A stretch of DNA of 64,000 nt from Owenia fusiformis (lineage: Eukaryota > Annelida > Polychaeta > Sabellida > Oweniidae): the NCBI GenBank assembly GCA_903813345.2, contig CAIIXF020000001.1:44781885-44845884 (forward strand), in the 5' to 3' direction. The notes below the pieces were generated by a model. It searched no databases. It was given only the letters and a program-made list of their open reading frames with translations, and was not told the origin of the DNA. Of the stretch, positions 1 to 64,000 are shown in pieces. Position numbers and translations under genes: made by a program. Positions within the stretch are counted from its first letter, which is position 1, and each line of letters starts with the position of its first letter.

Positions 1-780
1 TTTTCTGATATACCGAAATTGTTGCAACAGTATTTTTTGACAACTTACTTTGTATTGAATGATTTTATATTTTGATAATAATAATAAACAATATGATATA
101 GTTCAAATCTTCCTTCTGATCTATAGGTGATAGAAATGTTTTTTTAAGTAACATTTTAAAACAAGACTGAACAAACAATGGGATTTATGTTTTTCTATTT
201 TCCACTATCTTACTCATATGTCAGGTGTCATTAACAATCAGATTGGGATTTTATGATCCAGTTCAAATCTTCGTTTTGATATATAGGTGACAGAAATGTT
301 TTTTTTTGTTTGAAGTTAGATTTCAAATCAAACTGCACAAACAATAGGATTTATGTTTTTCATTATCTTTAATCATATGTCAGATTTATTTTTATCCCAG
401 ATTAACACCTTTCTATAATCTTAATCTTGAATAATCTTCAATAAGTTTTCATGAAATCATATTTTTTCCTGTTCAATGCTTTGTTTGGGTAAATGAATTG
501 AATATCGTATTTACCATACTTATTTCTTAGTGTATCAACAGCGATTTCAATATTCATTTCTAAAATTATCTTTAAATCAAAAAGTCTATAAAACAGTATA
601 TTTCCTCAATGTAATATTTTTTGAATTAGGGAAGAAATTGCATTAATCAAATAGGATTCAAATAGGAAAGTTTACCTTTACCATAATTTTCTATTATTCC
701 TTTAATAAATCATATACTATCAAAATATTCATCGAAGTACTATTTAATGAAATATTATATTGTTTTAATCTACTTAAAAC
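1..780. repeat. AT-rich DNA with a diverged ~170-bp direct duplication
   Basis: The segment around 95-225 (GTTCAAATCTTCCTTCTGAT to the TCATATGTCAG) recurs at about 265-385 with the same order of words (GTTCAAATCTTCGTTTTGAT, ATAGGTGACAGAAATG, CATATGTCAG). No gene seen. Confidence 0.55.
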
Positions 781-794
781 AAGTAAAATCATTG

Positions 795-968
795 GGGTCG
801 ACTTGACTAAGGGTTGAGTTGACCAAGGGTTGAGATGACTTGGGGTCGAGTTGACTAAGGGTCGAGATGACTTGGGTCGACTTGACTAAGGGTCGACTTG
901 ACTTGGGGTCGACTTGACTAAGGGTTGAGTTGACTTGGGTTGAGTTGACTTGGGGTTGAGTTGACCAG
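795..968. repeat. Minisatellite, ~17-bp GGGTCGACTTGACTAA units
   Basis: About ten units of GGGT(C/T)GA(C/G)(T/A)TGACT with spacer AAGG or TGG. It ends directly beside the MITE that starts at ~974. Confidence 0.8.
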
Positions 969-973
969 GAAGC

Positions 974-1510
974 ATCACACCAAACTAGTTCTTACCCGTT
1001 CTTGCCAGTCCTACGAAAATGTCGTAAAACGGGCTCAATCTTTCGTTCGTAAACAGTCTTCAATACGTCCATCTCATTCGCAGTTCGTTCAGGTCGCACC
1101 ACGTCGGTGTGCAACGTAGTATAAACTGTCCCTTAGTCTAAAAGGTCATCATGACCTGATTACAGAACGGTATGGTCGCCATCGAATTTTGAATCGAATC
1201 AAAATTCTAAATCACATACCCCGTCAGGGAAAGTCCATAAAGTTCGTAAACAGACCGTAGAACGTTGTAGCTACGTTCATTCAGTTCGCACATAGTTTAA
1301 AACCGATTCGGCAACGTTTTGACGATCACCAGAAAATTTTGAGCATGCTCTAAGTGCTGGAAGACCTACTCGTTCTAGCAGTTTCATGACGTTTGTAAAC
1401 AGATCCCAAACGGGTTTTAGTGGGTTCTTAGTACGTCAAATCCGTTCGTGCACAGTTTAAGCCCGTTTTCGAGAACGTAGTGAGAACTAGTTTGGTGTGA
1501 TAGTAGGGTT
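974..1510. mobile_element. MITE family 1, copy 1 (~536 bp)
   Basis: Terminal inverted repeat TCACACCAAACTAGTTCT at 974 and its complement ending in GTGTGATAGTAGGGT at ~1510. It matches the element at 53407-53994 along its whole length, but copy 2 has a ~37-bp segment that is absent here. No coding frame; non-autonomous. Confidence 0.85.
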
Positions 1511-3080
1511 AGTCAAGCATGTTGGGTGCCCTCAGGTTGGGCTTGTGAAAAGCTAGTTTCAATTACATCAGCAGCTTATTTTGAAAGTAATTTTGAAGAT
1601 GAAAGTCAAGGTCAAATCATGTTTGGAAATTAATTTTCAAACATGGAGTACATGTAAGGGTATATAACATCCCTTTTAACGTAAGCACAACATATCTCTC
1701 TTATGAAAAAAAAGAAGAATCAGCAAAAACTGTTTTGAATATTTTAATTGAGTTGAATTGAATGTAATTTCAATTCAAAAAGGTGGATTAGGCCCCGGGG
1801 ATTGGGCTAGAAATGAAGTCAACACTTGAAGTTCACTTTGGCGACACCTATTATTAGTCAAAAGAATAACGACATATTGACTTCATTAAGCCAATCAAAG
1901 ATATCAAAGGGAATGGTAGAGGGCATCCTATGCGTGGTCAGTTATCTTTCTCAGATTTATTTATGAAATAGAATGAAATGGATAGTTATCTTTGAAGTTT
2001 GGCCCATATATAGTAATGGACAATAGTGTAATGTTATACTTGTGTACATTTTAATCATATGCTAAAGTTTAAAGGGATATCCCATCAATAACCTTGCCCA
2101 TAGAATCCAGGTGTGCCTGACATACACCCAGTTGAGCTAGTCATCTGAAACTTCGTGTGGAGTTGCTCCATGGAGTCTAGATTTAATGTGCCAAAGAACA
2201 AGTCAGAAATAATGCGGACAAAAAAGTCATGCAGGGTGGCACTTTTTTGTGTCACCCTGTACCTTCCATATTTAGCAGAACATGAGAAAATCCTTTAATA
2301 TGGTCAAAGGCAGCTTATTCCTTTCATCAAACATTACAGTTTTAAACATTGGTTCACTTGCTCATTTCCCTTCATTTTAACCACTTTTTATGTTAAGATA
2401 AAAAGGAAGTGAAGGTTTCTGACAATATTTTCATTGGATAGTGTCTATCCAATACTATAATAGCTTTTAGAAAAAAATATACCACAAACGCTTTTACCCA
2501 CATTTAGATTGATTCAATAGTGCCTCAACGACTCAATAAATTCATTCCTAATAGAATAATTTCTCAATTCCTGTAATTTTTAGTTTAAACAATTGCATAT
2601 TCAAATTTACCAAATGCAGGTACTAGAATAATACAGGTATTCATATATGCAAGATTTGTCAGATATTTGCATCGAATAATGGCAATTATGGTAATACTTT
2701 GTATTAAATACTTTATATTATGTGGGTAGGAGTAACAGGTAGACTTTTTGATCTCTGTTCTTTTTGCACAATCTATATGTATCAGTCATATGAATTATTC
2801 ACCAGCAGCACATATAGCTACAGTGATAAAGGATGTCCTTGATTTGAATAAGAATGTCCAACACCTCCAACAGACATGAATGGCAAACGCAATACAAAAG
2901 CAATATATCCCAATCTTCCTTTAAGCTTCACTTTATATCTATAAGTTATTTGTAAAGCTACAACACATTAATTTAATGTGCAAATACATCGAGTTGTCCA
3001 GAAAAGTAATTTTTATCTATGCCCACATTCTAAAATGGTAAAATTTTTAATAGCTGAAATGTAGATTTACATCTTCCAAT
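1511..3080. other. No gene seen
   Basis: AT-rich DNA without supported coding. It contains one short palindrome (2232-2259) ending in CAGGGTG/CACCCTG, possibly a collapsed mariner-type MITE. Confidence 0.5.
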
Positions 3081-3083
3081 ATA

Positions 3084-3632
3084 CAGGGTGGCTCAAAAAT
3101 CGCCACTTTAATTCAAAATGATATAACTTTTTTAATTTTTGATCCAAAATCATGATTTGCATACCAAATGAAACTGGAAGATGCAATCTAGCCATGAATT
3201 ATGAATTGTACACTTTTACTTGAATAAAATGTCGCCAGCGTCTCACTTTAACATGTGCCATGAGAAATGAACAGAATTTGCATAATGTTCCTGAACTGAT
3301 ACGGCCTGATGACCACCGAGCTAATAGTCCTGATGTAAACCCCAGTGAGTATAGGTTACCGGAAGGTCTTCAGGAGATGGTATAAAGGCACCCAATCTCA
3401 AAAATGCTCAACTAAAGCTGGCAATTAAGACAGGTTAAAAGAACATCAACATCTCATTGATACTACTATATCAGCATGGTGACTAAGACTTAAGGCTATC
3501 ATCAAAGAGGGTGGCGGACCAATTGAACTCCTCTTTTATATCAAATACAATCCAAGTTGAAGGACTTATTATATTATTTTATTTTTTAGGACCCCTGGCA
3601 CTATATAACTGGCATTTTTTTGGCCCACCCTG
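3084..3632 (+). mobile_element. Decayed mariner-type transposon, 549 bp
   Basis: Ends CAGGGTGGCTCAAAAA and TTTTTGGCCCACCCTG, inverted, flanked by TA on both sides. Around 3300-3540 the plus strand still reads as mariner transposase C-terminus (NSPDVNPSEYRLPEGLQEMV and later RLKAIIKEGGGPIE), interrupted by stops. The N-terminal two thirds are gone. Confidence 0.8.
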
Positions 3633-3753
3633 TATATGCATCTTGCAATTAACCATATCAAATATGGAGATTATTGAGAATAAATTTAGAGTTCTAGCCA
3701 TGTCGTAGCACCATTTTATCATTAAGGGATGTAATTTCAAAAATGACAACTTA

Positions 3754-4397
3754 GAGTCAATACGTCCAAATCCAAACAGGGGGGTAAACACGAACGGGTT
3801 CCAAACAATGGCAAGCAAATCATTGAATTGAATAATATTACCTCTACTACCTCTACATAATATTTGTAGCCTAAAAGATACCATATAATGATGTATAACA
3901 ACAATCTAACAATAAAATAATCAATTATGATGATTTAGGTGTTCGGAATTACCCCCATGCTCGTGTTTGGAATTACCCCCACAAACCATATGCCTTTCAA
4001 TCAATAGATATCACTTATAAATTAATTAAATTTGGGTTTTTTGATATGCAGGGGTGACAGGATCCAGTATCATAAGTTCAGGGTATCATATAATGATATA
4101 CCATCAATCTAACAATTAAAACAATTAAATTTAAGTTTAGTGTTTGGAATTACCCCCATGTTAGTGTTCGGATTTACCCCCCAAAAATACTCCTGTTCGG
4201 AATTACCCCCCTAAAATACCTTGTAGTAAAAATGGTATAACCCAGATTTTTTTTACAATTTTTCGTAATTTTTTCGGCAAATGCATTCTACAGTGTATAA
4301 TACACATAATATATATAGAATCATACCATAGATGTGCAGTACAGCCAAGCTAACTACATTTTTTGATGGGGGTGTTTGGAAATAGACGTATTGACTC
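3754..4397. mobile_element. MITE with TA duplication, containing repeated GGAATTACCCCC boxes
   Basis: Inverted ends GAGTCAATACGTC / GACGTATTGACTC, with TA flanks at 3752 and 4398. Inside, the word GTTCGGAATTACCCCC or close variants occurs at least five times between 3943 and 4212. No protein frame. Confidence 0.8.
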
Positions 4398-4399
4398 TA

Positions 4400-5577
4400 T
4401 AGTCCTCTGAAATTGATTAAGAAATATGTGGATTCTCATATTTGTTTCTATTGTTGAAATGGGATCAAGTGATCACATTATAGGAGAATCACAACAGTAA
4501 TAATGTACAAACAAGGCATTAACATGCAATATGTCTCCACCTGCCATTAGTTACAGACGCTGATAGCATTTGTTACAGATGCTGAACGCCAACTGCCAAA
4601 CATTGTCCACAAAAAAGTTGGAGACTAATAATAGAATATACAATAACATAAAGTTAGTTTAAGTATTTAAGGAATCATTGTGGCGGTTCATAATTCATAA
4701 CCTATCAGCAAGTACCCTTTACTACCAATTAGTGTATGTTATTCAGGTATTACATATGAATATATGTTTTTTACTTGCATATCCATATATATGTATGTAT
4801 TGTATGACTGTAAATTGTGGAAAAATAACAAAATACTTCATTCATAAAAGTTTTTAATTTCACCTCAGCGAGCATACACACTGCTCAGCAGCACATACAA
4901 CATCCTCCTAAGCAGGTATCCAGAATCTGTACCTCCCTCTTCCCCCTCCTATCACCAATTTGGAAGCGCCCGATTAAACTGAATCACGTGATATAATTAT
5001 GCGCAATGACTTATACATGATTTCTGTTGCAGTGTTGTGACAGCCAATCAGATTGCGAGTTTTTAATCGGGGAAATGCTAACTGCTTATCACAGGGGGTA
5101 AAAAGGAAGAATATATTCTGGATTTTGAAGCCCTGTGATTGGAGGATGCACATGCAATAGCAGTACATACTTCTAAGATAAAGCAAAAAATAATTAAATA
5201 GTACAAAAATTGCATTTTTTATTATTTATTAACATAACATTATTTTTAATGAGTTATATAAATATTCTTTACCAAATTGAAATATAAAAGTAAGTTTACA
5301 AATATATTATACAGTACATAAATATTCACTGTATAATATATAGATGAGTACATTTAAGCATTACATTTTTAATTACTTATCAACATAACATTATTTTTAA
5401 TGAGTTACATAAATATTCTTTAAGTTTACAGATACACTATACAGTATATACACTGTATTTGAGTATACAAGTATGGTATATGAGACCATATGAGCTAGGG
5501 CACAGGAAAATGGGTCTTATAACATTTTTTCAATATTTTGATATTGTGTTCATATTAAACAAGACACACAGTGATAA
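4400..5577. repeat. AT-rich non-coding DNA with a ~160-bp tandem duplication
   Basis: 5215-5300 and 5365-5425 share TTATTAACATAACATTATTT and TTTAATGAGTTA(T/C)ATAAAT. No gene seen in the rest. Confidence 0.5.
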
Positions 5578-7028
5578 ATATCGCACTTTGAAGAGCAAAC
5601 TGGCCACCATGCAATTTACCCAGCATGGCCAAAACCTAATCAGACCGTGGCACTAGTCTGCTCTTCCATATGTAAACATTTCAAGTTGACAAGGTTAGCG
5701 GTTTTCCTGCAATTTTGATGACAAGAATTTATTTGTAGTCTTGAACTTTGGGAAAGTTTAGATAACATTGTTTGTGACCTAATTTGATGACCTTCGACCT
5801 TGAAAATTTTACTTTTTCAGACCTCAGTAGGTCTTTTGTAATTAGCTGACCTAAATTTAAATCCAAAATATCAATTTAGAAAATCAAATTTTTTACCTTT
5901 TCAAGGCCACTGAAGGTCAACAAAACTTTTCAAGGCCACTGAAGGTCAACGAAAGGTCAAATCTGAAATCTAAGGTCAGATTTGAACTTCTGAGAACTTG
6001 TAGATGTTTTTAAAAAAAAAATTTGGTCAATTTGGAGCAAGTTGAAAAATTCAAAATGGCCGCCAAATTAAAAATTCAAAATGGCCACCATGTCATTCAG
6101 CCAGCATACCCAAAACCTAATCAGATCTTGGCAATAGTCTGTTCTTGCATCTGTTAAAATTTCAAGTTGAACGGATAAGTGGTTTTCCTGGAATTTTGAT
6201 GACAAGATTTGTTGAAAAATTCAAAATGGCCACCACGTAGTTTACCCAGCATGCCCTTAACCTAATCAGATCTTGGCACTAGTCTGCTATTGCATGTGTA
6301 AAAATTTCAAGTTGAACAGGTAAGTGGTTTTCTTGGAATTTTGATGACAAGAATTGATTTGTAGTCTCAAACTTTGAGAAACTTGGATAACATCATTTGT
6401 GACCTTGACTTTCGACCTTTAAAATTTCACTTTTTCAGACCTCAGTAGGTGTTTTGTAATTAAGCTGACCTAAATTTAAATCCAAAATATCAATTCAGAA
6501 AATCAACTTTTTTGACCTTTTCAAGGTCACTGAAGGTGAATGAAAGGTCAAATCTGAAATCTAAGGTCAGATTTGAACTTCTGAGAACTTGTAGATGTTT
6601 TTTAAAAAAAAATTTGGTCAATTTGGAGCAAGTTGAAAAATTCAAAATGGCCGCCAAATTCAAAAATTCAAAATGGCCACCATGTAATTCAGCCAGCATA
6701 CCCAAAACCTAATCAGATCTTGGCAATTGTCTGCTCTTGCATCTGTAAAAATTTCAAGTTGAACGGATAAGTGGTTTTCCTGGAATTTTGATGACAAGAT
6801 TTGTTGAAAAATTCAAAATGGCCGCCACATAGTTTACCCAGCATGCCCTTAACCTAATCAGATCTTGGTACTAGTCTGCTCTTGCATCTGTGAAAATTTC
6901 AAGTTGAACAGGTAAGCAGTTATCCTGGAAATTTGATGACAAGATTTAGTTTATGTCCCGCCCGCCCGCCCAAACGCCCGCCCAACAGCACAAGACGACG
7001 ACAATATAGCACTTTTTCAAAGTGCGAT
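5578..7028. mobile_element. Inverted-end element filled with tandem AAAATGGCC(G/A)CC repeats
   Basis: Ends ATATCGCACTTTGAA at 5578 and TTCAAAGTGCGATAA at ~7028. Between them a ~590-bp block is repeated (5700-6290 and 6290-6890), each block itself holding two shorter repeats with CAAAATGGCC(G/A)CCA and AACCTAATCAGATCTTGGCA. The right side carries a GC-rich CCCGCCCGCCCGCCC run near 6958. The short frames here are repeat noise. Confidence 0.7.
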
Positions 7029-7774
7029 AAAAACACAAAGAGACCTTTCAAATGAGCCATAGCTTATGTCGTAACAATTTTTCCATGCAGATATAGACCA
7101 AAAAGACATATTTGAATTGAGCCCATTTTCCTCTAAATCTTGGGCACATTTTTGGCTCTGGAGCACAATTCTAATTTTTGTGATAAGACCGGTTTTCCTA
7201 TGTTAAGGCTCATATAAGTACCTTTACAGTTAAGTTATATTACGTAACATCCACATGAAAATTGCATTGATTGATATATGCTACACAACTGTAAATCATG
7301 ATTGGTTTTTCTCTCAAGATTCAAGATACTCTACACATAAAAAATTGTGTCATAATTTGAAATAGATGAGGCAAAATCCACATCAATGAGGTTAAAAATT
7401 ACTCAGCATACCAAAAACATTCACTCCAGAATTTTCAAACATAAAGCACCCTGATTTTTCACACAAGATTTTGCAGTGGCTACATTCCATATTTATAAAT
7501 ATGCTTTCTACGTCCCCGCAGCAGTGTATGTGTAAACATACATGTGACGTAGGGTTGTTTTTGTAACCAGCTGATTGAAACAGAGGTAAATTGAGCCATA
7601 TTTGAGCAAACTGAAAACATATTTTTGACTTTTTAGTTTCAATAACTCGAAGCTAAATTGTAAACTTATAGGCACCATATGGGTTGATTTCTGACACAAT
7701 TTGTCCTGTCTCTGGCAATTTCACAAGAGGCATTGTCTGTTTCAACATAAAAAACTATTAAAATAGGCACCATA
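7029..7774. other. PARS2 3' flank, no other gene seen
   Basis: AT-rich DNA downstream of the PARS2 stop codon on the minus strand. It would include the PARS2 3' UTR; I could not fix a poly(A) site. Confidence 0.4.
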
Positions 7775-18911
<11,137 letters not shown>

Positions 18912-19283
18912 TAGAATTGTTCGTATTTACTATCAAGCTGCTAAATTGGAAGTACACATGTATACAGTCTTTACGAGACGTTATGTAATAAAACATGTGA
19001 AATCAAATATTTCTGTAGTGGGTGATAATCGAGGTGACACGACACAAATGTTTTATTCGCTTCAAATATCCCAGCATTTCGTTTAGAGCAGTCGATTTGA
19101 TTCGCTTCCCGGGATTTTTGAATACATCGAAACTATGCTAACATTTATGTGCAGTGGTTGATATTGGGACTACTGATAAACTGCTAAAAGAAATGAGTTG
19201 GCGACTTAGCACTGAGCCAAATGATCAACTGTCTTAGCTAAGTGCTGGTCATTGACCATGATAAGTTACTTTTTAGGCCATAC

Positions 19284-19311
19284 CTGAGACTAACATAAAA
19301 GTTAGTCTCAG
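19284..19311. mobile_element. 28-bp palindromic insertion with 7-bp duplication
   Basis: CTGAGACTAAC, six bases, GTTAGTCTCAG, flanked by GCCATAC on each side (19277-19283, 19312-19318). It looks like an element reduced to its two ends. Confidence 0.65.
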
Positions 19312-20974
19312 GCCATACCATGGGCTTTCACTTGAAGAGATTAACGGCTGAACTTGTAATGCCTGGTAAATTCAACTGTGTACCTATATTTGATATTCTG
19401 ATGATAGCATTTCGCCCCACCACATTGGATGCTCCACCCATTGATCAGAGTCATTTATATTATTGTTTTGAAATATGAAAAAAGGAAGACTCTGTTGGAA
19501 AAAACTATAATTAGGGGTGCGGTAGGATGTTCGCGCCTTTTTCAATAACCTCGTGTTAGATAATAACCGATAACTGCGGTTCCGACGAATTTTGTTCATG
19601 AGTATGATTGACATTAATTGTCATTGCATGTGCTGGTTCATCTCAAATAAGCACGGCTTTTAAGCAAAAGATAAGTTGTGTGAAAATTTTGAAACTTCAT
19701 ATAAAACGACCTGCTCCGAACCCATTGATCAAATTAGGCGATGATACCCCGTGTAACATAGGTTTAACTTTTTAAAGCATGTTTAAGTGAGTGTTGCTAC
19801 TAGGGCCGTGCGGCGCAAATCGTGCATCTTCCTCCACTCTACTCCCCGGCAAATGCCGCAATGAAGAACAAGTGTGCGAAGACTAACAACAGCCATGTAA
19901 CAGCACAATCATTGCCCTTTGTTTTGGCCAATATCCAACCACACTAATTTCATATCAGATATCACATTTCAGATAATAACCACACATTCATAAATATTAA
20001 TAAATTAAGATACAGTATCTTAGTTGATCAAACAAATGGTGAAATTAATAATTGTACAGTTACTATTTTTTTTGTATGAATCTTGTCTTTATTCTAGGTT
20101 ACACAGTGTACGAATGGTGATCGCATGTCATAATTGTAAGTTATTTAGTTGCATTGGTAAGGTAAGGTATTCGAATCAGGGGATTGTCAATACTTGTGTA
20201 AAACATATGTTCTTGAGCCTGTCATACATTTGAATAACTTAATAGCGTAGTTTGACCCCACTTGATACAATCGTACAAGTACTCGTACATCTTGAGAACA
20301 CGACTTCGCAACGAAAATGTTTATATTAGCAACAGAACATAAAATCCACGATTGCCAAGGTCCCTGAGAGGTGGTAATGTTCAAATTGTGATTGTTAATT
20401 CTGTCTGGATATTTTCAAGAGTCCTTCGATTGTTCCAATAATACGTTCTCGAATAAAATATAACTATGCGCTAATTGCATGCAGTGATAGGTTGCAACTA
20501 GGCAATCCATTCAATAGAGAAGCGGTGTGGAGGTTTGACGTATTGCCCCGTAAGGTCCAACACGTTGAAGAGAAAGAAAGGATTGGAAGATCATATAAAA
20601 TAGCTTTTTATGTGGATTATAAAATATTTATCAAAAAGTAAAGGTAATGAATGTTTTTTTGTATTATGAGCATCAGTTATTTTTGTATATCATTGACTTG
20701 TATATCATATTGTAACATAATATAGACCTCGGTATAATTTAGATTCTCTGGTAATAATCATTTTGTCATCCAGACACTTTGTTTGTATATAGAGATAAAT
20801 TAGATACATATAAGGTATGGTCATTTTATTTGATATTTTGTCTGTAGATATATATTTAGATTTACTCGTATGTTACATCAATGATGTGTACTTCGAAAGA
20901 ACAATAGTGTAAGGGTTGTATTAAAGATAAATACCACGTTTTGAGGAACACTGCTTCGCTTCGCTCGCTACGGT

Positions 20975-21008
20975 CATGGGCTTTCAAGAGATATGTTGAA
21001 AGCCCATG
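20975..21008. mobile_element. 34-bp palindromic insertion, CATGGGCTTTCAA ends
   Basis: CATGGGCTTTCAA, eight bases, TTGAAAGCCCATG, flanked by CTACGGT and CTACGAT (6/7 match). The same ends occur at 49389. Confidence 0.6.
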
Positions 21009-23448
21009 CTACGATTTTATACTAAAATACAAATAGAATTCTATCTATCTCAAAACTTTTTTTTCCAAAACTATAACGACTGAACTTTACGACATTTTAT
21101 ACTGTTAGTTGATATCGTTGTTCGTTTATACATATGCTATTTGGAGTTGACCTATATTTCATTTATTTTCTATTTAGTCTGTTTACAGAGTAGTCATAAC
21201 ACAATCGCACGAACCACAATAACAAAACATCAAATTGTGAATCTGACATCTTCAACTCTAATTTTCAAGTATGGGTTGTTTATATATCAAAAGTCATTGA
21301 GTATGAGCATCTTTAGTAAACACTCTCTCTCTCTACCTTCATTCATACAGTCTTCGTCCCCAATAATTCAAAAATTGATTGATATGATTTTCGGGGCTAT
21401 CAAAGTTTGTTTAATGTTTGGTTGGCTTTTGTCAGGATAATATCTAAGATTCTATTTAATAGTATGAGGGTAAATTCACAAAATAAATAAATCATGGTTG
21501 CATCAATCAAAATTTATCGTAAAAATAGATCTTAACGACCTTTTTCTATTCAGAGACATATAAAAGTACCTGTTCTGTATTCAAGTCGATATTAATAGAA
21601 ATTAAAACCGATCGGAGAAATTGAAAGTATTATCTGCTATAAACCATTAAAAATTGAAATCGATGTTGAAACTAAAACTAATTTATGTAATTTACTAAAT
21701 CTGAGTGACAGATGACACAACGAGCCCTCCATCCCCCAGAGAATTCAATAGGGATAGTACATGATACTGTCAAATTAATCTTCGAGAAATCCTAATCCGA
21801 TTGACCTTCCTCAGAAAAAATACAATTTGATTATTATCACATTGGAAAATTGACTTTCATCACGCTTTCTTCCAATGTTGCCAATGATAACTTTCTTCTT
21901 TGTCCGTTTATATCGCTATATTTAGCCGTTTCCATAGCAACTTCATCTGAATCTTTTCAGCTGTATTCACCTACATCTTGACTGTATAAAATGACAAAAG
22001 TTTCAATCAATTACACGTCAAAGGAATGTACAATTACCGCTAAATACGATGTTTATTGCTTTATCGAATAGGAATCTGTAGATTTGTCATTCTCCATGGT
22101 TAAATACAATTTAATTTGAATAATTTGTTGCAACAGCAATCTTGCATGGCTATGCGTAACAAGGATGAGGCAGTGCTTGTCTCCCCTATTTCAAGATTCT
22201 GGTTTTGGATATATCACCCCCCTCTTGCCGTAAACTATCAGAAATCTGCTCGTACCCATCGAATCCCCTGGCTACGGGCCTGCTTCAGTTCAAAGCAGTT
22301 GATCCTAAGTAAAATAGTCAGTCACTTGTATTTCCCATATACTGGAAATGAGTTTTATGGTAAGATTGTACCATTTACCAGATCTTGAAGGATGCCTGGA
22401 GCTATTAAAAAACTTTATCTCAGTGAAACTGCCCTCCAGTCTTTATAGTGAAATATTCAGCCACATGATCAAAAAGAACTGAAGAATATCTAATGAATTT
22501 GTTTCCAGGGTTTCGCTCTTAGCCAGATATTCTGTTTCTGATGATGCTGTATTAAAAAGCGGTGATATGGCAACCATTGCAGCTTTCTTTCAGAGCTTGC
22601 GTGGGCTTATCATTTCTTGGTTATATATTGTTATTTGATAATTGCAAACCTAAACAGAGGAAAGCAATTAGTCAAATGTACACATTATAATCTTATTCCC
22701 GTGAAAGAGGTAAACTCTGAAAAAACGATTAGCCTTGGTGATTATGGAATTTGGAACTATTTTATCGTGGTCATATATCAGATTTCAGTGATTATGAAAT
22801 CGTATAATTAAATCACCATGGATCTAATAAGATGAAATACGAGATTATACATTAATATGTTTCCATCCTCTTCAATCATTCGACGACAACCACTACATAA
22901 GTGTGTAAATTGATTCCGAATTAGTACTACTCTCAGTATTTTCTCTGGATGTAGTTCACGAGCTCTTGATGCCTCGTTACTTGATCAATAACCCAATATA
23001 GCATGGTTCACGGAACCAGAATGTTGACTGAGTTATAGAATTGAATAAAAAGAAATGCAAAAACGCCTACAATAAATGTATTGAGCGAAAAAGTCAATCA
23101 AAAGGCCAAAAACATAATTAATTGAATAAATACGATGTCTTCTTCAATTCAATTCAATTATTGCTATGGTTTGATGTAAATAATTTAGCTCTGCATGCTT
23201 CGTCAGCAGTAACATGAAATCATCAGGATCAAGATTTTCATTTACATTGATTTGCTTTTGTATTTTTTCAGAAAGACTAACGATGAATAATTACTCCCTT
23301 GGCGACACGTACACAAAACAAGAAGTTTAGGACAAGAACGAAGATTTCATTACAACTACTGCTAGAATCCATTATCAATTCTACATCGAGAGAAAACAAT
23401 ACGAACTCCATTAGAGTGGCCATAGGGTATTGACTTTCATTTCATTTC

Positions 23449-24099
23449 GTGATTAATTCATTAATAAAAAGCATCATGTCAACACTCAGCGAGGAAAATG
23501 TGGCAAAGTTTAACCAAAGGCAGAGGAAGGTGTCGTCATTGGCACGTGATGGAGCGACTGATTCGGCTGTCACAGGGCCGACAATCCGAAGAATCTCCCG
23601 GGCGGAAGCCCAGGGAGCCGGTGGCGGATTGGGAGTTCCTGGACGTCGGATATCTTCGTATGGACGCGAGCGACGACTCAGCTCATCAGACCGTAGCGGA
23701 GGATTAACAAGCCGCCCCGAACCCGTGCCCACAATCGTGAAAGTTCAGAACACGTATCAAATGGAGCCCACCACCAATAACAAGTTCAACCCATCTCGTG
23801 TAGAAAAGGTGGCGCTGAGTATTTTGGATACGTACCTCGACTGTGAGGATTATAATGGTAAAAAGATGTCGCATCTAAGCCAGACATTGTCAGAAATGAT
23901 AAAAAACAGAGTGAAAGAAATGAACTTCCCACGTTATAAAATAGTTTGTGTAGTCACCATCGGGCAGAATTGTGGTCAGGATTTTCGGTCCGCCAGTAGG
24001 TGTCTATGGGACAGGGACAATGATACATTTGCTACAGTCACATTCAAGAACAGCTCCTTGTTTGCAATTGCCAATGTGTATGCAACGTATTTTGAATGA
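23449..24099 (+). CDS. DYNLT5: Tctex1-domain protein, dynein light chain Tctex-type family (DYNLT5-like)
   Basis: Intronless frame of 216 codons. The first ~95 residues are Ser/Arg/Gly-rich and probably disordered. From about residue 100 a Tctex1 domain begins (VQNTYQMEP, then FNPSRVEKVALSILDTYL) and ends with NSSLFAIANVYATYFE at the very C-terminus, as the family does. The motifs PRYKIVCVVTIGQ and SRCLWD are family hallmarks and are closest in my memory to TCTEX1D1/DYNLT5. Such proteins act in or near dynein complexes, often ciliary; the exact partner is not visible here. Start: Met1 (MINSLIKSIM) or Met10 (MSTLSEEN at 23476); the second looks more natural. AATAAA lies 16 bases after the stop (24115-24120), with another near 24427. 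The opposite-strand frame here is a shadow. Confidence 0.85.
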   Translation: MINSLIKSIMSTLSEENVAKFNQRQRKVSSLARDGATDSAVTGPTIRRISRAEAQGAGGGLGVPGRRISSYGRERRLSSSDRSGGLTSRPEPVPTIVKVQNTYQMEPTTNNKFNPSRVEKVALSILDTYLDCEDYNGKKMSHLSQTLSEMIKNRVKEMNFPRYKIVCVVTIGQNCGQDFRSASRCLWDRDNDTFATVTFKNSSLFAIANVYATYFE

Positions 24100-26437
24100 A
24101 ATGAAAGCGTTCAAAATAAATGGAACACGGGTATGCCTATAATTCAAGCACAAGTGCCCACCAGGAGTAAATATGGAAGCTATAGACCATAGACATTATA
24201 TTGAACATGGTGTGATCTACACTGTAATGTTGGATGCTGATCATGACTATTTTCAAGCGAAAAGTACAATTCTGAAAATTTGTACGTGACTTGTGTTCGT
24301 CGGCTTTGTCGATTTTTTCACATATGACATGTTGCAATGGAAAAGGGTTTTCTATTTATTTTGTACTTTTGTTACATGAACCAAGGCCAAGTAGTTACAG
24401 AACGATTCCAGGGAAAATACTCTCCATGCAATAAAAGAGATGAACTTTAAAATCCTTAAAGTATGATAAAACTATTTTTTAACAAGTATCACTTCTTTAT
24501 AAAACTAATAATGCATTCACATATCTGGAGCACGCTCTATACAGTTTCAATGCAAAATTAAAGGCATGTTAACGAAAGGTATGTTCATTCATAGTATAGC
24601 TACAAATCAATTTTAAACAACGGATGGGAAATTGAGTGCAATAAACTAAGATGACGTCAAATCACATGTTTTTATTATACAATAGCGCTATTATGAATGT
24701 ATAAATTTGAAATAAATTAAAAACGCAACAATTAACATGCATCATTTTATGTAAATACAAACGAGCAAAGTGTGTAAGTGATGTGGTCCGAATTGAGTGT
24801 GGTCCGGGGTAATGGTTCTAAATAAAAATTTTATATTATTCACAACAGGCACAAAATATGATTTTGATTGACGTTTTTAAAAGCATCGTCATCCCGTCGT
24901 AACGTTACAGCCCAAAATGAAACCATGAGTTTCCTGTAGTATATCAAATTATAGGAAATCCAAATATTTCAGCACTCGTCTAAATTTTTAAATGGAAATT
25001 TGAATTTGGTAATTGACATCCTACGTATCTTACGTGCAACAAAAATCAGACAACATTTGAGGAAATTGGAAATGAAAATTACCATCAGTCTTAAAAGTAC
25101 ATGTAGTGTCATTACAGTAACAGCTTTTGTAGAATCAAGCTTGAGGCCGGGGTACCTTCGTTTGTTTATTCTAATTTTATACACTTGGGTTTACACAACG
25201 CGTTAAATAATTGCCATCTATGAAGGATACCATTGGAAAAGAAAGTAACATTCACGGCCCCGGGGTAACATTCCTTCAAGGCTCATCGATACATATACTA
25301 AGAACATAAAGATGTCGCTTGATAAGTAAGAACATGTGAAATATTACCAGTGAACCAAGTAGCCAGAATTAATGATTTGGGCTTGCCAAAATTAAACTGC
25401 ACAAATCAGTTAGTTCTCATGTTAGATTATTGCTGGTGCTGAGCAATCAACAAAACATTGTAATTATATTGAATTTTGCTTATCCATGGTTTTATTTACA
25501 GTAGCATTTACAATTTTTTTTTGATCAAATGGTCAAGTTATTCAATAAGCGACAACTGGGGAAATCAACTGTAAAAAGTATGAAAATATAAGGCTTCTTT
25601 TAAAGGCTGTCAATATGTTACAATTTGAGTTATATAGGCCACTTCTAATAAGGCATACAGCAAATACAACTTACATTTAGAAAGGTTTTTCATGAGACAG
25701 GGGTATAACCAGGACCTTGAACCCGGTGTCAAAGAATTATGGTCCCCTGGGGATTATGGTCCCCTTTCCTTACGGCCCTGACTGTGTATAAATAATAAGG
25801 CAAATAATTGTAATTAGGTCACCATATAAATCAATAGAGAGTAGGACCAAAATGTGATAGGACCACATACCCTTTTAAACCGGGACCTTGAATAATTATA
25901 AATACGGTAAGTCTAAAACTCTTCCTCTACCTCGTGCCTAGCAATAGCCACACAAGGTGTTGAGTATTATATCATGTAAACTTAAATTGTATAAAATATT
26001 CATGCTGGTAACTTGGAAGACATCACTACACTTATACATATGCATTTTAAAATAATCTCAATGTAGTATTGTGCATTACATAAATAAACATGAATATAAC
26101 AAAATGTCACTTCTTGGAAAGTTATTGCAAATGGTTACACAAGTGTAACAATTTGTTACAGACAGTGACAGCCAAACAATGAATACCAACAGTGCACCTG
26201 CCAAAAATGTTAGCTGTCACAATATGTGATCAAGTCTTGGTTAACATAATAAGCTGAATTCGAAAAAATTCTAATGTCAGAGATAAATGATTAAAATGAA
26301 ACATTAATTTTGTTCTTGGTATACTGCACACATATTCACATTTTGTACACTATGTATAAAAATATTCTTCCAATAATTACCCATTTGTAATTAATTTTAT
26401 GTCCATGAAAAAACCAATTGAAAGGGGGTCATACATA
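24100..26437. other. No gene seen
   Basis: 3' flank of the Tctex1 gene, AT-rich. A weak MITE-like patch around 25700-25890 repeats GACCTTGAA and GGTCCCC words. Frames here are short and unsupported. Confidence 0.45.
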
Positions 26438-27528
26438 CGAGGGGTGATCCAAAAGTCTTGGACGCCCTGCTCTAATTTTGTTGGCGTTTGATGAAATTAC
26501 TTTAAACTTTCCAATAATAAAGACCAACAACCGAACTACTTTGTGTATTAATTTCATGGAGAAATGATATGTTTTATGCAGATTTCTAGACAGTTTTTAA
26601 TATGGGGACCCTGCCACCCGGAACAGTATTCACACATGACAACTTTCAGCCTTAAATAATGCCGCCATTTGACTTGTTTCGCAAGTCTTGACCACTGTCT
26701 TTCTTTGAATTGTGAATGTTAAACCATGCTAGTTTACTTCCTTTCTTACTAGGCAACCAATTAATTGTGTTTTAATTATAATGTCATATATGACAATGAT
26801 CATATATGTCAATTCTAAGAAAATGACATCAGACAAGCAACCCTCATTCTGGTATCATTTTTGCTCCAAAATGGCTGCTGAAATGCAGAACATGAAAGAA
26901 ATCAAAGTGGAACAAAGAATACTACAAGATATTTTCACTATTATTGACCTTTAGCAGCTACCATATGCACAATACAGTCTAGATATGGCTCCGTGTGATT
27001 TTCTTCCTTTTCTCGAAGTTGAAAGGAGGGTTGAAACAAAATGTTTTTTTACTCATTGGATGAGGTTTAGAGTGGCACTCCAGCAGCATTTGTATCACAT
27101 AAGGAATGGCGGTTTAATAAATGTCTTCCATTCATTGGTAAAGAGGTATGAAAGATGGGTTCAAATTCTTGGAAAATATGTTGAAAAGTAGGTCTAATAT
27201 TTGAAGATGATGATGGCAGATGACACTCAGATTGAAAATCGGAAATTCTCTCATAAAATGACTGGTGTTAGGTTGTGCACCCACACCTAAAGTATTTGCC
27301 ATATTATAACAGTTGTGACGTGATTTGCTATATTTAAATACCGTTCCGGGTGGCAGGGACCCAGTGTTAAACAATCTTAACAAAAAAGCTAAAATATATT
27401 ATTACCTGTTGAAACTTATACACGAAGTTGTTAAGATGTTGATCTTCATTATCTGAAAGTTTCGGGCAATTACATTTGAAAATAGCAAAGTTAGAGCGGG
27501 GCGTCCAAGACTTTTGGATCACCCCTCG
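26438..27528 (+). mobile_element. Mariner element, 1091 bp, internally deleted, with ~200-bp inverted ends
   Basis: Outer ends CGAGGGGTGATCCAAAAGTC and its complement, flanked by TA. The similarity between the two ends continues for about 200 bp, up to CCTGCCACCCGGAAC / GTTCCGGGTGGCAGG. Between, the plus strand reads the C-terminus of mariner transposase (YSLDMAPCDFLPFLEVERRV, LVKRYERWVQILGKYVEK), including the last catalytic Asp of D,D34D in APCD. The DNA-binding half and first Asp are missing. Confidence 0.88.
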
Positions 27529-27760
27529 TACATACAATTTCTCTATGAAATCCGAGGCTTATCCTCCCTAAATGACTTAGTTAACACCTTATGTCTTATG
27601 TCACGCATATCATCACCAGAATGCATACACATGTGATTTCTGAGACCTATACTGTCTCTTTGACTTATCACCTTTTCTTGTCTTGCTTTTTATCAATTTC
27701 ATTCAGAGAAACCTTCCTGGACACATTTGCTTTTCAGGCTAACTGAACATTAACACTGAA

Positions 27761-30700
27761 TCATTTCTGGGGGTTTGTTGCCTTCTTAATCCTTTCAACA
27801 ACCTGGGAAAGATTTTGTTTGTAAAGTTTATCATTACTGAGATCAATGCTGCTATGTCTTGCTAGAATTTTTCGCACTTGAGCAGGTGCTCCCTCTGGAG
27901 GCCAGGCAGGGCAGAAACGCAACATAAGAGGAATAATTGGCTTTTTCAATGTCTCCGCTAAAGTGAGGTCTTTGATACAATTATCACTCTGCATGTATTT
28001 TGGTGTGATGCAACATATCACAACAATTGCGGTTTTCATCGTGCGTTGAATCTGACTCTGGAGGGTCTCAATGGCTGCCTCCGTTGCATTTGCTGAAACA
28101 ACGCTCCGTGTACTCATACTACTGTGCCCTCTGGTGAGTGTAGCAGGACTTATATCTGCCCAACAACTGTAGCCATTGGTCTCTAGGTTGTGACGTATAT
28201 CTTCTACCCGGGATTGCATGTCCCACTGGTAACTAATGAACACCTTTGCATCCTCTTCTTCACCATTCGGCCACTCATAGGTGGAGCCACTGGATGCTGA
28301 AAATACCAGGCAAATATTACCATGAAGATCGCATGGCCATTAAGTAGATGAATGCAAATTCACAAATACAAGGTTTATTTTTGAAAGTCTTATGATAGTT
28401 TGCTGTACATCTATACAATAAAAATCACTTAACAATATATAATAATCTAATAAAGATTTCTCTAAATTATAGATTTTCTTAATATTATCACATTATTGAG
28501 TCAAATATTAAAATGGTTTAATTAAGGGTATGTTGGAAAAGGAAAAAATATTCAAATAATGTAGTCAGTGGTTAAATAAAAATTAGTTGGTTATTTGTTT
28601 TATAGAAAATTTAGTTGGTTATTTTCTTTTATATGAATTATTTTGTTTAAATATGATATTATATTGAATTTTGATTATCTAGAGTATTGCATTATTCAAT
28701 TTTTGAGAATTAATTTATATGTCAAGTTTTATATAAAATCTATAATCAATTAATTAATTAGGGTAATGTGTTGTTTATTGCTTAGAATGATATAGACACT
28801 CAAAAATATTATATGGAATGTTATCATTTTTTAAAGAGCAGAAATAAAATAGTCTTGCAAGACTAGAAAGTAAATTAAAATATGTATTAAATTATATTAT
28901 ATAAGCCATTTAACTTTAAGTAATATGTACCTATTTACCATTTTACATAAAAAGGATTTGTATTATGATGTTATATGATAAAGTTGTTTAAAAGTGACAC
29001 CTAGCAATGACAATATTTTGGCATCTCATATGTTTCACACTAAATTTTAGATATAAAAATTGATTTTGTGGGTGAGTGGATGATTGGTTAAAAGGATGAG
29101 CAAAAATTATTTTTAGAATCCCATTGCAAGGGTGGATCTAGGTCGTTGTAGAATGGATTTCTGGTGTAAGATCTAGTGTGAAACTATTAAAACAACTCTA
29201 AAAGTTGTGAGATTTCATTTTTGTCATTGAATGGTACCAGGTCTCATGTATATCCCACCAGTATATTGGAAATGTGATCCTAGATTGCGACTTCTGTACG
29301 TTCCAGGAAAAATCCAAATAAAGCCTGTAGAAGTATAACAGCATTTGAATAGATATGTAACCATAGAATGATGTTGTAATCTTAATTTGGCTAAAATATT
29401 TTCTTTAAACACCAGTTTTATGACTAATGATTTCAGAACAAAAGAAGACAACGTAAATTTGAATACCATGGATTTCTATTCTAAAATTCAGAATTCAGAA
29501 CTTTCCTTTTGATGTAGGCTTCTAAAGGCAAGAACATGACGTCGATATGCCATATCAATATCTAATTCTTAATTTACACACACAAGACATAGAATGATTC
29601 GATTAGCTACCACAAATACCATTATCAATATATCCCTATTGTCACAAAATCTATAAAGTAACTGATTCAATTCACAATTTATTCCTAAAGTCACATTTTG
29701 TCAGCATTCTTCAAATAAAATAACAAGCTTCTAATAATAGATTATTTGAGAAATAAAAGGCTGGATACAGAAAATTGATTTTTGCATTTTTCAGTTTGTC
29801 ATTAATGCTCAATTTCTTGAAATACTACCTCCAACAAATTACAGAACTTATGAACAGTGATAAGAGACAATCCATATTTCATGTGACATGCATAGTTTGA
29901 AATGAACATGTCTCACAAATATAGGAATAGATGTGACACTCATAATTTGTGATATCTATGTTTTCTTATATGTACATTTGTAAATCATACGTGACATGCA
30001 TATTTGAATAACATCCATATTCTCCCCTTCATAAGTTTGGCAACCAAAAGTTTTCATTGGATAACATAGCAAAGCCTAACAACAATGTTTGAATCTTAGT
30101 TTTGTTCATTAAATACAATAGTTCAGAAACATATGACTTTGATATTTTTCAAATTGCCAAACATAAACTGAAACAGGCTTTTAATAAATGGATGAAAAGG
30201 GGATCTTCTACATTACGTTGCCAAACTTATAGAGGGGAGTGTACGGGTAATAAAAACAATAGAACAACAAGCCAGGCCCGTAGCCAGGATTTGCCAAGGG
30301 GGGGGGGGGGGGGGGGTCAGTTTTCAAACATTTCCAGGGGGTTCACATTTGACAAATTTGGCCCAAATATGACTAAAATCACTTGAGAAGTGCTCCAAAT
30401 GGTGAAAAACTGCATGGTTTTGAAAGAATTTTTGGCCAGGGGGGGAACCCTGTGAACCCCCCTGGCTAGGGGCCTGCAAGCTAAACCTAATATAGGAAAA
30501 TATAATTATTAACAATATATCTCAAACTCTAAATTCTAGATTGATCTATAAATGACCTACATATGAATAATAATATGGATATGAAGTGGTAATAAATATG
30601 TTTTTTGGGGTGACAACACACAAATGAAAAACAATCAATATGCACAAATAACATACCATTCATTTTATGACAAGTCCATAAATCTGTATATGTCACTGTT

Positions 30701-33700
30701 CCCCAACTAGTGACGTCAAAGTAATAAAATAAGATTTTTTTTGTTTTCTTGATTTAAACCTACTTGTAAGTCAAGTTGCAGATCATCATTTGGCTCAAAG
30801 TCATGTTACGTATGTAACTTAGTTTGGGAACAGTTATATGTACATGTGTGTCCTAAATCCACTATTAAGTAATGAATAACTGACATGATTATTAACAATC
30901 AACAACTAAATGTTAATTCCACAATTTACATCATAAATAAATTACAGATCGAAAAAACAACATTGTTTTATTTTAAATAGTAATACACCTACCATTGGCA
31001 TTAGCAAGGACTCCTAGAGGTTTCAGACCCTCCGCCATTTTGTTGAGATATGACTGCTCTAAAACGACACCAGCGACACTGCGTAGGGGTTTGATGTGGT
31101 GTTCTAACACATCCATACTCTCTGTATACATCTTAGTCTCAAAATCTACAGATGGACATTCGCCTGGAAAGTAAAATGATCATTATAGCGGTTTCTCAAG
31201 ACCTATTCAAACAATATTCTAGATTTTTCTTGAACATATATTAGAAAATAATATGAACATATCTTTTATTGAATGATTTTATTTGTTTTCAAATATTATG
31301 AAACTTTAGCCAAAAAGTTATATAATAGCTGACTACTTACAAGCTCATATATCAAGAAAAGGTATACAATGTACTGGTTATATTTTCTTGACTATTGATG
31401 TAATGATATTACAAATGTATTTTTCATGTAAATGTTAGTAAAGAAGCACTTTTTAATAACTTTATTAAATAATTACCTAGAATTGCTTTTAAAACTGGTC
31501 TTAAAGTCGGCCAGGTATTTTTGAACATTGCAGTAACTAATTTCTTTCCTAACCAATCAGCAAATAGGACTTCATGGAATACAAATGGAGACCCCGTAGT
31601 AGCATCGGTTAATAGGACAAGAACATATGTCGCAGCTGCCATATGTGGCCCATTAAGACTCAAAAACTCATCCTTTGATTGGCCAAGTTTTTGGTGGTGT
31701 ATCACCTGAAAATATAAATGGCAAATAATGTTATCAACCACACGTGCAAAGGGTATCCCAGAAGTTCTGTAAAACTAATATTATGATTGACACCACTCAT
31801 CAGTTTTTTATCTAAAAAAACTTAAAGGCAGAATCAGATCTACAGGGGTGACAAAATTACAAGCAACATGTACAACTGACCTACCAATCTTTTCCTTACA
31901 ATTTCAGAGACAATTATATTAATTTCAAAAAGATTCATGATAATGATGATTGGTGAAGTTATCACAGATTCAAAGTGCAAAAATGGGTGAAAAATGTTTA
32001 ATTTCTCTCAAATAATAAGAATGGTAACCATTCTTATCGAAAAATAATACATTATTGTCAAAATCTTTAGTTTTCCTGAAATAAAGTGTGAACTTTGAGG
32101 TTTTTTGAAAATAGACATGACAAGGAATGATACGAGCCAGAAATATTCTAAAATTGAAACAATTTTTGGTTGGCCTGCTCGCTAGATCTGATTCTCTCTT
32201 TAAACAAACTCACATACAGAATGCAAGATTATTATCTGAATATTTTATCAAATTGAAAATTGCCTTAACATAAACCATAATTTCTTAACATAAACCATGC
32301 AAATTCATAAAGTTGATAAAACCATTGATGATTGTGTTTGCGTACACCATTGAAATAAACACAATAAAAAGAAAACAACCAACAACGACATATTTGCCTG
32401 TATAAGTATAGAAAATTTAGCTGTTCCCAAACACCAAACAATTAAGATCAAATACTTTCTTCAAACAAAATATTGATAAGTAAACTATGGATCAATTGGT
32501 TTTATGTCATTTGATATCGAACAAACAAATAGGGACAATAATAAATATTTCAAAATCTATATTTACACAAGGACTCAGCTATGTGGTGGGTTAAGGCTGG
32601 TGAGATAACTCTTGTTATGACTTTTGAGAGGTTTGCTTCAGATGAATTTGCTTAACATTTTGCCAGCTGGAGGATTGCAAGGATTTCATTCCATATTTCA
32701 ACTCATTATCACTCAGTAATGCCCACTTTTATGTATAAAAAAGTAAAAAATACCACCCGTAAACTTCCTTAATCCATTGTTACGAATATATAAGATGCTT
32801 AGGTTTCTCAATGTTAAGACCATGGGGTTCTACAGTCACATCATTTAACAATATTACGAAATCCAAACTGATTGTGCCAAATTGTGTTTTTTACAACTAA
32901 ATATAACAAAACAAGAAAATAAGCACAGATTGATATCATATTAAATACACTGATGCAAAAAAAGATATTAGAATTGAAATTTTAAGAAAAAGTCTGTAGA
33001 GTCTATGTATCTACAGATTCATCAGATTGGATGTTTCAATAGGTATGGAATTGTGCTTTCCTTGTTCAAGATAAACTCTTGTTCAACTAACATCTAAAGA
33101 TAAAAAGTGTTCATACCTGCAGGCCTTTCTTCAGGAGATCTTGCTTCAAGTTTTGAGCCAACCTCACATCAGCTGGATCATATACCAAATAAACACAATT
33201 TGGTCTTGAACGTTGAGTTCTAGACCGAAGATGCCAGTTGTCATTTAACTTATGTTCCTTATCTAATGTAGCTAGAATGTGTTGCATCACCTTCTTCCGT
33301 ACAACTCTACTATCAACCTGTAAATGGTTGATCATGTCCTGATCTGTCATGGACATTAAAAGGAACCCATCTACCATATATTCAGCCAGACTTTGCCTGT
33401 AGAACTCTTTAATGCCAAGTTTAAACAGCCATTCTTGAAGATCATTGTTACTCCATTGACAGATCTTTTTCTTTTTGTAATCTCCGGTGAATTCTTCCTC
33501 AGGAGTTTTTGGCTGAGGTGGAACGTTCATTGTTGCAATTCGATCTAAAGTTTCCATCAGGTTACCGACAGCAATTGAGCTTTTCTCCGCCAAACTTAAT
33601 TTTGCTATCGCTTGGCTAGTAAGATCTATAATATTAGAATACAACGGAGTGAATGCTTTTGGGATTTCCATATCCTCAGATGATGAATATAATACTGTTA

Positions 33701-34631
33701 AAATTGTGATGGAATTGGGGTCGGCTTTTTGTCTCTCAAGGACAGTTTTTGCTTCATAAACTGAGACAGGGCAATTCAGATAGCTTTCCGATATGATCAA
33801 AACAGCTGCCCTGCATCTTTCTACAGCTTCCATTCTTAGTGAGAACCATATAGGACTGTCTGTGTTTTTCTCATCCTTATCAAACCAGATGTCTTCTGAC
33901 AAGTTGTTTTCTTTTAATTGTTTTGTAGTCTCAACAACAAATTTTCTCTCAAGAAAACCAGCATCAGGAGAATATGAAATAAATATTGACTTCTTCATTT
34001 TCTTTTTAGGAGGGGGTGGGAGTGGTTTTGCAACTGATAACATTGTTGCCTCCGCCTTTCTTGCCTCCATTTTAACTTCTTTGATAAAACTAGATTCCTT
34101 TTGGCGAGAGTTTTTATTATTATATTTTTGCGCTGTATCAGGTTTTGCAAGATTGTCTTGATCCTGTTGTGGAGGTCTTGGAGAGATATTTCCATGTTCT
34201 TGTTTCAGTGGAGGCATTTCTATATTATTATGCTCCAATTTGATTGAGTCTCGAGTTTTCTGTCTGTTTTGTTTGTTCTTTTTTACCTTTGGATCAACAT
34301 CATTATGATTATCATCCACATTTTCCTTGTTGACTTTGTTTACCTTTTCTTTCATATTTTCTGCAATAATTTCTCCAACACTTGCATCCTTCATTTTGCT
34401 CTCTACTTTGTTCATGTTAGTGTTCTCATCAACTTGTTTCTTTTGGTCCACTTTTTTAAGTTCAATGTTCTGTTCATTTTGTCGTTTTTCATTCTCTTTG
34501 ATAGCGTCTAATTGTTTATTTTCTTCTCCATGCTTTTCTACCTTTTCGACTTCATCGGTATGACCTTGTACAGCGTCCTTTGTAGTTATAGCAACACTGC
34601 CTGACTGAACTGTGTCAGTCATTTTAGTCAT
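27761..34631 (-). CDS. Multidomain TIR-SAM-TIR-TIR protein, four exons
   Basis: Exons 34631-33117, 31705-31477, 31163-30993 and 28296-27761 join in phase (0, 1, 1) to 816 residues. Residues 1-210 are Lys/Glu/Asn-rich low complexity. TIR1 (~213-330) opens with SIFISYSPD. A SAM domain follows (~388-455: WSNNDLQEWLFKLGIKEFY). TIR2 (~478-582) starts CVYLVYDPADVRLAQNL and runs across the exon 1/2 join. TIR3 (657-~795) starts VFISYQWDMQSRVEDIRHNL. There is no signal peptide or membrane segment, so it is probably cytosolic. An in-frame TAA 15 bases before the ATG fixes the start. TIR domains either scaffold signalling or cleave NAD, and SAM domains oligomerise; SARM1 combines both but has ARM-SAM-SAM-TIR order. 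At the position I align with the NADase glutamate, TIR1 (VYEAKTVLE) and TIR2 (FHEVLFADW) have Glu, while TIR3 (NCIKDLTLAE) has Asp. Function unknown; domain calls rest on pattern reading. Confidence 0.88.
28297..30992. other. Intron 3 of the TIR gene, otherwise featureless
   Basis: 2.7 kb, strongly AT-rich. Apart from MITE family 4 copy 1, nothing supportable. Confidence 0.5.
30271..30478. mobile_element. MITE family 4, copy 1 (~208 bp), intron of the TIR gene
   Basis: Ends CCAGGCCCGTAGCCAGG and CCTGGCTAGGGGCCTG, with CAAGC beside both ends. Next to the left end is a long G run (30299-30317), mirrored by CCCCCC near the right end. The copy at 44847-45058 has the same ends. Confidence 0.75.
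31822..32203. mobile_element. MITE, 382 bp, intron 1 of the TIR gene
   Basis: Ends TTAAAGGCAGAATCAGATCT and AGATCTGATTCTCTCTTTAA, inverted. No frame. The remaining intron (32204-33116) shows nothing else. Confidence 0.75.
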
Positions 34632-35053
34632 GCTATAAGTCGTTTAATTCTTTTATATAAACATTAAAAATTAAATAACATGTATATCGTATGTCGACCG
34701 ATTTGGCCATCATCATGGTAACACTGTAACCAAGCATGTACTGTTCGGTAATCCGATAGAAGCAATCTAATTTGTTTAGTAAAGTATTTCTCAAACAGGC
34801 CTTTATTCTTCTGAAAGGGCTTTATTTGATTGGCTGTTCCATTCACTCCCGTTGCCAGATGATCATATTCCAGCGTTCTAAAACAAATTTTACTGTCAAA
34901 TCGCCATTATATTAAAACAATTTCAATATTCTTTATCTGAAATTAGTTATCAGATCACTGACAGTGAGGGCGAACGAAACAATGGCCGTTGTTGAAAAGT
35001 TTGTAAACTCTGGGAAGCTATTGCATTCTCCCCCCTCACTTGCATAAACCCAG
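34632..35053. other. 5' flank of the TIR gene, no gene seen
   Basis: Region expected to hold the TIR gene promoter (minus strand). No clear TATA or initiator element picked out. Confidence 0.35.
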
Positions 35054-35098
35054 CGAACTCCCGTGCAGTGATATACCGAGACACTGCATGGGAGTTCG
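35054..35098. mobile_element. 45-bp palindromic insertion with perfect 9-bp duplication
   Basis: CGAACTCCCGTGCAGTG, short spacer, then the complement of the first 26 bp of the MITE at 9446 (ends CATGGGAGTTCG). TAAACCCAG flanks it exactly on both sides (35045-35053, 35099-35107). It is a remnant of the 9446 family that consists of the ends alone. Confidence 0.8.
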
Positions 35099-35369
35099 TA
35101 AACCCAGCTGAACCCAGGCCGGGAACCCAGGATCCTTTGACCCAGGATAAAACAACTTCAGGAGCGGATCTGAAAACTTACAAGGAGGGGGGGGGATTTA
35201 AAGGCCTAAAATAAAAAAAATAAGGCCCAGAAAGGATCAGTTTACTAGGGTATTCTTGTATTTGCGAGAGCGACTTTCGGCTGTCGGCTATCGGATTAAC
35301 CTAGCTACTATTTTATGATCAACTCATTTAAATTTGAATGGAGGCCAATGGAACAGTGCTGGTACTACA

Positions 35370-35425
35370 GGGGCGGATCTGGGAACCCAAAATTATTGTT
35401 GGCAGCCCCCCAGATCCGCCAGTGT
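35370..35425. repeat. Short palindrome with GGCGGATCTGGG ends
   Basis: GGCGGATCTGGG and CCCAGATCCGCC enclose ~28 bases; a related GCGGATCTGAAAAC lies at 35164. Probably another shrunken MITE. Confidence 0.5.
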
Positions 35426-35544
35426 ACTATATGTTATATTATTATGAGCTTTATTATACTTGTATCCCACATTTAATTGGGCAAAGTGTACAGCGTAAAC
35501 AGAAAAAATGAAAAAGCTTAACTAATTATCTATATATTATATTA

Positions 35545-36120
35545 ACTAATCAAAGGGTGCTTGATCATTGCAAGATTTTATTGGATGCATTTCGTGTTTT
35601 TTTCTCTCTCGATAAAATATTTGATATATATTTTGCTAGTACATTTAATATTATTCCCTCTGAATTAAATAGAAACATTAATTCATGTTCATGTTTTCTA
35701 AATTTTGACAGTGTTTTTTTTTATTTTATCCATGTAACTTGACCGAACATCTTTTAACTTATTGCATTCTTATACTTATTGCCATAGGAAATGGCATTCT
35801 GAACCGGTTTTCTTGTTACACATTAAACATTTTCTTTCTTCAATAGGGGTGATTGGTTTTGTGTAACGACCTGTTTCGATTTCTAATTTATGTGCGCTAA
35901 TTCAATTAGCTTTGTCAAGTTATTTCTGTCTATTTCATTTTTGATTAAATCCAAGTAGGGTTCCTTGTTCAATTTTGCTTTTATTATCTTATAAAACCTC
36001 AATTTACCATTATTTGATTTTATTTCAGTTTCCCAAAATTGGATGTATCTATTTTCCAGTAATTTCTTAATTTCTCTTGGTTTTAAGTTTGAATAGTTGG
36101 TGAAGTATTTAGATGAATTG
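35545..36120 (-). mobile_element. LINE ORF2 C-terminal fragment
   Basis: The minus strand reads, with stops and a frame change, RYIQFWETEIK, KEPYLDLIKNEIDRNNLTKL, ETGRYTKPITPIEERKC and CNKKTGSECHF, then LMFLFNSEG. The GRY..P..ER.C..C....ECHFL pattern is the C-terminal Cys/His region of non-LTR retrotransposons. Different family from the LINE at 12298. No intact end seen. Confidence 0.75.
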
Positions 36121-36288
36121 CCCGTTTAATAAAGTTAAACCGATAGCCGCTGACAGCCGTTAGTTGCATTCCGGCGAATACAAGAAGCCTATTGGTTAGT
36201 TAGTAGGCCCTAGCCTACATTTTCAAAACCTTAAAACACGCAGGCAAAAATTAAAAATTTGGCCCAATCGATCCTGGTCATGGGTTAT

Positions 36289-36413
36289 CATGGACTTTCA
36301 AGAGAGCTCCCCCAAAATAGCCATTTGTGAACCTTATATATACTGGAACCAATATCACGGGTGCATATTTTACACAGCGCATTGCCTTTTGTAACGTTTT
36401 TTGAAAGCCCTTG
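36289..36413. mobile_element. Possible longer relative of the CATGGGCTTTCAA palindromes
   Basis: CATGGACTTTCAA at 36289 and TTGAAAGCCCTTG ending ~36413 enclose ~100 bp. No convincing target duplication. Confidence 0.4.
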
Positions 36414-36658
36414 GTAAAACCCATCTCTTTTCAGTTGAAGATCCTATGTAAAGTTTAAAAATATTGACCAATCTCATCCAAATCATTAAGACTTAAAAAC
36501 TGTTTGCGACATTTTTTGAAAAAGTTACTCTCGGAAAATAAGTAGTAGTTGTTGGTATCCAGTGCCAGGAGGAATTTTGACGGTTGATTTAAATCAAACA
36601 ACACGCAAAAATGCTATAATAAAAGCGAACTCGTTCTCGTTGTTCTGCCAATTAACCC

Positions 36659-36760
36659 TAGCCCTGCCCAAGTCGGTATTTTTTTACTTATATCTGATCT
36701 TGAATTATTACCATAATAGAAATCAAGATAAGTAAAAGAGACCGACTTGGGCAAGGCCAG
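36659..36760. mobile_element. 102-bp hairpin element with 8-bp duplication
   Basis: CCCTGCCCAAGTCGGT...ACTTAT pairs with ATAAGT...ACCGACTTGGGCAAGG over nearly the whole length. ATTAACCC flanks both sides (36651-36658, 36761-36768). An 8-bp duplication suits hAT-type elements. Confidence 0.75.
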
Positions 36761-36768
36761 ATTAACCC

Positions 36769-37413
36769 ATATGATTGGAAATTCAACTAAGCTTACATAA
36801 AATGAATTCTTAAATACTCAGGAATTTCGTGCAAGGCATAATTCACAATTTTCGGACAAAAAGTTTCACGTATCACATTTTAAAAGTAAACGAATAGGCT
36901 AATAGCCAAAGTGGTAAACTTCGTATGGGGCCTTTAATTTTTTTCTCTGCTTGGATACACAATTATTTACTGGGAAGTTTTGGATACAGGGATTTAGATT
37001 AATCTTATCCCGAGGAAAATGTGTGTAGGCCTAGGCCAGTCTCACGAGAGACCAAAGGGACCGAGGGATATCGGGTCGGGGGGTAAGCTTAAACACCCTA
37101 GGGATTGACCCTGTATGATCAAAAAGCTTCCAACTTCTAAATTGAAAAATGGACTTTTAATACACTGATTTCTTTCAAAAATATTTTTCTATAAATAGCG
37201 AAAGTGTTCATATTAATAGTTTTAAAATTTGAAAGATCTAAAAACACCGGTGAAAAAGTAAAAAATTAATATTTAGAAAAATAGTATAAAATTTAATATC
37301 AAACTTTTTAACCTTAAATACATAAGGGTTGTGTACTGGGAGGTCTTGATTACAGGGTTAATCCCACAGGATTGATTAAATAGAAAAGAAAAAAAATGTA
37401 GAGAGAAAAATAT
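36769..37413. other. No gene seen
   Basis: AT-rich intergenic DNA leading to the tRNA gene. Confidence 0.4.
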
Positions 37414-37485
37414 TAGCAGAGCAAGGTTTCGATCCTCGGACCTCTGGGTTATGGGCCCAGCACGCTTCCACTGCGCCACTCTGCT
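37414..37485 (-). tRNA. Initiator tRNA-Met (CAT)
   Basis: A 72-nt cloverleaf on the minus strand. The acceptor stem pairs AGCAGAG with CTCTGCT, the D arm contains GTGGCGCAGTGG, the anticodon loop is CCCATAA within the GGG/CCC-type stem typical of initiators, and the T loop is ATCGAAA (A54-type, initiator-specific) rather than TTCGAAT. The sequence is nearly identical to vertebrate initiator tRNA-Met, with small changes in the T stem (CGAGG/CCTTG). No intron. It lies between the divergent TIR gene and SLC17A9-like gene. Confidence 0.96.
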
Positions 37486-37929
37486 TCACGACCAATAGTG
37501 TAAAATATAAAGTATATGAACAAATAATGATAAATAGTACAGTCAACCATACCGATTCAACCTAAATACTTCCCTGAAGGGGAAGTACTTATTGTCTTGT
37601 AAAGATATTTTTCATTAACTTACATTATCATAGAAATTTCACTCACCTCGAAAACTTCACATCGGGCGTGTCATTCATTTCATTTCCGGTTGGAATATTT
37701 CGCCTGCTCGGAAAATATCCTGATCTTTTCATAATTACTTACATTTTACATTATATGGAGAGATAGAACTATGCAAAGTGATTAGATATGTTTCAGCCGT
37801 AATGTAATATGATATTACGATTTGTTGATAACCTAATTGTGACATAAAAAACGAAAACAAGGTGACACGTAGATCAAATTCACATATTATCGCCCAATAA
37901 ATGAATATTATTTTGCAAATTTATTGGCT

Positions 37930-40900
37930 ATGTCGGTTTCGTCTGAGGACAAGAAGTTACGACTTGATAAAGACGATTCTACTCCTGGGAAATACTGGGG
38001 CAGGTTTGTAGACTATTTTTCATATTCTTGATGAATAAGTTCGTGATGATATTTTGTTCAGTGCACAGGCACTGAAAAGAAAATCTAGAGTAGATTTCAT
38101 GGCCTGACTTTGTCGGTAGAACTTGAAAAATAAGATTTACCTGAAGATTAGGAGTCTTACTTACACTCTAGAGGTTAGAACACACATTTCAATGAAACCT
38201 TATCACCTTAGTTGCTTCAGCTAAAGATCATTTAGCACAATATCCAAGAGGTAAATTATGGATCGTGAAAATGAATGAGCAAGTTCCGGAAGTTTCAATA
38301 CGATAAATTACCAAACATTTGTGAAAATTGAATCTTTGTTCATTGATTTTATAATTTACACGTGTGTGTATTCGTCTACTCTTTGGTCTAAATTATAAAG
38401 CATCACAAACAGGTCCTAAAATATTAATAGACTAATACAGCAGACGACCCATTCATACTTTCCATGCAGCATTTCATTCAGACCAATAGTTCAACTGTAG
38501 ATCATGCACTTTTTCTATCTTAGAACAGGCCATCCTCCTCTGCCCTGTCCTAAACTCGTCTGCAAAAGAGACCACAAAACATTCTTTTCAAATATTTTGA
38601 TTATTTTTACATCAGACATTGTTGGATGATATGTCACAAAATTAAAGTACAAGGTCAATACAGTATTTCGTGAAAGAGGCAACGCCGTCCCGGAAGTAAA
38701 CACGAGGAAAATGGAAATGAAAATTGTGAAAATGGAACACAAATTTCAATCAAGTACTGTGCTTATGCTTCATCATGAACAAAACATAGCTGATATGGTT
38801 TCATTAAAATGTGTGTTCTAACCTCCTAATCTTCAGATAAATCTTATTTATCAAGTTCTACCGATGAAGTCAGGCCATGAAATCTACTCTACCACCCACT
38901 TTCAGTGTACCTGCAAGGAAAAAGGATTTCCCCCCATGTTGTATATGTATACCTTACACCTAATCTGGTATCTGATAATCGGAGCAACACAATGCTTTTT
39001 CATGTTTATAAAAATAAATTTTAGACAGTAGAATGCTCTAACCATAACGTGACCATGGAATGTACATTCACAACATATCTGTTCTTTGTATTGACATATT
39101 GTAAACCATAAATTACCATTAAGAGTCAAAATAATAGATATTTAAAAGAAAATTAAATCATAAAATACATGTAGTGACACTCATGAAAATTATAAAGGTC
39201 ACTATGAATGGCAGATGTTTTTGTCACTATATCCAATTCATCAGTCTTATTAATATGTTGATTTAGGATTAGTGAGAAATGGTAATTCAGTGTCTTATCT
39301 TTGCATGGTGGATTTTCATTTTGGTCAATTCTACTATCTGCTGCTGTGCCTCAAATTCAATGTCTTTTTCTTTTTAAATTTCAAAAGTTATCAAAATAAG
39401 AATGAAATAATACAGTTTGTCACTCTCTTTGAGCTCTCTTCCTACTAAAGTTTTCAACAGAAATATTATCTTTTCCCCTAGGATGACAAATGAAATAGAG
39501 GCTGTCTTTAATGCATTGTTTCATGCTTTTCTTGCTGCAAGAAGAAAAATAGTGAAAAGATTATTACTATAATCCATATGTAATCCCATGAAACGAAATC
39601 ACAAATTCAGATGTAGAGAGGCTGATCATTATTAAGAAGGTCATTTTGAATTTTTTGCGATTTGTTTTGGGCACATTTGATGTTTTGCTCTTCAAATTCT
39701 GTTTTTAATAGACTAGATGCGAATAGAAATAATCTTGATTTACGTCATTAAATATTCAAAATTCAGTCAAAGTGATGTCATATTTGAAATCTACATGTAA
39801 AAGTATGTCTAGAAAATGGTTTCGAAGATGGTTTATCAACTTTGAAAATTTAATTTTTTTTGAAAATGTGACTTCTAGCTCGGGTTGATTCCTCATAGAC
39901 CCCATGTTACAAAATCACAAAAAGTTAAATATCTTTTCTTGTATTGGACAGATAACATTTTCTTTTACTGGACATATTTTAATTTTCATAACTATTAGAT
40001 ACATAAGGGTTATATAAAAATTTAGCCACTACAACAGATGTAATTTAAGTTAAAGGGAACTTTCTAATATACCCGCCATGTTATCTGACCCGAACGAGCC
40101 ACCTGGTGGCGAAACTGGTAACTACCTACTCGCATCTGCGTTATTGTACAGTGATCTCCCCAGGATTTTTTCTCAAGTGGGTGCAAAATTCTCATTTTCA
40201 CAATTCACACTGAAATTGGTCAAAACATGCCTATATTCATGATTTTTCTCATTTACAAGTGGATGCAAATGGATTTTCAGGTGGGTGCAAGCCTGTTTTT
40301 AAAATTTCAGGTGGATGCTGCACTCACTTGCTTTAATGCTTGGCAGGTCACTGTGATATAACTGTTCTAGCTGTTACTTCTGTTCTTTCAGTATCTCTTT
40401 TATTTGTGAGAGTAAATGAATATCTCACATATATAACTGTTTGTTTATATTTGAGGTGTTTATGTTCATCCATGTTCAACAATAATACCTTTCTTCATCA
40501 TCTTCTAATTTGTTTACCCATGTTTCCATTATGTCATACATTTATGTAAACTTTATTTCAGAGACGAGAAGAGACTATGGGGTGCCTCTCTGTTTATAAG
40601 CTGTGCATCCCTCTACACAACACGTTCTGTTATGCCTATGAGCATTGTATCAGTAGCTAAAGATGTCCACTGGGACAAAGTACAAAAGGTCTTTAAATTT
40701 AAATTAGTCCAATTTTACATTAAAAATAGTACCCTGGTCAGTTTATAACCTGAGCCATATAATAAAGGAAAGGCCAGATATAATATCAGTGTGTCATTTT
40801 TATGTAAACTTAATTAATTTTATCTGGAGGGGTTCTGATCAAGCCCCTATCATTTTTGTTTATTACATCAGTACAGCAAATGAAGATTTTATTTTCAATC

Positions 40901-43900
40901 TATGTACATAAAGACACGCACATATCGAGAATTAGATTTTTATGTAAACTTAATTAATTTTATCTGGAGGGGATCTGATCAAGCCCCTATCATTTTTGTT
41001 TATTACATTAGTACAGCAAATGAACATTTATTTTTCAATTCATGTACATAAACAGACGTACATCTAGAGAATTTGATAGATCAGATTTATATCCAACAAA
41101 ATGAACTTCCCAGATTAAAACTAAAAGTCCACTTTTCCTGAGAAAAGTGAAGCAAAGTGAATTGAACAAATCAATAGAAATATGAACTCTAATCATCACA
41201 TCCTGAAACAATTTCCTTTTCCAGGGCACAGTGCTTTCAGCCTTCTTTTGGGGTTACTGCATGACCCAGGTTTTGGGGGGCTATCTGAGCGACCGTATAG
41301 GAGGTGATATAGTTCTCATCGTCTCAGCTACAGGTTGGGCTCTGATTACATTCTGGACTCCATTCATAATAAAGCTTTCATCCGATCAGCACACTGCAAT
41401 GGTTCTAGTTGTGATATCTCGAGTCCTTTTAGGTTGTTTTCAAGGTAAGTGATGACATATGTACTATTGTTGTTTATTTAATGTTTTACATTTTAAACAC
41501 AAAAAGCCCTTGCATACTTTATCATTTATTTGGTTTCCGCATGACAGTCATGTAAGATGAGATGATGATGATCACCTTTTGTTTCATGTGCAATATTCCC
41601 TGATCCAGATGTCCTTTGATTAATTCATTTTGACTGATCAATGATTCCCTATGATGGATCCTCAATGACCGATTCCCCATGTCTAATCACATATGACCAC
41701 TTTTCATAAAATATCACATATGTGCCTTATCAAATCATGCATTATGGTTTTTTTCAGGTGTACATTTTCCCAGTGTTACAAGCATAGTGTGTAGAAAAGT
41801 AAATGACCAGGAGAGGTCTCTAATATATAGCTTCATTACATCAGGGTCTCAGTTAGGGTAAGGACATGGAGGATATTGCCCTTAAATTAGAAAACTTTTG
41901 TTAGTGATTACTTCTCTTTAATTCTCTATGATGAACATTTGAACACATCTCTTAACACACTTCTGCATCTTTTATACACTGAGGTCATTCAATTTGTGTT
42001 TTTATTTAAAAACAGTATATTTTCACACTACCTGTTTTTAGGGATTCAAGATTGTTCGCTTTATTCACTCTTTAATATATTAAATCTGTTACAGTAGTGC
42101 TTATATTGACATTTTTTTTCGATTCATTAAAGTTTCAAAAATTTCAAGATTATTCTAACACAATGACAACTTTGAAAAAAGTTGAGATCTATGTCTTTTT
42201 CTCCCTTTAACTGGCAAGTAAATAGCTTGATTTCATGTTTTTGCAGGATATTGATATGTGGGAGTGTTGGCTCCATACTGTTAGAAAGATTTGGCTGGTC
42301 CAGTGTTTTCTATGTCTCAGGTGAGTAACCACCTTGATTCAAATCTTAAGTTTCTTTGTTCATTTAAAGGTTGAACACACAAAATATTGTTTTGCCATGC
42401 TTGATAAAGTCTCAGCTGCTCCAAATATGGAAAAAGAAACATCTTTTCAGGAATATTGAATTTTCCTTATAATATGAGAATATAATATGATATATAATAT
42501 GTACACATATGTATACACTTCTGTTTGGATTTTTGAAATTAATGATTACATGTCTATATCTCCTCAAGTATGTTTAATGAATGAGAATGAAATATGATGT
42601 AAACTTCTGGAGTTGAAGATTGTGAAAAGAGAATTTTCGTGTTCTATTGAAATCAATAATTTAACAATATCAGTCATAAAAATTGGATGAAAGGAAAACA
42701 GAACTTGTACTACCTCTTATTATATTTCAGGATGTGCAGGTATTTGTTGGGTGTTTTTCTTAAAGTATTATCTTGTGGCACAACAAAGAAAAAAACAAAT
42801 AGTTTTATCAATGAAAGACAATATCGTAGCAGGTGAAAAATCTCACACAGATTCTGGTGCAGTACCTTGGTTATTGTTCTTCAGAAAACCTCCATTTTGG
42901 TAAGTTAAAATATTTACATTTTAATATACATGTACTATCAAATTCTTGAGCTGATGAGCTTTTTGTGGTTCTATTATATTAGAGCTCTTCTATTATTTTT
43001 TTGTGAAAATTTCAGTAAAATGATATTTTTGTTGTAAAGTACGATATTATAATAAATAAATTTTACTTGACTACAATTGTTGACATTTGGATATCTTACA
43101 CAAAACTAATTTTACATTGTATCAAATTCCTTTTATTTTTTCCAGGGCAATCATAGTTGCACATTTCTGTCATACCAATGCTTTCTTCATCTTATTCTCA
43201 TGGCTCCCAACCTATTTCCATGACAACTTCCCTGATGCTAAGGTAAGCTGTGTATGGCATATACAATATAAGCAGCTGTGTATGGCATATACAATATAAG
43301 TAGTTTTGCCTCAAGAATGTGTACCCCTCCCTCTGTATTTCACACCCAACGTAACAGATGTGTTGGAAGTGAAGTACAGGGGCATGCACAGTCTTCAAGC
43401 AAGACTATAATATAAGCAGCTGTGCGTGAGGTGTTTAAGGTAGAAACAGAGATAGAAATTGTTTTATTTCCCAAATTTTGCCTTGATTGGTATTTTTCCA
43501 CCTAATATCTCATTCTTTGTTATGCCTATATTCCAATAATCCAAAGTATCATTAGTTATTACATACTATTATAGGAAATGCAGAGATTTTGATTTACCAT
43601 ACACAATGTTTTTAATGAGCATTCAATAAGTCATATGTAATATCATATTTCCTTTTCTTTGGTAGGGTTGGGTATTTAATGTGGTCCCATGGATTGTGAC
43701 AATACCCAGTGCAATACTTGGTGGTCATCTTGCCGATTTGTTAATAAGAAAAGGTAAGTTTAAAACTATTAATTGAATGTGCTCATGTAGGAGGGGAGTT
43801 TACATCTTATATTGGTGATAAGAAGTTTTACTGTGTTACTTATGAATTTTCAATTAAAGGTGCAACAAAAACTATAGACAAGTCGAGCATAACTCTCAAA

Positions 43901-46900
43901 ATTATTTGCAATTTTTTTTACATTTTCCATGTTAGATTTATTTTCTAATAAGAGTCTGATAGTTCCTACTTTATTTCTGTATAATCTTTAGAGATTTAGG
44001 AGATTATCTTATCAATTTAAATAACATGCATCTTTTATTTTTAATAACTTCCATATCTGATCAGATTTCGCTTTTGTTTTTCATAAAACATTTTTTTCGA
44101 TCTTTCACAATTTCAAAGTAATTTCATATTCAGTTTTCATACAAAAGTATAGTGCATAAAATATACAGGCTATGATATCCTCTTTAGTCTTTGTTGCCAC
44201 TTTAAAATGAATGACCGATGTCTGAGATATAAAAGATGTCTTTTAGTTTTGAAATTTTTTTGCATTGGTACCAGTCGAAATTCTGCTGCAGTTGAAATAA
44301 ATTTCTTTTCACCTTTCAGGATACAGTGTTACATTTACCAGAAAGTTCTTAGAGGTAAGTCTACTATAGTCTTCTGAGAAATTTAGAAATGCCTCGTCAA
44401 ATGTGTAATCTAGGGAACATTTCCGGAAATGAAGATATGGTTCAGACTTCAAACTATTGTCCTTTTAATACGAAGCCATAAAAGCTATGAATGTTCTGGT
44501 AATTACACACCACTGACTTATTTATTCTTAGACATTTTACCTTTATGAATGCATACCTCTAACACTTTTCTTACTCATACCTTAATCGCTATTTGAAAGA
44601 ATGAATAAGCATAAAATCATGCAATTGCTAAATTGACTAGTTATATGTACATGATTAAGGGGGGGGGGGGCATTCAATCTCTCAGATATGTACCTGTTAA
44701 GGACAGATTATTTTAATTTGTATCTTTTTATTATTGATCATTTCAGAAATTCATATGAAATGCATACCCATTGATCGTCAAGACCTTGGAGACTCTATTT
44801 TCCAAGCAGATAGTCTATGCACCTTAATATGCTGTGTGCTATCTTCAGGCCTGTAGCAAGGGGGGAGTTCGATGGGTACGACATTCAACATTACGTAAAG
44901 GACCGTGTTTCTTTACAGAATGTTTTCAATAATTGATTTAAGAAAAAAACATTGTTGAATTCAGTTCACCATATCGATACCAATCCTTTGTAAAAAATGA
45001 AACCCCAAGGAATTTTCCAAAAAGTGAACCCCCTTGGCAAATCCTGGCTACGGGCCTGTTCTTGTACTGAAAAGTGAATAGATTTTGAAGTTGCATGTAA
45101 ATATGAAGCATATGGATCAGCATTCGGAAATTGCATTGTCAGTTGCTGCATTCTGCCTGATTTGTCCAGTGCACACCGAAACACCCTGAAAACGGTAAAG
45201 TCAGATACCATTGTCACAAATGGAGGACGTAACCATGGGTTCAACTCATGGTTTCAACTCTTCGCCAATCACTTGGTTCTCATTTCATGGGACCTTATCA
45301 TCTTTTGTGCATGTATTATGCCTTTGTGATGGTGTATTATATGAAATCCCAATTTCCAACTTTACTGACTTAACCATTGTCAGGGTGTTCCGGTACTGTG
45401 TGAATACATTTGAAATTAAACCATGTAGGCTTTTGCTACAACAAATGAACAATTGTACATTGGATAGTTTCATGATGTCACAGATTTTAGCATTAGGTCT
45501 AAAAACAAATCAACAGTAGTGTACGCTGATGCTGTTATTGTAGTTAGAATGTACCAATGACATAATATCCAAAAGGTGGCATGATTCACCAAACTTCTTT
45601 ATTAAACCCATGTTTTCAGACCATCTGTGTGCTTGGAATGAATTTTGGTATGCTATCAGTCACACATTGTGACAACATACACAGTGCTGTAGTGTGTATG
45701 ATGATAACTACGGCAGCATCAACTTTCCATATAAGCAGTTGCAATCTCAATGCTGGAGATATTGCCCCAGAATATTCTGGTTCTGTCTTTGGTAAGGACT
45801 AGTGAATGTATAACTTTGTCCCTTGTATAATTTTGTGTGCTATATGTTTACTGTGTGGATTAGAAGATAAGGCCGGTGTAAAAAAGTAGATGTTTAACAT
45901 ACCGCCACATTTACTTTAAACATCATAAAAAGCAGGCCCATATGGCACTTTGGAAAAAAACTGATTATAAAATGGGTGGCAACGTTCTTTCTGCATTACA
46001 CTACACATACTTGGGGTGTCTAACATACACCAATTGGGCAAAGTCCTGGGAAAGTCCAATGGAGTCTCATGAGATCCCACACAATGGATCTACGAGTAAT
46101 AATCCCCCATCATGCCTAATTGGTGTATATTGAGGTTTTCTGCTTACTTCTTATATTTGCACAAAGGACTTGGAATGCAACCAGGTTTTGTTTTAAAAAC
46201 ATGTCCCTTGAATGGTTCCATCATTCAAGGGCATTATTTTGAAAGTTTTTCGGAGAGACATTTTATTGATAGTACATTCTCAATAATATTGACGGTATTA
46301 TTACATGGAAAAATATACCTGAAAGTAGGCTTTACCATCATTTGTATGTCCAGGCATCACCTCAGCAAAAATACACTGCTTTTCAATATTACACTCCTAA
46401 TAAATCTTACATTAAGTTCCTTTGTTTCATATACATGTAGATACAGGGATTTAATGCAGGACACTTTTGTGCTTACTTTGACATGAATCACAGCTTACAA
46501 ACAAATCTGTCTCTCTCTCTATATATGCTCTATGTTGCGGGTTGCAGATTTGGAAGACCAGTCTAGGGCACATTCACACTCAAATAAGCTGCAGCTATCA
46601 TAGACAAGATAAGCTTCCTATGTTATTTCATTTAGAAAATAATTGGTTGAAACCTTTCATTTCTGTTACAGACTCTCTCCCAGGTCCCTTTGGCCATCTG
46701 CCTGCTGCTCATTGGACAAAATTTACATAGTTACACTAACAGTGTCATACTTATGACTATCGCAGTTTCTGCATCCTCATTGCACAAGGCTGGGGTCATG
46801 GTGAACTCTACCGATATTTCACCCAGACATCCTGGTTCTGTAATGGGTAAGACCTGCAGAAGATTTCCTTCAGAGCATGCATGGCCCTTCACTATTTCTG

Positions 46901-49630
46901 CTTTTGGTTTGCATATTGAAATCTATATTTTGATAGAATTTCAAAATTGCTCCTAAAACTGCTAAATGGTCATGTTTTTTCAAAAGAGTTGGGGAGAAAA
47001 ACCAGGGAATTTTGGTCAGTCAAAATGATAGTATGTTACCGGTAGTTGGAAAAGTTTATTGAAGAAAAATTATTTTTTATATGATTTCATGATATTCCTT
47101 TTTCACTGAATTCTGTTTATAAATTGCAATCACTGGATTCTTGTCGAGGGATTAGCAAGGGAAAGGTGACAAAAGTGTTCATTGTTAGAAAATATAAATC
47201 TATAGCAACCTTGGTTTTTCTGAAAACATCATTTATTGCAATCAACGGAAGCTTGAAATAAGTGGAATGTTTGTCTGTCAATCAATGGTCACGTGTACAT
47301 ATGTACATGGATGCATTTATTTTGCGGAATTACTGATTGGGTCAATCTTTGAAGGCAATTAGTTTAGTACATGTGTACTTACTAACATTTTTAATTAAGC
47401 CTAACAAATACTCCTTCTTCATAAACAACTAATCATGTTATGTTTTTCTTTTAAATTGAGGTGATGAGGGTGATATGTACCTCCGTTCAACATTACTCCA
47501 ATGAGATCTTTGACTCCAAATCCCAACCTCATAGAAAATCCTGGGCCCAATATTATTTTTATGTAGAAGTTTTACGCAAAAAATCTGTCCTTTCAGACTA
47601 TAAGTTTGGTGGGTGTATCTGCTTGTCTAGTTGCATTAGCTGAAGCGAAGAACTATCATGTAGCAATGACTTTATTGACCATGGCCACTAGTTTTCAAGG
47701 GTTCCATAACAGTGGCAGTTTCATGAATCCACAAGACATAGCACCTAGGTTTGCAGGATCTGTCTTTGGTAAGGGATCAGCAAAATAGATACTAAATAAG
47801 GACTTTAAGTTATTCCATCTGAGTGTATGCAAAATTTAAGATAAGATGTTACGGTATGAGACAAATACTATAGTATTTGTAGTACCAAGGAGTTAGGAGA
47901 GATATTCCCATTTACATTCAGCTTTTTTCAAGGTTACTTCTACTGACACATTTAATTTATTTTTACATTATATTGATTGTGGAGGGCCTGACACATGTAC
48001 TGTAAGGATTGGGAGATGTTTGCTTTATTTGTTTAATATATAGCTTTTGTTCTTATTTGACTACTTGCTTTGATAACTTACAGGGTGGGCCAAAATGTCC
48101 ATTATTTGTATTCTATAACTTAAATAATACATAAACAAGATTGCTAGAGATGCAGCAATCACTTTCACAATTATTCTTAAAATGCGATAAATCTTCAGAG
48201 GTTACTGAATGAAATATATAAAAGAGCTGTGGGGTCTTAATGAATTCATACAGTTCAACGGATATTAGAATAACAATCTTACACTGTTATAAGTCATGCC
48301 TCAAGTAATGGTGCCAGAATGACATTTTAACCAGTCTGTCAAAGAGACAAATAGATAAGATGATTGGGACTGGGAAGGGTAAGGTGATCGGGAAAATCTG
48401 CATATACATACTGTATGCACAGTATATAAAGATCATTACTCTTGGAAGAAAGATCAGTAAGGTGCAATATTGAGCCTACAAATGATTAAACTTGCTTTTT
48501 CAGTGATCTTTATTCTGTTATTATATTTTGCTAATCTTCAAACAAAAAATACAACATTTGAATTATTCATGTTTCAATCAGAATTTGGCATACCTGTTCC
48601 ATTTTTTTGTGTTTGAACCAGTCCATCTAATCTCCCAATATTGGTCTCAATACCCTCCCAATGATTCAATGTTTAACAGAAATATAAAATACTCAGTAAT
48701 AATTGTGGCACCTTACATAATGTGTCTCATCGACAGATTGTTTAACATGTTTAAGAAGTTTATCTGGTTCCAACATAAAAAAAATTACTGTAAAATTGTA
48801 ATGCCTTGAAATACTGCCTTGAAACAGGAGGCTGGATTCTCACCCCTATTGACTGTTGACATTACTCATTTAAATACCACTATGTCTATATAAGTATGTC
48901 ATTTTGGGGTTTATTCATAGATTGCTGCATTCCCTGTGAAAATGTTAGCAAATTCAAAATATGGTCGTTTTTTGGCTCACCCTGTATAATGTATGATTAT
49001 TTGGCTATATCCGCTGCATTAAATATATTCCAAATGACAAATTAATTATGGCAGACATCATGCGTTTTCAACTTTTTTATAAAAATGTAAATAATAGTAA
49101 TAGTTTTAATTTATATAAACATGATCTTATATATTTAAAAAAAATGTCATGAAAATGATCTTGTTTTCTATATTTTGTGTAATCTACAAGTACCTGGCAC
49201 ATGTATGTTAAATACTTGAAATCATTGTCTTATTTCTTCTTGTTTCTTTCAGGTGTTATGAACATGGCAGGTGCTATTCCAGGTAGGCAGTTTTGTGGAC
49301 ACTTTTTTAGCCTGTTTTTTGAACCGTTATTAACTTGTGTTTGGTAGTATTTAAAGTTATTTCATTGTTTTGAAGAAGTGGTCTCAACCATGGGCTTTCA
49401 ATTTAGTTGAAAGCCCATGTCTCAACCTCATATTTTTCTGAAAGATTTCCTTCCGAAGGCCTGATATCCTATATTTCACTATATTTTCAGGCTTTATTGG
49501 AGTATACATCGCAGGATATATCCTGGAAACGACAAAAAGTTGGGCAGCTGTATTTAATCAAACTGCTGTAGTGACAACAATAGGCTGGTTGACATTCATG
49601 ATATTTGGATCAGGAAAGAAGATAGTTTGA
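37930..49630 (+). CDS. SLC17A9: SLC17A9-type vesicular transporter (MFS) with three alternative copies of one exon
   Basis: Exons: 37930-38003, 40562-40688, 41225-41444, 41758-41857, 42247-42320, 42731-42899, 43146-43242, 43666-43753, 44320-44354, one of (45620-45791 / 46672-46846 / 47597-47768), 49253-49282, 49491-49630. All borders are GT-AG and phases agree, giving 441 residues (human SLC17A9 436). Conserved blocks include YTTRSVMP, TVLSAFFWGYCMTQVLGGYL, DRIGG, FSWLPTYFHDNFPDAKGW and FNVVPW. SLC17A9 is the vesicular nucleotide transporter that loads ATP into secretory vesicles, a 12-helix member of the SLC17 anion family; substrate is inferred from family. Exon 11 is only 30 nt. Introns carry MITEs, a foldback element (intron 1), a 141-bp duplication (intron 2) and a 904-bp mariner-like element. 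Confidence 0.94.
38070..38907. mobile_element. Foldback element with ~110-130-bp arms, SLC17A9-like intron 1
   Basis: The arm CACTGAAA...GTAGAGTAGATTTCATGGCC...AACACACATTT(C/T)AATGAAACC is present at the left (38070-38200) and inverted at the right (38799-38907). The left arm has ~19 extra bases around TCTTACTTACACTCTAGA. The central ~600 bp codes for nothing I recognise. Confidence 0.85.
39711..40138 (-). mobile_element. MITE family 3, copy B (inverted)
   Basis: Reverse complement of the 16360-16770 element, end to end (TAGATGCGAATAG ... CTACTCGCATCT). It lies in SLC17A9-like intron 1. Confidence 0.82.
40796..41078 (+). repeat. Two-copy ~141-bp tandem duplication
   Basis: TTTTATGTAAACTTAATTAA through GTACATAAA.. 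occurs at 40796 and again at 40938 with few differences (TGGAGGGGTTCTGATCAAGC vs TGGAGGGGATCTGATCAAGC). It lies in SLC17A9-like intron 2. Confidence 0.85.
43246..43300 (+). repeat. Short direct duplication just after the exon 7 donor
   Basis: GCTGTGTATGGCATATACAA followed by TATAAG occurs twice in tandem (~30-bp period) immediately after the GTAAGC donor of SLC17A9-like exon 7. Unlike the PARS2 arrays it does not include the exon end. Confidence 0.7.
43854..44205. mobile_element. MITE family 2, copy 2
   Basis: Ends TTAAAGGTGCAAC and GTTGCCACTTTAA; same ends as 14059-14431. SLC17A9-like intron 8. Confidence 0.6.
44847..45058. mobile_element. MITE family 4, copy 2
   Basis: Ends AGGCCTGTAGCAAGGGGGGA and TGGCTACGGGCCTG; interior AACCCCCTTGGCAAATCC matches 30271-30478. 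SLC17A9-like intron 9. Confidence 0.75.
45135..45420. repeat. Diverged inverted repeat before exon 10a
   Basis: ACCGAAACACCCTGAAAACG (45176) followed by TAAAGTCAG is mirrored by CTTAACCATTGTCAGGGTGT and TCCGGTACTG (45370-45400). Possibly a decayed MITE; the 102-codon frame across it is not supported. Confidence 0.45.
45620..45791 (+). CDS. SLC17A9: SLC17A9-like alternative exon 10a
   Basis: 172 nt, starts in phase 0 after a TTTTCAG acceptor and ends in phase 1 before GTAAGG. It encodes TICVLGMNFGML at its start and GDIAPEYSGSVFG at its end, covering a transmembrane helix and the conserved N..DIAP..GS.FG segment. It is homologous to exons 10b and 10c and fits the same neighbours. It lacks the HNSG motif of 10c (has HISS). 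Confidence 0.85.
46672..46846 (+). CDS. SLC17A9: SLC17A9-like alternative exon 10b
   Basis: 175 nt, one codon longer than its sisters, phase 0 to 1, acceptor GTTACAG and donor GTAAGA. It encodes TLSQVPLAICLLLIGQNL at its start and STDISPRHPGSVMG at its end. It is the most diverged copy in the conserved loop (DISP for DIAP, VMG for VFG), yet has no stop and intact splice sites. Confidence 0.83.
47597..47768 (+). CDS. SLC17A9: SLC17A9-like alternative exon 10c, closest to the family form
   Basis: 172 nt, phase 0 to 1, acceptor CTTTCAG and donor GTAAGG. It encodes TISLVGVSACLVALAEAKN at its start and FHNSGSFMNPQDIAPRFAG near its end. The FNHSG..VNIQDLAP..AG stretch of human SLC17A9 aligns best with this copy, so it is the likely ancestral exon. 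Confidence 0.88.
48081..48984. mobile_element. Mariner-like non-autonomous element, 904 bp
   Basis: CAGGGTGGGCCAAAATGTCC at the left and TTTTTTGGCTCACCCTG at the right, TA on both sides. No recognisable transposase. It lies between exon 10c and exon 11 of the SLC17A9-like gene. Confidence 0.8.
49389..49419. mobile_element. 31-bp palindromic insertion with perfect 7-bp duplication
   Basis: CATGGGCTTTCAA, five bases, TTGAAAGCCCATG, flanked by TCTCAAC on both sides (49382-49388, 49420-49426). SLC17A9-like intron 11. Confidence 0.75.
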
Positions 49631-50683
49631 TGAGCTCCAGTAAAAACAGAATTCACCAAATTTTTACTACCATTGATGAGTCTACCACTATGACTCTCTC
49701 AAGAATGATAGAATTATCATCTCATAGCAGACATGAATATTAGCGACAAACAATCCTTTAACAAGTGGGTATTGTATCAACTGTGCACCCACTTGATAAT
49801 GTGACAAAATCAACAAAAATTTCCATATTTTGACTTATTTTGGCTGAATTGCGAAAATAAGAATTACTTCCTTGAAGGTAATGTGCTGAGGTGAACACTA
49901 CATGTAGGCTACATGTATTCATACCTGGATTATCGAATTTATTTCTTATTCACTCATGGCAATATGTCTTGCCAACCAAAACATTCCACCGTTGTAACAA
50001 TACAGGAAAGAAGACTCAACAATAATTACCTCACTGCCACACTGAACAAGTTGAAAAAGAATTTCATGAATGTTTAGCACATTAGGGACCCAAAAGCAAA
50101 TAAATTGAGATTTTATAATTTGGTTATGATTTATGGTGAAAAAGAGACTGTTATGTTGAGTAAAACTTGTCTAATAGTTTCTAGGATTTTTTAAAGTAGT
50201 TTGTAAGTCATTGGTTTTGGTAAGAAATCTTTTCCATTACATTACAACAATTTGTTTGGCATTCGGTAGTTCTGGTACATTGAAATATTACATACTTTTG
50301 GAATACAACTTTTTTAAATTACACGGGAGATTTATATTTATTACAATGATATGATTTCCATATATATTATAGGATTTCAGTCTGTTAATTTTTTCATTGT
50401 ATTTTCTGTGATATTGATTTATCCTTGATTAACCTAGGATATGTCACACACTGTAGGCTAAAGTACTATACTATTGATGCACTTGATTTTATATGTACCA
50501 TTCCAAGATATAATATTATTACCGGATTTTATATAGCCACAGTTAAGTGTCCCTAATTCTTGGTATACCAAGAACACACCCTTGGTATGTTTGCCTTTTT
50601 AATAAAGCTCATGAGCATTACTTTGAAAGTATTTCCAGTAATTATATTGATACCCTATTTGAAGTCTGTTGGTGGACATACAG
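49631..50683. other. SLC17A9-like 3' UTR region and flank
   Basis: No frame. AATAAA occurs near 50600 (TTTTTAATAAAGCTC), a possible poly(A) signal if the 3' UTR is ~1 kb. Confidence 0.4.
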
Positions 50684-51578
50684 GGTCTCCCAGAAGTAAC
50701 AGGACTGGTGTTGCCATTTCTTTAATACTGTAATTCTCCTTAATTTGGTGGCTGTTTAATTTGGCTGATCCGCCAAATTGTTAAAGTCCACCAAATCAAA
50801 TCGCTGCCAAATTCCCAGGTAATTTTAGTACCATACAAATTGGTACTATTTGCGGATTGTAATATTGCAAGTCCGCCAAATTAAATAGCAGCCAAATGTT
50901 CAAAACTGTGAATCCACCAAAATAAGTAGCACCAAATTAAGTAGCCACAGTACTTCTTTAATCCTTTTAAAATGTCTCAGAACGTACCTTCATGTATTAT
51001 GATTAGAATTGCAAAGTTTAGAAAATAGTTAAACAGTTGCTATGGTTACATGACATCATTGTATCCAGGCAACATATTTAAACACACAGGGGTGTCAGAG
51101 TCCTATAACATTGAATTATGTCTAATTAGTTGTATTTTGAACAAAAACGTGAGATTTATACATTGGTTTCATCTGCTACTTTTCTTACATACCCCTACTT
51201 TGAAAAATAAGTCACCAGGTTAGAACCGGAAAGTGGTGCTTTAACAATGTCTCACACACTTTAGCTGATGTGCCATGAAGGGTAGATCTGACATCTCAGA
51301 GAAGGTTCACCCTTGCTCACAAAGACATGATCTTACAGATCAGGAGCGAGGCTACATGGACAATGCAGCGCCAGTTTCTTGAAAAAATGCCATGGGTACT
51401 CTGTTGTCACATTACTATATTAACCATTACTCTTAAAGGCCTTCATAAAATATTTTCACACTTTGCATATCTAACCCAATCTATGGAAGTACATGTAAGC
51501 TATGTTTTAGGACAAATTGAACAGATATATTTGGTGTAGAATTGACAAAATGCTAGCAGCAGTCCTGTTACGTTTGGT
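50684..51578. mobile_element. Decayed element with a nested MITE
   Basis: Left end ACAGGGTCTCCCAGAAGTAA, then CAGGACTG; right end CAGTCCTGTTACGTTTGG, inverted. A separate ~225-bp MITE with TACTGTAATTCTCCTTAATT / TTAAGTAGCCACAGTA ends (50726-50952) lies inside. Confidence 0.55.
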
Positions 51579-52754
51579 GAATAAAATGCCAAATGGACCA
51601 ATAGCGAAAGGACCTTATTTTGAGAACTGCACATACATGTAATGCACATATATTTTATCTATGTCTTACTTTATTTAATGGGCACAATATATTGTAGACT
51701 TTAATATTTTATTGTTTAATTAATAGACTAAGACATTATAGAGACAGAGTATGTAGAATAACGTCATACTTTGTAAGCATTCCATAATCATACAACGATA
51801 AACATGATAAAGCATGGTTTATATTTAAAAATATTTATGTTTAACCTAATGTTGCATTGATCATGATAAATGATAGTAATGAATAAAAAAAATACACGAT
51901 GGGCTCAATAGTCCTCTATTTTCATAGATATTTATTTAAGAATTATGTCATGATGGACTGTCAATATTTTGTTTTGAACACGGTGAAATCTGTGTTTGAC
52001 ACCTCAAATACACTAAACAAAGCTAGAGATTTTACATGAAGTTAATGGTTCACTAGACATTGAAGTGTTCCACCTATGGAGTTGTTCCACCTATGGAGTT
52101 GTTCCACTCATGAAGGTTTCCACTCTCCACATGTTGAACAGTATTTTCTATTTATAACAATTGTAAAAATGCATTGTAGAAATGGCTGGTTGCAGTATTT
52201 GAATATATATATGTGGGATGAAAAAATTAATTTTGTTCTGTTTTGTTTAAGGTTGACCTAAAAATTAAATGACTACCTTTAATGGACTAATGGGGGATCA
52301 CACTTGAAAACATTAGGGGGGATAAATTATACATTAGGAGTTTGTATGAAAATATGTAAGCAGGATTTTGCATACAAAGTTTTAAGATGGAAAATCCAAA
52401 ATGGCCACCTTCCACCTCGCATGCCCAAAAACTTTAAGCACTTCTTTAAACTGTCATACCAAGAAGCCCCCCCCTGAAAATTAGAAATGAATTCATGAAA
52501 TGGTTATGCTGAAAATGGGCACATAAGACTGCCCAAAAACTAATCATTTTTAGATTTTCATACCAAAAAACATCCATGTGAGTTTAAAACCAATGACATT
52601 CTTGCATGGAAATGCATCAAAACAATATTTCAATTGGAAAAGTATCAAAACAAGATTTCAATTGGAAATGCATTAACAAAATTTCATGACTCCTGCCCAC
52701 CCACCAAGTAAGCCGATCACAACCCAGGGGTGCAATAAAAATCAGTTTTAAGTA
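51579..52754. other. No gene seen
   Basis: AT-rich. A short direct repeat GTTCCACCTATGGA(GTT) occurs at 52068-52110. Nothing else supported. Confidence 0.45.
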
Positions 52755-54193
52755 CAGGGTGACCCCAAAAAAACCCCTCTAAAAGTGTAATAATTTTTTA
52801 ACAATTATCCTATCAACCCAATGTTTTATGTGCATATGGATTATCATATGATAAGGTTGTTACACAAAATTGATTATTTGTGATATCATGGATGATCTTA
52901 TGTCTTAGAATGTGTCCTTTTTTCGAAAATGAACATTGAGACAAAATCATATCTTGAACTTTTATGTGAAATTCAGAAGGAAAATCCCAAGAAGATGTGA
53001 AATCAGTCTCATTTAGTATTTTTATTAAAAAATGAAGAAAAGGCAATGTTAAAAAAAGAGCATTGAATGACATATGTGATATCAGTCAAATGTTCAATAA
53101 TGAGATAGAAGAAAAAGAATGGAGAACTGTTAAACACCTAAATGGAAATGATGATCAGCTTAGCTATCAAGGGACCAGGTTTCTAAGAATAGGAGTACGA
53201 GCAAACCTGAACATGTTGAATGCACTCTGTGTGATTGCATTGAACATACTCATAGTTCCAAAATAACTCAGAAGGGACAACCATACCTAAGGATGGCTTT
53301 AAAGGTTGCTGGGAAACTTCCTTATTAAAGATCTCAACCTCTATACTCACAAAATGCAGCTTAACAATAAACCAAAAGAATGTGATAGGTTTAAACAAAC
53401 AATGTGTAACCCCCCTATCACACCAAACTAGTTCTTACCCGTTCTTGCCAGTCCTACGAAAATGTCGTAAAACGGGTTCAATCTGGCTGCAGTCGGGATA
53501 CATGTCTAAAATAATTAGCTACTTCGTTCATAAACAGTCTTCAATACGTCCATCTCATTCGCAGTTCGTTCAGGTCGCACCACGTCGGTGTGCAACGTAG
53601 TATAAACTGTCCCTTAGTCTAGAAGGTCATCATGACCTGATTACAGAACGGTATGGTCGCCATCGAATTTTGAATCGATTCAAAATTCTAAATCACATAC
53701 CCCGTCCGGGAAAGTCCATGAAGTTTGTAAACAGACCGTAGAATGTTGTAGCTATGTTCATTCAGTTCGCACACAGTTTAAAATCGATTCGGCAACGTTT
53801 TGATGATCACCAGAAAATTTTGAGCATGCTCTAAGTGCTGGAGGACCTACTCGTTCTAGTAGTTTCATGAAGTTTGTAAACAGATCCCAAACGGTTCTTA
53901 GAGGGTTCTTAGTACATCAAATCCGTTCGTGCACAGTTTAAGCCCGTTTTCGAGAACGTAGTGAGAACTAGTTTGGTGTGATAGTAGGGTAACCCTTTGG
54001 TTCACATGATCCAAAAGTGGGCACATTTTTTAATTGGCTATAACAAGAAGAATATTGAATGTTATGTCAAGAATTGATCTCACATTGTCATACATAGATT
54101 GTAGCTTCTGTACATATAAATTAAGCTGATCACATATGTATTAATAAAGAAATTCCTTCATTTTTGGAGGGTTATGTTTTTTGGGTCACCCTG
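52755..54193. mobile_element. Mariner-like element split by a nested MITE
   Basis: Left end CAGGGTGACCCCAAAAAAAC, right end GTTTTTTGGGTCACCCTG (inverted), with TA flanks. About 850 bp of its own sequence surrounds the MITE at 53407-53994. Frames inside show no transposase I can recognise. Confidence 0.8.
53407..53994. mobile_element. MITE family 1, copy 2 (588 bp), nested
   Basis: Same element as 974-1510. Ends extend to TAACCC..CTATCACACC and its complement. It holds a perfect inner palindrome GAATTTTGAATC/GATTCAAAATTC (53665-53688) and ~37 bp (GGCTGCAGTCGGGATACATG..) lacking in copy 1. Confidence 0.88.
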
Positions 54194-54502
54194 TATGAGC
54201 TTATAAGGAAGGTACACTAAAATTCAATTTTAAACATGATTTATTATTTATTAATAAAATATTTGTTTGGCAACAAATACTTGATGGTAAACAGTTAAAA
54301 TACAATTTACACCAAAATGGGCAATGTGGGGGCCAGTGAAAAGTCACATGGGGGCCAAAACATGTCACGAAACATTGAGATATTGCTTATCAAGCCATTA
54401 TCACATTCAGACATGTCAGAAGAATAAAACAGTTGCCACATTACTGATTAGATGGCATGTCCAATTACATGATAATGAAGTAGCAAAAGTCACTTTGATA
54501 TT
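54194..54502. other. TSR2 3' flank
   Basis: On the minus strand AATAAATAATAAATC near 54240-54256 offers poly(A) signals for TSR2. No gene. Confidence 0.5.
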
Positions 54503-55087
54503 TTATCTTTTCTTTCCTTTTTTCACCACAACACTCCATCCATCCTCATCAATGTTTTTGTCTTTGGTTTGCATATTGGTGTCATTCAGTTCTGATTGAC
54601 CATTATTCATGGAGGCTGGCCCAGCTTTGATAGTAAGGTCAAGTTGCTGCATCTCACTCACTATATCACTAGGAGTATAACATTCCATAAGATCATCCCC
54701 TTCATCTGAAATGTCAGGTTTTTGAACACTATTTTGAATTGCAGCTTTTGGAAGTGTTCCCAATTCTTTTAATGCATCTGCTCCTTTTCCATTGCTGCAC
54801 ATAGCATAGTGTTTACAAATAGTCTTTGCAATACAAGTAAGACTTCCATCTTCTGCAACCATGTCAAATTCATTGTTTGTAATGGCTCCAATGAACTCTT
54901 CAAGTTCGAAATCTTCAATGTCTTTGTTGTCTTGAAACCACTGGTATACGGCATCTACCATCCATTTTGATTTTTCGACACTGTTGATACCACCAAAGCC
55001 ATGCTGAATGGCCAGCTGCAAAGCAGTCCAGCTGTCAAATACACGAGAAATGGCAGAATAAAAGATGGGGATCCCATTAGAAGCCAT
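54503..55087 (-). CDS. TSR2: Pre-rRNA-processing protein TSR2
   Basis: Intronless frame of 194 codons (human TSR2 191). TSR2 is a chaperone that escorts eS26 (RPS26) and is needed for 20S pre-rRNA maturation to the 40S subunit. The family core is clear: SWTALQLAIQHGFGG (residues ~19-33), EKSKWM, an acidic helix with LEEFIGAITNNEFDMVAEDG and the signature C-terminus DEDGWSVVVKKGKK. The middle is acidic and low in conservation, as usual. It lies 180 bp downstream of the BLCAP stop on the same strand. An AG just before the ATG (TTTTATAG) could be a splice acceptor for a 5' UTR exon. The lack of introns could mean loss or an old retrocopy. Confidence 0.93.
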   Translation of the reverse strand: MASNGIPIFYSAISRVFDSWTALQLAIQHGFGGINSVEKSKWMVDAVYQWFQDNKDIEDFELEEFIGAITNNEFDMVAEDGSLTCIAKTICKHYAMCSNGKGADALKELGTLPKAAIQNSVQKPDISDEGDDLMECYTPSDIVSEMQQLDLTIKAGPASMNNGQSELNDTNMQTKDKNIDEDGWSVVVKKGKKR

Positions 55088-55266
55088 ACTCTTCTATAAA
55101 ATTGGCAAGTACTCGCTGACTAGGTTGATATAATATTGCACTCTATACGGAGCCTTTAATATTTTTGATGCAGGGTAGTATTGCAAATATACCACAGAAT
55201 AGGCTATATGAACATGTAATGATGGAAGCCTGTATGGAAGACTATCAAGTGATTTGTATCGCCTCA

Positions 55267-55509
55267 TTAACAAGTTATAACACCTTCACAGGAATCATCA
55301 CAGCTCCAGAATAAACAGTTCCCTTGACAGCTATAGCATAGCATAAATACAGCGATTATGAATACGATACTACAGATAGTGCATGGCCTTCTCTCCAGGA
55401 AAAATCCAGTCAAATATAACACCATGAACATGGCATGGTTATATAGCAAAGCAGGGTTCACTGGTTTAGGTATTAGCAGCACCGGGATTAGCCACTGCAG
55501 GCAATACAT
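55267..55509 (-). CDS. BLCAP: BLCAP, small conserved two-helix membrane protein
   Basis: 80 codons (human BLCAP 87), coding part in one exon as in mammals. The N-terminus [20 protein letters not shown] is almost identical to human BLCAP, followed by [20 protein letters not shown] and a second hydrophobic segment ([15 protein letters not shown]). Two transmembrane segments are expected. The human protein affects growth and apoptosis; its molecular role is poorly known. Only the C-terminal ~15 residues differ. The three codons edited in mammals (Tyr2, Gln5, Lys15) are TAT, CAG and AAA here, so each keeps the editable A. TSR2 follows 180 bp downstream. Confidence 0.95.
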
Positions 55510-56029
55510 TTTAGTCTATTTTGACAACAATATATCTGGATCTAGAGTTTCGTAAATCCATTCCAACGCTTTGGACGAGATTGTCTTGTAGTAGATAATC
55601 CAACGCTTGGAAACCCCGAGGGAAAGCCTTGTGATACAGTGTCACACCTGGCTTCACAAACACTACGTGATCACCCGGGGCTTAGACTCAGCTTACATGC
55701 ACATGAAACTTCACTCACTGAGTGTCCAAATCAATCACTGGACTGTAGAGGGAGCTTCGGTCAAAGTGACACTGACTGACTTACTGACTCAGGTCAGTAA
55801 AAAGTTTTTCAGTAGTCTAGATCTAGCAAATCGTGAGATCCTATGTCTATGTCTCCTCCTTGAAGCCTTCTGGAATATGATACTTATATGTCAGGAAATA
55901 TCGGCATGAATACTAAGAGACGTTAACTCACTGTTATTAGGCAGTTTTCGTCCTAATTTTGCAGTGTGAAATTGTGAGTTTTCTTTTCAGGAAATTCTGA
56001 ACTCTCATCGAAGGGGTAATACTAAATAC

Positions 56030-56095
56030 CACCTAGGTGTCCCGCACCTAGGTGCCCCCACCTGGGGACACCTAGGTGTCCCCTAGGGCACCTGG
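56030..56095. repeat. CACCTAGGTGTCCCC cluster
   Basis: Five CACCTAGG/CACCTGG-type palindromic words in ~65 bp: CCACCTAGGTGTCCC, CACCTAGGTGCCCC, CACCTGGGG, CACCTAGGTGTCCCC. GC-rich island in AT-rich DNA. Confidence 0.75.
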
Positions 56096-56809
56096 ATTTT
56101 TAGACTACTGATTAACGATGTTTTAGTGAAGGATAATCTTTGAAACTTTACAGTAACTTAAATGGCTTTGAAAATATTCCGTTGGTTGATAAATTAATAC
56201 GACTCTGACATTGTATAGCATGAAAAAAGTGTTAAAGAAGTGGGCTTCGACGAAAAAAATTAAAATGGCCGCCACTTGGGCTTACGAGTGGTCGTGTATG
56301 GTCGAAATACATAATGTTTAACGACGATATGCTTAATAAATTTGCTCAAAATACCGAAATATTATCCACAAAAGTCATGAACTAGTATTTTTGCGAAATT
56401 ATGTCGCATAATGAGGTCAATCGACGGTCATAAAGACTCATAATATATCAACTTCTGATTTATAAATTTGTAGTCACATACACTGTACTGTAGACTAGAG
56501 TCATTTCCGATTCGATTATGTCAGTCACTGTGTATATTACACTCTTATTCTGTATAGAAATAGCACATTTGTGTTGCGATTGTTCATTATAACACAGTAA
56601 CACAAGCTTTCCAATTTTATGATCGTCTCAGCCAAGACCCATAGCACCAAATTGCATTTTGCCAATGGATTCCAATACATGTATATCCACATGACATGAA
56701 TAATCAGATAATGAGGCCTGAATGGTGACTATAATAATCATAGTTCAAAATATATATATAAACTGTTAGAAAGACTACACACCATTTGTCCAAATCGCAA
56801 TCGACTATC

Positions 56810-56975
56810 CCACTGGATTCAGATTTGGACCGATGGAATTTGGCCTCGGATGATTCGGATTGGATATGGGTTTCAGACAATTTGGATTTGGATGATTGGG
56901 ATTCAGCAATTGCGATTCGGACGACTGGGATTTTGACCAATGGGATTCAGACCATTGGGATTCAGACTAATTTCA
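56810..56975 (+). repeat. Degenerate GGGATTCAGACCATT minisatellite
   Basis: About eight 15-20-bp units related to GATTCAGACCATTGG, best preserved at 56940-56970. Confidence 0.65.
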
Positions 56976-57149
56976 GACCTACCCTGTTTGAATTATGTCA
57001 ACATAAGTGTTGCTAGTATCATCTATATCATAGGTGAGGCCAGAGATGAGGCATAGTACATTTATCTAAATAAAGTCCTTGCTATTATATTATATTAGAT
57101 ATATTATAGAGTTCACAAAATTGGACAATGCCACATTGAAATTGAAAAA

Positions 57150-57372
57150 TCAGAGGTTGTGAGACTTTTGTGGTTTTATAACATGGGGCCTATGGGGAAT
57201 CTCCCTGAACTAGAAATCACATTTTTCCCATAGATTAAATCCTCAAAGTTGATAAGCAATTTTCAAAACCATATTTCTAAAAGTGTTTTAACATGTAGAT
57301 TTTAAGACTGAATTTTGACTGAATTATGAATATTTAATGACATAAATCAAAGTATTTCTACTCGCATCTAGT
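57150..57372 (+). mobile_element. MITE family 3, copy C (partial)
   Basis: Matches the inner and right part of 16360-16770 (ACATGGGGCCTATGGGGAAT, then TACTCGCATCTAGTC). The left end is missing. Confidence 0.75.
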
Positions 57373-57839
57373 CTATTGTTCATCATGTATTGAGTATGGA
57401 GAATGGACAAAATATTATAAATATTGGAAAACAAATCAGAACAACATAAACAGAGTGCATATATTTTAGGACACCCTGGATGTTAAAAACTGATCAAGTG
57501 CACTATAAGATGAAATTCACAGGGAGGGATTCAACAAAATTTTAAGTGGCATGCAGTGGTTTGTTGGCCGAAACCACCATTACTCCTTCCTAAAAACGAT
57601 ATTGACTCAAAATCTTTTTGTGTGTATAAATGAACTTTATTAGGACAACTTGTTTTCTACATTCCACGTGTATTTTTAAATGATAAAAAATAATGAAATA
57701 AAACAATGAATATTTAATATTTAAACAACATAGTTTCATGTACATAACCAGAAGAACTGCAACGCCAAAGCGTAGCGAATCCCACTGAACAGAAATGGCT
57801 GGCATTTTTACAAACGAAATATATAGCAAATATCATAAA

Positions 57840-58740
57840 ATAACACACATAAGAAAGGCCACCATTTTCAAAATGGTTGCTCACTAGCCAAGTTGTCATC
57901 AGAAGTAATATGCTTTTTTTTCTAGCACTCACAACCAAATATGAAAAAATCGCTCCACTACTTTTCGAGTTATAGTAAAATACTTTAAAATGTTGGCCAT
58001 TTTTCAAAATGGCCGCCTTCTACCAAAAGTGTCATTAGACAGTGTGCCATGCTTATAGTATTCACATACCAAATATGAACAAAATCGCTCCACTACTTTT
58101 CAAGTCACAGCAAAAATTGTAAAATAACAAGTAAAGGCCGAGTAAAATACGTTTAAATGGCGGCCATTTTTCAAAATGGTCACCTTCTACCAAAAGTGTC
58201 ATTAGACAGTGTACCATGCTTATAATATTCACATACCAAATATGAACAAAATCGCTCCACCACTTTTCAAGTTATAGTAAAATACGTTAAAATGGCAGCC
58301 ATTTTTCAAAATGGCCACCTTCTACCAAAAGTGTCATTAGACAGTGTGCCATGCTTATATTATTCACATACCAAATATGAACAAAATCGCTCCACTACTT
58401 TTCGAGTTAAAGTAAAATACGTTAAAATGGCGGCCATTTTTCAAAATGGCCGCCTTCTACCAAAAGTGTTATTAGACAGTGTGCCATGCTTATAGTATTC
58501 ACAAACCAAATATGAACAAAATCACTCCACTACTTTTTGAGTTATAGTAAAATATGTTAAAATGGTGGCCATTTTTCAAAATGGCCGCCTCCTACCAAAA
58601 GTGTCATTAGACAGTGAGCCATGCTTATAGTATTCACATACCAAATATGAACAAAATCGCTCCACTTCTTCTTGAGTTACAGCAAAAATCGTAAAATAAC
58701 GAGTAAAGGCCGCCATTTTTCAAGATGGCTGCCATGTGCT
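57840..58740 (+). repeat. ~135-bp tandem repeats, each with a GGCGGCCATTTT hairpin
   Basis: About six units. Each has GGCGGCCATTTTTCAAAATG followed by GCCGCC, a near-perfect palindrome, then CCAAAAGTGTCATTAGACAG and ATGAACAAAATCGCTCCACT. Starts of the CCAAAAGTGT word at ~58023, 58190, 58325, 58461 and 58595 give the period; the first interval carries ~32 extra bases. Confidence 0.88.
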
Positions 58741-58980
58741 TCTTTAATATCTACATTTCTAGCTTTATCAATGTCTTATATAATTTTTTTACATTTAAAA
58801 CATATTGCTATTACAGTTTTACATATTGCACCTAAATTACAGTAAAATCGGCACTAAAATGGCCACCATTTTTAAATGAGCGGCCATTTTGAAAATCGGC
58901 TTTAGAGCAGAACTTCTACCTCCATAGGGTATATGTGTACAAAATATGAACAAAATCGGGCCAACGGTATTTGAGTTATT

Positions 58981-59058
58981 GCCCGGACGGACAGACGGAC
59001 AGACGGACGGACGGACGTACGTACAGACGTACGTACGGACGGACAGACGGACGGACGG
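58981..59058 (+). repeat. GGAC/AGAC simple repeat at the end of the 58-kb array
   Basis: Runs of GGACGGACAGACGGAC with ACGTACGTAC in the middle, followed by TCCCTATATCCCTCCGAACT. This layout (gene-free repeats ending in a GGAC run) recalls a known type of marine-invertebrate repeat. Confidence 0.8.
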
Positions 59059-59100
59059 AGGCGTTCCCTATATCCCTCCGAACTTCGTTCAATGGGATAA

Positions 59101-59918
59101 TAATTAGATGTTAAAGATTAAACCAGGCTTAGTAATTGTAATTGAAGGTCAAATCTATGGTCAGATTTGAACATTTGAGAACTTATAGATGATTTTGAAA
59201 AAAGAAATTGGCCAATTTGAAGCAAGTTGAAAAAATACCTTTTTTGATCTTTTTTGACTTGAGAGGGTCAGTCAAGGTCAAACATAAATGTAAAGTCAGA
59301 TTTGAACTTCTGAAAACTTTTAGATGATTTTGAAAAAAATTGAAGTCGGTCTAAACAGTATTTGTTAAGTTATTGGAAGTTGTAAGAATTTGTTACAGAT
59401 GCTGATTTCCAACCGTCAGCCACCAACCCCTGTCAAAAAATGGAGTATGTCACCACTTTTTGGTGGTGACATAACAAAGCTACAAGTCAATTATTTCACA
59501 AAGTAACAACATGATGCATCAATAGCAGTAGATCCTCTTTTTATAACTATAGATACCATAGTAGTTCAAGTTTGAAATTATGCAAACTTCAAGCTTAGCT
59601 CTACAGTTCATTACAGGGACTAATGATTGTCATTCTCCCTAATCGCAGACAGAGTCAGTCATAATTGCTGATACAGTCAGCTTGAAGTATATGATCCATA
59701 ATGCACTATATAACATAGGATGTAGTTTGAACTACATGTATATACATGTAATCCTCAATGCAGAATACAATCCATGACGTAGTACATTCATAATAATCTC
59801 TGTTGTAATCCAGACTTTAACTCATTATTGATAAAGTAGTTCACTTCATATATTAACAATCCGAGTGGTTATGGTTGATCAGATGCAGCTAGATTCTCAC
59901 TAAGTTTTATCTGCAGAT
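59101..59918. other. No gene seen
   Basis: 59130-59340 resembles the GGTCAAATCTGA-type part of the 5578-7028 element (AAGGTCAAATCTATGGTCAG, TTTGAACTTCTGA). The rest is plain AT-rich DNA. Confidence 0.5.
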
Positions 59919-60078
59919 CAAGGTACAACTGTTTCTACATCAGACCGTCCACACCTGGAATAAGGACTATGAGAGATGGCAACAGGGTATTGCTGGTGGG
60001 AGTCATAGTTGGTTGTATATATCTCATACACCCTGTGCCAAGGCCAGATGGAGCAAGATGTTACGGCAGCATTAAAGT
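59919..60078 (+). other. Region open in several frames, possible exon on either strand
   Basis: After a TCTGCAG at 59912-59918 the plus strand reads IKVQLFLHQTVHTWNKDYER and on to a stop near 60076. The minus strand is also open here (VYEIYTTNYDSHQQYPVAIS). At most one can be real, and it may be neither. Noted because base composition is less AT-rich than the surroundings. Confidence 0.2.
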
Positions 60079-62734
60079 GGAGAACAGTTTACCTGTGACC
60101 TTCTCATAACTCTGTATCCTGCAATTACAGTATCAAGACACAAATTATGTGTTATTCCAAACATATCAAGTTTTTTTACATGGGATACCCTTTTATCTCC
60201 CTATGCAATGATTACTAAGAAAGTTTATTTTTTACTGTCATTTGAAAATAATCCCCTATTAGAAATCTTATGTATGACCATGGGCTCTATGGTATGACTT
60301 ATAAAGTTAAAGTTTTAATTATTGTAGTCATCTAAAAATTCATATGCCCAATGGTATATATTGATATTGTAAAATGTATACTTCTTTAAAATAGTTAATC
60401 TCTTTCTCTAGTTGAAGAAGATTAGAATTTGATAACAGAGGCATTATACAACAGCATTTGTAAACAAGTCAAGGCATTGTTTTGAGAACTATCATTGAAG
60501 AAAATATTTTATAATCCTTAGTCCTTTGAGATATTTAAAGGGTAATATGCAACATGTTAATGCAAACAATTAAGTCAAAGCATTGTTTATAAATGCTATA
60601 ATGTAAGAATGTATTGTATAATCATAAGTTCTTTGAAAATTTTAATCTCTTTCTTTTTGTCAAGATGAAATAGATTTTGCTTTGATTGGATTCTTTACTG
60701 GGAAAAAGGAAAATCAAAGTTGAAAAATGTTGTTGTATTACAAGGAAAGAACATTAGAATGTCAAAAATAAAGCCAGCGAATGGTTTTGGGTTAGAGCCC
60801 TTTTTTCAGTTTTGAACATTTTACATTGAGATCAGATCCCTAAAATTGATTTTTTCTAAGTTACATCTTCTAAATTGAATATTGTTTTTGAAATTCTTTT
60901 TATAATACTTTTCTTTACTAGGAAAAGGAAAATCAAAGTTGAAAAATGAATTTTTTATTTTTGTTATATTTCACTCCAACTGCATTAGCATTCTATAGGC
61001 TACAGAGGCTCACCAAACCATCAAATGCAAATAACCGTAAAATGTTGAAATCATGAAATAATTTAGTGATTTTTTTTTCAAATGAGTGCGCCATGTTGTA
61101 TATTACAAGGAAAGAACATTAGAAAGTCAAAAATAAAGCCAGTGAATGATTTTGGGTAAGAGCCATTTTTTCAGTTTTGAATATTTTACATTAAGAGTTC
61201 AGTAGGACCAATCCCTAAAATTGCTTTTCTCTTAGTTACATCTTCCAAATTGAATATTATTTTTGAAATTATCTTTATAATACATTTCTTAACCAAGAAA
61301 AGGGAATATATAAGTTGAATTAAAAATGAATTTTTTATTTTTGTTATATTTCACTCCAACTGCATTAGCATTCTATAGGCTACAGAGGCTCACCAAACCA
61401 TCAAACGCAAATAACCGTAAAATGTTGAAATCATGAAATAATTTAGTGATTTTTTTCAAAAGAGTGTGCCATGTTGTATATTACAAGAAAAGAACATTAG
61501 AAAGTCAAAAATAAAGCCAGTGAATGATTTTGGCTAAGAGCCGTTTTTTCAGTTTTGAATATTTTACATTAAGAGTTCAGTAGGACCAATCCCTAAAATT
61601 GCTTTTCTCTTAGTTACATCTTCCAAATTGAATATTATTTTTGAAATTATCTTTATAATACATTTCTTTACCAGGAAAAAGGAAAATCAAAGTTGAAAAA
61701 TGAATTTTTTATTTTTGTTATATTTCACTCCAACTGCACTAAAGCATTCTATAGGCTATAGAGGCTCACCAAACCATCAAACGCAAATAACCATAAAATG
61801 TTGAAATCATGGAATAATTTAGTGATTTTTTTCTAAAGAGTGGGCCACCTTGTATATTACAAGGAAAGAACATTAGAATGTCCAAAATAAAGCCAGTGAA
61901 TGATTTTGGGTAAGAGGCATTTTTTCTGTTTTGAACATTTTACATTGAGTTCAGTAGGACCGATCTCTAAAATTGATTTTATTTAAGTTACATCTTTCAA
62001 ATTGAATATTGTTTTTGAAATTCTTTTTATATTACCTTTCTTTACCAGGAAAAAAAGAAATTAAAGTTGAAAAATGATTTTCTTTGTTTTTGTTAACTTG
62101 CTTAAGCTTGATGACATCACAATATTATATTATATCCTACCTCTAGTTATTTTTGAGACTATTGTTGCTTGGTTTAAATGAGTCAACACAAACCACTGTT
62201 CATCTTTCTTGTTTTGTGTTGTGGTGTCCAAAACATTGAATTGCTCTTCTGGCTAAAATAACAGAAAAATCAACATATCTGTTTGAAAGGGTTTTGACCA
62301 CTGGGTTATACTTTGACAATTATAGTAATGATACTTTTAAGTGCATTCTCACAAATTATCATTATACATATTATGTTATATTATTACAAAATAGCTACAT
62401 GTTATACACAATGACACCATGAGGCATATATCAGGATTTACAAGAGCAAAATCCAATCAGACTATAAACTTAATGAAATATTGAGGAATCTGTTCAATCA
62501 AATGAAATCCAGTATTAGAACAATTTACATAGATACTAGAAATTTCTTCTTTTAGGTTATGCCTGGAACTAGTAACAATAATTATTTGAACATTAATATC
62601 AAACCTGATGACGATTCTAGTCTTGGGGAAAGCTTGGGTGGATGGAGGCAAGCTAACACTTTCACACAGCCTTTTACTATTTCAGCATCATTTGGATCGG
62701 ACTTTGTACAGCACTTTGATGGCGAGTTGTAATG
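60072..62734 (-). CDS. Candidate 3' exons of an unrecognised gene
   Basis: Three stretches on the minus strand have splice-like borders and agreeing phases: 62734-62605 (after CTTTCAG; begins HYNSPSKCCTKSDPNDAE), 62248-62141 (after TTTTAGCCAG; EEQFNVLDTTTQNKKDEQWF then VLTHLNQATIVSKITR, donor GTAGGA) and 60118-60072 (after ATTGCAG; YRVMRRSQVNCSPL then stop). Joined they give ~95 residues of ordinary composition. I recognise no family, no start exon is identified, and the 60-62 kb intron would hold the 375-bp repeats. The evidence is only open frames plus splice sites, so this may be chance. Confidence 0.3.
60690..62085. repeat. ~375-bp tandem repeat, ~3.7 units
   Basis: The words ATTACAAGGAAAGAACATTA, CCAACTGCATTAGCATTCTA and CTCACCAAACCATCAAA recur at ~370-380-bp spacing (starts near 60735, 61100, 61472, 61855). 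Outer units are more diverged than the middle two. No frame. Confidence 0.88.
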
Positions 62735-64000
62735 CTGAAAGTGAACATTGAATGATAAGGATACACAAATACTGAATTATTAAAAAAAATGATGACTTAG
62801 AGAATGTAGATCTTATCAAGGCACTCATGAATGGACAATCTTGACTTGGAAGTGGTCGTATCTTGGTAGCAAAATGATATATAACAATATTTGAGCTTTA
62901 AAGCACTCTCATAACTGAGATGTTGAGATCGCAGGTGACACACATGTGTATAACGTTGAACTACCCTTTGCATTCGTTTGACCTCACTTCTGAAAAGAAA
63001 GCTTCATCTTCACTCTTTCATTTTACAATAAATCTCACCGAGCCAATCAGAGTTCATCGTCGAAATACGGAAGACTTTCTATATGGTCATTTCCTCTGAC
63101 ATCCCCGCACAGTTAATGAGCACGTATTTTGCGTATGTTCCTTCCACTTTGCTGATTGGTTGAGAAAGGATCAGCATGGTAGATTTGAAATTATTGGGTT
63201 TACGAAAAAGACTGACCCCACCGACCACCCACCGGTCGATGTTTTCCACTGGTAGCCTCAAAACAGGGTTTGAAGAAAATGTGTAAAAGACCGACCATAT
63301 CATGTAAAAGACCGAACATATTTGTAGCCTTAAAATATTAATAATTTGATTTTGAATGTCAATCGTTGGGACTAGGCAACGGTTTTTACCGATTTTGTAC
63401 CTTGCAACGAATGGCAAGCAAACAAATTGGGCATGACCGTCTCCTCTCAATTAATTGTCCTGCCTTAGGTCCTAACCTATCATTAACCAACCTATCGTTT
63501 CTACGGGAATCTATCCTAATTTTTTACTGAAATTTAACAATTTCGAAACAAAAATGATTTGTTATCGTCATAGCCTACTGAATACTGAACACGATATTAC
63601 ATGCGTTCTCTTATCGGGATTAAAAGTGACTTGCCATTTCAGTACACCATTAGAAAGCTTTTTTTGTCATATCAAATGTAGTTTTTACCAGTTGACGTTT
63701 GACAACTGAGAAATCAAACATAACGTTACGACGTCAACATCGACGATGTTTGTGTGTTTTTGTTATTGCGTTTCATATGAATGAATTTAATGCAATGTTA
63801 CGTGCGTTTTTTTCCAAAGTGACTAAACAGGATGAAATTGGTCTTCTAACTAATCACGACCTAGTAAAGGTACTATAGTCATTGGATTCCCAGTTTTAGT
63901 TTTACTTCTAAATGTAATTTTGCATTTTTTCATCTTTATGAAAAAGACCGTCAGCCGACCACCGACCACATGTACCCAACTGTGGAGAGTGACCGGTCGG
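62735..64000. other. No supported gene, GACCGACCACC-rich end
   Basis: The words GAAAAAGACTGACC / CACCGACCACC at 63202-63230 recur in the same orientation at 63938-63965, next to the window edge, suggesting a repeat element that continues outside. The 123-codon minus frame at 63079 has no recognisable domain. Confidence 0.4.

Follow-up and report, generated by a model that had tools for sequence, protein, structure and literature searches.

Three Tandem Copies of One Exon, Very Likely Mutually Exclusive, in an SLC17A9-Like Transporter Gene of the Annelid Owenia fusiformis

INTRODUCTION

What does a transporter gene do with three different versions of the same internal exon? The question is raised by a stretch of 64,000 nt from the polychaete Owenia fusiformis (NCBI GenBank assembly GCA_903813345.2, contig CAIIXF020000001.1, positions 44,781,885 to 44,845,884 of the forward strand), here called the window, in which a gene of the SLC17 family carries three consecutive copies of one exon: 10a, 10b, and 10c. 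Proteins of this family fill vesicles with anions, glutamate and nucleotides among them, and channels and carriers are known to be tuned by mutually exclusive exons. An earlier note on this DNA, made from its letters, had proposed that each message uses a single copy. In this study, we followed up this proposal computationally, looking at the gene model, the relationship and constraint of the copies, the ways in which one of them might be chosen, and the part of the protein that they encode.

RESULTS

Gene model and family assignment

The transporter gene lies on the plus strand between 40562 (start of exon 2) and 49630 (stop), as delimited by its joined open translation; exon 1 and its start codon could not be placed, and the gene model begins at exon 2. 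Constitutive exons 2 (40562-40688), 3 (41225-41444), 4 (41758-41857), 5 (42247-42320), 6 (42731-42899), 7 (43146-43242), 8 (43666-43753), and 9 (44320-44354; 12 residues) join in an open translation and are followed by the three variable exons, by constitutive exon 11 (49253-49282; 30 nt, phase 1 to 1, 10 residues), and by the terminal coding exon 12 (49491-49630), whose stop codon TGA occupies 49628-49630. With any single variable exon the frame stays open for 416 residues (isoforms a and c) or 417 (isoform b); residue numbers below refer to isoform c and take the beginning of exon 2 as their origin. The donor of exon 2 (AAG/GTCTTT) is odd after the GT, yet the junction agrees with the family alignment.

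Isoform c matches the Pfam family MFS_1 (E 1.8e-52). A search of the PDB with it matched 10 sequences, none of them an SLC17A9 chain: human sialin, which aligns with residues 32-413 out of 416 (E 1.1e-50), is followed by VGLUT2 (4e-44), VGLUT3 (1e-40), and a D-galactonate transporter (7e-28). Membership in SLC17 is borne out by all three isoforms, each of which aligns over most of its length to solved SLC17 proteins in the PDB. Identity amounts to 34% for the sialin segment, 30% for the VGLUT2 segment, and 42% over 414 aligned columns for human SLC17A9, the last being a value for an approximate SLC17A9 sequence. We therefore consider the gene likely to be SLC17A9-like, that is, vesicular nucleotide transporter-like, a name that leans on this approximate sequence. 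Searches for relatives elsewhere were uninformative: viral contigs gave 5 pattern matches, 0 of them confirmed; an SLC17 alignment search of genome contigs gave, among 207 candidate stretches, 1 Chloroflexi transporter (22% identical); and the genome carrying that transporter gave 7 matches, mostly partial.

The introns of the gene hold repeats of their own. Two copies of a 140-bp unit (90% matches) lie in intron 2 at 40796-41077, and inverted repeats form the borders of 45175-45394 in the intron upstream of 10a (30 nt, 87%) and, likewise, of 48079-48986 in the intron downstream of 10c (17 nt, 94%). Both stretches are possible small DNA transposons, and no second copy of either was found in the window (blastn, E 1e-3).

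Other features of the window

The GC content is 0.32-0.37. Open frames with recognizable domains include a Tctex-1 family domain at 23434-24096 on the plus strand (E 2.3e-30) and, on the minus strand, a TIR_2 domain at 27764-28339 (E 3.2e-16), TIR_2 (E 1.8e-8) together with SAM_2 (E 2.7e-6) at 33114-34643, a pairing that we take to be reminiscent of SARM-like proteins, and a TSR2 pre-rRNA-processing domain (Pfam WGG; E 4.2e-24) at 54506-55093. A reverse transcriptase fragment at 13058-13849 (minus strand; RVT_1, E 4.2e-9) is probably a retroelement remnant, and a tRNA match of 57 bits (Rfam RF00005) at 37414-37485 (minus strand) may be a gene or a tRNA-derived repeat. Tandem repeats are found at several places. 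Arrays of a nearly identical 57-bp unit occupy 8511-9160 (11.4 copies) and 10095-10663 (9.9 copies); the unit length is a multiple of three (3 times 19), which leaves an open frame of 239 codons on the minus strand (8478-9194), probably repeat sequence with no gene in it. Further arrays have units of 378 bp (60727-62095, 3.7 copies) and 135 bp (57929-58687, 5.4 copies), and a 145-bp unit of near-identical consensus stands in two tandem copies at both 6070-6356 and 6662-6947.

Three intact copies of one exon

Exons 10a (45620-45791; 172 nt), 10b (46672-46846; 175 nt), and 10c (47597-47768; 172 nt), all on the plus strand, each run from phase 0 to phase 1. Exon 10a comprises 57 codons and the first base of a split glycine codon, 10b has one extra codon, placed in the loop between TM9 and TM10, and 10c is the copy nearest to the solved SLC17 proteins. 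All three are intact, with AG acceptors, GTAAG donors (GTAAGG or GTAAGA), and stop-free frames, so that the coordinates, lengths, phases, splice sites, and open frames given in the earlier note stand. Openness alone is weak evidence, because many comparable stretches are also open: 226 of 3579 overlapping intronic stretches of 172 nt, and 704 of 18238 stretches taken from both strands of the window.

The relationship among the copies is much more telling. Used as a tblastn query against the window, each copy finds the two others (E 6e-8 to 3e-4), with the next matches at E of at least 0.67. Their proteins are 33-35% identical (18/55 aligned codons for a-b, 19/57 for a-c, and 20/57 for b-c), 0 of 2000 shuffles equal the score in each pair, and, compared with the corresponding segments of sialin, VGLUT2, and an approximate SLC17A9 sequence, each copy singly outscores all 1000 of its own shuffled versions. 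Chance is thus excluded by similarity combined with matching phase and matching splice sites, and the proposal that these are three diverged copies of one SLC17 exon is upheld. A profile built from the three copies necessarily returned its three source sites, and no other match had an E value below 2.8 among the stop-free six-frame stretches of at least 15 residues in the whole window; neither this profile nor tblastn revealed a fourth copy in the window.

Age of the copies and constraint on the encoded segment

Identity between the copies differs sharply by codon position. At first, second, and third positions it is 0.42/0.71/0.36 for a-b, 0.42/0.70/0.30 for a-c, and 0.40/0.63/0.23 for b-c, where about 0.26-0.29 would be expected by chance from composition. 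Second positions are identical in 39/55, 40/57, and 36/57 cases and third positions in 20/55, 17/57, and 13/57 (a-b, a-c, and b-c; Fisher p of 5e-4, 3e-5, and 2e-5, respectively). As the a-c alignment is gapless, freedom in the alignment does not explain this pattern, and third positions near saturation next to second positions far above chance point to an old duplication with constraint on the encoded segment. With third positions so close to saturation, the cluster would be expected to occur across a broad clade.

Formal evidence of constraint comes from a codon model with equal times. In this model, a three-way star that we judge reasonable for copies within one locus, although the star is still a simplification, omega is 0.113, 0.155, and 0.115 for 10a, 10b, and 10c at a time of 8.86, that is, at saturation, and omega = 1 is rejected for a (p 7e-7), b (2e-5), c (8e-7), and a with b (2e-6). 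When times are left free, the data are few codons in a saturated comparison and three branch times reach the bound of 6.05; under two gap placements, neutrality is then not rejected for a (p 0.09, 0.14) or b (0.08, 0.12) and is weakly rejected for c (0.03, 0.02).

Because the free-time model rejects neutrality for neither 10a nor 10b, recent disuse of one copy has to be weighed: 10a, 10b, or both may have been used formerly and now be spliced in rarely or never, abandoned too recently to have gained a stop or a frameshift. An open frame does outlast neutral drift quite often (starting from 10c, it is retained with a probability of ~0.60 at 0.3 changes per codon and ~0.19 at 1.1), and 10b deviates at several family positions, for example with S at A352 and P at A356. 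Against such a retirement, both 10a and 10b retain acceptor, donor, phase, and a fitting length, the equal-time model rejects neutrality since the duplication for each copy and for both jointly, and two recent retirements, both still clean, would be required. We hold it to be unlikely that either copy is retired; as read from the DNA, every copy has retained family features.

How one copy would be chosen

The copy lengths are of the form 3n+1, so two or three copies in one message break the frame and lead to an early stop. This occurs in 4 of 4 multicopy combinations, with the stop lying 149 nt (a+b), 158 nt (a+c and b+c), or 321 nt (all three) before the last exon junction, and nonsense-mediated decay is expected for such messages under the usual 50-55 nt rule. 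If all three copies are skipped, the stop comes merely 24 nt ahead of the last junction, and this message might escape decay, its predicted product being truncated near the start of TM9. It had been claimed from these lengths that only one copy can be used per message. The early stop of multicopy messages stands, and mutually exclusive use is the simplest reading of it; yet the frame argument restricts which messages are useful without proving exclusive splicing, and the all-skipped message might, as noted, survive.

The same 4 of 4 combinations, with stops 149-321 nt ahead of the last junction, are what would be seen if 10a and 10b were mainly poison exons that, added to 10c, shift the frame and send messages to decay, thereby tuning the amount of transporter. 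Poison exons, however, need no constraint on their protein, whereas 10a and 10b have stayed alike at second codon positions, still carry the family motif, and each resemble sialin and VGLUT2, and we regard this explanation as very improbable. That the copies reflect a chance resemblance, or an assembly error setting haplotypes or paralogues side by side, is next to negligible: nothing speaks for it beyond the open intronic stretches of this length, which are not rare, and against it stand the tblastn and shuffle results given above, third positions closer to chance than haplotypes would be, the lack of a second copy of the gene's other exons in the window (isoform c as query; exons 9 and 11 are too short for safe recognition), and the lack of any mutual blastn match at E 1e-3 between the introns around the copies.

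Returning to the reading in which one copy is used per message, we looked for ways in which the choice could be made. Neither splice-site incompatibility nor a distance from donor to branch point below 50 nt was found; all borders are GT-AG with donors of an ordinary type, and the introns between the copies measure 880 nt (10a-10b) and 750 nt (10b-10c), which leaves no steric squeeze. The docking/selector pairing that the earlier note suggested looking for did not emerge: when docks of 24 nt, taken in steps of 6 in intron 9 or the last intron, were compared with each intercopy intron, the pairing energies of the three layouts were equalled or bettered in 2, 3, and 2 out of 24 shuffled controls, none being significant in a scan that could miss pairing that is weak, structured, or visible only comparatively. 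Each variable exon has a donor that agrees with the consensus at 5 of 8 positions, compared to 5 to 8 for the nine remaining donors of the gene. Pyrimidines make up 0.65 of the acceptor tract in 10a, 0.76 in 10b, and 0.59 in 10c, compared to 0.65-0.94 in the ten others, so that 10c has the lowest share and 10a ties with the lowest of the others. This strength of donors and acceptors is consistent with regulated exons that would need splicing factors but also with little-used exons.

Two further complementarities were considered and set aside. The acceptor tract of 10c is complementary over 15 nt (93%) to 44699-44713, and the first part of 10a over 14 nt (86%) to 44800-44813; both matches are of ordinary size in a list of 20 inverted repeats drawn up without a chance control. 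An alternative last exon formed by intronic polyadenylation was likewise discarded, with one AATAAA (46399, between 10a and 10b) and no further support; between 10b and 10c there is no AATAAA or ATTAAA.

The encoded segment and the substrate pocket

Exon 10 presumably encodes a segment that begins inside TM9 and continues through a luminal loop, TM10, and the loop between TM10 and TM11 to the start of TM11; these helix borders are putative and follow the alignment. The three copies agree at nine of its 57 positions (T304, H340, N347, D350, I351, P353, G357, S358, and V359), and 21 of the 57 differ among all three. It had been supposed that the changed parts include the conserved N..DIAP loop. 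This is not the case: N347, D350, I351, and P353 are the same in every copy, the motif, in the loop between TM10 and TM11, reads N..DIAP in 10c and 10a, as in sialin and VGLUT2, and N..DISP in 10b, and N..DI.P is the best conserved part of the segment, with the changes surrounding it, among them those at two positions aligned to Ser411 and His414 of sialin.

The copies are not equally close to their relatives. Thirteen residues are invariant across 10c, sialin, and VGLUT2, of which 10a retains 8 and 10b retains 6. Isoform c also scores highest against sialin (best-domain bits of 175.6, compared to 160.9 for b and 159.1 for a) and against VGLUT2 (whole-sequence bits of 154.4, compared to 146.6 and 145.7). 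The claim that 10c is closest to human SLC17A9 is not clearly borne out, since the segments score alike against an approximate SLC17A9 sequence (59.5 for a, 51 for b, and 57 for c).

A link to substrate binding comes from sialin, whose cryo-EM structure shows NAAG touching both Ser411 and His414; Ser411 also lies within the docked sialic acid site, and alanine at Ser411 reduces sialic acid transport while alanine at His414 reduces NAAG transport (PMC11116495). The residues aligned to this pair, with no gap between them, are F/P in 10c, N/A in 10a, and M/S in 10b. Because 21 of 57 positions differ in all copies, differences at the pocket positions are unremarkable in themselves; they are suggestive of an altered pocket among the predicted isoforms, and selection for a change of the pocket is unproven by these residues.

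DISCUSSION

Our analysis indicates that this SLC17A9-like gene very likely contains three mutually exclusive, tandemly duplicated exons, one of which would be used in each message, giving isoforms that differ in the segment from TM9 to TM11. Exon 9 would be spliced to one copy and that copy to exon 11, and messages with two or three copies would hit a stop early and be removed by nonsense-mediated decay. Since the splice sites are compatible, the spacing leaves no steric squeeze, and docking/selector pairing went undetected, the copy would be chosen by protein splicing factors together with elements in exons or introns. The three resulting proteins would be alike except from TM9 to the start of TM11. 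As the swapped segment supplies two substrate contacts in sialin, the isoforms most likely differ in substrate preference, affinity, or transport rate, and their use probably varies by tissue or stage. More tentatively, and with a good deal less confidence, one could imagine that each isoform of this single gene carries a cargo of its own, one of them, say, nucleotides and the others different organic anions, in which case splicing would set the content of vesicles by cell type.

Vertebrate SLC17A9/VNUT, SLC17A5 (sialin), and SLC17A6-A8 (the VGLUTs) belong to the same family as the gene described here, and to our knowledge the human SLC17 genes have a single copy of the exon 10 segment. We found no report of mutually exclusive exons in SLC17A9 or another SLC17 gene in the open-access literature, while supplements, subscription journals, and the Drosophila catalogue ncomms3460 could hold one; the term "SLC17" is absent from the main texts of PMC9741552 and PMC5740500. 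For human SLC17A9, some alternatively included exon, left unspecified, has been described in pancreatic cancer (PMC5462735), and PMC12165946 names SLC17A9 solely in a reference. On the invertebrate side, PMC7943599 treats a putative Aplysia VNUT as unvalidated and states that VNUT is functionally characterized only in humans and mice, so that as of that source (2021) no function had been measured in the VNUT-like branch of invertebrates.

Three natural variants would be a ready-made experiment on substrate choice in the SLC17 family. If only rates or stability differ, the locus would be an ordinary, though new, example of its kind.

Parallels are found in other solute carriers. In SLC12A1 (NKCC2), variants A, B, and F of exon 4 code for part of the membrane domain and confer different affinities for ions; they belong to an unrelated transporter family, affect a different helix, and have been validated by RNA and by transport assays. 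SLC25A3 and SLC39A14 have two exon copies each. Like the gene studied here, SLC12A1 has three copies of its exon, a third mutually exclusive exon being mentioned in PMC9741552, and SLC25A3 and SLC39A14, of other families again, are likewise solute carriers with mutually exclusive exons (PMC5740500). The insect Dscam1 clusters reach the same outcome, one array exon per message, with docking sites and selector sequences (PMC8042237), and differ from the SLC17-type cluster in that no significant pairing of this sort was found here.

The broader catalogues of mutually exclusive exons place these parallels in context. Human and Drosophila clusters, like ours, consist of adjacent, internal, homologous exons in a common frame and of near-equal length, break the frame on joint inclusion, and can encode a segment within a folded membrane domain (PMC5740500, PMC9741552). 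Similar sequence, common frame, and similar length serve as the sequence criteria for such exons (PMC5740500), which are reported to be enriched in ion transport genes and mostly ancient (PMC9741552). Frame-breaking lengths occur in 377 of 629 clusters (60%) of the human atlas and are thus typical, not required; the same atlas lists 5 clusters with incompatible splice sites, 57 with possible steric interference, and 484 that are ascribed to other mechanisms (PMC5740500). Such clusters are defined by RNA; the candidate cluster in O. fusiformis was recognized in genomic sequence and agrees with the sequence criteria. It very probably represents a known type of system that is, as far as our literature search reached, new for SLC17.
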